From the NCBI GenBank assembly GCA_913060655.1, contig CAJXTG010000009.1, positions 1 through 51,070 on the forward strand: a stretch of DNA of 51,070 nt. The letters run 5' to 3'. A model generated the notes under the pieces. The model saw only the letters and a program-made list of their open reading frames with translations. It was not told the origin of the DNA and did no database searches. This document shows positions 1-51,070 of the stretch, in pieces. Source of the DNA: an uncultured Nitriliruptoraceae bacterium. Lineage in GTDB: Bacteria; Actinomycetota; Nitriliruptoria; Nitriliruptorales; Nitriliruptoraceae. Position numbers and translations under genes: made by a program. Position 1 is the stretch's first letter. The number at the start of each line of letters is the position of its first letter.

Positions 1-399
1 GCCCCGGCCGGCCCGGCGGCGGGCGACCTGCGCGGCGATGCGCGGCTGCGCCGCCGCGAGCGCCGCCGCGGCGAGCAGCAGCCACGGCACGACCACGTCG
101 AAGCTGCCGCCCGGCAGGCGCACGAGGAGCAGCCCGCCGAGGAGCCCGCCGGACACGGTCGCGACGAGCAGGCGGCGCACGATGCGTCCGCGTCCGCGCA
201 GCGTCGCCCGGTAGCCGATCGTCGCCATCACCGCGCCGGGCACGAGCCCGACCGTGTTCGACACGTTCGCGAGCACCGGCGGGATGCCGAGCAGCAGGAG
301 TGTGGGGAACGTGACGAGCGTCCCGGCGCCGACGACGGCGTTCATCACCCCGGCGGTCAGCCCCGCGGCGACGAGCAGCAGCGCGTCGGCGGGGCTCAT
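1..399 (-). CDS. TauE/SafE-family sulfite/anion exporter, C-terminal part outside window
   Basis: The first 133 residues of a polytopic membrane protein read leftward off the window edge. The N-terminus runs MSPADALLLVAAGLTAG and is followed by a short glycine-rich segment (GAGTLVTFPTLLLLGIPP) and VSNTVGLVPG, which are typical of TauE/SafE (DUF81) permeases. This family exports sulfite or organosulfonate-derived anions across the cytoplasmic membrane, but its substrates are diverse and cannot be assigned here. The ATG overlaps the stop of the preceding gene as ATGA, so the two are probably translationally coupled at the end of the glnA2-glnE run. Family assignment is fairly secure; the substrate is unknown. 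Confidence 0.82.
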   Translation of the reverse strand, partial: MSPADALLLVAAGLTAGVMNAVVGAGTLVTFPTLLLLGIPPVLANVSNTVGLVPGAVMATIGYRATLRGRGRIVRRLLVATVSGGLLGGLLLVRLPGGSFDVVVPWLLLAAAALAAAQPRIAAQVARRRAGRG

Positions 400-908
400 C
401 CGGCGCCCCCGCGCCGCCGTGCCGCCCACACGGCGCCGAGCGCGCCACCGGCGACGACGTAGGCGGCCCACTTCAGCCCGGCGGCGGCGACGGTCACCCC
501 CACCCCGGCGGCCGTCACCTCCCCGAGCAGCGTGACGAGGGTGGCGACGTTCTCGACCTGGTCGGCGACGGCGGCGGTGAGGACCGCGCCGGTCGCGACC
601 GTGCCGGCCGCGACCGTGCTCGTGCCGACGAGCCGGCGCACCGCGACGACCGCGACGACGGGGAACAGCAGGTCCAGGCCGTGCGCCCACAGCGTCGGCG
701 TCCACGCCGCCGCCCGCCACGACGCGACGATCGCCGCTGCCGTTGTCGGGTCGGCGGTGAGCTGCAGCGTCAGCATGCCCGCCGGTGCGGCAGGGGTGCG
801 CAGCGGCAGGGCGACGACGTTGATGGTGACGAGCAGGCCGAGCGCGAGCAGGACCGGCGTGCGGGCCGTCGCGGGCCGCGGTGCCGTCGCGGCCGCCCGG
901 CCCCTCAC
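396..908 (-). CDS. hypothetical membrane protein, about five hydrophobic segments
   Basis: A protein of about 170 residues made largely of Ala/Val/Leu-rich hydrophobic stretches (LLALGLLVTINVVALPL, LLFPVVAVVAVRRL, VATGAVLTAAVAD and a C-terminal AAGLKWAAYVVAGGAL), ending in a basic tail ARRRGGAG. I do not recognise the family. Two starts are possible. GTG at 908 overlaps the DoxX stop as GTGA and fits the coupling used by its neighbours. ATG at 944 would add 12 residues and overlap DoxX by 40 bp. I prefer 908. It lies between DoxX and TauE/SafE genes and is probably co-transcribed with both. Confidence 0.7.
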   Translation of the reverse strand: MRGRAAATAPRPATARTPVLLALGLLVTINVVALPLRTPAAPAGMLTLQLTADPTTAAAIVASWRAAAWTPTLWAHGLDLLFPVVAVVAVRRLVGTSTVAAGTVATGAVLTAAVADQVENVATLVTLLGEVTAAGVGVTVAAAGLKWAAYVVAGGALGAVWAARRRGGAG

Positions 909-1426
909 CCGTCGGGGCGGGTGCGCGTGGCCCACCGCAGCCATCCGCCGGCGATGCCCACGGCGACCGCCGCGGCACCGACGGTCCCGTCCAGCGGCAC
1001 CCCGAGCCGGGCGGGCACGTCGACGGCGGCGTCGAGCGACAGCGCGCCCGGTCCGGCGACCGCGACGGCGAGGGCGACGACGATGAGGTAGCCGTTGAGC
1101 TCCCAGCCCTTGTGCACCGACCAGAACCCCGACGTCGCGTTGTTCACCAGCGCCGCGGTCGTCATCGTCCCCGCGACGGCGGCGGCGGGCAGCGGGGTCA
1201 GCAGGCCGGCGGCGAGGCCGAGCCCGCCGAGCAGCTCCCCCGCGCCGGCGAGCAGCGTCGCCGTGCGGCCGTCACCGAACCCGAGCGACGCGAACCAGGC
1301 GGACGTGCCGCGGATGCCGCCACCGCCGAACCAGCCGAACAGCTTCTGGAACCCGTGCAGCGACAGCGGCACGCCGACACCGACGCGCAGCAGGAGGAGG
1401 CCGAGATCGGCGGTGGTGGGGTCCAT
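905..1426 (-). CDS. DoxX-family membrane protein
   Basis: A 173-residue protein with four predicted membrane segments. The N-terminal LGLLLLRVGVGVPLSLHGFQK and the following KLFGWFGGGG, with a later GAGELLGGLGLAAGLLTPL, are typical of the DoxX/SURF4-like family. DoxX proteins are small integral membrane proteins linked to thiosulfate/quinone oxidoreduction or to redox homeostasis. Their exact role is often unknown, and nothing here fixes it. The gene starts 10 bp after the HAD phosphatase stop and overlaps the next membrane-protein gene by 4 bp, so it sits inside the glnA2-glnE transcription unit. The ATG at 1424-1426 gives the normal family N-terminus. Confidence 0.85.
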   Translation of the reverse strand: MDPTTADLGLLLLRVGVGVPLSLHGFQKLFGWFGGGGIRGTSAWFASLGFGDGRTATLLAGAGELLGGLGLAAGLLTPLPAAAVAGTMTTAALVNNATSGFWSVHKGWELNGYLIVVALAVAVAGPGALSLDAAVDVPARLGVPLDGTVGAAAVAVGIAGGWLRWATRTRPDG

Positions 1427-1436
1427 CCCCGGCAGG

Positions 1437-2102
1437 CTAGTGGTGCGGGGTCGGGCCGAGGCCGACGTGGCCGGGGGTGAGCACGTCGACGACGACGTCG
1501 GCATGGTCGGCGAGGTCGGCGGCGGCGTGGGCACGGCGGACCGCGACGGTCCACAGGCCGGCCGCACGGGACGCCCGTGCGCCCGTCGGCGTGTCCTCGA
1601 CCCCGACGGTGGCGGCCGGGTCGACGTCGAGCAGCCGGCAGGCCGCCAGGTACGGGTCGGGGTCCGGCTTGTGCCCGGGGGTGTCGCCGGACGCGACGAT
1701 CGGGCCGACGAGGTGGGCGACGCCCGTGCGGTCGAGGACCCGGTCGATGTGGTCGCGCGTCGACGACGACACCACGGCGACGCCGAGGCCCGCGTCGACC
1801 GCGGCGCGGAGGGTGTCCACGGCGTCGTGGTGGATGGCGAGGTCGGCGTCGAACAGGGCGCGGAAGCGGGTGCGGACCTCGTCCCGGAACGTGTCGACGT
1901 CGCCGAGGTCACCGCGGGCCTGGAAGTGGGCCCAGTTGGCGGCGAAGGGCCGGCCGACGAGGGCGGCGAAGTCGTCGGCGGCCCAGTCGATGCCGCGGGC
2001 GCGCAGCGTCTCCGACCAGGCGATCTCCGACAGCGACTCGGTGTCGGCGAGGGTGCCGTCGCAGTCGAACGCGACGGCGACGGGTGGGCGGGGTGGACGC
2101 AT
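1437..2102 (-). CDS. HAD-superfamily hydrolase, beta-phosphoglucomutase-like subfamily
   Basis: A 221-residue HAD phosphatase/phosphomutase. Motif I is FDCDGTLADTES (nucleophile and acid/base Asp pair). A helical cap follows. Motif II is VVSSSTRDH, motif III Lys is in GHKPDPDPY, and motif IV is GVEDTPTGARA. This arrangement is that of the beta-PGM/phosphoglycolate-phosphatase group, which acts on small phosphorylated metabolites in the cytoplasm. The substrate cannot be read from sequence. The ATG overlaps the glnE stop as ATGA, implying translational coupling to glnE. Length and all four motifs are normal, so an active enzyme is likely. Confidence 0.9.
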   Translation of the reverse strand: MRPPRPPVAVAFDCDGTLADTESLSEIAWSETLRARGIDWAADDFAALVGRPFAANWAHFQARGDLGDVDTFRDEVRTRFRALFDADLAIHHDAVDTLRAAVDAGLGVAVVSSSTRDHIDRVLDRTGVAHLVGPIVASGDTPGHKPDPDPYLAACRLLDVDPAATVGVEDTPTGARASRAAGLWTVAVRRAHAAADLADHADVVVDVLTPGHVGLGPTPHH

Positions 2103-5100
2103 CAGGCGCCTCCGGGGTCGGTGATGCCGTAGAAGACGCGTTCGGTGATGGTGCGCACGTGGCGGGCGTGGCGGAACCAGTCGGCCTCCAGCCGCTGCCG
2201 GCCGCCGCGGCCGTAGCCCATCGCACGGGCGAGCCGTTCCAGCCGGTCCCCCGTCGGCAGCACGTCGGCGTCCCGCTGCCGCAGCAGCGTCAGCCGGTCG
2301 CGGACGGTGCGGGCGAAGCGCAGCCCGTCCCGCAGGTCCCCCGCCTCGCGATGGTCGAGCAGTCCCTCGTCCTCGAGCGCGTCGAGCGCGGCGCGCGTGG
2401 AGGGGGTGCGCAGCGCCGGGCGGAGGTGGGCGTGCTCGAGCTGCAGCAGCTGCACGGTCCACTCGACGTCGGCGACGCCGCCCGGTCCGAGCTTGACGTG
2501 CCGTTCGGCGTCGACCCGGCGGGGGATGCGCTCCTTCTCGATGCGGGCCTTCATCCGGCGCGTCGCCGCCCGCCGCTCGGCGTCCAACCCGTCGCCGTGG
2601 GCGCGCGCGGCCGCCGCCGCCTCGAAGCGCCGTCCGAGGTCACGGTCGCCGGCGACGCTGCGCACCCGCAGCAGCGCCTGCCGCTCCCACGGTTCCGCCC
2701 AGCGGTCCCAGTAGGCGCAGTAGCTGTCGAGCGTGCGCGACAGCGGCCCGTTGCGCCCCTCGGGGCGCAGGTCGGCGTCGACGTCGAACGCGGTGCCGTC
2801 GGGGGTGATGCGGGAGAGGGAGTCGATGACGTCGGCGGCGATCGTCAGCGCGAGCGCCCCGGCGTCGGCGGGGTCGGCGCCGGCGGCGACCTCGTGGACG
2901 AACACGACGTCGAGGTCGGACGCGTAGCTGAGCTCCGCACCGGCGAGCGTGCCCATGCCGACGATCGTCATGCTCACGGGCAGCTCGTCGGGGCCGGCGA
3001 GCCCCCGCGCCTCCGCCTGCCGGCGCAGCTCCGCCCGCAGGGCCGCGACGAGGCACGCCTCGGCGATCGCGGTCAGCTCGGCGGCCGGCCCGGGCCGCTG
3101 CGCCGGCGCCGTGTCGGTGGCACCGCCCGACCCGTCGGCGTCGACGTCCCGCAGCACGACGCGCAGCAGCTCGAGCTGCTTGAACCGCCGCAGCGCCGCG
3201 GTCGTGTCCTGCCAGTGGAGCCGTGCGACGGCCATGCGGGCGAGCTCCTCGCCGGTGCGCGGCTCGTCGCGCAGGCGCGGGTCGCGCAGCCACTCGACGC
3301 CCTGCGGCTGGCTGATCAGCAGCTCCCCTGCGAGCCGGGACGTGCCCAGCACCCTGCCGAGCAGCTCGGCGGCGGCCGGCTGGTCCCGCAGGTGGCGCAG
3401 CAGCAGGCTGCCGTCGCCCTGCGCCTCGAGGAGGTCGCGGAGCACGAGCAGCCCGCCGTCGGGGTCCGCGCTGCCCTCCAGCGCCTGCAGGACGGCGGGC
3501 AGCACCGCACGGACCGTGACCGCGCGGCGCGACACGCCGCCGGTGAGCGCACGGATCGAACGCAGCGCCGCACCCGCGTCACGGAACCCCAGTGCGGCGA
3601 GCCGCTCCTCGGCGGACCCGTCCCCCATGCGGGCGACCTCCCCGGGGAGCGTCACCCCTGCGGCGGACGCGGGCACGGCCGCATGCCGCTCGAGCAGCGG
3701 CCGGTAGAAGATCCGTGCGTGCAGGTCCCGCACCCGCGCCTGCGCGCGGGTCAGCTCGGCCATCATCCGCTCCCCCGCCGACCCGTCGGGGCCGCCACGG
3801 TGGCCGAGGGCCCGGGCGAGGCGGTCCTGCGCGGCCGGGTCGTCGGGGACGGTGTGGGTGCGCCGCTCGTTGGCGAGCTGCAGCGCATGCTCGACGCGGC
3901 GCAGCGACCAGTAGGTGCGGTCGAGCTCGGCGGCGTCCTCCTCGTCGACGTACCCGTTCGCCGCGAGCGCGGTCAGCGCGTCACCGGTGCCGCCGACGCG
4001 CAGGCTGCGGTCGGCCCGGCCGTGGACGAGCTGCAGCAGCTGGACGGTGAACTCGACGTCGCGGATGCCGCCGGGGCCGAGCTTGAGCTGGCGGGCGCCG
4101 TCGCGCCGCACGTCCGGCCGCGACTCGATGCGGGCCTTCATCGCACGGACCTCGGCGACCGCCTCCGGGTCGAGCCGCTCGGGCCACACGAACGGTTCGG
4201 CGGCGGCGAGCCACCGTCCCCCGAGCTCACGGTCCCCGGCGACGACGCGGGCCTTCAGCAGCGCCTGGAACTCCCACGTCCGCGCCCAACGCTCCCAGTA
4301 GGCGACGAACCCCTCGACGGTGCGGCTCAGCGCCCCGCTGCGCCCCTCCGGTCGCAGCGTCGGGTCGACCTCGTAGGCGCGGCCCATCGTCGTCGAGGCG
4401 TTGAGCAGCTCGAGCAGCCGGGTGCACACGGCCGTCGCCTCACCGGCGGCGTCGTCCTCGGCCGCCCCGTCGCACGGCGCGTGGACGAACATCACGTCGA
4501 CGTCGCTGACGTAGTTCAGCTCGCGTCCGCCGAGCTTGCCCATGCCGATCACCGCGATGCGCGCCTGCGGCCGGCCCTGGGCGACGGCGGCGTGCACGGC
4601 GGCGAGCGTGCCCGTCAGCACCGCCTCGGCGAGGTCGGCGAGCTCCCGCGCGACCCCGTCGACGGTCAGCGCCCCGGTGAGGTCCCGTCCGGCGATGTCG
4701 GCGGTCGCCCGCCGGCGGATCGAGGCGATCCCGGCCGCCCGCGCGTCGTCGTCGCCGCCGGCGGTGACGGCGGCCTCGACCGCCGCGGCGGTCGCGGCGA
4801 CCTCGACCGGCTCGAGGTCGGCGAGCGCCAGCACCGCGTCGGTGCCACGCCCCAGCAGGTCCCCCAGGGGCCGGGAGGCGCCGGCGACGGCGACGACGCG
4901 GGCGAGCCAGTCACGGTCGGCGGCGACGCGGGCGAGCAGGTCGGGGGCGGCGGCGGCGAGGGCGGCGAGGACGGCGACGGCGGCGTCCGGCGCGGCGGCC
5001 GTCGCGAGCAGCTCCAGGTCGGCGTCGGCGACGTCACCGTCGACGAGCAGGCCGGTGGCGGTGAGGTCGTCGACGACGCGCGCACCGGTGAGCCCGGCGC

Positions 5101-5137
5101 GGGCCAGACGCACCTCGAGGGACGGGCGGCGGCTCAC
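2102..5137 (-). CDS. glnE: bifunctional glutamine synthetase adenylyltransferase/adenylyl-removing enzyme
   Basis: A 1011-residue GlnE with the duplicated nucleotidyltransferase architecture. The N-terminal unit carries GMGKLGGRELNYVSDVD at about residues 198-214 and GPGGIRDVEF at about 354-363. The C-terminal unit carries GMGTLAGAELSYASDLD at about 727-743 and GPGGVADVEW at about 884-893. GlnE adenylylates (inactivates) and deadenylylates glutamine synthetase in response to nitrogen status, normally directed by PII, which is not encoded here. The C-terminal motif has Thr and Ala where Lys and Arg are common in the family; the metal-binding SDxD is intact. It starts with GTG 10 bp after glnA2 and shares ATGA with the following HAD gene. 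The glnE-glnA2 neighbourhood is typical of actinobacteria. Confidence 0.96.
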   Translation of the reverse strand: MSRRPSLEVRLARAGLTGARVVDDLTATGLLVDGDVADADLELLATAAAPDAAVAVLAALAAAAPDLLARVAADRDWLARVVAVAGASRPLGDLLGRGTDAVLALADLEPVEVAATAAAVEAAVTAGGDDDARAAGIASIRRRATADIAGRDLTGALTVDGVARELADLAEAVLTGTLAAVHAAVAQGRPQARIAVIGMGKLGGRELNYVSDVDVMFVHAPCDGAAEDDAAGEATAVCTRLLELLNASTTMGRAYEVDPTLRPEGRSGALSRTVEGFVAYWERWARTWEFQALLKARVVAGDRELGGRWLAAAEPFVWPERLDPEAVAEVRAMKARIESRPDVRRDGARQLKLGPGGIRDVEFTVQLLQLVHGRADRSLRVGGTGDALTALAANGYVDEEDAAELDRTYWSLRRVEHALQLANERRTHTVPDDPAAQDRLARALGHRGGPDGSAGERMMAELTRAQARVRDLHARIFYRPLLERHAAVPASAAGVTLPGEVARMGDGSAEERLAALGFRDAGAALRSIRALTGGVSRRAVTVRAVLPAVLQALEGSADPDGGLLVLRDLLEAQGDGSLLLRHLRDQPAAAELLGRVLGTSRLAGELLISQPQGVEWLRDPRLRDEPRTGEELARMAVARLHWQDTTAALRRFKQLELLRVVLRDVDADGSGGATDTAPAQRPGPAAELTAIAEACLVAALRAELRRQAEARGLAGPDELPVSMTIVGMGTLAGAELSYASDLDVVFVHEVAAGADPADAGALALTIAADVIDSLSRITPDGTAFDVDADLRPEGRNGPLSRTLDSYCAYWDRWAEPWERQALLRVRSVAGDRDLGRRFEAAAAARAHGDGLDAERRAATRRMKARIEKERIPRRVDAERHVKLGPGGVADVEWTVQLLQLEHAHLRPALRTPSTRAALDALEDEGLLDHREAGDLRDGLRFARTVRDRLTLLRQRDADVLPTGDRLERLARAMGYGRGGRQRLEADWFRHARHVRTITERVFYGITDPGGA

Positions 5138-5147
5138 GTGCGCGCCG

Positions 5148-6494
5148 TCAGAGCAGCGGCAGGTAGCGGTCGATCTCGAAGCGCGTCACGTGCGAGGTGT
5201 ACTCGGACCACTCGCGGCGCTTGTTGGCCAGCAGGTGCCGGAACAGGTGCTCGCCGAGCGTGTCGGCGACCAGCTCGGAGGCGGCCATCACCTCGATGGC
5301 CTCGCCGAGGCTCTCCGGGAGCCGTTCGATGCCGTCGGCGGCCCGCTCGGCGACGGTCAGCTCGAACGTGTTGTCCTCCGACTCCGGCGGCAGCTCCAGC
5401 CCGCGCTCGATGCCGTCGAGGCCGGCGGCGAGGATGACCGCGAGCGCCAGGTAGGGGTTGCAGGCCGGGTCGGGCGCGCGGTACTCGATGCGCGTCGACG
5501 CGGACTTGCGCGGCTTGTACATCGGCACGCGGACCAGCGCGCTGCGGTTCGAATGCCCCCACGAGACGAACACCGGCGCCTCGCCGGACGGGAACGGGCC
5601 GTCCATGCGGGTCGTGAGCCGCTTGTAGGAGTTCACCCACTGGTTGGTGATGCAGGCGGTCTCGCGGGCGTGGGCGAGCAGGCCGGCGGTGAACGACCGG
5701 GCGATCGGCGAGAGGTTGTACTCGGCCCCCGGGTCGTGGAACGCGTTCGTGTCACCCTCGAACAGCGACAGGTGCAGGTGCATCGCGTTGCCCCACGCCT
5801 CCTCGATCGGCTTGGGCATGAACGACGCGTGCACGCCCCGCTGCAGCGCCGTCTCCTTCACCACGAGTCGGAACGTCATGATGTTGTCGGCCATCGTCAG
5901 CGCGTCGGCGAACCGCAGGTCGATCTCGTGCTGGGAGGGCGCGACCTCGTGGTGGGAGAACTCGACGGAGATGCCCATCTGCTCCAGCGTCGTGATCGCC
6001 TGCCGGCGGGTGTCCTGCTGCACGTCGAGCGGCGTCATGTCGAAGTAGGAGCCGGTGTCGATGGGGACCGGCGCGGACGCGTCCTCGAACAGGAAGAACT
6101 CCATCTCCGGATGGACGTAGAACGTGAACCCCATCTCCGAGGCGCGGCGGAGCTGCCGTTTGAGGACCTGACGCGGGTCGGCGGCGGACGGCTCACCGTC
6201 GGGGGTGAGCACGTCGCAGAACATGCGGGCGACGCCCTGCGTCTCCGGACGCCACGGGAGGATCTGGAACGTCGCGGCGTCGGGGAAGGCCAGCATGTCG
6301 GCCTCCTGCACGCGGGCGAAGCCGTCGATCGCCGAACCGTCGAAGCCGATGCCCTCGGAGAACGCGTTCTCGAGCTCGGCGGAGGTGATCGCGACGCTCT
6401 TGAGGAACCCGAGCACGTCGGTGAACCACAGCCGGATGAAGCGGATGTCGCGCTCCTCCACCGTGCGGAGGACGTACTCCTGCTGCTTGTCCAT
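5148..6494 (-). CDS. glnA2: type I glutamine synthetase, GlnA2-like
   Basis: A 448-residue class I glutamine synthetase. Hallmarks are the N-terminal beta-grasp DVLGFLKSVAI, the GFDGSAIDGF loop (about 50-59), metal ligands in HPEMEF (about 128-133) and SHHEVAPSQHE, GNAMHLHLSLF, and STRIEYRAPDP near residue 335. The start MDKQQEYVLRTVEERDIRF and the length match actinobacterial GlnA2 rather than GlnA1. At the position of the adenylylation tyrosine of GSI-beta enzymes the sequence reads DNTFEL (Phe at about 377), so GlnE probably cannot modify this protein there. ATG is preceded by a good GGAGG site. It heads the run glnA2-glnE-HAD-DoxX. A true GSI-beta target for GlnE probably lies elsewhere. 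Confidence 0.93.
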   Translation of the reverse strand: MDKQQEYVLRTVEERDIRFIRLWFTDVLGFLKSVAITSAELENAFSEGIGFDGSAIDGFARVQEADMLAFPDAATFQILPWRPETQGVARMFCDVLTPDGEPSAADPRQVLKRQLRRASEMGFTFYVHPEMEFFLFEDASAPVPIDTGSYFDMTPLDVQQDTRRQAITTLEQMGISVEFSHHEVAPSQHEIDLRFADALTMADNIMTFRLVVKETALQRGVHASFMPKPIEEAWGNAMHLHLSLFEGDTNAFHDPGAEYNLSPIARSFTAGLLAHARETACITNQWVNSYKRLTTRMDGPFPSGEAPVFVSWGHSNRSALVRVPMYKPRKSASTRIEYRAPDPACNPYLALAVILAAGLDGIERGLELPPESEDNTFELTVAERAADGIERLPESLGEAIEVMAASELVADTLGEHLFRHLLANKRREWSEYTSHVTRFEIDRYLPLL

Positions 6495-6629
6495 GCTCGC
6501 GTGCCTCCTGCCCGCCCGGGTCGGCCCGCAGGGGCCGGCGGCGCCCAGCGAGCCTACTCGCGGCCTCCTCCGCCGCCCCGAGCGGGCCGCGAGCGGGCCG
6601 CGGCGTCCGCGCGGCGGTCCCGACGCGAC

Positions 6630-6657
6630 GGGGCCGGCACCTGACGGTGCCGGCCCC
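6630..6657 (-). terminator. intrinsic-type hairpin downstream of amt
   Basis: A perfect 12-bp inverted repeat GGGGCCGGCACC / GGTGCCGGCCCC closes a 4-base loop. It lies about 93 bases past the amt stop and 136 bases upstream of the glnA2 start, on the same strand. There is no clear T-run, which is common in very GC-rich actinobacteria. It probably separates the amt transcript from the glnA2 unit. The rest of 6495-6750 shows nothing else I can support. Confidence 0.6.
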
Positions 6658-6750
6658 GCACGACCCTGAGGATCGTGCCACCGGAGGTCGGGAGAGGGTC
6701 ACCCTCCGGTCGGTCGCGACGTGCGCCGGGCCCCCACGCCCGGCGCCGGC

Positions 6751-7998
6751 TCAGCTGCTGGTGAGTTCCGGGTAGCCGGGGAACCCGTGCTCGTGGACGT
6801 CGAGACCCTCGACCTCCTCGCGCTCGGAGACCCGCAGCTGGCCCATCGCCTTCAGCGTGCCGAACAGGATGGCGGACGAGATCGCGACCCAGGCCGCGAC
6901 CCCGAGGATGCCGAGGACCTGCGCGATGAGCAGGTCGGCGCCCCCGCCGAAGAACAGGCCGCCGTCGGTGGCGGCGAGACCGACCCACAGCGTGCCGAGG
7001 ATGCCGACGGCGCCGTGGACGCTGATCGCACCGACCGGGTCGTCGATGCGGATGCTGTCGATGAAGCGGACGGCGAGGACGACGACCACGCCGGCGAGCA
7101 GCCCGACGAGCAGGGCCATCGCGAAGCTGACGGAGTCCGCACCTGCGGTGATGCCGACGAGCCCGGCGAGGATGCCGTTCGCCATCATCGCGACGTCCCA
7201 CTTGCCGCCCGTCAGCCGGGTGTAGATGCCCGCGGTCGCACCGCCCGCACCGCCGGCCAGCGCGGTGGTGACGACGACGAAGCCGATGGCCTCCCCGTCG
7301 AGGGCGAGGACGGAACCGCCGTTGAACCCGAACCAGCCGAAGAACAGCAGCAGCGTGCCGAGCGCGACGAGCGGCATGGAGTGGCCGGGGATCGCGCGCG
7401 CCTTGCCGGTGTTCGGGTCGAACTTGCCGATGCGCGGGCCGAGGATCTTCGCGCCGACGAGCGCGGCGACCCCACCGGTCATGTGCACGATCGTCGAGCC
7501 GGCGAAGTCGTAGAACCCGAGCTCGGCGACCCAGCCGCCGCCCCACGTCCAGGCGCCGACCACCGGGTAGATGACCGCGGTCATGACGACGGCGACGGCG
7601 ACGTACGCGCCGAACTTCATGCGCTCGGCGACGGCACCGGAGACGATGGTGGCCGCGGTGGCGGCGAACATCGCCTGGAAGGCGAAGTCGATCTCGAGCG
7701 GGATGCCGACGTCACCGGCGACGAGCTCGTACGGCTCGTAGCCGGAGAGGAAGAACCCGCTGGCGCCGAACAGGCCGGCGACCGAGTCGCCGTACATGAG
7801 GCCCCAACCGATCGCGAAGTAGGCGACCATCCCGATCGAGATGGTCATGAGGTTCTTGCCGATGATGTTCGCCGCGTTCTTCTGGCGGGTCAGGCCCGCC
7901 TCGAGCATGGCGAAGCCGGCATGCATGATGAACACGAGCACGGTGGCCACCATCAGGTAGAGCACCAGCACGCTGAGTTCGAGCGCTTCTGGGGTCAC
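6751..7998 (-). CDS. amt: ammonium transporter, Amt family
   Basis: A 415-residue Amt/MEP/Rh channel with about eleven membrane helices. Visible family features are HAGFAMLEAG near residues 26-35, the signature DFAGSTIVHMTGG with the first pore histidine at about 172, the second pore histidine in ISVHGAVG at about 327, and the cytoplasmic C-terminal GLDVHEHGFPGYPEL tail. It conducts ammonium into the cell for glutamine synthetase. It starts with GTG behind GGAGGAAG. No glnK (PII) gene follows, which is unusual for bacterial amt loci; regulation by PII would need a distant gene. A phased repeat array upstream (8100-8137) resembles a nitrogen-regulator box. Confidence 0.96.
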   Translation of the reverse strand: MTPEALELSVLVLYLMVATVLVFIMHAGFAMLEAGLTRQKNAANIIGKNLMTISIGMVAYFAIGWGLMYGDSVAGLFGASGFFLSGYEPYELVAGDVGIPLEIDFAFQAMFAATAATIVSGAVAERMKFGAYVAVAVVMTAVIYPVVGAWTWGGGWVAELGFYDFAGSTIVHMTGGVAALVGAKILGPRIGKFDPNTGKARAIPGHSMPLVALGTLLLFFGWFGFNGGSVLALDGEAIGFVVVTTALAGGAGGATAGIYTRLTGGKWDVAMMANGILAGLVGITAGADSVSFAMALLVGLLAGVVVVLAVRFIDSIRIDDPVGAISVHGAVGILGTLWVGLAATDGGLFFGGGADLLIAQVLGILGVAAWVAISSAILFGTLKAMGQLRVSEREEVEGLDVHEHGFPGYPELTSS

Positions 7999-8099
7999 GG
8001 TCTTCCTCCGGGTCCGGACCGGTCCTGGGGTCCTCCCATGACGCGCCGCGGGGACGCGGCAGGGCGGGACCGGTACGGTGAGGACCGTAAGCAGGGGCC

Positions 8100-8137
8100 G
8101 TTACCCCCGAGTTGTTCCCGCGTTTCCGCCGTGTTTC
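8100..8137 (-). promoter_or_regulatory. 11-bp-phased pentamer array upstream of amt (GlnR-box-like)
   Basis: On the plus strand GTTAC, GTTGT, GTTTC and GTTTC begin at 8100, 8111, 8122 and 8133, exactly 11 bp apart with 6-bp spacers. Read toward amt this is GAAAC-n6-GAAAC-n6-ACAAC-n6-GTAAC. The published actinobacterial GlnR box is gTnAc-n6-GaAAc repeated, with the same 11-bp spacing. The array lies 102-139 bases upstream of the amt start, a reasonable place for an activator. It is only an approximate match, and no glnR gene is visible here. The rest of the 7999-8194 gap shows no other clear element. Confidence 0.45.
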
Positions 8138-8194
8138 GTCCGGTGACGTCGTCCCGGCCCGTACCCGGCCCCCGCACCGCCCCGAGGTGACCCC

Positions 8195-9916
8195 GTGAGC
8201 CCCCTGCGTGTCGCGCTCGCCCAGGTCGACGCCCGTGTCGGCGACGTCCGGCACAACACCGCGACCGTCCTCGACGCCTGGAACGCGGCCGCCGCCGCCG
8301 GGGCGGACCTCGTGGTGACGCCGGAGCTCGCGCTCGTCGGCTACCCGCCCGACGACCTGCTGCTGCGCCCGCAGCTGCTCGAGCGCGCCGACGCGGCCCT
8401 CGCCCGGCTCGCCCACGACGGCCCGGCGGGGACCACCGCCGTGGTCGGCACCATCGGACGGACCCGCCGCGACCCCGACGACACCTGGGGGGTCGCCGCC
8501 GCCGTCCCCGACCTCGCCAACCGGGCGGTGCTGCTGCGCGACGGGGCGCAGGTCGGCGAGTACGACAAGATGCGCCTGCCCAACGAGGGCGTGTTCGACG
8601 AGGCCCGCTACTTCGTCCCCGGCGACGCCCCGAGCGTCGTCGACGTCGGAGGCGTCGGCGTCGGCACGCTCATCTGCCAGGACCTGTGGGTCGCCGACGG
8701 GCCGGTCGAACGCGCCGTCGCCGCCGGCGCCCGCATGCTCGTCGTCCTCAACGCCTCCCCCTACCACCGGGGCAAGCGGGCCGAGCGGGAGGCGTGGGTC
8801 ACCCGGCACGCCCGCGAGCACGGCGTCTGGGTCTGCTACGTCAACCGGGTCGGCGGGCAGGACGACGTCGTCTTCGACGGGGACGCGATGGTCGCCGACC
8901 CGACCGGCCGCATCGTCGCCCGCGGCGGCCAGTTCACCACCGACCTCGTGCTCGTCGACGTCGACGTGGACGCGGGGACGGCGTCCGTCCTCGACGACGC
9001 GCACGCACCCGACCGCGGCCTCGACCCGCTGGCGGAGCTGTGGACGGCACTGGTCGTCGCGACCCGCGACTACTGCCACGGCAGCGGGCTCACCGAGGCG
9101 GTGGTCGGGCTCAGCGGCGGCATCGACTCCGCACTGACCGCGGCGATCGCGGTCGAGGCGCTCGGGGCCGACCGGGTGCTCGGCGTCGCGATGCCGTCCC
9201 CCTACTCGTCGGCGCACTCGCTCGACGACGCCGTCGCGCTCGCCGCCAGCCTCGGCATCCGGCTGGAGCGGCTGCCGATCGGCCCGGCGCTCGCCGCCGT
9301 GTCCACCACCCTCGACGGGCTCGTCGTCACCGGGTTCGACGGCCCCGAGCCGGCCGGCGTCGCCTACGAGAACGTCCAGTCGCGCCTGCGCGGGCTGCTG
9401 CTGATGGCGCTCGCGAACGAGCGGGGCGCGATCGTGCTGACCACGGGGAACAAGTCGGAGTACGCGGTCGGCTACGCGACCCTGTACGGCGACATGTCCG
9501 GCGGGTTCGCCCCGCTCAAGGACGTGCTGAAGACGGACGTGAACGCGCTGGCGCGGTTCGTCAACCGTGACGGCGAGCGCATCCCCACCTCGACGCTCAC
9601 CAAGCCGCCGTCGGCGGAGCTGCGTCCGGACCAGATCGACAGTGACGCCCTGCCGGACTACCCGCGGCTCGACGCGCTCCTCACCGGCCTCGTCGAGGAG
9701 CTGCGGGGCGTCGACGAGCTCGTCGCAGCCGGCCACGACCGCGCCGAGGTCGTCCGCGTCCTGCGGCTCGTCGACGCGGCGGAGCACAAGCGCCGCCAGG
9801 CCGCACCGGGCCCGAAGGTGTCCCGCCGGGCGTTCGGTCGCGACCGCCGCGTCCCCATCACGTCCGGCTACGACGCCGCCGAGGCGGTCGACGTGACCGA
9901 GGAGGAGCAGCGATGA
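8195..9916 (+). CDS. nadE: glutamine-dependent NAD+ synthetase
   Basis: A 573-residue two-domain enzyme that amidates nicotinic acid adenine dinucleotide to NAD+ using glutamine. The N-terminal nitrilase/glutaminase domain shows the Glu-Lys-Cys set: TPELALVGYPPDDLL, YDKMRLPNEGVFDE and TLICQDLW (Cys at about 161). The C-terminal synthetase domain has the ATP-pyrophosphatase P-loop LSGGIDSAL at about 305-313 and later TTGNKSEYAVGYAT and KPPSAELRPDQ. Length is normal for the bacterial two-domain form. It starts with GTG at 8195, giving the usual short N-terminus SPLRVALAQ. Its stop overlaps the panB start as ATGA. Confidence 0.96.
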   Translation: MSPLRVALAQVDARVGDVRHNTATVLDAWNAAAAAGADLVVTPELALVGYPPDDLLLRPQLLERADAALARLAHDGPAGTTAVVGTIGRTRRDPDDTWGVAAAVPDLANRAVLLRDGAQVGEYDKMRLPNEGVFDEARYFVPGDAPSVVDVGGVGVGTLICQDLWVADGPVERAVAAGARMLVVLNASPYHRGKRAEREAWVTRHAREHGVWVCYVNRVGGQDDVVFDGDAMVADPTGRIVARGGQFTTDLVLVDVDVDAGTASVLDDAHAPDRGLDPLAELWTALVVATRDYCHGSGLTEAVVGLSGGIDSALTAAIAVEALGADRVLGVAMPSPYSSAHSLDDAVALAASLGIRLERLPIGPALAAVSTTLDGLVVTGFDGPEPAGVAYENVQSRLRGLLLMALANERGAIVLTTGNKSEYAVGYATLYGDMSGGFAPLKDVLKTDVNALARFVNRDGERIPTSTLTKPPSAELRPDQIDSDALPDYPRLDALLTGLVEELRGVDELVAAGHDRAEVVRVLRLVDAAEHKRRQAAPGPKVSRRAFGRDRRVPITSGYDAAEAVDVTEEEQR

Positions 9917-10773
9917 GCAGCCACGGCCCCCACCGTCGCACCACCATCCACGACCTCGCGGCGCTGCGCGCGGCCGGCGAGCGGTTCGTGATGGTCACCG
10001 CCTACGACGCGAACGCGGCCGGCCTGCTCGACGAGCTCGACGTCCCCGTCATCCTCGTCGGCGACAGCCTCGGCATGGTCGTGCTCGGACACGAGACGAC
10101 GCTGCCGGTCACCCTCGACGACATGATCCATCACGCGCGGGCGGTGATGCGGGCACGTCCGCGTGCGCTCGTCGTCGTCGACCTGCCCTTCGGCTCCTAC
10201 CAGCAGGGCCCCGAGCAGGCGCTGGCCAGCGCCGTGCGGGTCATCAAGGAGTCGGGGGCGGACGCGGTGAAGCTCGAGGGCGGCGCGCGCGTCGTGCCCA
10301 CCGTCCGGGCGCTCGTCGCCGCCGGCATCCCCGTGATGGGCCATCTGGGGCTCACCCCGCAGTCCGTCGGCCAGCTGGGCGGCTTCCGCGTGCAGGGCCG
10401 CGACCCCGACGACGCCGCCGCGCTCGTGGACGACGCGCGCGCCCTCGGCGACGCCGGCGCGTTCGCGACGGTGCTCGAGTGCATCCCCGCCGGGCTCGCC
10501 GCCCGGGTGACCGCCGCCAGCCCGGTCCCGACGATCGGCATCGGCGCGGGTGCGGACGTGGACGGGCAGGTGCTCGTCTGGCACGACCTGCTGGGGCTCG
10601 GCCCGGGCCCCGACCCGCGGTTCGTGCGCCGCTACGCGCAGCTGCGCACCAGCATCATCGCGGCGGTGACCACGTTCCGCGACGACGTCGCGTCGGGCAC
10701 GTTCCCCGCCCCCGAGGAGACCTACGGGGACGGACCGGCCGTCGACGACGCCCCGGGCGCGCCGTCAGCGTGA
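9913..10773 (+). CDS. panB: 3-methyl-2-oxobutanoate hydroxymethyltransferase
   Basis: A 286-residue ketopantoate hydroxymethyltransferase, the first committed step of pantothenate/CoA synthesis. It transfers a hydroxymethyl group from 5,10-methylene-tetrahydrofolate to 2-oxoisovalerate. Family motifs are MVTAYDANAA, VGDSLGMVVLGHETTLPVT, the metal-binding aspartates of that loop and of VVDLPFGSY, GHLGLTPQSV and PTIGIGAGADVDGQVLV. ATGA overlap with nadE suggests a two-gene cofactor operon. The last 9 bp overlap the convergent cobalamin adenosyltransferase gene. Length and motifs are complete. Confidence 0.96.
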   Translation: MSSHGPHRRTTIHDLAALRAAGERFVMVTAYDANAAGLLDELDVPVILVGDSLGMVVLGHETTLPVTLDDMIHHARAVMRARPRALVVVDLPFGSYQQGPEQALASAVRVIKESGADAVKLEGGARVVPTVRALVAAGIPVMGHLGLTPQSVGQLGGFRVQGRDPDDAAALVDDARALGDAGAFATVLECIPAGLAARVTAASPVPTIGIGAGADVDGQVLVWHDLLGLGPGPDPRFVRRYAQLRTSIIAAVTTFRDDVASGTFPAPEETYGDGPAVDDAPGAPSA

Positions 10774-11307
10774 CGCGAGGTGGGTGCCCTCGACCTCGCG
10801 GGCGAGGACGAACAGGTAGTCGGCGCAGCGGTTGAGGTAGCGCAGCGGCGCCTGGTCCGGCAGGTGCCCCTCGCGGTCGAGGGCGACGACGTACCGCTCG
10901 GCGCGCCGGCAGATGGTGCGGGCGAGGTCGAGCGCCGCGGCGGGCCGGCTGCCCGAACCGCCCGGCACGACGAAGTGCTGCGGGATCGGATGCCGCGTCG
11001 TGCACGCGTCGATGCGCGCGTCGAGCGCGTCGACCATCGCGTCGTCGACCCGGGAGACGCCGACCTCGAGGTCCTCCCAGTGGTCCTCGCTGGAGGCGAG
11101 CTGCGCGCCGACGACGAACAGCTCCCGCTGCACCTCGAGGATGAGGTCGTGCAGGTCGCCGTCGAGGTCCGCGCGCGCGAGCCCGAGCGCGCTGCAGGTC
11201 TCGTCGACCGTGCCGTAGGCGGTGGTGCGCAGGTCGTGCTTGTCGACCCGGCCGCCGTACAGCAGCGCCGTCGTGCCGTCGTCGCCCCGCTTCGTGTAGA
11301 CCTTCAC
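10765..11307 (-). CDS. ATP:cob(I)alamin adenosyltransferase, PduO type
   Basis: A 180-residue helical protein of the PduO/MMAB family, which transfers the 5'-deoxyadenosyl group of ATP to cob(I)alamin to make adenosylcobalamin. The N-terminal ATP-binding motif is YTKRGDDGTTALLYG. It is followed by AYGTVDETCSALGLA, the PGGS loop (VVPGGSGSRPAA) and RTICRRAER near residue 140. All are standard for PduO-type enzymes. It is monocistronic, converges on panB with a 9-bp tail overlap, and faces away from pabB. No B12-dependent mutase is visible nearby, so its partner enzyme is elsewhere. Confidence 0.93.
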   Translation of the reverse strand: MKVYTKRGDDGTTALLYGGRVDKHDLRTTAYGTVDETCSALGLARADLDGDLHDLILEVQRELFVVGAQLASSEDHWEDLEVGVSRVDDAMVDALDARIDACTTRHPIPQHFVVPGGSGSRPAAALDLARTICRRAERYVVALDREGHLPDQAPLRYLNRCADYLFVLAREVEGTHLASR

Positions 11308-11425
11308 GTGTGCCTCGTCTCGTCGGCGGCGGAGCCTACCGGCGGGGCCGGGCGGGTCCGGGCGCTACCGTCCTCCGACCGGCGGCGCAGCACGGGACGG
11401 CGCCCCACGGGACGAGGAGCGGACG

Positions 11426-11476
11426 ATGAGCGTCAGGGCCGAGGTCCGCGCCCACGGGACCGCCGCGCAGCCGTGA
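11426..11476 (+). CDS. possible 16-residue leader peptide upstream of pabB
   Basis: An ATG at 11426 sits 6 bases after GAGGAG and opens a 16-codon ORF (MSVRAEVRAHGTAAQP) whose TGA overlaps the pabB GTG as GTGA. The ribosome-binding site is better than any in front of the pabB GTG itself, so ribosomes could load here and reinitiate at pabB. The peptide has no run of aromatic residues, so classical amino-acid attenuation is not indicated. It could instead be a coupling ORF or chance. Confidence 0.4.
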   Translation: MSVRAEVRAHGTAAQP

Positions 11477-12981
11477 GGCCGCCGACGGATCCCGCGCCCG
11501 CACGGCGCCCGTCCGCCGACCTGCCGCTGGGCACCACCGGCACGGTCGCCGTCGACCCGCTCGTGCACGCGCCGCGCCGGGACGGCATCGTCGACGTCGA
11601 CGCGCTGCGCGCCGCGCTGGGACCCTGCGACCTGCTGGAGAGCGCGGACCGGTCCGGCTGGACCTTCGTCGTCCCCCACGCGTACACGCCGGCGCTGCTC
11701 GTCGACGACGGCCGCCGGGCGCACCTGGACCTCGCCGACGGACGCCGCATCGACCTCGGCGCGGACCCGCTGGCCGCCCTCGACCGGGTCACCGGACGGC
11801 TCGGGCTCGCACCGTCGGCAGCACCGCCGCCGACGGGTGACGGCCCGCCGTTCCGCGGCGGCCTCGTCGGCGCGTTCGCCTACGAGCTCGGCGACCGCCT
11901 CCTCCCGCGTCTCGCCCGCCGCCCGCGCGACCCCGGACAGCCGGACCTGCTGCTGCGGGTCGTCGGCACGCTCGTCGCGGTGCCCCGTGGTCGGGACCGG
12001 GCCCTCCTCGTCGTCGACGAGGGCATCCAGCAGCACCCGGCCGGGCCGATCCACCGCGAGCTCGAGGACCGCTGCCGCGCCGCCCCGACCGCCGCGACCA
12101 CGGCGACGGCGGTCGTGCCGGGCGCGGTCACCACGTCCCTGCCGCACGACGCCCACGTGGACGCGGTCCGCGACGCGCTCGCGACGATCGGGCGGGGCGA
12201 CGCCTACCAGGTGAACCTGGCCCAGCGGCTCACCGCGCCGTTCGACGGGGACGTCGAGCTGCTCTACCGGCGGCTGCGGGCCGTCTCCCCCGCGAGCCAC
12301 GCCGCGCTGCTGCCCGCCGCGGGACTCGCGTCGATCTCCCCCGAGGGGTTCCTCACCGTCCGGGCCGGCGAGGTGACCACCGACCCGATCAAGGGGACCC
12401 GCCGGCGCGCGGACGACGCGGAGCTGGACGCGGCGCTCGCCGACGACCTCGTCACCTCCGCGAAGGACCGGGCGGAGAACGTCATGGTCGTCGACCTCGA
12501 GCGCAACGACCTCGGCCGGGTGTGCGTCGCCGGCAGCGTGCACGTGCCCGAGCTGCTCACGCTGCAGGCGCTGCCGACGGTGTGGCATCTCGTCTCCCGC
12601 GTGCGGGGGACGCTGCGCGCCGGGACGACGTACGGCGAGCTGCTCGCGGCGACCCTCCCGTCGGGGTCGGTGACCGGTGCGCCGCGTCTCGCCGCGATGG
12701 CCGCGATCCGTGCGCTCGAACCGGTCCCGCGCGGCTGGTACTGCGGTGCGGTCGGCTGGCTGGGCGACGGGGCCGCCGCCCTGTCGGTCGCGATCCGCAC
12801 GGCGACGCTGCGCGACGGGGTCGCGTCGTACGGCGCCGGCGGCGGCATCGTCGCCGACTCCGACCCCGACGACGAGGTCGCCGAGTCGCTCGACAAGGCC
12901 GTGCCGTTCCTCGCCGCGGTCGGCGCGACGCGCACGACGGAGGTCGCGCCGGCCGTGCACGCCGCCGCGACGTCGCGGTGA
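11473..12981 (+). CDS. pabB: aminodeoxychorismate synthase component I
   Basis: A 502-residue chorismate-binding enzyme that makes 4-amino-4-deoxychorismate for folate. The catalytic domain shows AYQVNLAQRL, the PIKGTRRR motif, NVMVVDLERNDLGRV, PSGSVTGAP and YGAGGGIVADSDP. PIKGT, with lysine, distinguishes PabB from anthranilate synthase TrpE, which usually has PIAGT. The N-terminal third is less conserved, as is usual. The chosen GTG at 11473 overlaps the stop of a tiny upstream ORF; no other good start fits the domain boundary. The amidotransferase subunit pabA is not adjacent. The stop overlaps pabC as GTGA. Confidence 0.93.
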   Translation: MRPPTDPAPARRPSADLPLGTTGTVAVDPLVHAPRRDGIVDVDALRAALGPCDLLESADRSGWTFVVPHAYTPALLVDDGRRAHLDLADGRRIDLGADPLAALDRVTGRLGLAPSAAPPPTGDGPPFRGGLVGAFAYELGDRLLPRLARRPRDPGQPDLLLRVVGTLVAVPRGRDRALLVVDEGIQQHPAGPIHRELEDRCRAAPTAATTATAVVPGAVTTSLPHDAHVDAVRDALATIGRGDAYQVNLAQRLTAPFDGDVELLYRRLRAVSPASHAALLPAAGLASISPEGFLTVRAGEVTTDPIKGTRRRADDAELDAALADDLVTSAKDRAENVMVVDLERNDLGRVCVAGSVHVPELLTLQALPTVWHLVSRVRGTLRAGTTYGELLAATLPSGSVTGAPRLAAMAAIRALEPVPRGWYCGAVGWLGDGAAALSVAIRTATLRDGVASYGAGGGIVADSDPDDEVAESLDKAVPFLAAVGATRTTEVAPAVHAAATSR

Positions 12982-13841
12982 GCGGCGCCGCGCCCTCCGA
13001 GGACGGACCGCTGCCCGTCTGGGTCGACGGCCGGCTCCGCACCGGACCGGACCGCGCTGGCGTCGACCCGCTCGACGCGGGGCTGCGCAGCGGCTGGGGC
13101 GTGTTCGAGACGCTGCGGGTCCGCGGCACGTCCGCGGCGACGGCGGAGGAGCATCTCGCGCGGCTGCTGGCGGGGGCGGCCCGGCTCGGCATCGCGGTCG
13201 ACGCGGACGTGGTGCGCGGTGCCCTCGCCGACACGCTCGCCGCCCCCCGCCCGCTCGACGAGGTCGTCGCCCGCCTCACCGTCACCGCCGGTCCGGTGGC
13301 GCCCGACCGCTGGCCGGCCGAACCGGTGGGACGGCCCACGGTGACGGTGACGCTGCATCCGGCCCCGCCGCTGCCCGCACCGGCCGCGTCCGCCGTGCGC
13401 GTCGCGGCGCGCCGCTGGCCGGCCGACGTGAAGACGACCTCCTACGTCGCGAGCGTGCTCGCCGGACAGGAGGCGCAGGCGCGGGGTGCGGACGTGGCGG
13501 TGCTCGTCGACGGCGAGGAGCTGCTCGAGACGTCCGACGGCAACCTGCTCGCGCTCGTCGCGGGGACGCTCATCACGCCGGCGGCGGACGGCCGGCTGCT
13601 GCCCGGCGTCACCCGCGGGCGGGTGCTCGCCGCGGCGGCCGACCTCGGCATCGACGTGGCCGAGGCGCCGCTGCACGTGGGGGACCTGTGGGCCGCCGAG
13701 ACGGTGCTGGTGACCTCCGCGGTGCGCGGCGTCCGGACGCTGCACCGGCTCGACGACCGGCCGCTCGCCGGCGCCGACGTTGACGGGGCGGCGCCCCACC
13801 CGCTGGTGACGGCGCTGCGGGGGGCGGTCAGTCCCGCGTGA
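12978..13841 (+). CDS. pabC: 4-amino-4-deoxychorismate lyase, PLP class IV
   Basis: A 287-residue fold-type IV PLP enzyme. The product of pabB is expected to be cleaved by it to 4-aminobenzoate and pyruvate. Features are GLRSGWGVFETLRVRG, the PLP lysine in ADVKTTSYVASVLAGQEA, ETSDGNLLALV, and PGVTRGRVL in the C-terminal half. Class IV members include branched-chain aminotransferases, but the GTGA overlap with pabB makes the lyase assignment much the better one. It starts at GTG 12978. The final 14 bp overlap the convergent ferritin-like gene. Confidence 0.88.
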   Translation: MSGAAPSEDGPLPVWVDGRLRTGPDRAGVDPLDAGLRSGWGVFETLRVRGTSAATAEEHLARLLAGAARLGIAVDADVVRGALADTLAAPRPLDEVVARLTVTAGPVAPDRWPAEPVGRPTVTVTLHPAPPLPAPAASAVRVAARRWPADVKTTSYVASVLAGQEAQARGADVAVLVDGEELLETSDGNLLALVAGTLITPAADGRLLPGVTRGRVLAAAADLGIDVAEAPLHVGDLWAAETVLVTSAVRGVRTLHRLDDRPLAGADVDGAAPHPLVTALRGAVSPA

Positions 13842-14517
13842 GGTCGTCGGGGTCCTCGAGGCCGAGCTCGACGAGCCGGCCCCGGTGGGCGGTGAGCAGG
13901 CCCATCGCGAGCCGCCGCACCTCCCCGGCCGCGTCGTCGTCCTCGCCGTCGACGCGGAGCAGCACCGCGAGCGCGTCGCTGTCCCCCGCCGCCTGCTGGA
14001 AGGAGGCGAGCGCCTGGCCGAGCAGGTCGGCGATGAGCCGGCGGGCACGCTCCCGCACGTCCTCGTCGACGAGCTCGGAGCGGAGCAGCGCGAGCGCGGC
14101 CGCCTCGACGTCGGCGCGGTCCTCGAGGCCGCGCAGGACGACGTCGCCGCTCTCCGCGTCGAGCATCGGGACGACGGTGCGCAGGAAGTCGCGGGCGAGG
14201 GGGATGCCGAACGCGAAGAACACCATCGCGCCGAACCAGTCGTCGAGCGGCGCGCGGGCGAAGTAGCGGTCGAACAGGCCCTTCTGCCGGTCCATCGCGG
14301 CGGTGGGGAGGTCGGTGAGGGCCGCGAGCCGGTCGTGCAGCAGCCGGTAGGTGGCGTGCTCCGCGGCGGCGAACCCGGCGATGCGGTCGGCGGCCCGGGC
14401 GTCGGGCGCGAAGCGGATCGCGGCGGCCATCGCTGCGAACGACCGCAGCTGCCCGTAGGCGAGGACGCCGAGCAGCTCGACGGTCGCGAGCCGCCGCTCC
14501 GCGTCGGTCAGGGTCAT
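13828..14517 (-). CDS. ferritin-like-fold protein (MiaE-like), function unknown
   Basis: A 229-residue, almost wholly helical acidic protein with a ferritin-like di-iron pattern: an early LLGVLAYGQLRSF helix, a FAAAEHATYRLLHDRL helix containing an ExxH pair, and a DDWFGAMVFFAFGIPLARDFL helix. This is the actinobacterial ferritin-like fold-containing protein family, distantly related to the tRNA hydroxylase MiaE. The di-iron site is only partly convincing, since a second clean ExxH pair is not obvious. It is translated after the IclR regulator through an ATGA overlap and converges on pabC. Function unknown; an oxygenase or an inactive structural role are both possible. Confidence 0.75.
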   Translation of the reverse strand: MTLTDAERRLATVELLGVLAYGQLRSFAAMAAAIRFAPDARAADRIAGFAAAEHATYRLLHDRLAALTDLPTAAMDRQKGLFDRYFARAPLDDWFGAMVFFAFGIPLARDFLRTVVPMLDAESGDVVLRGLEDRADVEAAALALLRSELVDEDVRERARRLIADLLGQALASFQQAAGDSDALAVLLRVDGEDDDAAGEVRRLAMGLLTAHRGRLVELGLEDPDDLTRD

Positions 14518-15254
14518 CGGCCGACCTCGGAGGGACGGCGGGGCCGCCAGCCGAGCCGCTCGGAGATCTCGCGTGCCGAGCGCAGCACCCGCAGGGCGAC
14601 GTTCTCCGGCTCGGGCAGGCGGGCGGTCGGCGCGACGATGCCGACGGCGGCGACCGCCCGGCCGGTGTGGTCGAACACCGGGGCGGCGACGCCGGCGGCG
14701 CCCGGCTCGATCTCGTCACGCGTGTAGGCGACGCCGCGCTGCCGGACCGGCCGCAGGTCGTTGAGCCGCTCCCCGTCGGGCAGGAACGCGAGCAGCGCCT
14801 TGCCGTGCGCGGCCATGCCCAGCGGGTGGCGGAAGCCGACCCGGTAGTTGACCTGCACGAAGCGGCCGTCGGGCTCGATGACCTCGACGACGACGACGTC
14901 GTCACGGTCGCGCACGACCAGGCAGGCCGTCTCGTTCGTGTCGTCGCTGAGCGACCGCAGCGCCTGTCCGGCGAGCCGGCGCACCTCGAGACCCTGCGCG
15001 GCACGTACGCCGAGCTCGAGCATCGCGAGGCCGAGCCGGTAGCGCCGCGTCTCCGGGTCGCGGGTGACGAACCCCTCCTCCGCGAGCGTGTCGAGCAGCC
15101 GGTAGAGGACGGCCCGGTCGAGGCCGGTGACGTCGGCGAGTCCGGACACGGTCGCACCCTCGCCGTCCTGACCGAGCGCCTTGAGGAGCATGAGCCCGCG
15201 GGAGAGGGTGCGTGACCCGCCGGTGCGGACCACCTTGCGGTCGTTGGCGGGCAC
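14514..15254 (-). CDS. IclR-family transcriptional regulator
   Basis: A 246-residue IclR regulator. The N-terminal winged helix-turn-helix spans about residues 15-75 (SRGLMLLKAL, SGLADVTGLDRAVLYRLLDTL, GFVTRDPETRRYRLG). The rest is the GAF-like effector domain, with ACLVVRDRDDVVVVEV, GFRHPLGMAAHGKALLAFLP and GIVAPTARLP. GTG at 15254 is used because GAGGAG sits just upstream and it gives a normal short N-terminus. It overlaps the ferritin-like gene by 4 bp and diverges from clpP across 207 bp. Its ligand is unknown; the shared transcript suggests it controls the ferritin-like gene. Confidence 0.9.
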   Translation of the reverse strand: MPANDRKVVRTGGSRTLSRGLMLLKALGQDGEGATVSGLADVTGLDRAVLYRLLDTLAEEGFVTRDPETRRYRLGLAMLELGVRAAQGLEVRRLAGQALRSLSDDTNETACLVVRDRDDVVVVEVIEPDGRFVQVNYRVGFRHPLGMAAHGKALLAFLPDGERLNDLRPVRQRGVAYTRDEIEPGAAGVAAPVFDHTGRAVAAVGIVAPTARLPEPENVALRVLRSAREISERLGWRPRRPSEVGR

Positions 15255-15461
15255 GGCGGCTCCTCGGCTCGGGCGCGAACGGGCGGCGGGCGACCCGCGA
15301 GTGTCGCGCGCGCGCCGCGCACGGTCAAGTGCGGTCCGGTCCGGGCGGAGCGGCAGCAACGGACCTGCGTCGCCACGACGCACGCCGCAGGGGGTCGCAG
15401 CGGGCACCGCTACCCTCGCCGCGGCCACGGACCGCCATCAGGACCAGGAGAGGTGCAGCGC

Positions 15462-16031
15462 ATGTCCGACGAGATCGAGAAGTTCCTCGGCGCCTCACGC
15501 CGCGCCTACGACACGCTCTTCGCCTCCCGGATCCTGTTCCTCAAGGGCCCCCTCGAGGACGACGTCGCCGACACGATCGTCGCGCAGATGCTCGCCCTCG
15601 ACGCCGAGTCCGACGAGGACATCACCCTCTACATCAACTCCCCCGGCGGCATCATCACCGGCATGTTCGCGCTGTACGACTCGATGCGGCTGCTGCGCAG
15701 CAAGGTCAACGTCCGCTGCATCGGCCTCGCCGCCAGCGCCGGCGCGTTCCTGCTGTGCACCGGCACCGGGACCCGTTCGGCGACGGAGAACGCCCGCATC
15801 ATGATCCACCAGCCGCTCGGCGGCGCGCGCGGCACCGCGAAGGACATCGAGATCCAGGCGAAGAACATCGTGTGGATCCGCGAGCGCATCAACGAGATCA
15901 TGGCGGAGCGCACCGGCCAGACCCTCGAGCAGATCCGCATCGACACGGACCGGGACTTCTGGATGACCGCGGCGGAGGCCAAGGAGTACGGCCTCATCGA
16001 CGAGGTCGTCGAGGCCGGCCAGGGCAGCTGA
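15462..16031 (+). CDS. clpP: ATP-dependent Clp protease proteolytic subunit
   Basis: A 189-residue ClpP serine peptidase that forms the degradation chamber used with Clp ATPases. The catalytic triad is visible: Ser in GLAASAGAF, His in IMIHQPLGG, and Asp in the segment IDTDRDFWMTAAEAKEYGLID. The ATG at 15462 is chosen over the GTG at 15453 because AGGAGAGG ends 8 bases before the ATG. No clpX, tig or second clpP adjoins it. Most actinobacteria have several ClpP paralogues, commonly with one pair in tandem, so this could be an accessory copy. The 15255-15461 divergent region shows a TACCCT possible -10 near 15414 but no clear -35. Confidence 0.92.
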   Translation: MSDEIEKFLGASRRAYDTLFASRILFLKGPLEDDVADTIVAQMLALDAESDEDITLYINSPGGIITGMFALYDSMRLLRSKVNVRCIGLAASAGAFLLCTGTGTRSATENARIMIHQPLGGARGTAKDIEIQAKNIVWIRERINEIMAERTGQTLEQIRIDTDRDFWMTAAEAKEYGLIDEVVEAGQGS

Positions 16032-16035
16032 GGTC

Positions 16036-18780
16036 GTGTCGGAGGGCGCCGCACGGGACCCCGCGGCGTCGCAGGTCCGCCTGCTCGGTGACCTGCTCGG
16101 CCGCAGCGTCGCGTCCGTCGACGGCGACGACCGGCTCGCCCTCGTCGAGCGGGTCCGCACCCTGTCGGTGGCCCACCGGCGCGGCGCCGACGACGCCGAG
16201 CTGCAGGCGCTGCTGCGTGACCTGCCCGCCGAGGACGCCCGCATCGTCGCCCGCGCGTTCGCGGCCTGGTTCCACCTCGTCAACCTCGCCGAGGACCAGG
16301 CGCAGGCGCGGAGCCTGATCGACGCCCGTCACACGTCGGCCGCGCAGGGGCACCCGCACGGGGAGACCCTGCTCGCGGCGCTCACGACGCTGCGCGACGC
16401 CGGCACCCCGGCCGACGACGTCGCCCGGCTGCTGCACGACCTCCGCGTCCGCCTCGTCCTCACCGCGCACCCGACGGAGACGCGCCGGCGCAGCGTGCTC
16501 GCGAAGCTCGTCCGCACCGCCGACCTGCTGCGCCGCCTCGACACCGCACCGCTGTCCCCCGAGGACCGGGCCGACCTGACCCGGCAGCTGTCCGAGGAGG
16601 TCACCGCACTGTGGCTGACCGACGAGACGCGGGACCGTGCGCCGACCGTCGTCGACGAGGTGCGCAACTCGATCTTCTGGTTCGACGCGTCGATCTTCTG
16701 GGTCGTGCCGCGCATCATGCGCGAACTGCGGGCCGCGGTCGCCGCCACCTACCCCGAGCTCACCCCCACCTTCGAGCGGCCGCTCACGTTCGGATCGTGG
16801 GTCGGCGGGGACCGTGACGGCAACCCGAACGTGACCGCGACGGTGACCGCCGCCGCCCTCGACGAGCACCAGCGGATGGCGCTGCAGCTGCTGCGACGCA
16901 GCATCGAGGGGATGCACGCCCACCTGTCCGTCGGGATCTCCCGCGGGGTCAGCCCCGAGCTGGCCGCGCGGGCGGACGACCTCGCCGCGCTCCTCGGCGA
17001 CGGCGACGGGCCCGAATGGCGCTACGCGGACCAGCCGTACCGGCGCTTCCTCGCGCTCGTGCACCGCCGGCTCGGACGCACCGCCGCGACGCTCGCGCGG
17101 CCGTGGGCGGAACGGACGACACCCGACGACGCCTACGCCGGTGCGGACGAGCTGCTCGACGACCTGCGGATGCTGCAGCGCAGCCTGCGCGACGCCGGGG
17201 CCGGCGAGCTCGCCGACGGCAGGCTCGCCGACCTCGTCGTCCAGGCGGAGGTGTTCGGCTTCCACCTCGCGACCCTCGACGTGCGCATGCACGCGCGCAC
17301 GCTGCGGGCCAGCGTCGCGGAGCTGCTCGCCCGCTACGGCGACCTGCCCGGCGGCGACCGCGACACGCCCGAGGACCTGCACGCGCTGCTCGTGCGCGAG
17401 CTCGACGAACCGCGGCCGCTGACGCCGGCGCGGCTGGACCACGGGCCGACCACCGCCGACACGATCGCGCTGTTCCGCACGGTGCGCACCGCGCAGGAGC
17501 GTCTCGGACCGCGCGCGGTCGACACGTGCATCGTGTCGGGCACCGAGCACGTCGCCGACGTCCTCGCGCCGCTCGTGCTCGCGCGTGACGCCGGCTGCGC
17601 CGGCGGGCTCGACGTCGTCCCCCTGCTCGAGTCGGCGACCGCGCTGCGCAACGCCGCCGCCCTGCTCGACGAGCTGCTGTCCATCCCCGCCTACCGGGCG
17701 CACGTCACCGCCCGCGGCGACCACCAGACGGTGATGGTCGGCTACTCCGACTCCAACAAGGACTCCGGCTACCTCGCGGCGAACTGGCAGCTGCAGCAGG
17801 CGCAGACCGACCTCGTCCGCGTCGCCGACGCCCACGGGGTGCGGCTCACGATCTTCCACGGGCGCGGCGGCTCCGTCGGCCGCGGCGGTGGCCCGGCGAA
17901 CGCGGCGATCCGCGCGCAGCCGCCGGAGACGATCCGCGGCCGGTTCTCCATGACGGAGCAGGGTGAGGTGATCGCGTCGCGCTACCGCGACCCGATGCTC
18001 GCCCACCGCCACCTCGAGCTGACCCTCCATGCGGTGCTGGTCAACTCCGGCCAGCGCGGCAGCGGCGACGACACCGGCCGGCTCGCCGAGGTGATGGACG
18101 CGCTGGCGGCCACGTCACGGGCGACCTACCGCGAACGCGTCGCCGACGCCCCGATGCTGCGCGACTACCTCGAGACCGCGACCCCCGTCGAGGCGATGGG
18201 GCGGCTCAACATCGCCTCCCGTCCGGCGCGGCGGCGCGAGGGCGGTGGTATCGAGGACCTGCGGGCGATCCCGTGGGTGTTCGCGTGGACGCAGAGCCGG
18301 GCGAACCTGCCCGGCTGGTTCGGCATCGGATCGGCGCTCGAGGCGTGGGCCGGGGAGGACGACGCCCGCTGGGCCGAGCTGCGGGACCTCACCGCACGGC
18401 ATCCGCTGCTCGAGGCGACGCTCGCGAACGCGGAGATGGTGCTCGCGAAGACCGACCTGCGCATCCACGCCGACTACGCGCGGCTCGCGGACGCACCGGT
18501 GCGCGACGGGCTGCTGCCCGCGATCGTCGAGGAGCACGACCGGACGCTGCGCGCGCTCGTGCGGCTGCGCGGCGGCGAGGCGCTGCTCGACCACGACCCG
18601 GAGCTGCGCGACGTGCTGGCCCTGCGCGAGCCGTACCTCTACCCGCTGCACGTCACCCAGGTCGCGCTGCTCGAACGGCTCGCACCGGACGCGGACGACG
18701 AGCCGCACGCCGAGCTGCTCGAGGACGCGTTCCTCGTCGCGACCAACGGCATCGCCGCGGGCCTGCGCAACACCGGCTGA
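16036..18780 (+). CDS. ppc: phosphoenolpyruvate carboxylase
   Basis: A 914-residue PEP carboxylase, carboxylating PEP to oxaloacetate to replenish the TCA cycle. Signatures in order are LTAHPTETRRRSVL (catalytic His, about residue 146), FGSWVGGDRDGNPNVT, VMVGYSDSNKDSGYLAANW, FHGRGGSVGRGGGP, PWVFAWTQSRANLPGWFG, and the C-terminal NGIAAGLRNTG that carries the active-site tail. Length is typical of the bacterial enzyme. It starts with GTG 4 bases after the clpP stop, close enough to be co-transcribed. The end is 7 bp from the convergent SIS gene. No truncation is seen. Confidence 0.97.
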   Translation: MSEGAARDPAASQVRLLGDLLGRSVASVDGDDRLALVERVRTLSVAHRRGADDAELQALLRDLPAEDARIVARAFAAWFHLVNLAEDQAQARSLIDARHTSAAQGHPHGETLLAALTTLRDAGTPADDVARLLHDLRVRLVLTAHPTETRRRSVLAKLVRTADLLRRLDTAPLSPEDRADLTRQLSEEVTALWLTDETRDRAPTVVDEVRNSIFWFDASIFWVVPRIMRELRAAVAATYPELTPTFERPLTFGSWVGGDRDGNPNVTATVTAAALDEHQRMALQLLRRSIEGMHAHLSVGISRGVSPELAARADDLAALLGDGDGPEWRYADQPYRRFLALVHRRLGRTAATLARPWAERTTPDDAYAGADELLDDLRMLQRSLRDAGAGELADGRLADLVVQAEVFGFHLATLDVRMHARTLRASVAELLARYGDLPGGDRDTPEDLHALLVRELDEPRPLTPARLDHGPTTADTIALFRTVRTAQERLGPRAVDTCIVSGTEHVADVLAPLVLARDAGCAGGLDVVPLLESATALRNAAALLDELLSIPAYRAHVTARGDHQTVMVGYSDSNKDSGYLAANWQLQQAQTDLVRVADAHGVRLTIFHGRGGSVGRGGGPANAAIRAQPPETIRGRFSMTEQGEVIASRYRDPMLAHRHLELTLHAVLVNSGQRGSGDDTGRLAEVMDALAATSRATYRERVADAPMLRDYLETATPVEAMGRLNIASRPARRREGGGIEDLRAIPWVFAWTQSRANLPGWFGIGSALEAWAGEDDARWAELRDLTARHPLLEATLANAEMVLAKTDLRIHADYARLADAPVRDGLLPAIVEEHDRTLRALVRLRGGEALLDHDPELRDVLALREPYLYPLHVTQVALLERLAPDADDEPHAELLEDAFLVATNGIAAGLRNTG

Positions 18781-18787
18781 GGCGCGG

Positions 18788-19798
18788 TCAGCTCGTCAGC
18801 GTGACCTTGTCGAGGCCACGCGGCCGGTCAGGGTCCAGTCCGCGGGCCCGCGCGGCCCCGTGGGCGAAGGCCTGCAGGGCTGGCGCCGCGACGATCGGGG
18901 CGAGCCACTCCGGCGCCGACGGGACGAGCAGGTGCGCGTCCGCCGGGAACGAGGGGTCGTCGGTCAGCGCGACCACGTGCGCACCGCGGGCCCGGAGCTC
19001 CTCCGCGGCCGCGTGCAGGTCGGTGAACACCGCACCAGCGGTCGCGACGACGAGGACGAGCAGCCCCTCCTCCGCGGCGGCGATCGGACCGTGCCGCAGG
19101 TCGGCCGCCGACTGGGCCTGCGCGACGAGGTTGGTCAGCTCCTGCAGCTTCAGCGCCCACTCGTGCGCGGTCGCGAAGTGCATGCCGCGCCCGACGACCA
19201 TGCATCGGTCGCGGTCACCCACGACCGCACCGGCGTCCGCAGCAGCGTCGGTACGGGCCAGCGCGGCGCGTACGAGCGCCGGCAGCGCGGCGAGCTCGGT
19301 CGCGCCGTCCGAGGCGGCGGCGAGGCCCGCGACGGCCGCCAGCTGGGCCGTGTACGTCTTCGTCGCGGCGACCGCGAGCTCGGGACCGGCGGCGAGATCG
19401 ACGACCGCGTCGGCGACGTCCGCGAGCGGGGAGTCCGGCGCGTTCGTGATCGCGAGTGCCGGCCGCCCCTGACGGCGGGCGTCCTCCAGCACGGCGAGCA
19501 GGTCGGGGGAACGGCCCGACTGGGACACGCCGACGGCCAGGGTGCCGTCGAGCCGCGGGGCGACGCCGTAGCGGCTGTGCAGCGAGGGGATGGCGAGACC
19601 GACGGGGAGCCGCAGCCGCTGGCCCCAGACGTACTGCGCGTAGCGGAGCGCGTTGTCGCTGGTCCCCCGTCCGACGCCGAGCACCGGCCCCGCGTGTCCC
19701 CCGACGAGCGCCCGGGCCGCGTCGCCCGGTGCCATCAGCCGTGCGAGCAGCGCCTCGACGACGTCGGCCTGCTCATGGAGCTCCGCCCACATACTCAC
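18788..19798 (-). CDS. SIS-domain sugar-phosphate isomerase/deaminase, GlmS-isomerase/NagB-II-like
   Basis: A 336-residue protein of two sugar-isomerase (SIS) domains without the glutaminase domain of GlmS. Seen are GRGTSDNALRYAQY at about 42-55, GVSQSGRSPDL at about 90-100, ATKTYTAQ, GRGMHFATAHEWALKLQEL in domain 2, ADLRHGP at about 232-238, and a tail DRPRGLDKVTLTS. The tail matches the GlmS C-terminal pattern ending PRNLAKSVTV, including its lysine. The GlmS catalytic loop GELKHGP appears here as ADLRHGP, a Glu-to-Asp change. GlmS-like deaminases (NagB-II type) convert glucosamine-6-phosphate to fructose-6-phosphate and ammonia; that is the most likely role. The GTG start overlaps the ROK repressor stop (GTGA). 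Confidence 0.85.
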   Translation of the reverse strand: MSMWAELHEQADVVEALLARLMAPGDAARALVGGHAGPVLGVGRGTSDNALRYAQYVWGQRLRLPVGLAIPSLHSRYGVAPRLDGTLAVGVSQSGRSPDLLAVLEDARRQGRPALAITNAPDSPLADVADAVVDLAAGPELAVAATKTYTAQLAAVAGLAAASDGATELAALPALVRAALARTDAAADAGAVVGDRDRCMVVGRGMHFATAHEWALKLQELTNLVAQAQSAADLRHGPIAAAEEGLLVLVVATAGAVFTDLHAAAEELRARGAHVVALTDDPSFPADAHLLVPSAPEWLAPIVAAPALQAFAHGAARARGLDPDRPRGLDKVTLTS

Positions 19799-21057
19799 CG
19801 CTCCGCCCCCTCCGCGGTCGCGACGGTGCGGCCCATCGGATCCGCCTCGGCGAGCAGGCGGGCGCGCAGCGTGTCGAGGCCGGCGGCCAGCGCCCCCTCG
19901 TACGGGGCACGGACCCCCAGGGTGCTCGGAAGCAGCTCGGGCCCGCGGGGCAGCAGCCGTGAGGCGTAGCGGGCGACCGCGGCGGCGAGCCGCGCGTCGG
20001 AGCCGACGCGCCCACCGAGGACGACGAGCCGCGGGTCGAGCATCGCTGCTGCGGCGGCGACACCGAGTGCGAGCGTCCGTGCCTCCTCGTCGACGAGTCG
20101 CGCCGCGAGCGTGTCGCCGCCCGCGGCGGCGGTCAGGACGTCGGTCGCCGTCGCCTCCGCGCGCAGGATGGTCGCCTCACCGCGGGCGAGCGCCTCGTGG
20201 AGCCGGCGACTGAGCCCACCCCCTGCCGCCGCCGCCTCGAAGGCGCCGGCGCCGCGGTAGGTCGGGTCGTACGGGTTGGCACCGATGGGCAGCAGGGCCA
20301 GCTCACCGGCGGCACCGCTGTGACCACGGAACAGCTCCCCGTCGATGACGACGCCCATGCCGGCTCCGGACCCCACGGAGATGACGACGAAGTCGTCGAC
20401 GCCCTGCGCCGTGCCGACGCGCCGCTCGCCCAGCGCAGCGAGGTTGACGTCGTTCTCGACGACGACCTCCGTCCCGGTGCGCGCCGAGAGCGCGGCGCGA
20501 GGATGCATCCCGGTGAGCGCGGGGACGCTGGGAACGTCGGTGACGGTGTCGGTCGCGGCCCGCCACACGCCCGGTACGCCGAGGGAGACGATGCCGAGGG
20601 AGCGGGGATCGAGCTCGGCCGCGGCGAGCAGCTCCTCGCGGAGCCGTCCGAGCCGCGCGATCAGCCCTTCCGGCCGATCGTCGTCGAGCAGCACGGTCCG
20701 CTGTTCGAGCGTGCGTCCGCGGAGATCCGCGACCCCGGCCTGAACGGCCTCCCCGTCGAGCACGAGGGCCACGACGTGCCCGGCGGTCGGGACGAGGCCG
20801 TACAGGTGGGCGGGCCGACCGAGGCTGCCGGAGGCGACGCCGAGCTCGTCGACCAGGCCGAGACGCTCGAGGTCGGCGACGAGCGAGGACACGGTCGGGA
20901 GGGAGATGCCGGTGCGCTCGGCCAGGGCGGGCCGGGTCGACCCGCCCTCCTCGTCGAGCAGGACGTCGAGGACGGCCCGCAGGTTGAGCGAGCGCACCAG
21001 TCCGGGGCCGCTGCCGCGCGGTTCCGGATCGGGCCGGTCGTCGTGCGCTGCGGTCAC
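19795..21057 (-). CDS. ROK-family transcriptional regulator
   Basis: A 420-residue ROK (NagC/Mlc/XylR-like) regulator. An N-terminal winged helix-turn-helix (LAERTGISLPTVSSLVADLERLGLV, about residues 44-70) precedes a ROK sugar-kinase-like domain with VVENDVNLAALGERR, ISVGSGAGMGVVIDGELF and VVLGGRVGSD. The usual ROK zinc motif CxCGxxGC after the GHxGxxGE helix is absent: the segment after SGAAGELALLPIG has no cysteine. It is therefore a non-zinc member. GTG at 21057 follows AGGAAGGGG. It shares GTGA with the SIS gene and diverges from the kinase-transporter operon, which it probably represses by binding the 21153-21194 region. Confidence 0.92.
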   Translation of the reverse strand: MTAAHDDRPDPEPRGSGPGLVRSLNLRAVLDVLLDEEGGSTRPALAERTGISLPTVSSLVADLERLGLVDELGVASGSLGRPAHLYGLVPTAGHVVALVLDGEAVQAGVADLRGRTLEQRTVLLDDDRPEGLIARLGRLREELLAAAELDPRSLGIVSLGVPGVWRAATDTVTDVPSVPALTGMHPRAALSARTGTEVVVENDVNLAALGERRVGTAQGVDDFVVISVGSGAGMGVVIDGELFRGHSGAAGELALLPIGANPYDPTYRGAGAFEAAAAGGGLSRRLHEALARGEATILRAEATATDVLTAAAGGDTLAARLVDEEARTLALGVAAAAAMLDPRLVVLGGRVGSDARLAAAVARYASRLLPRGPELLPSTLGVRAPYEGALAAGLDTLRARLLAEADPMGRTVATAEGAER

Positions 21058-21152
21058 CGTGCCCCTTCCTTCGCGTCCGCCCGGCGGGTCCGCCGCGGGT
21101 CGGCGACCCGGCGGCCGGGTGCATCCGGCCGGATGGCACGACCCTAGCCGCC

Positions 21153-21194
21153 TTGACTTACTTCGGAACCTTTCATAATGTAGTCCGAACGGAC
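21153..21194 (+). promoter_or_regulatory. promoter and operator region between ROK regulator and ROK kinase
   Basis: TTGACT at 21153-21158 and TAATGT at 21176-21181 have 17-bp spacing; the alternative -10 CATAAT at 21174 has 15-bp spacing. TTCGGA (21162-21167) and TCCGAA (21184-21189) form an inverted repeat over the -10. GTCCG-AA-CGGAC (21183-21194) is a second, compact palindrome at the expected start of transcription. A repressor bound here would block the operon, and the divergent ROK regulator is the obvious candidate. Confidence 0.55.
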
Positions 21195-21228
21195 ACGGTC
21201 GCTCACCGGTCCGGTGGGAGAACGGGGG

Positions 21229-22104
21229 GTGACGGGCGTGCAGGTCCTCGGTATCGACGTGGGTGGCTCGGAGGTCAAGGGCGCCGTCGTCGACACGGGC
21301 ACCGGCACGCTCCGCACGCCGCCGGACCGGCATCCGACCCCCTCCCCCTCCGACCCCGACGCGCTGGCCGCGGTCATGCGCGCGATCGTCGACGGGCTCG
21401 CCTGGGCGGGGCCGATCGGCTGCGCCTTCCCCGCACCGATCGTCGACGGGACGGTCACCACCGCCGACAACATCGACGGGTCGTGGGTGGGACTCCGGGG
21501 CGGCGAGGTGCTCGCCGGCCACCTCGGCCACCCCGTCCACCTGCTCAACGACGGGGACGCCGCGGCCGTCGCGGAGAGCCGCTTCGGCGCCGCACGTGGG
21601 CACGGCACCGTGCTCGTGCTGACGTTCGGGACGGGTGTCGGCAGCGCGCTGCTCCGCGACGGGCGGCTCGTCCCCAACACCGAGCTCGGACATCTGCGCT
21701 TCGGTGACAGCGACCTGGAGACGTACGCCGCAGCCAGCGCGATCGCCCGCGACGGGCTCGATGACGACGCCTGGTCGGCACGGGCCAACGCGGTGATGCG
21801 TCACCTGTGCGACGTCCTCGCCGCCGACCGGATCGTCGTCGGCGGCGGCATCTCAGAACGTTTCGAACAGCTCCGGCTCGGCGAGGGCGTCCCCGCCCCC
21901 GTCGTGCCGGCCCGCCTCGGGAACGACGCGGGCATCGTCGGTGCGGCCGTGTCAGCCGCCTCCGGCGACACGTCGGCACGTCCGACGACGAACGGCGTGG
22001 GCGCGGCCCGCGGGGAGCAGGGGCTCCCCGACGGGCTGCTGCTCAGCACGACGTCACGCAGCGCCGCTGCGGACGGCAGGACCACGGAGGGAGCACACAG
22101 ATGA
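21229..22104 (+). CDS. ROK-family sugar kinase, polyphosphate-glucokinase-like
   Basis: A 291-residue ROK kinase. The ATP/phosphate loop is GIDVGGSEVKGAVVD near the N-terminus, the catalytic Asp lies in LLNDGDAAAVAE, and LTFGTGVGSALLRDGRLVPNTELGHL closely follows the pattern of actinobacterial polyphosphate/ATP glucokinases. It should phosphorylate an imported hexose or hexosamine at C6, using ATP or polyphosphate. The zinc motif CxCGxxGC is absent, as in that subgroup. GTG at 21229 is chosen because GGGAG lies 8 bases upstream. The last 45 or so residues are a low-complexity tail. The stop overlaps the binding-protein gene as ATGA, tying the kinase to the transporter's substrate. Confidence 0.86.
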   Translation: MTGVQVLGIDVGGSEVKGAVVDTGTGTLRTPPDRHPTPSPSDPDALAAVMRAIVDGLAWAGPIGCAFPAPIVDGTVTTADNIDGSWVGLRGGEVLAGHLGHPVHLLNDGDAAAVAESRFGAARGHGTVLVLTFGTGVGSALLRDGRLVPNTELGHLRFGDSDLETYAAASAIARDGLDDDAWSARANAVMRHLCDVLAADRIVVGGGISERFEQLRLGEGVPAPVVPARLGNDAGIVGAAVSAASGDTSARPTTNGVGAARGEQGLPDGLLLSTTSRSAAADGRTTEGAHR

Positions 22105-23429
22105 GATCAGGGAACTTCCGACGGCGCGCGGTGCCACTCATCGCCGCCGTCGCCCTCGTCGCCGCGGCCTGCGGCGGCGCGGAGGACAGCACGACGGATG
22201 CCAACGACGAGACCGCCGCTCCGGCGCCGGCCCCGTCCGAGACGGTCGACGAGGAGGGCAACACCGAGCTCCACGTCTTCCACTTCAAGGTCAACATCCA
22301 GACGCAGTGGCAGAACCTGACCGACGAGTACTCGGCGGAGCAGGGTGACGTCACCTTCGTCAACGAGATCATCGGTGGTGGGAACGCCTGGCTGCCGATC
22401 CTGAAGTCCAAGTTCGCTGCGGACCGTGGCCCCGACATCTTCATCGTCGAGGGTCCCGCGCAGGCCGCGGAGTTCAGCGACTACCTGTCCGACCTCACCG
22501 GTGAGGCGTGGACCGAGAGCGTGTTCCCGTGGGCGATCGAGCCACTGACGCAGGACGGCCAGATCCTCGGGATGCCCGTGAACGTCGAGGGGTACGGCTA
22601 CATCTACAACAAGGCCATCTTCGACGACGCCGGTGTCACCGAGAAGCCGACCACGGTGTCCGAGCTGCGGGCAGCCGCCGAGCAGCTCGAGTCCGCCGGG
22701 TACGTGCCGTTCGGCACCGGCTACGGCGTGTGGTGGGTCAGCGGTCTGCACCTGATGAACATCGGGTTCGCCCGTCAGGAGGACCCGCAGGCGTTCCTCC
22801 AGCAGGCGCTCGCCCGCGAGGTCACCTTCGCGGACGACCCGGTGTTCCAGCAGCTCGGCGACCTCGTCCAGGTCACCCTGGACCACAGCGAGCCGGACCC
22901 GCTGACCACCGACGTCCCGGCGCAGAACCAGCTGTTCTTCGACGGCGAGGCCGCGATGATCCAGCAGGGCAACTGGCGCGAGATCCAGATCCTCGCCGCG
23001 GACCCCGAGGCCGACATCGGACTCGTGCCGATGTCGATCAACGACGACGCGACGGACGGTGACCGCATCGCGGTCGGTGTGCCGTTCTACTTCGTCGTGA
23101 ACTCGGAGTCCTCCGAGGCGGAGCAGGCCGAGGCGCGCGAGTTCCTCAACTGGCTCGTCACGTCGGAGACCGGCAAGCGCTACCTCGTCGAGGAGTTCGG
23201 CTTCATCCCGGCCTACGACGGCATCGAGGCGACCGGCCTCGGTGGGGTCAGCCAGGACATCCTGAGCTACTCGGCTGAGGGCAAGATCATCCCCTGGGTG
23301 TTCGGGTCGTTCCCGGACGGCTCGCCACAGGAGATGTCCGAGGCGTTCCAGCGCCATGTCGCCGGACAGGCGACGTGGGCGGAGACGCTCGCGGAGTTCG
23401 ACGCGATCTGGGACCGGCTCGCCGGCTGA
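22101..23429 (+). CDS. ABC sugar transporter substrate-binding lipoprotein (CUT1)
   Basis: A 442-residue extracytoplasmic binding protein. A basic N-region (RSGNFRRRA), a hydrophobic core and the lipobox LVAAAC give lipidation at Cys24. A Thr/Ala/Pro linker then leads to the mature domain, beginning NTELHVFHFKVN. Family-1 solute-binding features include MPVNVEGYGYIYNKAIFDDAG, VTLDHSEPDPLT and FFDGEAAMIQQGNW. CUT1 systems import oligosaccharides, glycosides or sugar derivatives. The specificity is unreadable; tryptophans and acidic residues around GYGVWWVSG would line the site. The ATG is preceded by GGAGGGAG and overlaps the kinase stop. Confidence 0.93.
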   Translation: MRSGNFRRRAVPLIAAVALVAAACGGAEDSTTDANDETAAPAPAPSETVDEEGNTELHVFHFKVNIQTQWQNLTDEYSAEQGDVTFVNEIIGGGNAWLPILKSKFAADRGPDIFIVEGPAQAAEFSDYLSDLTGEAWTESVFPWAIEPLTQDGQILGMPVNVEGYGYIYNKAIFDDAGVTEKPTTVSELRAAAEQLESAGYVPFGTGYGVWWVSGLHLMNIGFARQEDPQAFLQQALAREVTFADDPVFQQLGDLVQVTLDHSEPDPLTTDVPAQNQLFFDGEAAMIQQGNWREIQILAADPEADIGLVPMSINDDATDGDRIAVGVPFYFVVNSESSEAEQAEAREFLNWLVTSETGKRYLVEEFGFIPAYDGIEATGLGGVSQDILSYSAEGKIIPWVFGSFPDGSPQEMSEAFQRHVAGQATWAETLAEFDAIWDRLAG

Positions 23430-23434
23430 TCGTG

Positions 23435-23478
23435 GCTCCCGCCGCGGAGGGACCGGTCCTCCCCTCCGCGGCGGGAGC
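23435..23478 (+). terminator. 17-bp perfect hairpin between binding-protein and permease genes
   Basis: GCTCCCGCCGCGGAGGG and its exact complement flank a 10-base loop in the 98-bp gap between the lipoprotein and the first permease. It begins 5 bases after the stop codon. Such intercistronic hairpins usually protect the upstream message or partly end transcription so that the binding protein is made in excess over the membrane subunits. There is no T-run, so partial rather than full termination is likely. Confidence 0.6.
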
Positions 23479-23527
23479 ACCCCGCCCCGCCCTACCGTGA
23501 CCGCACGCCGACCGGAGGAGGCCGCGC

Positions 23528-24469
23528 ATGGCGCTCAAGGAGCTGCCACGTGCCGCTGCGAGCGCCGGCCGGACGACGGCGGGGCGCAGGAGCAGCAGGA
23601 CCGGGCGCACCGCCCGCCGGGACGACGCGATGTTCGTCGGACCGGCCGTCCTGCTCTTCGGCGGCATCCTCGGTGCCGGCTTCATCCTCGGCCTGTGGTA
23701 CTCCCTCGTCGAGTGGAACGGCGTCAACCGTGAGATGACCTTCATCGGGCTCGAGAACTACGCGACCCTGCTCTCCGACGACCGCATGCGCGGCAGCGCC
23801 TGGTTCACCGCCCGGTTCGCGCTGGTCACCACCGTCCTCTCCAACCTGATGGGTCTGGGCCTTGCGCTCCTCGTGACCCAGCCGGCACCGTTCCAACGCC
23901 TCTACCGGGCGATGTTCTTCCTCCCGAACGTGATCGGCGGCATCCTCCTCGGCTTCATCTTCCGCTTCGTCTTCTCGACCGCCTTCGACAGCCTCGGTGA
24001 ACTGACCGGGGTCGGACTGTTCCAGCTCCCCTGGCTCGGGACGCCGGCGACCGGCTTCTGGGGCACCGTCATCGTCTTCATGTGGCGCAGCTCGGGCTAC
24101 CTCATGGCCATCTACGTCGCCGCGATCGTCAGCGTCGATGAGGACCTCTACGAGGCCGCACGGGTCGACGGCGCGAACTGGCTGCAGTCCACCCGTCGGA
24201 TCACCCTGCCGCTGATCATGCCGGCGGTGACCGTCGGCGTGTTCCTGATGCTGTCGATCTCCAGCAAGCTGTTCGACGTCATCTTCGCACTGACCAACGG
24301 CGGGCCGTACGGATCGACGGAGGCGTTCGCGCTCAACATCTACAACGAGGCGTTCATCTACAACAACCTCGGACTCGCCTCCGCCAAGGCCGTCGTGTTC
24401 TTCGTCGCCGTCGGCGTGCTCACGCTCGTCCAGGTCCGCTTCACGCAGCGGCGCGAGGTGGAGCGGTGA
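23528..24469 (+). CDS. ABC sugar transporter permease, MalF-like
   Basis: A 313-residue inner-membrane permease with six predicted helices (first one around FVGPAVLLFGGILGAGFILG) after a basic 33-residue N-terminus. The cytoplasmic EAA loop that docks on the ATPase is YEAARVDGANWLQ at about 212-224. It pairs with the next gene to form the CUT1 translocation channel. ATG follows CCGGAGGAGG. The adjacent 3' gene overlaps by 4 bp (GTGA). No ATPase gene is present in the cluster, so the importer must use a shared MsiK-type ATPase, as many actinobacterial CUT1 systems do. Confidence 0.94.
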   Translation: MALKELPRAAASAGRTTAGRRSSRTGRTARRDDAMFVGPAVLLFGGILGAGFILGLWYSLVEWNGVNREMTFIGLENYATLLSDDRMRGSAWFTARFALVTTVLSNLMGLGLALLVTQPAPFQRLYRAMFFLPNVIGGILLGFIFRFVFSTAFDSLGELTGVGLFQLPWLGTPATGFWGTVIVFMWRSSGYLMAIYVAAIVSVDEDLYEAARVDGANWLQSTRRITLPLIMPAVTVGVFLMLSISSKLFDVIFALTNGGPYGSTEAFALNIYNEAFIYNNLGLASAKAVVFFVAVGVLTLVQVRFTQRREVER

Positions 24470-25338
24470 CCGGCGCCACCCTCGCCCCGACCCCCCGGCT
24501 GTCGCGTCGGAACCGACGTCGGGCCGCCAGCATCGGTCTGAGCGCCGGCATCGCCGCACTCGCCATCTTCTGGATGTCCCCGATGTACCTCGTGTTCGTC
24601 AACTCCATGAAGGACTTCGGGGAGATCCTGCGCAACGCCGCCGCGCTGCCCGAGCGCTTCATGTCCGACAACTACGAGGTCGCCTGGGAGCTCGCCGACT
24701 TCGCCACGGCCCTGGTGAACTCCCTGTTCGTCACCGTGCTCGCCGTGGGGGGCCTCGTCATCATCGGGGCGATGGCCGCGTGGCGGATGGCCCGCCGCCC
24801 CCACCGCTGGCACAAGGTGCTGTTCAGCCTGTTCGTCGTGGCCATGGTCGTCCCGTTCCAGACCCTGATGATCCCGACCGTGCAGCTGTCCACCTGGCTG
24901 GGCGTGGTGAACACGCGCAGCGGGCTCGTCCTCCTCTACCTGAGCTTCGGCATGCCGCTGACCGTGTTCTTCCTCCACGGTTTCGTGCAGTCATCCGTCC
25001 CGCGCGAGATCGAGGAGGCCGCCCGCATCGACGGCGCATCCTCGTGGCAGACGTTCCGACTGGTCGTCCTCCCGCTGATGCGACCGATGATCGCGACGGT
25101 CTCCATCCTGCACGCCTTCTGGATCTGGAACGACTTCCTCCTCCCGCTGCTCGTCCTCTTCGACCCGGCACGCAGAACGATCCCGTTGGCCATCTTCTCC
25201 TTCTTCGGCGTCCACAGCGACCAGTGGGACCTCGCGACCGCAGCGCTCGTGATGGGCATGGTCCCCATCGTCGTCTTCTTCCTCGTCTTCCAGCGCTTCA
25301 TCATCCGCGGCGTCGCCGCCGGATCGCTCAAGGGCTGA
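24466..25338 (+). CDS. ABC sugar transporter permease, MalG-like
   Basis: A 290-residue permease with six predicted helices and the EAA loop EEAARIDGASSWQTF in the C-terminal half. The C-terminus VFQRFIIRGVAAGSLKG is the canonical MalG-type end that contacts the ATPase. It forms a heterodimer with the MalF-like protein. GTG start overlaps the upstream stop. It is followed after 29 bp by the dehydrogenase gene in the same direction, with no sign of a terminator between. Confidence 0.94.
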   Translation: MTGATLAPTPRLSRRNRRRAASIGLSAGIAALAIFWMSPMYLVFVNSMKDFGEILRNAAALPERFMSDNYEVAWELADFATALVNSLFVTVLAVGGLVIIGAMAAWRMARRPHRWHKVLFSLFVVAMVVPFQTLMIPTVQLSTWLGVVNTRSGLVLLYLSFGMPLTVFFLHGFVQSSVPREIEEAARIDGASSWQTFRLVVLPLMRPMIATVSILHAFWIWNDFLLPLLVLFDPARRTIPLAIFSFFGVHSDQWDLATAALVMGMVPIVVFFLVFQRFIIRGVAAGSLKG

Positions 25339-25367
25339 GGCCCGCACGACCACGCAGGAGTGGGTCC

Positions 25368-26612
25368 ATGGACGACATCCGTGTCGGCATCATCGGTCTC
25401 GGCACCCGCGGGACCCATGCGCTCGCGCGCAACATGGCCGAGACGTACCCGGAGCACCGGCTGCGCGTGACCGCCCTCCACGACCGCAACCCGGACCGCA
25501 CCCGCGAGGCCGCGCAGGACCTGGCCGCGCAGTATGCCGCGATCGGCGTCACCATCGACCCGACCCTGCACACCGACGGGCATGCGCTGATCGCCGACCC
25601 CGACGTCGACCTCGTCATGGTCGTCTCGATCACGGACACGCACCGCGAGTACGCGGTCCCTGCGCTCGAGTCCGGCAAACGCGTCTACTGCGACAAGCCG
25701 CTCGCGCACACCGTCGAGGACGCCGTCGCCATCGTCGAGGCGGAACGCCGGTCGGACAACCGCCTGATCATGGGCTTCACCCGTCGCTACGAGCAGGCCT
25801 GGCGGACCGCCGCGGACCTGCTCGCCGACGGCGCGATCGGGCGGCTGCAGCTCCTCCAGGTCCGCGACATGATCCCCTACCACCGCTACCTGACCGGCTG
25901 GTGGCGTCGGCGCGAATGGTCCGGTGGGGCGCTGAACGACAAGGGCAGCCACCTGTTCGACGTGTTCAACTGGCTCACGGGTGAGCGTGCGCTGCGCGTG
26001 TCGGCCGTCGGTGGGCGTCGAGCGCTCGACGAGCCGGCAGGACACGCCGACCGCTGCCACCGCTGCGAGCTGACCTGCCCCTACCGCCGGCGCGAGTTCG
26101 CCACCGGCGCGCCCGTCGCCGAGGACGTGTTCACCCACGCCGGCGCGTCGTGGCTCGCGGAGACCGACGAACGCTACGTCGACGACACCTGCGTGTACGC
26201 CCCGGGGACGGACCTCTGGCACGGCGGCTCGGTCCAGTTCACCTACCCCGACGGCCTGGTCGCCAGCTACGTCTACACGATCTTCGGTCAGGAGGCCGAC
26301 GATGAGGAGACCCTCGAGCTCGTCGGCTCCGAGGGGCGCATCGTGCTCACACGGGCGACCGGAGAGGTCCGGCTCATCGCCGAGCACGGCGCACGCCGGG
26401 AGGTGCTGGACCGTCGCGGCCCGCACTTCACCGACTCGCACTTCGGTGCGGACAAGGCGCTGATGGGTGACCTCCGGACCTTCGCCCTCGGCGGCGCACC
26501 GCCCGTCTCCGCCGACGACGGGCTCGAGGCGACCCGCATGGTCGTCGCGGCGCACGCGTCGATGGAGGCCGACGGGCGGACCGTCGAGATGAAGGAGATC
26601 CCCGATGTCTGA
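25368..26612 (+). CDS. Gfo/Idh/MocA-family NAD(P)-dependent oxidoreductase
   Basis: A 414-residue dehydrogenase. The Rossmann fold has GIIGLGTRG at residues 7-15, the cofactor/catalytic lysine motif is CDKPLAHT (Lys110), and the conserved histidine is in DKGSHLFD (His195). Family enzymes oxidise a sugar, inositol or glycoside hydroxyl, often at C3, or reduce the ketone. A cysteine cluster at 230, 233 and 237 (CHRCELTCPY) inserted in the substrate domain may bind a metal; it occurs in one branch of the family. ATG is preceded by GCAGGAG. The stop overlaps the PHP gene by 8 bp. The substrate is unknown but presumably derives from the imported compound. Confidence 0.92.
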   Translation: MDDIRVGIIGLGTRGTHALARNMAETYPEHRLRVTALHDRNPDRTREAAQDLAAQYAAIGVTIDPTLHTDGHALIADPDVDLVMVVSITDTHREYAVPALESGKRVYCDKPLAHTVEDAVAIVEAERRSDNRLIMGFTRRYEQAWRTAADLLADGAIGRLQLLQVRDMIPYHRYLTGWWRRREWSGGALNDKGSHLFDVFNWLTGERALRVSAVGGRRALDEPAGHADRCHRCELTCPYRRREFATGAPVAEDVFTHAGASWLAETDERYVDDTCVYAPGTDLWHGGSVQFTYPDGLVASYVYTIFGQEADDEETLELVGSEGRIVLTRATGEVRLIAEHGARREVLDRRGPHFTDSHFGADKALMGDLRTFALGGAPPVSADDGLEATRMVVAAHASMEADGRTVEMKEIPDV

Positions 26613-28143
26613 CCCGTCCGCGGTCCCCGACGGCCTCGACGTCTTCTACGGTGACCTCCACAGTCACTGCGACGTCGGATACGGCCACGGCACCCTCGAC
26701 GAGGCGTACCGCAACGCACGACTGTCGCTCGACTTCGTCGCGATCACGCCGCATGCGCACTGGCACGACCTGCCGTCGGAGGACGACGAACGTCTCGGCT
26801 ACCTGCGGGACTACCACCTGCGCGGCTTCGCGCGCACCCGGGACCAGTGGCCACGCGTGCTCGAGCTCGCCGCGGCCAACCACGAGCCCGGCCGTTTCGT
26901 CACCTTCGTCGCCTTCGAGTGGCACTCGATGGCCTACGGCGACCACAACGTCTACTTCCGGGACGGTGACGGTGAGGTGCTGCGCGCCCCGGACCTCCCT
27001 GCGCTGCGCGAGGCGATCCGCCAGGTGCGCGCCCAAGGCGGGGACGCGATCGCCATCCCACATCACATCGGCTACCGCCCGCCCGGCCGCGGCATCGAGT
27101 GGTCCGCCTACACCGAGGAGGTCTCCCCCGTCGTCGAAGCCCTGTCGATGCACGGGGCGGCCGAGTCCGGCGAGGGCCCCTTCCCCTACCTGCACACGAT
27201 GGGGCCGCGGGACGCCGCGAGCACGTACCAGCACGGACTGGCGCTCGGACACCGGGTCGGCATCATCGGCTCCTCCGACCACCACAGCGGCCACCCGGGC
27301 AGCTACGGCCACGGTCGGCTGGCCGTGTGGGCGCAGGACCTGACCCGCGAGGGCATCTGGGAGGCGATCCGTGCGCGGCGGACCTACGCGCTCTCGGGCG
27401 GCGACCAGCGGGTGGCGCTCCGCGTCGCCGACCACTTCCTCGGCGACGTGGCCCCCGCCACCCCCGTCCGCGAGGCGCTCGTGGAGGTCATCGGGTCCGG
27501 CCCGGTCGACAGCGTCGAGCTGCTGCACCGCAACCGCGTGGTCGCCCGCGCGGACGCCGGCGTCGGGCGGCTCGCCCCGCAGCTGGAGACCCCGGCCCGG
27601 ACGCACCTCGAGGTCGGCTGGGCGGAGGTCGGCGTGCCCGTCTCCTGGGACGTGGAGGTCCGCGTCGAGGGCGGGCGGCTGCTCGCCGTGGACCCGCGGT
27701 TCCGCGGGCTGCACGTCGTCGCCCCGCAGGACATGGACGAGCGCGACTACGCGGTCAGCGCCTGGTCCCGCACGCCCGAGGGAGGGGTCCGCTTCACGAC
27801 CCGGACCGAGGGCAACGTGAACTCAGCCACTCCCGGCATGCAGGGGCTCGCGCTCGACGTCGACGGCGACGAGCGGACCGTGCTCGTCGCGACGTTCAAC
27901 GGTCACGAGGAGCGCGTCCCGCTCCGCGACCTCGTCGAAGGACCGCGCACCGGTCGGCTCGGCGGATTCCTCGCGCCCGCATGGGCGTTCAGCCGTGCGG
28001 TCGGGCTGCGTGAGCGCACCGTCCGGATGGAGTTCGAGCACCGACCGGAGCGGCCCTCCGGCGAGCGTGACTGGTACACGGTGCGGGTCCGACAGGTCGA
28101 CGGGCAGGCCGCGTGGACGAGCCCCGTCTGGGTCGAGGCCTGA
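26605..28143 (+). CDS. PHP-domain metallohydrolase (CehA/McbA- or DUF3604-like)
   Basis: A 512-residue protein whose first ~240 residues are a polymerase-and-histidinol-phosphatase (PHP) metal hydrolase. Ligands seen are GDLHSH (Asp17, His19, His21), ITPHAHWH (His50, His52, His54), FEWHS (Glu105, His107), IPHH (His153, His154) and SSDHHSGH (Asp225, His226, His227). The remaining ~270 residues look beta-rich and are not recognised. The PHP fold hydrolyses phosphoesters or, in the CehA/McbA branch, carbamate or amide bonds. There is no signal peptide, so it acts inside the cell. Last gene of the ABC-dehydrogenase operon; its job is probably release of a substituent from the imported sugar derivative. 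Confidence 0.87.
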   Translation: MSDPSAVPDGLDVFYGDLHSHCDVGYGHGTLDEAYRNARLSLDFVAITPHAHWHDLPSEDDERLGYLRDYHLRGFARTRDQWPRVLELAAANHEPGRFVTFVAFEWHSMAYGDHNVYFRDGDGEVLRAPDLPALREAIRQVRAQGGDAIAIPHHIGYRPPGRGIEWSAYTEEVSPVVEALSMHGAAESGEGPFPYLHTMGPRDAASTYQHGLALGHRVGIIGSSDHHSGHPGSYGHGRLAVWAQDLTREGIWEAIRARRTYALSGGDQRVALRVADHFLGDVAPATPVREALVEVIGSGPVDSVELLHRNRVVARADAGVGRLAPQLETPARTHLEVGWAEVGVPVSWDVEVRVEGGRLLAVDPRFRGLHVVAPQDMDERDYAVSAWSRTPEGGVRFTTRTEGNVNSATPGMQGLALDVDGDERTVLVATFNGHEERVPLRDLVEGPRTGRLGGFLAPAWAFSRAVGLRERTVRMEFEHRPERPSGERDWYTVRVRQVDGQAAWTSPVWVEA

Positions 28144-28164
28144 CGGGCCGACGCGCCGCAGGGG

Positions 28165-28207
28165 ACGTCGCCGTCAGGCGGCCGCATCCTCGCGGACGTC
28201 GCGGTAG
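28165..28207. repeat. left copy of 43-bp direct repeat flanking the BspA/two-component islet
   Basis: Matches 32540-32582 at 40 of 43 positions, with the first 28 identical. It lies 21 bases after the PHP gene stop. Read on the minus strand it encodes the EDAAA-stop end of the NYN-LOTUS protein, though no such gene precedes it here. The copies are exactly 4,375 bp apart and bound a stretch of lower G+C. This is the layout of an attachment-site duplication, but no recombinase gene lies between. Confidence 0.75.
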
Positions 28208-28262
28208 GGGCGCTCAAGGACCCCGATGTCGATCCGCGGACCAGACCCAAGAATGTTGCCCC

Positions 28263-28276
28263 GTGTGCGCGCACAC
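28263..28276. repeat. 14-bp perfect palindrome GTGTGCGCGCACAC
   Basis: A perfect palindrome flanked by C-runs, 46 bases past the 3' end of the BspA-like gene and inside the islet's left end. It could be a binding site for a dimeric protein or part of a weak terminator for the minus-strand BspA gene. Apart from this and the direct repeat, 28144-28321 holds nothing I can support. Confidence 0.5.
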
Positions 28277-28321
28277 CCCACTTCCACGGATGCCCGTTCA
28301 CGGTCGGCCGGAGCTTCGTCC

Positions 28322-29821
28322 TCAGTCCCTGCGGAACGCCGACACCCTGGCCGCGACTGAGGCTGCACGCAGTCCGCCGACGGTCAGGACGACGAGAACG
28401 ACCCACCGCCACACGGGAGGCGGGCCCTCACCCGAGGGGACCGACGTCGGCACCGGACCACCCACGACACCCAGCGGCATCGGCGCCGTCCACTCGACGA
28501 GCTCCACCCGGAGCTCCTCACCCACAGCAGCCGCCGGCACGACGAACGAGAACGTCCCCGTCCCGTCAGGACCGATGCGCACCCCGGAAGATACGAACAC
28601 CGGGTTGTATGCGGCACGCCACAGGATGTCGATCCCCGGATCAGCTTCCGACACCGTGCAGGTCACCGACCCGCCCGCCGTAAGCACGGCCGGCACACAC
28701 GCCAGGCTCGGGCCTGACACGGGAGACGGCGCGGCGGCCGGCTCCGCACACGCACCCGCCACCGTGCCCCCATCGGCATCACCGGAGATCGTCCAACCCC
28801 GGTCATCGACCAGCACGCCACGCGCCGCATCCGACGCCGCCGACCGCACCAGCCCATTCGCCCCGAGCGACCGGCCCGAGACCGCCGGATCCAACCCCGC
28901 CCAACCGATCAACGTCGCGTCATAGCACGACACCGACAACCCAGATCCGACGAGCATGGACGACAGATTGACGCTGCTGTTCAGCGTCCACCCACCAATG
29001 TCACGATCGAACGCGAGTGCATTCAGAAAGAGCTCGCGCATGTCGGTCACGCTTGAAGTGTTCCACCCACCGATGTCCTGATTGAACGCCACCGCCTCGC
29101 GGAACATCCGGTACATGAGGCCAACGCTTGACGTGTCCCAGGCCCCGATGTCCTGGTTGAACGCTGCAGCACCTTGAAACGCGAAGCGCATGTCGTAGAC
29201 CTTCGAGGTGTCCCAACCACCGATGTCCTGGTTGAACGCGACTGCCCCTGTGAACATCTCGTTGATAGAAGTGACGTTTGACACGTTCCAGGCGCCGATG
29301 TCCTGGTTGAAGGACACGGCTCCGCTGAACATGGCCCTCAAGTAGGTCACGCTCGACGTATCCCAACCGCCGATGTCCTGATTGAACTCCGACGCGCCCT
29401 GCAACATCTTCCACATGTTCGTCACGTTCGACGTGTCCCAACCGCCGATGTCCTGATTGAACTCCGACGCGCCGTCGAACATCGACACCATCGTGGTCAC
29501 GTTCGACGTGTCCCAACTGCTGATGTCCGCGTTGAACGCAGCTTCGTTGAGAAACAGCGCATCCATATCGGTGATGCCTGAGGTGCAGACGGTCGACGCG
29601 TTCAACGTCGTGATGGCACTCTTGTCGGAGACAGCCGTGTAGGTCACCCCATCGATCTCAGCCGTCGCCCCAGCCTTCGCGCCATCGCACACCAACGTCT
29701 CGCCGACGAACGCGAACGTCCCATTCGCCGAGGCGTCGTCGACGGCCATGACGAGATGGAGGATGCCGAGAGCGGTGACGACGAGTCCGCTGACGACCCA
29801 GGTGCGTGGCGATGTCAGCAT
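28322..29821 (-). CDS. BspA-family leucine-rich-repeat (DUF285) surface protein
   Basis: A 499-residue exported protein. A signal peptide/anchor ([20 protein letters not shown]...) precedes a short domain. Eight 25-residue units follow, most beginning [16 protein letters not shown], the DUF285/BspA repeat. Then come a [11 protein letters not shown] segment often found after such repeats, a beta-sandwich-like region (about 370-445), and a C-terminal hydrophobic helix with basic end AFRRD that would hold it in the membrane. BspA repeats mediate adhesion or ligand binding at the cell surface. The ATG at 29821 follows GAGGGG; GTG 29833 is an alternative. Lower G+C than neighbours and rarity of the family in actinobacteria suggest acquisition by transfer. 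Confidence 0.9.
28937..29536 (-). repeat. eight tandem 75-bp repeats encoding BspA units
   Basis: Imperfect tandem units of 75 bp (25 codons), the core reading CCGATGTCCTGGTTGAACG on the plus strand at a strict 75-bp period. Units 1 and 8 are the most diverged. Nucleotide conservation of the FNQDIG core between units suggests expansion by recombination or slippage. Copy number may vary among strains. It is coding sequence, not a CRISPR array. Confidence 0.88.
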
Positions 29822-29975
29822 TGTTCCCCTCACGACTTCACGTCATTACGGCTGACGAGGAGGAGACCAGTCCGAGACACCGCCCACCAGGCTCTTGGCA
29901 CGAATCACGACGAGGTGTCGCACTACCGCGACACTTCACGCCAACTCGACGCTGCACCAGCGACCAATCGAGCCC

Positions 29976-31742
29976 TCAGGCCCCGCCACCCGACATGCGA
30001 CCGGCGGCGAGCACCACCTCAAGACGCGTCCCGCCCGCCGGGCGCTGGATACGTGACCACGCCCCGGGGGCGACCGCATCGAGATGCGCAGAACCGATCC
30101 CCGCAGCGCCAGTCCCAGGTCCCACACCATCATCCTCGACCTCGACTCGGAGTCCCTCGCCGCGGCGACGAACGTCGACGACGCGGACAACCACCTGCCG
30201 GGCCGTGCCGTGCCGCCGTGCGTTCGTGAGCGCCTCCGAGACGATCCCGACGATGAGATCGTCGAACCGTCGCCCGAGCGGAGCCGCGACATCCAGCTCC
30301 AGCTGCACATCGAGGAGGCCGGCCCATCGTGCACCGAGCTCACCCAGGCGTTCCGCGAGGGGTGACGGCACGTCGCCCGGCCGAGCGCTCATCGCACACT
30401 CGATACGGGCAGCGACCTGCTTCAGCTCGACGCCGATCGCGTGTTCGTCGTGACCAAGACGGTCGATGCGCGCAGCGGCCGCGATCAGTTCGCCCTGAAG
30501 GTCGCCGTGCAACCGATCCGCGACGTCACGGGCCGCCGCGGCATCGAGATGGCTACGTCGCAGCTGCCCGTACCAGTCCGGCCCGAGCATCGCGACGAGC
30601 TGCGCGCGGACCGCGTCCCGGTCGTGCACGACGGTCGCCGCGATGCTCGAAGCGAGAACGATCGGAACGATCCAGGCAACGACGAGCCCGACGAGCCCAG
30701 CGGTCGTGAGGACGAACTCCGGTACCAGCAGACCGCGGACGAGGGTCGCGCTGGCCGCCGCAGCGATGAGGACCAGCGACAGATGCGCGGTACCCGACAC
30801 GGTGCTCTCGACGCTGGGGCGTGATGCCCGGGCGAGGGCGAGCAGCGTCGCCAGTGTGCCGGCCGCGACGAGGCCGGTCACCACCGCACGCAACGGCGTG
30901 ACGCGGTTGAGCGCGAAGAGCGTGATGACCAGGCCGTGCACGAGCATCGGGACGAGCACCGGGTAGGCGGGTCGCCGCAGCATCGCACGGACGAGCCCGC
31001 GGAACGTCAGGTCGCTCGAGGGCACCATGGCGCCGGACCACAGGCGATGCGTGAGCGGGCGCAGGTCCTCCTCCACCGCAGACGTCAGCAGCCGCGCCGC
31101 TTCCGAGGCCGGGACCCGCTGTATCGCGCCGCGCAACTCACCGAGGACGAGCGCAGCCTCCTCCCGGGCAGCGGCACCCTCCTCGGTGGTTCGCCCGTCC
31201 GCGGCGATCGAGCCGTGCTGCATCGGAGCAGCGGACGACGACACGGGGTCGATCAGGCCAGCGAACGTCTCCGCGACCAGCAGCCGGTGCTCCATCCGGT
31301 GACGGGCGAGGGTCGCGCGGATGAGGACGACCACCGGAACCATCGCCATCCCGACCACCGCGCCCTGCAGCAGACGACCAGCGTTCGAACCAAACCCCGT
31401 CGAGGTGAGGCCCAGGACGGCCCCCATCCCAGTGGTACCGAGCACCTTGACGCCACCGAGGAGCGCCCCAGTGGCGAGGGTGACGAGGATCGGGAGGGGC
31501 CTGCGACCTCGCCGCCGACGAGTGGCACGGACAAGAGCCGCGGCGATGAGCACACACGGCAGGAACGCGACGAGGTTGGCCACCGTCCAGCCGGCGACAC
31601 TCGCTGCATTCGGCTCCGCGAGGTCGGCGACCGAGGCGAGGGTCGTCGGGATGACGATGGTGAGCAGTGCCGGAGCATCGAGGAACCACTCACCACCGAG
31701 ATCCTGACGGATCCGAGCGATGGAGCCCGGCGAGGGTCTCAC
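29976..31742 (-). CDS. multi-pass membrane sensor histidine kinase
   Basis: A 588-residue kinase. About ten hydrophobic segments occupy residues 25-370, broken by a cytoplasmic stretch near 140-240. The dimerisation/phosphoacceptor helix is DRLHGDLQGEL with His412. The ATPase domain has N-box SEALTNARRHG (about 502-512), G1 EDDGVGPG and a C-terminal GIGSAHLDAV. The LHGDLQ form is a variant of the HDxxxQ acceptor of NarL-type kinases. It senses an unknown membrane or external signal and should phosphorylate the adjacent response regulator, with which it shares GTGA. The BspA-like gene follows in the same direction after 154 bp, a plausible target or partner. Confidence 0.9.
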   Translation of the reverse strand: MRPSPGSIARIRQDLGGEWFLDAPALLTIVIPTTLASVADLAEPNAASVAGWTVANLVAFLPCVLIAAALVRATRRRRGRRPLPILVTLATGALLGGVKVLGTTGMGAVLGLTSTGFGSNAGRLLQGAVVGMAMVPVVVLIRATLARHRMEHRLLVAETFAGLIDPVSSSAAPMQHGSIAADGRTTEEGAAAREEAALVLGELRGAIQRVPASEAARLLTSAVEEDLRPLTHRLWSGAMVPSSDLTFRGLVRAMLRRPAYPVLVPMLVHGLVITLFALNRVTPLRAVVTGLVAAGTLATLLALARASRPSVESTVSGTAHLSLVLIAAAASATLVRGLLVPEFVLTTAGLVGLVVAWIVPIVLASSIAATVVHDRDAVRAQLVAMLGPDWYGQLRRSHLDAAAARDVADRLHGDLQGELIAAAARIDRLGHDEHAIGVELKQVAARIECAMSARPGDVPSPLAERLGELGARWAGLLDVQLELDVAAPLGRRFDDLIVGIVSEALTNARRHGTARQVVVRVVDVRRRGEGLRVEVEDDGVGPGTGAAGIGSAHLDAVAPGAWSRIQRPAGGTRLEVVLAAGRMSGGGA

Positions 31743-32458
31743 GATGGCGCAGTTCCGTCCGCCTCCGCCGGCGGCCCGTCGCTGTCGAGGGGACCATGAC
31801 CGCCGAGACCTCGGAAGTAGACGCGAGCCAGATGGACCCGCTGGTTGCGGGCGGCGTCGGCGGAGAGGCCGAGCACGCGCCCCATCCGCTGGACCGTCTT
31901 CTCCACCGTCCGCTCCGAGATCGAACGACGAGCCGCGATCTCGGCGTTGCTCAGCCCTTCCGCGACCAGGCGCAGCGTCGCGATCTGGGCATCGGTGAGC
32001 GCTCCCAGTCCCTGCCCACCGGCGCTGCGCGAGCGTGTCCAGCGTGCAGCATCACCACGCGCTCCCACTCCGTCCTCCGCGACCTCAGCCAGGACCTCAC
32101 GGACGATGCCAAGAAGCATCTCGACCGACGTCACGGCCGACTTCGGGAGGTAGCGGGCACGTGCCGGCAGCTCCGCGATGCCCTCGCCGGCCAGCCGCGG
32201 GTCCAGGAGGCTCGTGAGCATGATCAGGCCGACGTCCGGCTGGCGATGGCGCAGCTCCTGCGCGAGGTCGAGCCCGGTCGGCCCGGCACCGAGGTGCACG
32301 TCGAGGATCGCCACGACGATACGGCGCTCTGCGACGACCGCGAACGCCTCATCCGCACGGCCGACCGCGACGACCTCGAGTCCACCATCGGACAGAGTCG
32401 ACTGCAGCATCAGACGCGTCAGGGGGTCGTCCTCGACGACGAGCGTGGTGATGGCCAT
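31739..32458 (-). CDS. response regulator, receiver plus LuxR-type HTH
   Basis: A 239-residue regulator. The receiver domain has the acidic pair VVEDD (about 8-11), phosphoacceptor Asp53 in AILDVHLG, and Lys106 in YLPKSAV. A variable linker leads to a LuxR/NarL helix-turn-helix at about 154-195 (LTDAQIATLRLVAEGLSNAEIA, then SERTVEKTVQRM). ATG at 32458 is chosen because the receiver begins directly there; no strong ribosome site precedes it. CATACT lies 5 bases upstream, so a leaderless transcript is possible. It is the first gene of the islet, starting 82 bases from the right direct repeat, and is coupled to the kinase by GTGA overlap. Confidence 0.9.
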   Translation of the reverse strand: MAITTLVVEDDPLTRLMLQSTLSDGGLEVVAVGRADEAFAVVAERRIVVAILDVHLGAGPTGLDLAQELRHRQPDVGLIMLTSLLDPRLAGEGIAELPARARYLPKSAVTSVEMLLGIVREVLAEVAEDGVGARGDAARWTRSRSAGGQGLGALTDAQIATLRLVAEGLSNAEIAARRSISERTVEKTVQRMGRVLGLSADAARNQRVHLARVYFRGLGGHGPLDSDGPPAEADGTAPS

Positions 32459-32539
32459 GCGGCAGTATGGCCGGCGTGCGCCCAAGGCGTGCCGAGTTGA
32501 GGCGGACCGCACGAGGAACTGTCGCGCCACCACGACGGA

Positions 32540-32582
32540 ACGTCGCCGTCAGGCGGCCGCATCCTCGGGGACGTAGAGGTAG
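32540..32582. repeat. right copy of 43-bp direct repeat, within the 3' end of the NYN-LOTUS gene
   Basis: This copy contains the last codons and TGA of the NYN-LOTUS gene (stop at 32549-32551). It equals 28165-28207 at 40 of 43 positions. Recombination between the copies would remove 4,375 bp and leave the NYN gene intact, ending about 30 bp from the convergent PHP gene. Confidence 0.75.
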
Positions 32583-33685
32583 TACTCCTCGTCGTCCTCC
32601 TCCCAGTCCATCTGCAGCACGCCACGGGCGACGGCGGCCTTGCAGAACTGGAGGAAGCCCGAGTAGCCGAAGTCCTTCTCGCTGAAGCCCTCCTGGCGCT
32701 TGCGGACCTGGTCCTTCAGGCCCGACAGCGGCGGGTCCCCACCGAGCTCGTCCATGAGCTCCGCGACGGTGCGGCGCAGCAGCGCGAACGCCTCGTCGAC
32801 GTCGGAGGACTTGGTCGCGAAGTCGACCTGCGGGTCGCCCTGCGCGCTGCCCTCGGTGAGCACCAGCACCTTGTGGGTCTCGAGGTGCCGGAGCATCTCG
32901 CGGAAGCCGCGGAAGCCGTAGTCCTGCTCGGCGAACGTCGGATCCTTACGCAGCAGCGCGCGCTTCAGGTTGCTCGACAGCACGACCCCGTCGGTGGACG
33001 AGCCCTGCAGGCCGGAGAGGGTGCGGGTCACCAGCCGCTCGAGCTTGCGCAGCTCCGACTCGGACGACGGCCCCGGTCCGGTCGCGACCTCACCCGCGGC
33101 GCCGCCGTCGGCCTTCCCCCCGCGTCGGGACCCGGCGGTCGACTTCGCCCGCCCCTTGCGGCCCCCCGACCCGCCGTCGCCGGAGCTGCGGCCGTCCAGC
33201 CGCGGGACCCCGTCGAGCCGGTCGTAGAACAGGAACTCGTCGCACGAGCTCGGCAGCATCGCCGACGTCGAGCCCTTCACCCCCACGCCGATGACCCGCT
33301 TGTTGAGCTCGCGCAGCTTGCCGACGAGCGGCGTGAAGTCGCTGTCGCCCGACACGATGACGAAGGTGGACACGAAGTCGCGGGTGAGCGCGAGCTCCAT
33401 GGCGTCGACCGCCATCTGGATGTCGGCCGCGTTCTTGCGCACGCTGTCGGACCGCTGCGGGATCTCGATCAGCTCGACGTTCGCGTCGACCATCCCCCGA
33501 CGGTCGTCGCGGAACAGGTTCCAGTCGGCGTAGGCGCGGCGGGCGATCAGCCGACCCCGCTCGGCGAGCGCGTCGGTGAGCGGCTTCGGGTCGAAGCGCA
33601 GCCCGACGCTGCGTGCACCGATCGCGACGTTCTCGTGGTCGATGTAGACCGCGAGCCGTTCCTCGTGCTGGTCAGGAGAGCTCAT
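32549..33685 (-). CDS. NYN-domain (LabA/DUF88) putative RNase with two LOTUS/OST-HTH domains
   Basis: A 378-residue protein. The N-terminal NYN domain (PIN-like nuclease fold) has acidic residues in YIDHEN (Asp16), ADIQMAVD (Asp88, Asp94) and SGDSDFTPL (Asp114, Asp116). A Gly/Ser/Arg-rich linker (about 160-205) leads to two OST-HTH/LOTUS RNA-binding modules, recognisable by AEQDYGFRGFREMLRHLE and SEKDFGYSGFLQFCKAA. Such proteins are predicted RNA-processing nucleases. ATG at 33685 overlaps the end of the phosphotransferase gene by 14 bp, so they are co-transcribed. Its 3' end is the duplicated islet boundary. All acidic positions expected for metal binding are present. Confidence 0.92.
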   Translation of the reverse strand: MSSPDQHEERLAVYIDHENVAIGARSVGLRFDPKPLTDALAERGRLIARRAYADWNLFRDDRRGMVDANVELIEIPQRSDSVRKNAADIQMAVDAMELALTRDFVSTFVIVSGDSDFTPLVGKLRELNKRVIGVGVKGSTSAMLPSSCDEFLFYDRLDGVPRLDGRSSGDGGSGGRKGRAKSTAGSRRGGKADGGAAGEVATGPGPSSESELRKLERLVTRTLSGLQGSSTDGVVLSSNLKRALLRKDPTFAEQDYGFRGFREMLRHLETHKVLVLTEGSAQGDPQVDFATKSSDVDEAFALLRRTVAELMDELGGDPPLSGLKDQVRKRQEGFSEKDFGYSGFLQFCKAAVARGVLQMDWEEDDEEYYLYVPEDAAA

Positions 33686-34793
33686 GCCCGAACTGTAGTG
33701 GGCCACTGCGGGACGCGACCGCAAGGGCCCGGTCGGCGAGCTGCGGGACGAGGTCGGCGAGCAGCTCGAGCTCCGCGTCGACGGCCGGATCGGCCGCCGC
33801 CCCGGCGGTGCCGTACGCGCCGGCGGCGGTCCGCATGCGCACGCCCTCCACGATGCACGCGATGCGGAACCAGGCGAACGCGACGTAGGGGCGCAGGCGC
33901 TCCGCCAGCTCGGCCGGGTCCCGTCCGCTCGCCGCCGCGTACCCCTCGACGAGCGTCTCAGGAGGTGCGAACCCCGGCAGGACCGTGGGGAGGTCGGGGT
34001 GGACCACCGACGCCGCCGTGGCCGGCGTCGCCGGCACCCCCCAGTAGGCGAGGAGCGTGCCGAGGTCGGCGAGCGGGTCACCGAGGGTGGCGAGCTCCCA
34101 GTCGAGGACCGCCCGCACGGCGGTGCCGTCCGGCGTGACGATCAGGTTGTCGAGCCGGTAGTCGCCGTGCACGAGGGCGACCTCCGTCTGCGCCGGCGCG
34201 ACGTCGGCGAGGGTCGCCGCGAGCCGCTCGAGCGTCGGGAGCGGCCGGTCCGACCCGCGGGCGAGCTGCCGCGACCAGCGGGCGACCTGACGGGACAGGT
34301 ACCCGTCACGTCGGGCGAGCTCGCCCAGGCCCACCGCGTCCACGTCGACCGCGTGCAGTGCGGCGAGCGTCGCGGTCACCGGCGCGGTCACCGCCGCACG
34401 GACCTCCGGGGCGAGCGTGGCCGCGACGCTCCGGTCGCGCACCACCGTCCCGTCGACGTGAGCGGTGACGAGCAGCGGCACGTCCGGCCCGTCGACGTCC
34501 GTCCCGTCGGTCATGGCGAGCACCTCCGGCACGGGCACGGCCGTCCCGGCGAGCGCGGCGACGATGCGCCCCTCGCGGACGACGTCGTGGGCGGAGGCGA
34601 GCACGCCGGTGAGCGGCGGACGCCGGACGACGACCCGGCGACCGTCCGCGTCGACGACGACGGCGGTGAGGTTGGACCGCCCGCCGACGACGGGGGTCAG
34701 CGTGACCGGCGGCCGCAGGGCACAGGTGCGCGCCAGCCACGCGCCGGTCGCGGCGACGTCGAGACCGGCGACGACGTCGGGACCGTCAGACAC
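33672..34793 (-). CDS. APH-family phosphotransferase (kinase-like)
   Basis: A 373-residue aminoglycoside-phosphotransferase-fold protein. An N-lobe with VVGGRSNLTAVVVDADGRRVVVRRPP precedes the catalytic loop VHGDYRLDNLIV and the metal-binding VLDWELATLGDPLADLG. This pattern is that of the subgroup resembling the APH domain of eukaryotic ACAD10/11, which phosphorylates hydroxyacyl-CoA or other small molecules rather than antibiotics. The substrate is unknown. GTG at 34793 overlaps the DsbA-like gene by 8 bp. Position between a DsbA-like and a NYN gene gives no firm functional hint. Resistance to aminoglycosides should not be assumed. Confidence 0.88.
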   Translation of the reverse strand: MSDGPDVVAGLDVAATGAWLARTCALRPPVTLTPVVGGRSNLTAVVVDADGRRVVVRRPPLTGVLASAHDVVREGRIVAALAGTAVPVPEVLAMTDGTDVDGPDVPLLVTAHVDGTVVRDRSVAATLAPEVRAAVTAPVTATLAALHAVDVDAVGLGELARRDGYLSRQVARWSRQLARGSDRPLPTLERLAATLADVAPAQTEVALVHGDYRLDNLIVTPDGTAVRAVLDWELATLGDPLADLGTLLAYWGVPATPATAASVVHPDLPTVLPGFAPPETLVEGYAAASGRDPAELAERLRPYVAFAWFRIACIVEGVRMRTAAGAYGTAGAAADPAVDAELELLADLVPQLADRALAVASRSGPLQFGHELS

Positions 34794-35340
34794 CGGCGAG
34801 CTCCTCGAGGGTCGCATCGTCGACGTCGGCGGGCAGCAGCGTGCCGTCGACCTCCAGCACCGGGACCCCGCCGACGCCGACGGCCCGCCGGGCGAGCATC
34901 TCACCCCGCAGCGCGTCCCGTGCGGCACGGTCGGCGAGCACGGCCCCGACCTCCGCAGGGTCGAGCCCGACGCTGCCGCCCACGGCTGTGAGCACGGCGT
35001 GGTCGCCGACGTCGGCACCGTCGGTCCAGTAGGCACGCAGGCAGCCGAGCCGCCAGGCCGCACCGAGCCCGCGCCGCTCCGCGAGCTCCCCCACCAGGTG
35101 GGCGTCGAGGGTCGGCGGCCGCGACGTCGGACGGTGCATGGGCAGCCCGAGCGCCGCCGCCCGCTCCTCCACCTCCGCGAGCTCGGCCAGCTGGTCGAGG
35201 GTGACCGGCAGGGCGACGGCGACCCCGAGGGCGTCGAGCCCCCGGAAGGCGACCGGATGGCCCGCATCGGCCAGGCGCTGCAGCCGCAGCACGGCCAGCG
35301 CGGCCCGGGGCGAGGTCACGTCGTGATGCAGGATGAGCAC
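34786..35340 (-). CDS. DsbA-like thioredoxin-fold protein lacking CXXC
   Basis: A 184-residue protein with a DsbA/FrnE/2-hydroxychromene-2-carboxylate-isomerase layout. A beta strand with the active-site turn LHHDVTSPRAALAV is followed by a helical insert and a C-terminal GVGGVPVLEVDGTLLP holding the cis-proline. At the redox position the sequence reads TSPRA, with no cysteines, so it cannot be a disulfide oxidoreductase. An isomerase or glutathione/thiol-binding role is more likely. GTG at 35340 gives the expected short N-terminus but has no good ribosome site. It overlaps the next gene by 8 bp and heads the three-gene run ending in the NYN-LOTUS gene. Confidence 0.75.
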   Translation of the reverse strand: MLILHHDVTSPRAALAVLRLQRLADAGHPVAFRGLDALGVAVALPVTLDQLAELAEVEERAAALGLPMHRPTSRPPTLDAHLVGELAERRGLGAAWRLGCLRAYWTDGADVGDHAVLTAVGGSVGLDPAEVGAVLADRAARDALRGEMLARRAVGVGGVPVLEVDGTLLPADVDDATLEELAGV

Positions 35341-35497
35341 GCCGGCAGCGTAGGCCAGGGGTCGACTGGGGCCGGTGGTCCCGCCAAGGGGGACCGTGGG
35401 ACCCGCATGGGACGCCGCCCCCGGCCCGTACGGTCCAGGGGTCGGTCGAGGACGTGCGGGACGCCGCGCCGAGCTCACCGACCGGGAGCCGAAGGCC

Positions 35498-36004
35498 ATG
35501 GCACGCGAACTCCGCTGCTTCCAGCCCCTCGAGGGGCCGGCGGCCGCGCTCGCCCGGGCGTTCTCCGAGGCTCCGGACCGGTGGATCCCGGGGGCCGAGG
35601 CGGACGACGCGGGGCGGCTGCTGGTCGCCGTGCACGCCGGCTCGCTCACCCGCACGGTGCGCGTCCGGTTCGGTGAACCGTGGCACGTCACCCGGACCGC
35701 CTGGCGCTCCCTCTCCTGGGAACCGCTCGGCGGCGGGGACGAGACGAGCGTCAACCGGCTCCTGCCCGCGCTCGACGGCGAGCTCGGCGTCCACGAGGAC
35801 ACGGCCGGACGGGCCACCCTCGTGCTCGACGCCCGCTATCTCCCGCCGGGCGGGCTGCTCGGGGCGGCCGTCGACGCCGTCGCCCTCAACCGGCTGGCCC
35901 GCCAGACCGGCCAGCGGTTCCTCGAGGACGTCGGGGTGGGGCTGACCCGGCTGGCGTCACAGCGGGACGCGCCACAGCACGCGCGTCCCGCCGCCCGGCG
36001 CTGA
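35498..36004 (+). CDS. hypothetical protein, 168 aa
   Basis: A soluble protein beginning MARELRCFQPLEGPAAALARAF with no signal peptide or membrane segment. Alternating polar/hydrophobic strands (RLLVAVHAGSLTRTVRVRFG, RATLVLDARYLPPGG) and a C-terminal helix suggest a small alpha+beta, possibly SRPBCC-like, fold, but I do not recognise the family. ATG at 35498 is preceded by GGGAGCCGAAGG. Codon third positions are strongly G/C as in neighbouring genes, supporting real coding. Its last 48 bp overlap the convergent histidine kinase gene, an unusually long tail overlap. Confidence 0.72.
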   Translation: MARELRCFQPLEGPAAALARAFSEAPDRWIPGAEADDAGRLLVAVHAGSLTRTVRVRFGEPWHVTRTAWRSLSWEPLGGGDETSVNRLLPALDGELGVHEDTAGRATLVLDARYLPPGGLLGAAVDAVALNRLARQTGQRFLEDVGVGLTRLASQRDAPQHARPAARR

Positions 36005-37072
36005 CCCGAGCTCGACGTCCCCGCCGAGCAGCGCCGCCCGCTCCCGCACGTTGCGCAGGCCCATCCCGTGCTGCCGAGGTGCCGCGGGCAGCCCGTCACC
36101 GTCGTCGACGACCTCCAGCTCGATCCAGCCGTCCACCAGCTCCACCCGGACGACCACCCCGGTCGCGCGGGCGTGCTTCGCGACGTTGGTGAGCGTCTCC
36201 CGCAGCACCGGGACGAGCTGGTCGACATGCTCCGCGCCGAGGGCGGTGTCCAACGGCCCGTCGAGCCGGATCCGGGCGGGGAAGCCGAGCAGGTCCGCCA
36301 GCTCCTCCGCGACCGCCAGCAGCCGTGCGCGGACCCCACGCTGCGCGGACGGCGTGTCCTGCAGGTCGAAGATGCGCGCGCGGATCTCCTTCACCGTCGC
36401 GTCGATGCTCTCGATGGCGCGCTCGACCCGCGCCCGGGCGTCGTCGGGGTCGACGCCGTCCCGCACGGCCGCCTGCAGCCCCAGGCCCGTGGCGTAGAGG
36501 TTCTGGATGACGGTGTCGTGCAGGTCGCGGGCGATGCGGTCGCGTTCGCGGGAGACGGACAGCTCCTGCCCCTGCCGGGCCATCTCGACGTTCGCGATGG
36601 CGCTGCCGGCGACCGCGGCGAGCGCGACGACCCCGGCCTCGTCCTCGGCGGAGAACGCCGTGCCGGTGCGCTTGTCCGTCAGGTAGAGGTTCCCGAACAC
36701 CGCACCCCGCACGCGGATCGGCGCCCCGATGAAGGAGTGCATCGGCGGGTGGCCCGGCGGGAGCCCGACCGACGCCGGATGCCCGCCGAGGTCGGCGACG
36801 CGCAGCGGTCGCGGGTCGCGGAGCAGCTCGCCGAGCAGCCCGCGCCCCGACGGCAGCGCCCCCATGCGCCGGACGGTCTCCGCATCGATGCCGTGGTGGA
36901 CGAACGTCGAGAGCCGGCCCGGATCCTCCCGGTCGACGACCCCCAGCGCCCCGTACCGCGCGTCGACGAGCCCGCAGGCGGCGACGACGACCCGTTCGAG
37001 GACGGCGTCGAGATCGAGGTCCTCCGCCACGGCGAGGATCGCCTCCAGCAGCCGCCCCACCCGGGGGTCCAT
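35957..37072 (-). CDS. GAF-domain sensor histidine kinase, DevS-like
   Basis: A 371-residue cytoplasmic kinase. One GAF domain occupies about residues 10-165 (GALGVVDRED, SFIGAPIRVRGAVFGNLYLTDK). The HisKA_3 acceptor helix is ARDLHDTVIQNLYATGLGLQ with His185. The ATPase domain has RETLTNVAKHA, VVDDGDGL and GMGLRNVRERAALLGG. The acceptor region and the GAF insert closely resemble mycobacterial DevS/DosT, which sense gases through a haem in the first GAF; here only one GAF is present and haem binding is uncertain. ATG at 37072 faces the divergent regulator 96 bp away. No transmembrane part. Confidence 0.93.
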   Translation of the reverse strand: MDPRVGRLLEAILAVAEDLDLDAVLERVVVAACGLVDARYGALGVVDREDPGRLSTFVHHGIDAETVRRMGALPSGRGLLGELLRDPRPLRVADLGGHPASVGLPPGHPPMHSFIGAPIRVRGAVFGNLYLTDKRTGTAFSAEDEAGVVALAAVAGSAIANVEMARQGQELSVSRERDRIARDLHDTVIQNLYATGLGLQAAVRDGVDPDDARARVERAIESIDATVKEIRARIFDLQDTPSAQRGVRARLLAVAEELADLLGFPARIRLDGPLDTALGAEHVDQLVPVLRETLTNVAKHARATGVVVRVELVDGWIELEVVDDGDGLPAAPRQHGMGLRNVRERAALLGGDVELGSAPGGGTRVLWRVPL

Positions 37073-37168
37073 GCCGTCCACACGACCTCCGGCGCCGCCT
37101 CGCCACGGATGCCCCCACCGCGGCGCGCGCAGCGTAGCCTTACGACCACATCGGAACCGGAGGGCATC

Positions 37169-37822
37169 GTGGCGATCCGCGTCTACCTGGTCGACGACCA
37201 CGAGGTCGTCCGCCGCGGGCTGCGCGAACTCCTCGACCTGGAGGACGACCTCGAGGTCGTCGGGGAGGCGGGCACCGCCGGCATGGCGCTGGCGGGGATC
37301 GCCAAGACCGAACCGGACGTCGCCGTGCTCGACGTGCGGCTGCCCGACGGCAACGGCGTCGAGGTGTGCCGCGATGCGCGGACCCGTCAGCCCGGGCTGG
37401 CCTGCCTGATGCTCACCTCCTTCGGTGACGACGAGGCCCTGTTCGACGCGATCATGGCGGGTGCGGCCGGCTACCTCCTCAAGGACATCCGCGGCGCCGA
37501 CCTCATCGACGCGATCCGCCGTGTCGCCGCCGGGGACTCCCTGCTCGACCCGACGCTCACCGGCAAGGTGCTGCAGCGGCTGCGCGACGGCGACCAGGAG
37601 GACCCGCGGCTCGCGAGCCTGTCCGACCAGGAGCGGCGCATCCTCGCCCTGATCGCCGACGGGCTGACCAACCGTGAGATCGGCGCGGAGCTGCACCTCG
37701 CGGAGAAGACGGTCAAGAACTACGTGTCGAACCTGCTCGCCAAGCTCGACATGCAGCGACGCACCGAGGCGGCCGTGTTCTACACGCAGGTCGCACGCGG
37801 CGACGACCACGCCAGCACCTGA
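37169..37822 (+). CDS. NarL/DevR-type response regulator
   Basis: A 217-residue regulator: receiver with VYLVDDHEVVRRG, phosphoacceptor Asp55 in AVLDVRLPDGNG, MLTSFGDDEALFDAIMAGAAG and Lys105 in YLLKDIRG. This is followed by a LuxR helix-turn-helix (about 150-205: LSDQERRILALIADGLTNREIG, EKTVKNYVSNLLAKL). It is the obvious partner of the divergent GAF kinase and closely DevR-like. GTG at 37169 has GGAGGG five bases upstream. No DNA target is visible. The gene ends about 50 bases before the TPP riboswitch. Confidence 0.93.
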   Translation: MAIRVYLVDDHEVVRRGLRELLDLEDDLEVVGEAGTAGMALAGIAKTEPDVAVLDVRLPDGNGVEVCRDARTRQPGLACLMLTSFGDDEALFDAIMAGAAGYLLKDIRGADLIDAIRRVAAGDSLLDPTLTGKVLQRLRDGDQEDPRLASLSDQERRILALIADGLTNREIGAELHLAEKTVKNYVSNLLAKLDMQRRTEAAVFYTQVARGDDHAST

Positions 37823-37867
37823 CCCTCGTGCGGACCGGGCGGCGCTCGGTACGCTCGACCACGTAGG

Positions 37868-37967
37868 ACCCCACCCGGGGAGCTCGGGACAGCCGGGCTG
37901 AGAGGGCGACCGGACGCGTCGCCGACCCGCGGAACCTGAGCTGGGTAATGCCAGCGGAGGGAGGTGC
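37868..37967 (+). promoter_or_regulatory. TPP riboswitch (THI element)
   Basis: The conserved thiamine-pyrophosphate aptamer blocks occur in order: GGGGAGC near 37877, GGGCTGAGAGGG at 37895-37906, ACCC at 37925, GAACCTGA at 37932-37939, and CTGGGTAATGCCAGCG at 37941-37956, then GGAGGGAGG. CACC (37872-37875) can pair with GGTG (37963-37966) to close stem P1. The ribosome site AGGGAGG lies in that 3' strand, 9 bases before the ATG, so bound TPP probably blocks translation initiation. It controls the TPK-thiBPQ operon. Confidence 0.95.
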
Positions 37968-37973
37968 GTACCG

Positions 37974-38678
37974 ATGCTGCCGTCGTTCCCCGATGTCGTC
38001 GTGCTCGCCGGCGGCGCACCGATGCCCGCCGACGGTGACGCGGCGATCGCCGCCGCGCTCGACGGGGCCGCGCTGACCGTCGCCGCCGACGGCGGCATCG
38101 CCCATGCGCACCGGCTCGACCGTGACGTCCACGTGCTCGTCGGCGACCTCGACTCGGTGACGGACGCCGCCCTCGCCCGTGCCCGGACGGCCGGGACGCG
38201 CGTCATCCGCCACCCCGCCGACAAGGACGCGACCGACCTCGAGCTGGCCCTCGCCCTCGTCGCCGACGCCGCCGGCACCACCGTCGACGGCGACGACGCT
38301 CGGCGCGTGCCCGCGGAGCCCGACGTGTGGGTCGTCGGCGGCGCCGGCGGCCGGACCGACCATCTCGTCGGCCACCTGCTGCTGCTCACCGCCCCCCGCT
38401 TCGCCGGCCTCCGCCTGCATTGCCGGTGGGGTGCGGCGACGCTCGACGTGGTCCGCGGCGGGGCGACGGTGCACGGCCGGGCCGGCGACACCGTCTCCCT
38501 GTTCGCCCTCCACGGCCCCGCCGACGGGGTGACCACCACCGGCCTGCGCTTCCCGCTCACCGGTGCCCGGCTCGCGGCCGGCACGACCCTCGGCCTGAGC
38601 AACCGGATGCTGGCCGACACGGCCACCGTCGCGGTCGCCGACGGCGTCGTCGCCGTCGTCCGCCCCGGTGACCCCTGA
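37974..38678 (+). CDS. thiamine pyrophosphokinase (thiamine diphosphokinase)
   Basis: A 234-residue enzyme transferring pyrophosphate from ATP to thiamine, giving TPP. Motifs: VVVLAGG at the N-terminus, TVAADGGIAHAH, VGDLDSVT, HPADKDATDLELAL and GGAGGRTDHLVGHLL, then a C-terminal beta-barrel half (GDTVSLFALHG, GLSNRM) that binds thiamine. ATG is directly under the TPP riboswitch. Placement with the thiamine importer makes this a salvage operon: uptake of thiamine, then activation. The lower conservation of the C-terminal part is normal. The length fits the bacterial family (about 210-240). Confidence 0.94.
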   Translation: MLPSFPDVVVLAGGAPMPADGDAAIAAALDGAALTVAADGGIAHAHRLDRDVHVLVGDLDSVTDAALARARTAGTRVIRHPADKDATDLELALALVADAAGTTVDGDDARRVPAEPDVWVVGGAGGRTDHLVGHLLLLTAPRFAGLRLHCRWGAATLDVVRGGATVHGRAGDTVSLFALHGPADGVTTTGLRFPLTGARLAAGTTLGLSNRMLADTATVAVADGVVAVVRPGDP

Positions 38679-38743
38679 GCCCCCCACCCCCGACGCGACC
38701 ACGACCCGACGCACCCGACCCCCGACGACCAGGAGCCCCACCG

Positions 38744-39799
38744 ATGCGCCACCGCTCCCGCCTGCTGACCATGACGCTCACCGCCGGCCTGCTGCTCGCG
38801 GCCTGCACGGACCCCGGCACCGACACCGGTGCGGACGCGGCCGGCCCCGTGCGGCTGCTCACCCACGACTCGTTCGACGTCTCCACGGAGGTGCTCGAGA
38901 CGTTCACCGCCGACACCGGCATCGACGTCGAGGTCATCCCGCTCGGCGACGCCGGCAGCGCCCTCAACCGGGTCATCCTCACCAAGGACGACCCGGAGGG
39001 GGACGTGCTGTTCGGCGTCGACTCGACGTTCCTCACCCGCGCGCTCGCCGAGGACCTGTTCCTCCCCCACCGGGCGGCCGGACTCGACGCCGTCGACCCG
39101 GCGCTCCTCCCCGACGACGAGCGGGTCACCCCCATCGACTTCGGCGACGTGTGCGTGAACTACGACCGCGGCTGGTTCGCCGAGGCGGGACTGCCGGTCC
39201 CCGCCGACCTCGCCGCGCTCGCCGACGACCGGTACGCCGGCCTGCTGGCGGTGCAGAACCCCGCGACCTCCTCCCCCGGCCTGGCGTTCCTCCTCGGGAC
39301 GATCGCGCGGCTCGGCGAGGACGCGGCGTTCACGTTCTGGGAGCGGCTGCGCGCCAACGACGTGCTGGTGACCGACGGCTGGTCCGACGCCTACTACGGG
39401 GCGTTCACCCACGCCAGCGACGGGGACCGCCCCCTCGTCGTCTCCTACGCCTCCAGCCCGCCCGCCGAGGTGCTGTTCGCCGCGGAGCCGACCGACACGG
39501 CCCCGACGGGGGTGATCGTCGACACCTGCTACCGGCAGGTCGAGTACGCCGGGGTGCTCGCCTCGACGCCCCGGCCCGACGCCGCCCGCGCGCTGCTCGA
39601 CCACCTGCTCTCCCCCGCCTTCCAGGCGGACGTGCCCCTCACCATGTTCGTCTTCCCCGCCCGGACCGACGTGCCCCTCCCCGACGTGTTCACCGCCCAT
39701 GCGGTGCTGCCCGACGAGCCGCTGACGCTCGACCCGGCGCGCATCGACGCGGGACGCGAGGGCTGGATCGAGCGCTTCACCGACACGGTCCTGCGGTGA
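38744..39799 (+). CDS. thiB: thiamine ABC transporter substrate-binding lipoprotein
   Basis: A 351-residue binding protein. Signal peptide with lipobox LLLAACTD (Cys at about 22), then VRLLTHDSFDVSTEVLETFT, the typical TbpA/ThiB N-terminus. Further family features are DVLFGVDSTFLTRAL, PIDFGDVCVNYDR, NPATSSPGLAFLL, and VSYASSPPAEV. It captures thiamine or its phosphates outside the membrane. AGGAG lies 9 bases before the ATG. It is 65 bp downstream of the pyrophosphokinase and shares GTGA with thiP, so the whole set is under the TPP riboswitch. Confidence 0.93.
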   Translation: MRHRSRLLTMTLTAGLLLAACTDPGTDTGADAAGPVRLLTHDSFDVSTEVLETFTADTGIDVEVIPLGDAGSALNRVILTKDDPEGDVLFGVDSTFLTRALAEDLFLPHRAAGLDAVDPALLPDDERVTPIDFGDVCVNYDRGWFAEAGLPVPADLAALADDRYAGLLAVQNPATSSPGLAFLLGTIARLGEDAAFTFWERLRANDVLVTDGWSDAYYGAFTHASDGDRPLVVSYASSPPAEVLFAAEPTDTAPTGVIVDTCYRQVEYAGVLASTPRPDAARALLDHLLSPAFQADVPLTMFVFPARTDVPLPDVFTAHAVLPDEPLTLDPARIDAGREGWIERFTDTVLR

Positions 39800-41436
39800 C
39801 CGGGACGCGGGGGACGCGACGGCGGCCGCGCGGCCGTCCGCTGCTGCTCGCCGCGGTCCCCACGGCCTTCCTCGGCCTGTTCTTCCTCTGGCCGCTGGTC
39901 CGGGTCCTCGGCCGCGGTCTCGGCGTCGACGCCACCCCCCTCGCGCCGCTGTGGGACGTCGCCCGCGACCCCCGCACCCACGAGGTCGTCGCGTTCACCG
40001 CGGGGCAGGCCGTCGCGTCGACCGTGCTGACCCTCGCCGTCGGACTGCCCGTCGCCGGCGTGCTGGCCCGGTACCGGTTCCGCGGCCGGCAGGTGCTGGA
40101 GGCGGCGACGCTCGTGCCGTTCGTGCTCCCGACCGTCGTCGTCGGCAGCGCGTTCGTCGCGCTGCTCGGACGGCTCGCCCCCGTCGTCGACCTGCGCGGC
40201 ACGACGTGGGCGATCCTGCTCGCCCACGTGTTCTTCAACGTGTCCGTGGTGGTGCGCACCGTCGGAGGGCTGTGGCGCCACCTCGACGAGGCCCCGCTGC
40301 TCGCCGCCCGCACGCTCGGTGCCGGACCGCTGCGGGCGTTCCGGGAGGTGACGCTCCCCCGGCTGCGGCCGGCGATCATGGCCGCGTCCGCCGTCGTGTT
40401 CCTGTTCACGTTCACGTCGTTCGGCGTGGTCCTCATCCTCGGCGGACCGGGACGGTCCACGATCGAGGTGGAGATCCACCGGGCGACCGCCCAGCTGCTC
40501 GACCTGCGCACCGCCGCCGCCCTGTCGGTGCTGCAGCTCCTCGCGGTGGTCGCCACCCTCGGCCTGTACGACCGGTCACGCCGGCATCAGGCGGCCCGGC
40601 CGCTGGCACGGACCGCGACCACCGCCCGGCCGGTGCGCGGGGTGCGAGCACGGCTCGCCGTCGGCGGGGCCGTCGCACTGCTCGCCACCGTCCAGGGCGT
40701 CCCGCTCCTCGCCCTCGGCGAGCGGGCCCTGCGCGTCGGCGACGGCTGGGGGCTGGACCACTTCCGCACCCTCGGACGACCGACCCGCGAGGCGGTGCTG
40801 AGCGTCGTGCCGGCGGAGGCGGTCGTGAACTCGCTCGCCATCGCGACGGTCGCGACGCTGCTCGCCCTCGCCGTGGGCACGTCCGCGGCGGTGACCGCCG
40901 TGTCCGGCGGGCGCGTGGGACGGCTGATGGACGGGGCGCTGATGCTGCCGCTGGGGACGTCCGCGGTGACGCTGGGGCTGGGGCTGCTGCTCGCGTTCCG
41001 GACCGGCCCGTTCGCCGGCCGTGGCGCCGTCCTGCTCGTCCCCGTCGCCCAGGCGCTCGTCGCCGTCCCGTTCGTCGTCCGGACCCTCCTGCCGGTCCTG
41101 CGGGCGATCGACCGGCGGCTGCGTGAGGCGGCGGCCACGCTCGGCGCGCCACCGCGACGGGTGTGGCGGGAGGTCGACCTGCCGATCGTGTCCCGGGCCG
41201 GTCTGGTCGCCGCCGGGTTCTCGTTCGCGGTGACCATCGGGGAGTTCGGCGCGACGATCTTCGTCGCCCGCGCGTCCCAGCCGACGATCCCCGTCGCCAT
41301 CCACCGGGCGCTCGGCCTGCCCGGTGAGGTCAACCTCGGGCGGGCGATGGCCCTGTCGGTGCTGCTCGCGCTCATCACCGGCACCGTCGTGCTGCTCATC
41401 GACCGGATCCGTGTCGGCCAGGTCGGACGGTTCTGA
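39796..41436 (+). CDS. thiP: thiamine ABC transporter permease, fused two-domain
   Basis: A 546-residue membrane protein with two homologous permease halves (about 1-270 and 285-546), each with about six helices and an EAA loop. The first is LLAARTLGAGPLRAFREV and the second REAAATLGAPPRRVWREV. This fused layout is that of ThiP and iron FbpB-type permeases; the neighbours ThiB and ThiQ decide for thiamine. GTG at 39796 overlaps the thiB stop, and its TGA shares one base with the thiQ ATG. Length is near E. coli ThiP (536). Confidence 0.93.
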   Translation: MTGTRGTRRRPRGRPLLLAAVPTAFLGLFFLWPLVRVLGRGLGVDATPLAPLWDVARDPRTHEVVAFTAGQAVASTVLTLAVGLPVAGVLARYRFRGRQVLEAATLVPFVLPTVVVGSAFVALLGRLAPVVDLRGTTWAILLAHVFFNVSVVVRTVGGLWRHLDEAPLLAARTLGAGPLRAFREVTLPRLRPAIMAASAVVFLFTFTSFGVVLILGGPGRSTIEVEIHRATAQLLDLRTAAALSVLQLLAVVATLGLYDRSRRHQAARPLARTATTARPVRGVRARLAVGGAVALLATVQGVPLLALGERALRVGDGWGLDHFRTLGRPTREAVLSVVPAEAVVNSLAIATVATLLALAVGTSAAVTAVSGGRVGRLMDGALMLPLGTSAVTLGLGLLLAFRTGPFAGRGAVLLVPVAQALVAVPFVVRTLLPVLRAIDRRLREAAATLGAPPRRVWREVDLPIVSRAGLVAAGFSFAVTIGEFGATIFVARASQPTIPVAIHRALGLPGEVNLGRAMALSVLLALITGTVVLLIDRIRVGQVGRF

Positions 41437-42527
41437 TGGGCGCGCTCACCGTCGAGGGGCTCCGGGCCGGCTACGGCGCCGGTCCCGACGTGCTGCACGA
41501 CGTGACGCTCGACGTCCGTCCCGGGGAGGTCGTCGCGCTGCTCGGCGCGAGCGGCAGCGGGAAGTCGACGCTGCTGCGGTGCGTCGCCGGGCTCGAGCCG
41601 CTGCGGGCGGGCCGCATCCTGCTCGGTGGTGCCGACGCGGCGGCGCTGCCCGTCGAGCGGCGCGACGTCGGGCTCGTGTTCCAGGACCACGCGCTGTTCC
41701 CCCACCGTGACGTCGCCGGCAACGTGGCGTTCGGTCCGCGCATGCAGGGGCTCGCGCCGGCGGACATCGACGCGCGGGTGGACCACGCGCTGCGGCGGGT
41801 GGGGCTCGCAGCGCTCGCCGACCGGCCCGTCGACGCGCTCAGCGGCGGGGAGCAGCAGCGGGTCGCGCTCGCCCGGGCCCTGGCGGCCCGCCCCCGTCTG
41901 CTGCTGCTCGACGAGCCCTACGGCAGCCTGGACCGGCCACTGCGGGAGGGGCTGGCGTCGGCGCTGCCCGCTCTCGTCCGCGACGAGGGGGTCGGCGCGC
42001 TGCTCGTCACCCACGACCAGCAGGAGGCGCTGCGGGCGGCGGACCGCATCGCCGTGCTCGCCGGCGGCACCGTCCGCCAGTTCGACGTCCCCGAGCGGCT
42101 GTGGCGCGACCCTGCCGACGCGACCGTCGCGACGTTCCTCGGCGTCGGGCCGCTGTTCCCCGCGACCGTCACGGACGGGACCGCCCACACGGCCGTGGGC
42201 ACCTTCCCCGTCGCCACGGCGGCCGACGGGCCGGCCCGGCTGCTCGTCCCCACGGCGGCGCTGCACGTCGACCCGCACCCCGACGGGCCCCGCCTCGACG
42301 CCACCGTCGTCGACGTGCGCTTCGCCGGTGACGCCCACCGGCTCGAGGTGCGCAGCGGCGAGCACACGTTCGCGGTGCGCACCACCACGGCGGACGCGCT
42401 GCCCGCACCGGGCGGGACGGTCACGCTCGGGGTCGACCCGCGGGCGCTGCGGGTGCTGCCCGCCGACGACGGGCCGCGGGCCGGGTCGCAGACGGGGCAG
42501 CGGGCCGAGCCGCGGGCCGGTCAGTAG
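41436..42527 (+). CDS. thiQ: thiamine ABC transporter ATP-binding protein
   Basis: A 363-residue ATPase. Walker A is GASGSGKST, Q-loop VFQDHALFPH, signature LSGGEQQRVALARAL, Walker B LLLLDEPYGSLD and switch LLVTHDQQEAL. A C-terminal TOBE-like domain (about 235-345: LLVPTAALHVDP, GVDPRALRVLP) makes it longer than enterobacterial ThiQ (about 230) and closer to FbpC/PotA-type ATPases. It energises ThiP. The Pro/Gly/Arg-rich tail is probably disordered. Its last 7 bp overlap the convergent moeZ gene. Confidence 0.91.
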   Translation: MGALTVEGLRAGYGAGPDVLHDVTLDVRPGEVVALLGASGSGKSTLLRCVAGLEPLRAGRILLGGADAAALPVERRDVGLVFQDHALFPHRDVAGNVAFGPRMQGLAPADIDARVDHALRRVGLAALADRPVDALSGGEQQRVALARALAARPRLLLLDEPYGSLDRPLREGLASALPALVRDEGVGALLVTHDQQEALRAADRIAVLAGGTVRQFDVPERLWRDPADATVATFLGVGPLFPATVTDGTAHTAVGTFPVATAADGPARLLVPTAALHVDPHPDGPRLDATVVDVRFAGDAHRLEVRSGEHTFAVRTTTADALPAPGGTVTLGVDPRALRVLPADDGPRAGSQTGQRAEPRAGQ

Positions 42528-43696
42528 ACGGGGATGCTCGGGTCGACCTGGCGGGCGTAGAGGTCGATGCCGCCGCGCATCGAGCGGGCGCGGAAGCCGG
42601 CACCACGCAGCAGCTGCACCGACTCGAGGGAGCGCACCCCGCCCTTGCAGTGCACGACGTACTCGACGTCCGGGTCGAGCTCGGTGAGCCGCCCGGCGAG
42701 CGTGTCCTTGGGGATCAGCGTCGAACCCGGGATGCGGTTGATCTCGAACTCGTGCGGCTCCCGGACGTCGAGGAGCACGACGTCGTCCCGGTCGGCGAGC
42801 TCGACGTACTCGGACGGGAGGATCTCGAGGTCGGCGAGGTCGGCGGGCTCGACCACGGTGCGGTCGTGCGCCGGGACGCCGCAGAAGTCCTCGTAGTCGA
42901 TCAGCGCGGTGACGGTCGGGTCCGGACCGCACACGGGGCAGCGCGGGTCCTTGCGGACCTTCACGTAGGTCCAGTCCTGCTCGAGCGCGTCGTACACGCC
43001 CAGGCGGCCGACCATGCTGCGGCCCACCCCGGTGATCGTCTTGAGCACCTCGATGCCCTGTGCGGTGCCGATGTGGCCGGCCATGACGCCGAACACGCCA
43101 CCCTCCGCGCAGTTGGGGACCATGCCCGGCGGTGGCGGCTCGGGGTACATGCAGCGGTAGCAGGGCCCCTCCTCCGCCCAGAAGACGCTCAGCTGCCCCT
43201 CGAAGCGGAAGATCGAGCCGTACACGTTGGGCGTGCCGGTCAGCACGCTCGCGTCGTTGACGAGGTAGCGGGTCGGGAAGTTGTCGGTGCCGTCGGCGAC
43301 GACGTCGTAGCCGCCGATGATGTCGAGCGCGTTGTCGCTGGTGAGGAAGGTGCGGTGCAGCTCGACGTTCACGTTCGGGTTGAGGTCCTTGATGGACGCG
43401 AGCGCCGAGTCGAGCTTGTGCGTGCCGAGGTCGCTCGTACCGTGGATCACCTGCCGCTGGAGGTTCGACGCGTCGACGACGTCGTCATCGACGAGCCCGA
43501 TCGTGCCCACACCGGCCGCCGCGAGGTACAGCGCCAGGGGCGAGCCGAGGCCACCGGTGCCGACGAGCAGGACGCGCGCCGCCTTGATGCGCTCCTGTCC
43601 GGCCAGCCCGATCTCGGGGATGATCAGGTGCCGGCTGTACCGCGCGATCTCCTCATGGGTCAGCGGTTCACGGCGGTCGACGGCGGGACGGGACAC
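42521..43696 (-). CDS. moeZ: adenylyltransferase/sulfurtransferase MoeZ
   Basis: A 391-residue protein: N-terminal E1-like ThiF/MoeB adenylyltransferase (about 15-260) with GTGGLGSPLALYLAAAGVG, VVADGTDNFPTRYLVND, a zinc-binding CxxC pair (CYRCMYPEP and CPVCG), and a C-terminal rhodanese domain (about 285-391) with active-site Cys in VVHCKGGVRS. MoeZ activates the C-terminal glycine of sulfur carriers such as MoaD, ThiS or CysO and passes sulfur to make a thiocarboxylate. Its place between the thiamine and SUF operons fits sulfur trafficking, but no carrier gene is adjacent. The ATG faces a 147-bp gap after the SUF operon. Confidence 0.95.
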   Translation of the reverse strand: MSRPAVDRREPLTHEEIARYSRHLIIPEIGLAGQERIKAARVLLVGTGGLGSPLALYLAAAGVGTIGLVDDDVVDASNLQRQVIHGTSDLGTHKLDSALASIKDLNPNVNVELHRTFLTSDNALDIIGGYDVVADGTDNFPTRYLVNDASVLTGTPNVYGSIFRFEGQLSVFWAEEGPCYRCMYPEPPPPGMVPNCAEGGVFGVMAGHIGTAQGIEVLKTITGVGRSMVGRLGVYDALEQDWTYVKVRKDPRCPVCGPDPTVTALIDYEDFCGVPAHDRTVVEPADLADLEILPSEYVELADRDDVVLLDVREPHEFEINRIPGSTLIPKDTLAGRLTELDPDVEYVVHCKGGVRSLESVQLLRGAGFRARSMRGGIDLYARQVDPSIPVY

Positions 43697-43816
43697 GGGC
43701 TCCTCCGGGCTCGGAGCGGGACGGGTGGGGCGCGGGGACGCGGGGCGGGAGCTGCGGGTGCGGAGTGTCGCGGCGGGACGGCGCCGGCCCGCCCCGGCAT
43801 GTGCGAACGGTGCGAA

Positions 43817-43835
43817 CCGGCGGCCGGACCGCCGG
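43817..43835 (-). terminator. hairpin after the SUF operon
   Basis: CCGGCGG-CCGGA-CCGCCGG, a perfect 7-bp stem with a 5-base loop, begins 8 bases past the sufT stop. It has no T-run but is well placed to end the SUF transcript before moeZ. The remainder of 43697-43843 shows no other element. Confidence 0.4.
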
Positions 43836-43843
43836 GGGGACGC

Positions 43844-44308
43844 TCAGACGTTCATGCCCATCGCCCGCAGCTCCTCCCGCACGTAGTCGGCGATCTTGTC
43901 GGTCGACCACGGCGGGGTGAAGGTGAACTCGACGTCGACGACGTCGACGCCCGGCATCGCCCCCATGATGACCGAGCACTGCTGGTGGATGATCTCGGTC
44001 AGCGGGCAGCCGACCGACGTCAGGGTCATGAGGACGTGCACCTGGCCGCGCTGCGGCTTGGTGACCTCGTACACGAGCCCGAGGTCGACGATGTTGTAGC
44101 CGATCTCGGGGTCGATGACGGCCCGGAGGGCGTTGGTGAGCGCCTCGGTCGACGGCATGCCGTCGTCGTCGAGCGGCAGGTCGGCGAAGGGGTGCGCCCG
44201 CTCCGGCTGCGCCTCGACCGCGCCGGTGGGGGTGTCGGCCTCGGGGATGCCCTCGCCGTCGTCGAGGAGCTCGCTGATGGAGGGGGAGGTGTCGGTCGCG
44301 TCACTCAT
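43844..44308 (-). CDS. sufT: SufT-like iron-sulfur assembly factor (MIP18/DUF59)
   Basis: A 154-residue protein with a disordered acidic N-terminus (about 1-45) and a MIP18/DUF59 domain: ALRAVIDPEIGYNIVDLGLVYEV, TLTSVGCPLTEII with the conserved cysteine, and VEFTFTPPWSTDKI. SufT/PaaD-family proteins help mature iron-sulfur proteins in the SUF pathway. The ATG overlaps the end of sufU by 8 bp, making it the last gene of the SUF operon. The Gly-Cys-Pro core is intact. Confidence 0.92.
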   Translation of the reverse strand: MSDATDTSPSISELLDDGEGIPEADTPTGAVEAQPERAHPFADLPLDDDGMPSTEALTNALRAVIDPEIGYNIVDLGLVYEVTKPQRGQVHVLMTLTSVGCPLTEIIHQQCSVIMGAMPGVDVVDVEFTFTPPWSTDKIADYVREELRAMGMNV

Positions 44309-44777
44309 GCTGGTCCTCGTGGGTCACGTCGTTGGCGTCGTCGCCGCGTCGGAAGGTGTCGATGGCGTCGCGCAGGGCCATCCAGCCGAGCAGGGCGCAC
44401 TTGACCCGCACGGGGAAGCGTGCCACGCCCTCGAACACCATGCTGTCACCGAGGTCGTCCGCCCGGCCCGGCTGCTCGCCGTGCATCATCAGCCGGAACT
44501 CCTCGACCAGGCCGAGGACGTCCTCGACCGGCCGGCCGAGCACGGCGACCGACATCGCCGAGGCGGAGGCGAGGCTGATGGAGCAGCCGTCACCGTCGTA
44601 GGCGAGCCCGTCCAGCACGCCGTCGCGGATGCGGATCCGCACGTCCAGCTCGTCCCCGCACAGCGGGTTCGAGTGGTGCACCTGCGCGTCCTCGCCGCTG
44701 AGCCCCGGCGCACGGTTGCGGGGGCTGCGGTAGTGGTCGAGGATGATCTCCTCGTACAGCGCGTCGAGCTCGCCCAT
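44301..44777 (-). CDS. sufU: SufU iron-sulfur scaffold/sulfur-transfer protein
   Basis: A 158-residue SufU/IscU-type protein. The three cysteines and the aspartate that bind zinc or accept sulfur are in NPLCGDELD, GDGCSISLASASAM and VKCALLGW. The insertion between the second and third cysteines (about 18-21 residues more than IscU) is the mark of SufU. It takes persulfide sulfur from SufS. It starts directly next to the sufS stop and overlaps sufT by 8 bp. Confidence 0.95.
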   Translation of the reverse strand: MGELDALYEEIILDHYRSPRNRAPGLSGEDAQVHHSNPLCGDELDVRIRIRDGVLDGLAYDGDGCSISLASASAMSVAVLGRPVEDVLGLVEEFRLMMHGEQPGRADDLGDSMVFEGVARFPVRVKCALLGWMALRDAIDTFRRGDDANDVTHEDQHE

Positions 44778-46025
44778 CTACGCGCTCCTGCCGACGGCGA
44801 ACATCGCCCGTGCGGCGGCGAGCCCGTCGAGCAGCGGCTCGAGGTCGTCGGCGTCGTTGTAGACGTGCAGGCTCGCGCGCACGGTCGCGTTGATGCCGAG
44901 CTCGCGCATCAGCGGCTTGCAGCAGTGGTGGCCGACGCGGACGCACACGCCGCGCGCGTCGAGCATCGCGCCGACGTCGTGGGGGTGCACGCCGTCGACG
45001 GAGAAGGAGATGGCGGCGCCGCGCTCCGCCATCGTCGTCGGCCCGTGGACGGTGATGCCGTCGGCGTCGGCCAGTGCGGCGAGGAACGTCGCGCCGAGCT
45101 CGACCTCGTGCGCCCGGACCGCGTCGGGCCCGAGCTCCTCGAGGAACGCGACCGCGGCGGTCAGCCCGGCGGCCTCCGCGATCATCGGGGTCCCGGCCTC
45201 GAAGCGGTGCGGCACGTCGTTCCACGTCGCGCCGGTGAGGGTCACGTCGCGGATCATCTCCCCACCGGTGAGCATCGGCTCCATGCGCTCGAGCAGCGCC
45301 GGGTCGGCGACGAGCGCGCCGATCCCCGTCGGGCCGAACATCTTGTGGCCGGTGAGCGCGTAGCTGTCCACCCCGAGCGCCGCGACGTCGACGGGGAGGT
45401 GGGGGACGGCCTGCGTCCCGTCGACGTGGACGACGGCGTCGGGGTTCGCGTCACGCACGAGCGCGGCGAGGCCGGGCACGTCGTTGATCGTCCCGAGGGT
45501 GTTGGACACGTGCGTGAACGCGGCGAAGCGGACGCGACCGTCGGCGACGAGCCGTGCGGCCTCCGCGAGGTCGAGGTGCCCGTCCTCGGTCACCGGGACG
45601 TAGCGGACCTCGAAGCCGCGGTCGTTCGCCGCGTGGACGAACGGCACCATGTTGGCGTGGTGCTCCATCACGGTGCACAGCAGCGCGTCCCCGGGCCCGA
45701 GCGTGCGTCGCACGTAGCCGTAGGCGATCAGGTTGCACGCCTCCGTCGCGTTCTTGGTGAACACGACGCCGCGCGGGTCGGCGCCGACGAGGCGGGCCAG
45801 CGCGGTGCGGGCCCCCTCGTACGCGTCGGTCGCCTCCTCGGCGAGGAGGTACACGCCACGGTGCACGTTGGAGCGCGACGTGCGGTAGTAGCGCTCCATC
45901 GCGGCGAGGACGGCCTCGGGGGTCTGCGACGTCGCGGCGGAGTCGAGGTAGACGAGCCGCTCCCCCCGGACCTCGCGCGCGAGGGTGGGGAACTCCGTGC
46001 GGATCGCCGCGACGTCGATGGGCAC
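44778..46025 (-). CDS. sufS: cysteine desulfurase SufS
   Basis: A 415-residue group II cysteine desulfurase (PLP, fold type I). Seen are YLDSAATSQTP at the N-terminus, FTKNATEACNLIAYG, VHVDGTQAVPHLPVDV, the PLP lysine in ALTGHKMFGPTGIG, and the catalytic cysteine in VRVGHHCCKPLM. It releases sulfur from cysteine and hands it to SufU. It lies 2 bases after the sufC stop and abuts sufU. An extra Cys follows the catalytic Cys (HHCC). Length is normal. Confidence 0.96.
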   Translation of the reverse strand: MPIDVAAIRTEFPTLAREVRGERLVYLDSAATSQTPEAVLAAMERYYRTSRSNVHRGVYLLAEEATDAYEGARTALARLVGADPRGVVFTKNATEACNLIAYGYVRRTLGPGDALLCTVMEHHANMVPFVHAANDRGFEVRYVPVTEDGHLDLAEAARLVADGRVRFAAFTHVSNTLGTINDVPGLAALVRDANPDAVVHVDGTQAVPHLPVDVAALGVDSYALTGHKMFGPTGIGALVADPALLERMEPMLTGGEMIRDVTLTGATWNDVPHRFEAGTPMIAEAAGLTAAVAFLEELGPDAVRAHEVELGATFLAALADADGITVHGPTTMAERGAAISFSVDGVHPHDVGAMLDARGVCVRVGHHCCKPLMRELGINATVRASLHVYNDADDLEPLLDGLAAARAMFAVGRSA

Positions 46026-46027
46026 GG

Positions 46028-46768
46028 TCAGACGCTCGACTTCAGCCGCTCGTAGCCCTCCGCCTCGAGCTCGTCGGCGAGCTCCGGCCCGCCGGAGGCC
46101 GCGATGCGCCCCTCGAACATGACGTGCACCTCGTCGGGGCGGATGTAGCGCAGGATGCGGGTGTAGTGGGTGATGATGAGCACGCCGAGCTCCGGGCTGC
46201 GCAGCCGGTCGACGCCCTCGCTGACGATCCGCAGCGCGTCGACGTCGAGGCCCGAGTCGGTCTCGTCGAGGACGGCGAGGGCCGGCTTGAGCATCGCCAT
46301 CTGGAGGATCTCGAAGCGCTTCTTCTCACCGCCGGAGAAGCCCTCGTTGACCGACCGCTGCAGGAACGACTGGTCGACCTCCAGCGCCGCCATCTCCTCC
46401 TTCAGCCCGGTCATGAACTCGCGGACCGGGACGTCCTCGCCGCGCACCGCGTTGAGCGAGGTGCGCAGGAAGTTCGTGACGGACACGCCGGGGATCTCCG
46501 TCGGGTACTGCATGGCGAGGAACACGCCGAGGCGGGCCCGCTCGTCGGGGCTGAGCTCGTTCAGCTCGGTGCCCTCCCACGTCATCGTGCCCCCGGTGAT
46601 CTCGTAGGCCGGGTGGCCGGCGATCGCGTAGGCGAGCGTCGACTTGCCCGACCCGTTCGGCCCCATCAGCGCGATGGTCCGACCGCGGTCGAGGTCGAGG
46701 GTGACGCCGCGGAGGATCTCGTTGCCGTCGGCCTCGACGGTCAGGTCGCGGATCTCGAGGTCTGCCAT
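46028..46768 (-). CDS. sufC: SufC iron-sulfur assembly ATPase
   Basis: A 246-residue ABC-type ATPase of the SufBCD scaffold complex. Walker A is GPNGSGKSTLAYAI, the signature LQRSVNEGFSGGEKKRFE, and Walker B LAVLDETDSGLDVDAL, all in the SufC-specific form. ATP binding drives rearrangement of SufB-SufD. ATG at 46768 follows AAGGA. It lies 76 bp downstream of the Rieske-type ferredoxin gene and 2 bp before sufS. Confidence 0.96.
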   Translation of the reverse strand: MADLEIRDLTVEADGNEILRGVTLDLDRGRTIALMGPNGSGKSTLAYAIAGHPAYEITGGTMTWEGTELNELSPDERARLGVFLAMQYPTEIPGVSVTNFLRTSLNAVRGEDVPVREFMTGLKEEMAALEVDQSFLQRSVNEGFSGGEKKRFEILQMAMLKPALAVLDETDSGLDVDALRIVSEGVDRLRSPELGVLIITHYTRILRYIRPDEVHVMFEGRIAASGGPELADELEAEGYERLKSSV

Positions 46769-46844
46769 GTCGTGGTCCTTGTGAGGGGGGTGCGGGTGGG
46801 GGTCGGACTGCGGTGGGGCGGGCGAGGGTCCCGACAGGGGCCGC

Positions 46845-47186
46845 TCAGTGGTCGGGGGTCGGTGCGCCGTTCGTGGCGACGGTGACGTCGACCTCGACGG
46901 TGCCGTCGGTGACCCGCGTCGCGAACGTCGGGACGGGTCGGGTCGCGGGGAGGCTGGACGGTGCACCGGTGGTCAGGTCGAACGTCGAGCCGTGCAGGGA
47001 GCACTCGACCCCGCCGTCGATGACGAGCCCGTCGGCGAGGGACCAGCGCTGGTGGGAGCACACGTCGTGCAGCGCGAACACGTCGTCCCCGGTGCGGACG
47101 AGGCAGACGGGCACGTCGTCGACCTCCACCTGGACGGGGGTGGCGTCCGTGAGCGCGTCGAGCGCGGCGGCGGCGACGAAGCCCAT
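46845..47186 (-). CDS. Rieske-type [2Fe-2S] ferredoxin in the SUF operon
   Basis: A 113-residue Rieske ferredoxin like those of non-haem oxygenase systems. The cluster ligands are Cys-x-His in DVCSHQRW and Cys-x2-His in VECSLHGSTFD. It is embedded between sufD and sufC, with its ATG sharing one base with the sufD stop. Such a gene is commonly found at this place in actinobacterial SUF operons and is thought to supply electrons or be a substrate of the machine; that role is inference. Confidence 0.93.
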   Translation of the reverse strand: MGFVAAAALDALTDATPVQVEVDDVPVCLVRTGDDVFALHDVCSHQRWSLADGLVIDGGVECSLHGSTFDLTTGAPSSLPATRPVPTFATRVTDGTVEVDVTVATNGAPTPDH

Positions 47187-48556
47187 CAGGCCTCGCCCTC
47201 CTCACGCAGGTTGAGGTCGTTGACCTGCACGGCCGACAGGTCGGCCGCGGCGATGCGCCGTTCGATGACGGCGAGCGCCCGGTCGGAGACGCCGGGCAGG
47301 TCCGCCTCGTCGAGGATCTCGGTGAAGTAGCCGGTGACGATCATCCGCAGCGCCGTGTCACGGTCGATGCCCCGGGCCTGCAGGTAGTACAGGTGCCGGG
47401 CGTCGATCTGCCCGGTGGCGGAGCCGTGGCCGGCGGTGATGTCGCTGCACTCGATCTCGAGGAACGGCGTCGCGTCGGCCCGGGCCCCGTCGGTGAGGAT
47501 CAGGCTGCGGTTGTTCTCGTCGGTGGCCGTGCCGACCGCGTCACGGTGGACGAACACGTTGCCGCGGAAGACCGTCCGGCTCTCCCCCTGCAGCGCGCCC
47601 TTGAAGAGCACGTCGGACGACGCCCGCGGGGCGATGTGCCGCACGTAGGGCTGCAGGTCGAACCACTGCCCCTCGCTGGCCATGTAGATGCCCAGCGGCC
47701 GCACCTCCGCGCCGGGTCCGACGAGGTCGAACTCGGGGCGCAGACGGACCGTCGTCCCGCCGGTGGTGAACGCCAGGGCGAGCACGCGCGCGTCGCGGTG
47801 GACCTCCGCCTTCTGCAGGGCGAGGTGCTCGACGCCGCTCCCCCAGTCCTGCAGGGTCGCGAGCCGCAGCTGCGCGCCGTCCTCGACGATCAGCTCGGCG
47901 ACCTCATCGACGAGCGCGGAGACGCCGTCGACGCTGGTGTGCTCGAGGTACAGCGTCGCCCGGGCGTGATGGCCGACGACGGCGAGGACGCGCGGCAGGT
48001 GGGCGCCCGCCGCGGTCACGTGGACGTGGACCGAGATCGGGACGTCGAGCTCGACCTCGGCGGGGACGTGGAGGAACACGCCGCCGGTCCACGCCGCGTC
48101 GTTGAGGGTGATGGTGCGGTCCTCGTCGCTGCCGGTGCCGCCCTCCGTCGTCGTCGTGAGCCGACCGAGGTGCGCCTCGACGAGCGCGGCGTGGTCGGTC
48201 GCGGCCGTGCGGAGGTCGGTGACGACCACCCCCGCGGCCTCCGCCGCCGGGTGCTGCACCACCGAGGTCAGCGCCCCGTCGACGATGGTGACCTGCACGC
48301 CACCGCCCTCGACGCCGGCGAGCACGCCCTCCGGCGGCAGCCCGCCACCCTCGGCGGCGGCGAGCTCCCGTTCGACGTCGAAGCGCACGTCGAACGGGGT
48401 GGAGCGCCAGAACTCGTCGGTGTGGCTGTCGGGCCACGCCTGGTCGCCGAACCGGCGGGCGGCGAGCTGACGCCGCTCGGCGAGCCACGTGGGCTCGCCG
48501 GCGGCCTCGCTGGTCGACGCCAGCGACGCGGCGTCGATGCGGGAGAGCGTCGTCAT
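47186..48556 (-). CDS. sufD: SufD iron-sulfur scaffold subunit
   Basis: A 456-residue SufBD-family protein. The N-terminal helical part has [13 protein letters not shown] and DEFWRSTPF; the rest is the right-handed beta-helix with [31 protein letters not shown] and [18 protein letters not shown]. It partners SufB and SufC in assembling clusters. The core histidine of the GHGSA motif is present. It overlaps sufB by 4 bp and the Rieske gene by 1 bp. Confidence 0.94.
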
Positions 48557-50004
48557 CCGATCGCGCCTTCCATCTCGATGGCGATGAGCCGGTTCAGCTC
48601 GACGGAGTACTCCATCGGCAGCTCACGGGAGATCGGCTCGATGAAGCCGCGGACGATCATCGCGGTCGCCTCGTCCTCGTCGATGCCGCGCTGCTGCATG
48701 TAGAAGACCTGGTCGTCACTGAGCTTCGAGACGGTCGCCTCGTGCTCGATCGTCGCGTCCTCCTGGTCGATCTGCATGTACGGGTACGTGTCGGTCCGGG
48801 CCGAGTCGTCGAGCATCAGGGCGTCGCACTTGACCGCGCTGCGCGCGTGGTGCGCACCCTCGTCGATCTGCACGAGCCCGCGGTAGCTGGTGCGGCCGCT
48901 CCCCTTGGAGATCGACTTCGACAGGATGTTCGACGTCGTGTACGGCGCCGCGTGGACCATCTTCGCACCGGCGTCCTGGTGCTGGCCGTCGTTCGCGTAC
49001 GCGACGGAGAGGACCTCACCCTTCGCGCCCTCACCGGTCAGCCAGACCGCCGGGTACTTCATGGTGACCTTCGAGCCGATGTTGCCGTCGATCCACTCCA
49101 TGGTGGCGTTCTTCTCGGCCACGGCCCGCTTCGTCACCAGGTTGTAGACGTTGTTGGACCAGTTCTGGATCGTCGTGTAGCGGACGCGCGCGCCCTCCTT
49201 CACGATGATCTCGACGACGGCGGAGTGCAGCGAGTCCGACGAGTAGATCGGCGCGGTGCAGCCCTCGACGTAGTGCACGTAGCTGCCGGGCTCGGCGATG
49301 ATGAGGGTGCGCTCGAACTGGCCCATGTTCTGCTTGTTGATGCGGAAGTAGGCCTGCAGCGGCACGTCGACCTTGACGCCCTCGGGGATCCAGATGAACG
49401 AGCCGCCCGACCACACGGCCGTGTTCAGCGCCGCGAACTTGTTGTCGTTCGACGGGATGACGGTCGCGAAGTGCTTGCGGAACAGCTCCTCGTGCTCCTG
49501 CAGCCCCGAGTCCGTGTCGAGGAAGATCACGCCCTCCTTCTCGAGGTCCTCGCGCACCTGGTGGTAGAGCACCGTCGACTCGTACTGGGCGGCGACCCCG
49601 GCGACGAGCCGCTCACGCTCCGCCTGCGGGATCCCGAGCTTCTCGTAGGTCGCGAGGATCTCCGGCGGGAGCTCCTCCCACGAGTCGGCCTGCTGCTCGC
49701 TCGCCTCGACGTAGTAGTGGATGTTGTCGAAGTCGATGCCCGACAGGTCCGAACCCCAGTTCGGCATGGGACGCCGGAGGAACGCCCGGTAGGCGCGCAG
49801 GCGCAGGTCGAGCATCCAGTCCGGCTCGTCCTTGCGGGCGCTGAGCTCGCGGATGACGTCCTCGTCGAGGCCCTGGCCCGAGGTGAAGGCGTAGCCGGCG
49901 TCATCGTCGGACCAGCCGAACTTGTAGTCGGCGAGGTCCTGGGCGAGCTGCTCCTGGTTCTGCTTCGCCTCGCTGACGGGGACCGGGATCTCGGTCTGGC
50001 TCAT
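48553..50004 (-). CDS. sufB: SufB iron-sulfur scaffold subunit
   Basis: A 483-residue SufB. Hallmarks are [84 protein letters not shown] with the conserved cysteine, [18 protein letters not shown], and [21 protein letters not shown]. It is the cluster-building subunit of the SufBCD complex. No intein is present, although SufB is a frequent intein host in mycobacteria. The ATG has AAGGAGC upstream. It follows sufR after 82 bases with no further element seen there. Confidence 0.97.
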
Positions 50005-50086
50005 GCGTTGCTCCTTGGTGCTCGGGGGCGTTCTCGGAGGTCAGGGTGGTTCGTCGGACGCCGATCCGCGGATCGGCGGGTGGGGA

Positions 50087-50779
50087 TCAGCCGGCGCTGA
50101 CCGTGCACACGCAGGCCGGCGCGCCGTCGGCGATCGTGGCCCGGCGGGCGACGGTCACGTCGCTGCCGAGCACGCGGGAGAAGGCGGCCGCCTCGAAGCT
50201 GCAGATCTCGGGGTGCTCGCGGGCGACGTCCTCGATGACGCAGTGGTGCTGGACGAGCTGCAGGGTCGGCAGGCCGCCGGGCGCACCGTCGGCGCCCTCC
50301 TCGACCACGGCGGCGCCGAACCCGGCGTCGTCGAGCGCCGCCGCGAGGCGGGCCACCCGGTCCTCCAGCGGCCCGTCGGCGACCGTCTCGGCGAGCTGCT
50401 CGGCCTCACGGTCGATGCGCCAGCGGAGGAACGCGAGCAGGCCGTCACGGCCCTGCTCGGCGACGAGGAAGTCGAGCAGCTCCTTCGCGAGCCGGTCGTA
50501 GGACTGGGGGAAGAGCCGCTGGGCGCGCTCGGTCAGCGCGTAGCAGGCCGCCGGCCGGCCGCCCGACGGGCGCGGCTCGCACTCCTCGACGAGCCCGTCG
50601 CCGAGCAGGACCGCGAGATGACGGCGGGTGGCGACCTCGGAGATGCCCAGGTGCGTCGCGAGCTCGGTGACCGGTCCGGCACCCGCGCGGTGCAGGTGCT
50701 CGACGAGGGCGGCCCGCGTCTCCCCGAGGAGCCCCACGAGGGAGTGCGCCGCGCTGACCGCGCCGGGGGTCGAGCTCAC
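50087..50779 (-). CDS. sufR: SufR-like iron-sulfur-sensing repressor
   Basis: A 230-residue winged-helix regulator. HTH at about 35-65 (TELATHLGISEVATRRHLAVLL). The C-terminal half carries cysteines in HHCVIEDVA and HPEICSFE with CX12C spacing, and a final ACVCTV pair. The CX12C spacing and a later cysteine match SufR proteins, in which a [4Fe-4S] cluster senses cellular iron-sulfur status and represses suf. GTG at 50779 sits behind an excellent AAGGAGG. It heads the suf operon. The palindrome at 50830-50846 in the upstream promoter is its likely autoregulatory site. Confidence 0.92.
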   Translation of the reverse strand: MSSTPGAVSAAHSLVGLLGETRAALVEHLHRAGAGPVTELATHLGISEVATRRHLAVLLGDGLVEECEPRPSGGRPAACYALTERAQRLFPQSYDRLAKELLDFLVAEQGRDGLLAFLRWRIDREAEQLAETVADGPLEDRVARLAAALDDAGFGAAVVEEGADGAPGGLPTLQLVQHHCVIEDVAREHPEICSFEAAAFSRVLGSDVTVARRATIADGAPACVCTVSAG

Positions 50780-50792
50780 CCGCGCCTCCTTC

Positions 50793-50846
50793 GTCGGACC
50801 GGTCGGACCGGTCGGACCGGTTCGATAACACTTCTGTTGCGGAAGT
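50793..50846 (-). promoter_or_regulatory. suf promoter/operator with 9-bp triple repeat
   Basis: GTCGGACCG is repeated exactly three times in tandem (50793-50819). Just upstream lies the palindrome ACTTC-n7-GAAGT (50830-50846). On the minus strand TAGACT and TATCGA with 16-bp spacing could be -35 and -10, placing the palindrome between them, as expected for a repressor. The triple repeat would fall in the 5' leader of the transcript. Confidence 0.5.
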
Positions 50847-50905
50847 CTACGGAGGGGGCCACAGCGACGCAAACACCGTGGGCACCCGGGACCTCGCGGC
50901 GGGCC

Positions 50906-51070
50906 TCACGGCGTCGCGGCGGTCCCGATCCGCTCGGCGAGGCCCGTGTGCCGGCGCGACGCGAACGAGCGCGCCGCCGCCGTGCGCAGCGCGTCGGCGC
51001 GTCCGACGAGGATGAGCGCGCGTGCCGCCCGCGTCACCGCGGTGTAGACGAGCTCGCGCCACAGCATGCT
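50906..51070 (-). CDS. RecD-like superfamily 1 helicase, C-terminal fragment
   Basis: The last 54 codons of a gene entering from the right edge. LVYTAVTRAARALILVGRADAL is the conserved motif VI region of UvrD/RecD-like helicases (YTAVTRA), and the end RRHTGLAERI matches actinobacterial RecD2/ATP-dependent helicases. It couples ATP hydrolysis to 5'-3' DNA unwinding in that family. Only the tail is visible, so domain content cannot be judged. It ends 127 bases from sufR and may lie on a separate transcript. Confidence 0.75.
   Translation of the reverse strand, partial: SMLWRELVYTAVTRAARALILVGRADALRTAAARSFASRRHTGLAERIGTAATP

Follow-up and report, generated by a model that had tools for sequence, protein, structure and literature searches.

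Background

An integrated element that has lost its integration and transfer genes and retained attL and attR is known as a CIME, or cis-mobilizable element (PMC5704250). Hitcher genetic elements, another class of dependent DNA, include phage satellites such as PICMIs and tycheposons (PMC11389934). Here we consider an islet of about 4.4 kb in the window, by which we mean the whole 51,070-nucleotide stretch of DNA that was analysed. It comes from an uncultured Nitriliruptoraceae bacterium known as a MAG in 82 contigs. We argue that the islet very probably arrived through site-specific recombination into the 3' end of a NYN-LOTUS gene and is now a CIME-like derivative, a reading drawn from sequence comparison. 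The islet encodes no integration enzyme and therefore resembles a stripped-down passenger or a remnant of mobile elements. The comparison covers three genomes of the same genus (G001 to G003) and about thirty of the same family, the Nitriliruptoraceae.

Boundaries of the islet

The islet is bounded by a direct repeat. When the window is compared with itself, positions 28165-28207 and 32540-32582 are identical at 40 of 43 positions, 28 nt of them contiguous, just as the preliminary description had it. The repeat can be extended to 28162-28207 and 32537-32582, where 42 of 46 positions are identical; the copies differ at some positions and are not identical over their full length. The 28-nt core is the longest exact repeat of the window, excepting the BspA gene's own 75-bp tandem array, and the longest exact repeat in 100 windows simulated with a Markov-1 model is 23. 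No third copy of comparable quality was found in the whole 1.67-Mb assembly, and the surroundings of clpP and PEPC in the window contain no additional att copy. The start-to-start distance of the two copies is 4375 bp. The features at the boundaries are:

28162-28207, minus strand: copy of the NYN 3' end on the left (distal) side, a putative att site and probably the gene's original end in a displaced position (42/46 against the right copy, 28 nt identical)
32537-32582, minus strand: copy on the right (proximal) side, a putative att site that includes the NYN-LOTUS stop and the codons just before it (repeat comparison)
32549-33685, minus strand: NYN-LOTUS gene, the insertion target, 378 aa (PF01936 E=4e-32, PF12872 E=5e-6)
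26605-28143, plus strand: DUF3604 / CehA-McbA-type metallohydrolase (PHP), flank outside the islet beyond the left repeat (PF12228; NF038032 just under cut-off)

The right copy includes the ten codons with which the NYN-LOTUS gene ends, and its stop (at 32549-32551). The left copy adjoins the PHP gene and has no NYN gene attached. This is the layout originally claimed for the two copies. The stop coordinates also agree with the claim that, once the islet and one copy are removed, some 30 bp would separate the PHP stop (28143) from the NYN stop.

Cargo genes and composition

Three genes lie between the copies, all in the orientation of NYN:

28322-29833, minus strand: BspA/DUF285 (PARCEL-repeat) surface protein, 503 aa, 75-bp repeat period (PF03382 E=5e-89; TIGR02167; repeat family D1)
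29976-31742, minus strand: membrane sensor histidine kinase (PF02518 E=4e-5, a weak HATPase_c match under the Pfam cut-off)
31739-32458, minus strand: response regulator with a LuxR-type HTH (PF00072, PF00196)

The regulator start was set at the ATG at 32458; the longest ORF reaches 32533. The BspA protein has an apparent signal peptide and a C-terminal membrane segment. We infer that the cargo is an exported surface protein of the PARCEL/BspA type, its gene probably regulated by the adjacent kinase and regulator pair. Other surface proteins in this genus also have the C-terminal tail domain of BspA, and in G003 the BspA match covers this domain only. Homologues of the kinase occur in G002 at 62% and 57% identity, and that genome has a regulator homologue, 74% identical, that adjoins a kinase homologue. 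The nearest regulator and kinase (74%, 62%) lie together on its contig C4 and a second pair lies on C1. Neither G001 nor G003 was found to have the kinase, so the regulator-kinase module is accessory in the genus.

The G+C content is 68.2% in the islet and 64.3% in the BspA gene against 73.6% in the window, which agrees with an earlier impression of lower G+C mainly in BspA. The kinase and regulator are near 71%. This can be refined with the codon-bias check that had been proposed: GC3 is 0.81-0.82 in all three cargo genes vs 0.93-0.98 in the neighbouring genes measured. Since GC3 is as low in the kinase and regulator as in BspA, the whole islet is compositionally distinct.

Two outside sources for the cargo were considered and rejected. 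Phage relatives of BspA match its repeat part, with none covering 80% of the protein. The regulator has plasmid relatives at about 30-34% identity, which are generic regulators. No parent element with the same cargo and an integrase was found. Rfam has no match inside the islet. Elsewhere in the window there is a TPP riboswitch at 37866-37979 (RF00059, 63.6 bits), just before a gene for a likely thiamine pyrophosphokinase and transporter genes.

The NYN-clpP site across relatives

The usual order in the family is NYN facing clpP. The gap between them is 52-184 bp in G005, G010, G017, G018, G023, G026 and G030, 767 bp in the same-genus G003 and 1.1 kb in G007. Empty sites were counted in G003 and in all the genomes of the 52-184 bp range. 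Since empty sites exist, the case that the preliminary description had named as counting against an insertion, with the islet accompanying every NYN-LOTUS gene, does not hold. In the window the usual neighbour is far away:

15453-16031, plus strand: clpP, the NYN neighbour at the empty site of relatives, here 16.5 kb off (synteny with relatives)

The order across these 16.5 kb is clpP, PEP carboxylase (PEPC), a sugar-uptake cluster ending in the PHP gene, the left repeat, the islet and NYN. The clpP-PEPC order is the same in the window and G002. A search that had no positive control failed to detect the PHP gene in G001-G003 and G015. Because relatives have NYN facing clpP and these four have no detected PHP gene, the 12 kb past the left repeat is itself variable. 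On the same two observations we reject PHP-NYN as the ancestral empty state. The convergent pair would instead be the state just before the window insertion. The idea that deletion restores a PHP-NYN pair therefore holds for the spacing, but not as the original state of the lineage. A search of relatives for an empty site likewise had a divided outcome: empty NYN-clpP sites are common, but no allele of this species with PHP beside NYN and a single repeat copy was found.

Some related observations can be made on this region. The stretch from PEPC to the left repeat (window 18788-28143) holds SIS-domain, ROK, sugar ABC transporter, GFO/IDH/MocA and DUF3604 genes. It may be a separate insertion, because the DUF3604 gene is the one not found in the four genomes above. 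Unrelated genes lie between NYN and clpP with no detectable repeat in G004, G006, G025, G029 and G034. The noncoding sequence after NYN (L034:269-453, L035:10785-10985) is 94% identical between G001 and G002, and the NYN gene is 87% identical. Across the family the NYN protein is conserved up to the repeat start, around YYLYV, and divergent beyond. This is as expected if elements bring their own tail, but ordinary C-terminal drift would look similar.

Elements with an integrase

G033 has a 17.7-kb element at the NYN end with a tyrosine integrase and a MobF/TrwC relaxase. The integrase gene, whose 413-aa product has Phage_integrase, SAM-like and arm-binding domains, terminates some 60 bp from the NYN stop and the relaxase is next. 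The distal copy of the NYN end is 17.7 kb away and has 33 identical nt. Inside each NYN-end repeat there are paired arm-type repeats with 11-bp spacing; the pair that follows the gene reads GTGACAACGGATTGACAACG and the one preceding the distal copy reads GTGACAACGCCGTGACAACG. In three further genomes (G022, G027 and G021) this integrase, or what remains of it, lies 62-82 bp from the NYN stop, and repeat pairs occur there at an equal offset. Integrases related to it adjoin tRNA-Val, tRNA-Gln and tRNA-Leu genes in G012, G009 and G011, respectively, again with repeat pairs between. Judging from these cases, an integrase family that inserts at tRNA genes appears to use the NYN end as a site in a protein gene as well. 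No viral contigs with the NYN end motif were found, and a single stretch matching the integrase over 17 residues in viral contigs was set aside.

Islets without an integrase

Two relatives have islets at the NYN end that carry no integrase. The one in G015 is 2.9 kb long and has an oxidoreductase gene. Its gene-end repeat is 25 nt with one mismatch followed by a diverged tail, and it has G033-type arms at both ends. The one in G002 is 2.3 kb long and has an RCC1-type surface gene split into several frames, which reflects either a pseudogene or sequencing indels. Beyond it come the repeated NYN end, then the flanking sequence a second time in diverged form, and one more surface gene. This looks like a tandem arrangement, seen in G002 only, and there is no further att copy at the contig end.

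In the window, G033, G015 and G002, four genomes whose insertions have four different contents, the gene-end repeats share their starting codons, around YYLYV. A search for the same repeat and cargo beyond other NYN-LOTUS genes, as the preliminary description had suggested, thus recovers the repeated gene end in three genomes, but not the cargo. Its view of the gene end as an attachment site gains from the G033 element, the integrase or remnants in three more genomes, the G015 and G002 islets and the empty sites. At the level of the family (Nitriliruptoraceae) these comparisons strongly support the NYN-LOTUS 3' end as an attachment site.

G002 has similar islets at tRNA genes. The cleanest integrase-less islet seen is at tRNA-Thr (L230:5830-8043). 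It is 2.1 kb long, repeats 49 identical nt of the tRNA end, has GGGAGCCAA pairs at both ends and has one recognised gene, an LRR/BspA surface protein. It has no integrase, and there is no non-Xer tyrosine recombinase in the G002 assembly. The tRNA-Arg region (L224:5380-13786) spans 8.3 kb with a kinase, a regulator, FG-GAP surface proteins and a lipoprotein, and no integrase. It has several partial copies of the tRNA 3' end, some beyond the 8.3 kb, and by this layout looks like an accretion array. The surface proteins of these tRNA islets have the C-terminal tail domain in common with the window BspA. A leader of about 105 bp, 86-90% identical, which may be a promoter, an operator or an element end, is common to the G002 NYN islet and both tRNA regions:

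L035:10877-10990; L224:12174-12280; L230:7693-7797: copies of the ~105-bp leader in the G002 islets at three sites

It must be noted that G002 also has surface-gene clusters on C1 and C4. The C1 cluster (L222:4827-19373), with a kinase and regulator, lies between apparent N- and C-terminal parts of comEC. Several of its surface genes have near-identical 3' ends, and no flanking gene-end repeat was found for it. A candidate islet in tRNA-Thr of the source genome was rejected; it is a partial copy at the very end of contig C60, in apparent overlap with C30.

Recombinases and arm sites

There is no integrase ORF inside the window islet, no relaxase or conjugation gene among its ORFs and no transposase, and the 43-46 bp repeat coincides with a gene end. 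A recombinase search of the whole assembly found XerC and XerD only and no resolvase, so what had been said of the islet, that no integrase lies inside, holds for the whole assembly apart from these two. Helper elements may be missing from the MAG and binned elsewhere. In a two-sided arm search, in which G033, G015 and the G002 tRNA-Thr islet each outscore every shuffle, the window islet yielded no arm-type sites. In the G002 NYN islet an arm pair is present on just one side, which is non-significant in the two-sided test. The target codons of the window islet are the same as those of G033, but it has no arm sites whereas G015 has them. The preliminary description left it as either mobilised in trans or a decayed remnant. 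We favour the remnant because the window islet has no recognisable arm sites of the kind seen in G033, G015 and the G002 tRNA-Thr islet.

Origin of the islet

We propose the following route. The docking site would be the NYN-LOTUS 3' end, used by a tyrosine-integrase family in the Nitriliruptoraceae. The integrase mechanism is read from the anatomy of G033 and would extend to the window islet. The incoming DNA would have brought its own version of the last NYN codons and stop, and so the NYN gene would have been kept intact. The original end would have been displaced and become the left repeat. To leave, the islet would need an integrase in trans or would first have to undergo accretion with a newly arrived element at this site. 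Since there is no integrase, relaxase or recognisable arm site, the islet would be a CIME-like derivative that needs outside help. It is now most likely fixed or slowly decaying, immobile unless helped, and is probably an old or immobile derivative.

One can imagine scenarios with no integration at all. Local duplication or illegitimate recombination could have copied the NYN end, with unrelated genes accumulating in a permissive NYN-clpP interval. This would account for the many genomes with NYN-clpP genes and no detectable repeat, such as the five listed above, and for a window without arm sites. However, the duplications start from the same codons in four genomes with four contents, one with an integrase, and the cargo composition is unlike the surroundings. 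We consider this origin quite improbable. It is highly improbable that contigs were simply mis-joined at the repeat. The MAG consists of 82 contigs, and a shared tRNA-Thr sequence contains the ends of at least one other contig pair, but a mis-join over a repeat presupposes that the repeat is already in two places. The same anatomy is also present in independently assembled genomes, and the flanking synteny (clpP-PEPC, APH-NYN) is common to relatives.

The islet could instead be an active hitch-hiker, a functional non-autonomous islet that still excises and moves when an element outside the assembly provides an integrase in trans. The tRNA-Thr islet of the same-genus G002 argues for this, being small, armed at both ends and without an integrase in an assembly that has no non-Xer tyrosine recombinase. 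The greater identity of the flank after NYN in G001 and G002, 94% vs 87% for the gene, also suggests recent exchange there. However, the window islet has no detectable arm sites and no relative was found with the same islet at another position, and we think it unlikely that it is still moving.

A wider scenario can be put forward tentatively, and we would not count on it. Genome-reduced Nitriliruptoraceae may have a family of minimal integrase-less islets, each with an attP-like end and a surface-protein gene, with or without a two-component system. These would spread among NYN-LOTUS, tRNA-Thr and tRNA-Arg 3' ends via integrases in trans, giving tandem arrays and a reshuffled cell surface, and the window islet would be a worn member. 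The evidence suggests that very small islets without an integrase carry surface-protein genes from place to place, and mobilisation in trans could be tested cleanly on the 2.1-kb tRNA-Thr islet of G002. If this holds, hitch-hiking DNA would partly drive the surface variation of these streamlined bacteria.

Comparison with known systems

Like the hitcher elements (PMC11389934), the window islet is small passenger DNA that would depend on a helper, but no helper or recombinase was identified for it. By Pfam its three genes show none of the features of a phage satellite (integrase, phage-derived or packaging genes). With no transposase, and with a repeat that is 43-46 bp long and falls on a gene end, the islet is also unlike an IS element or transposon. 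The cargo matches the DUF285 and PARCEL repeat models with a 75-bp period, as in the PARCEL/DUF285 surface proteins (PMC2996958). Relative to these, the window BspA differs in having the C-terminal tail domain of the RCC1, FG-GAP and LRR surface proteins of its genus, and in that its gene lies beside a two-component system. No paper in the literature searched links a NYN domain, an attachment site and an ICE, and no such site is described there. The literature searched also describes no element with this target, in line with the preliminary description, and the combination of site and cargo appears undescribed in it. The NYN-LOTUS 3' end seems to be a new integration site, but the kind of element is already known.

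The element of G033 is like an ICE or IME with a tyrosine integrase. It has the same target, a gene-end repeat, an integrase and a MobF relaxase, whereas the window islet has neither integrase nor relaxase. With G033 as the reference, the NYN-LOTUS 3' end joins the protein-coding integration sites of tyrosine integrases. The window islet is closest to a CIME. It has att-like direct repeats at a gene 3' end (46 bp, 28 nt identical) and no integration or transfer genes, only a regulator, a kinase and a surface protein. Its site is also used by an integrase/relaxase element, and a relative has a tandem arrangement there. It is unlike a CIME in that its att flanks have no arm sites of the integrase element known at the NYN site, and its gene target is a NYN-LOTUS gene. 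We therefore call the islet CIME-like, since it fits the definition on the features tested, save that its att flanks are unmatched to the known integrase element of the site.
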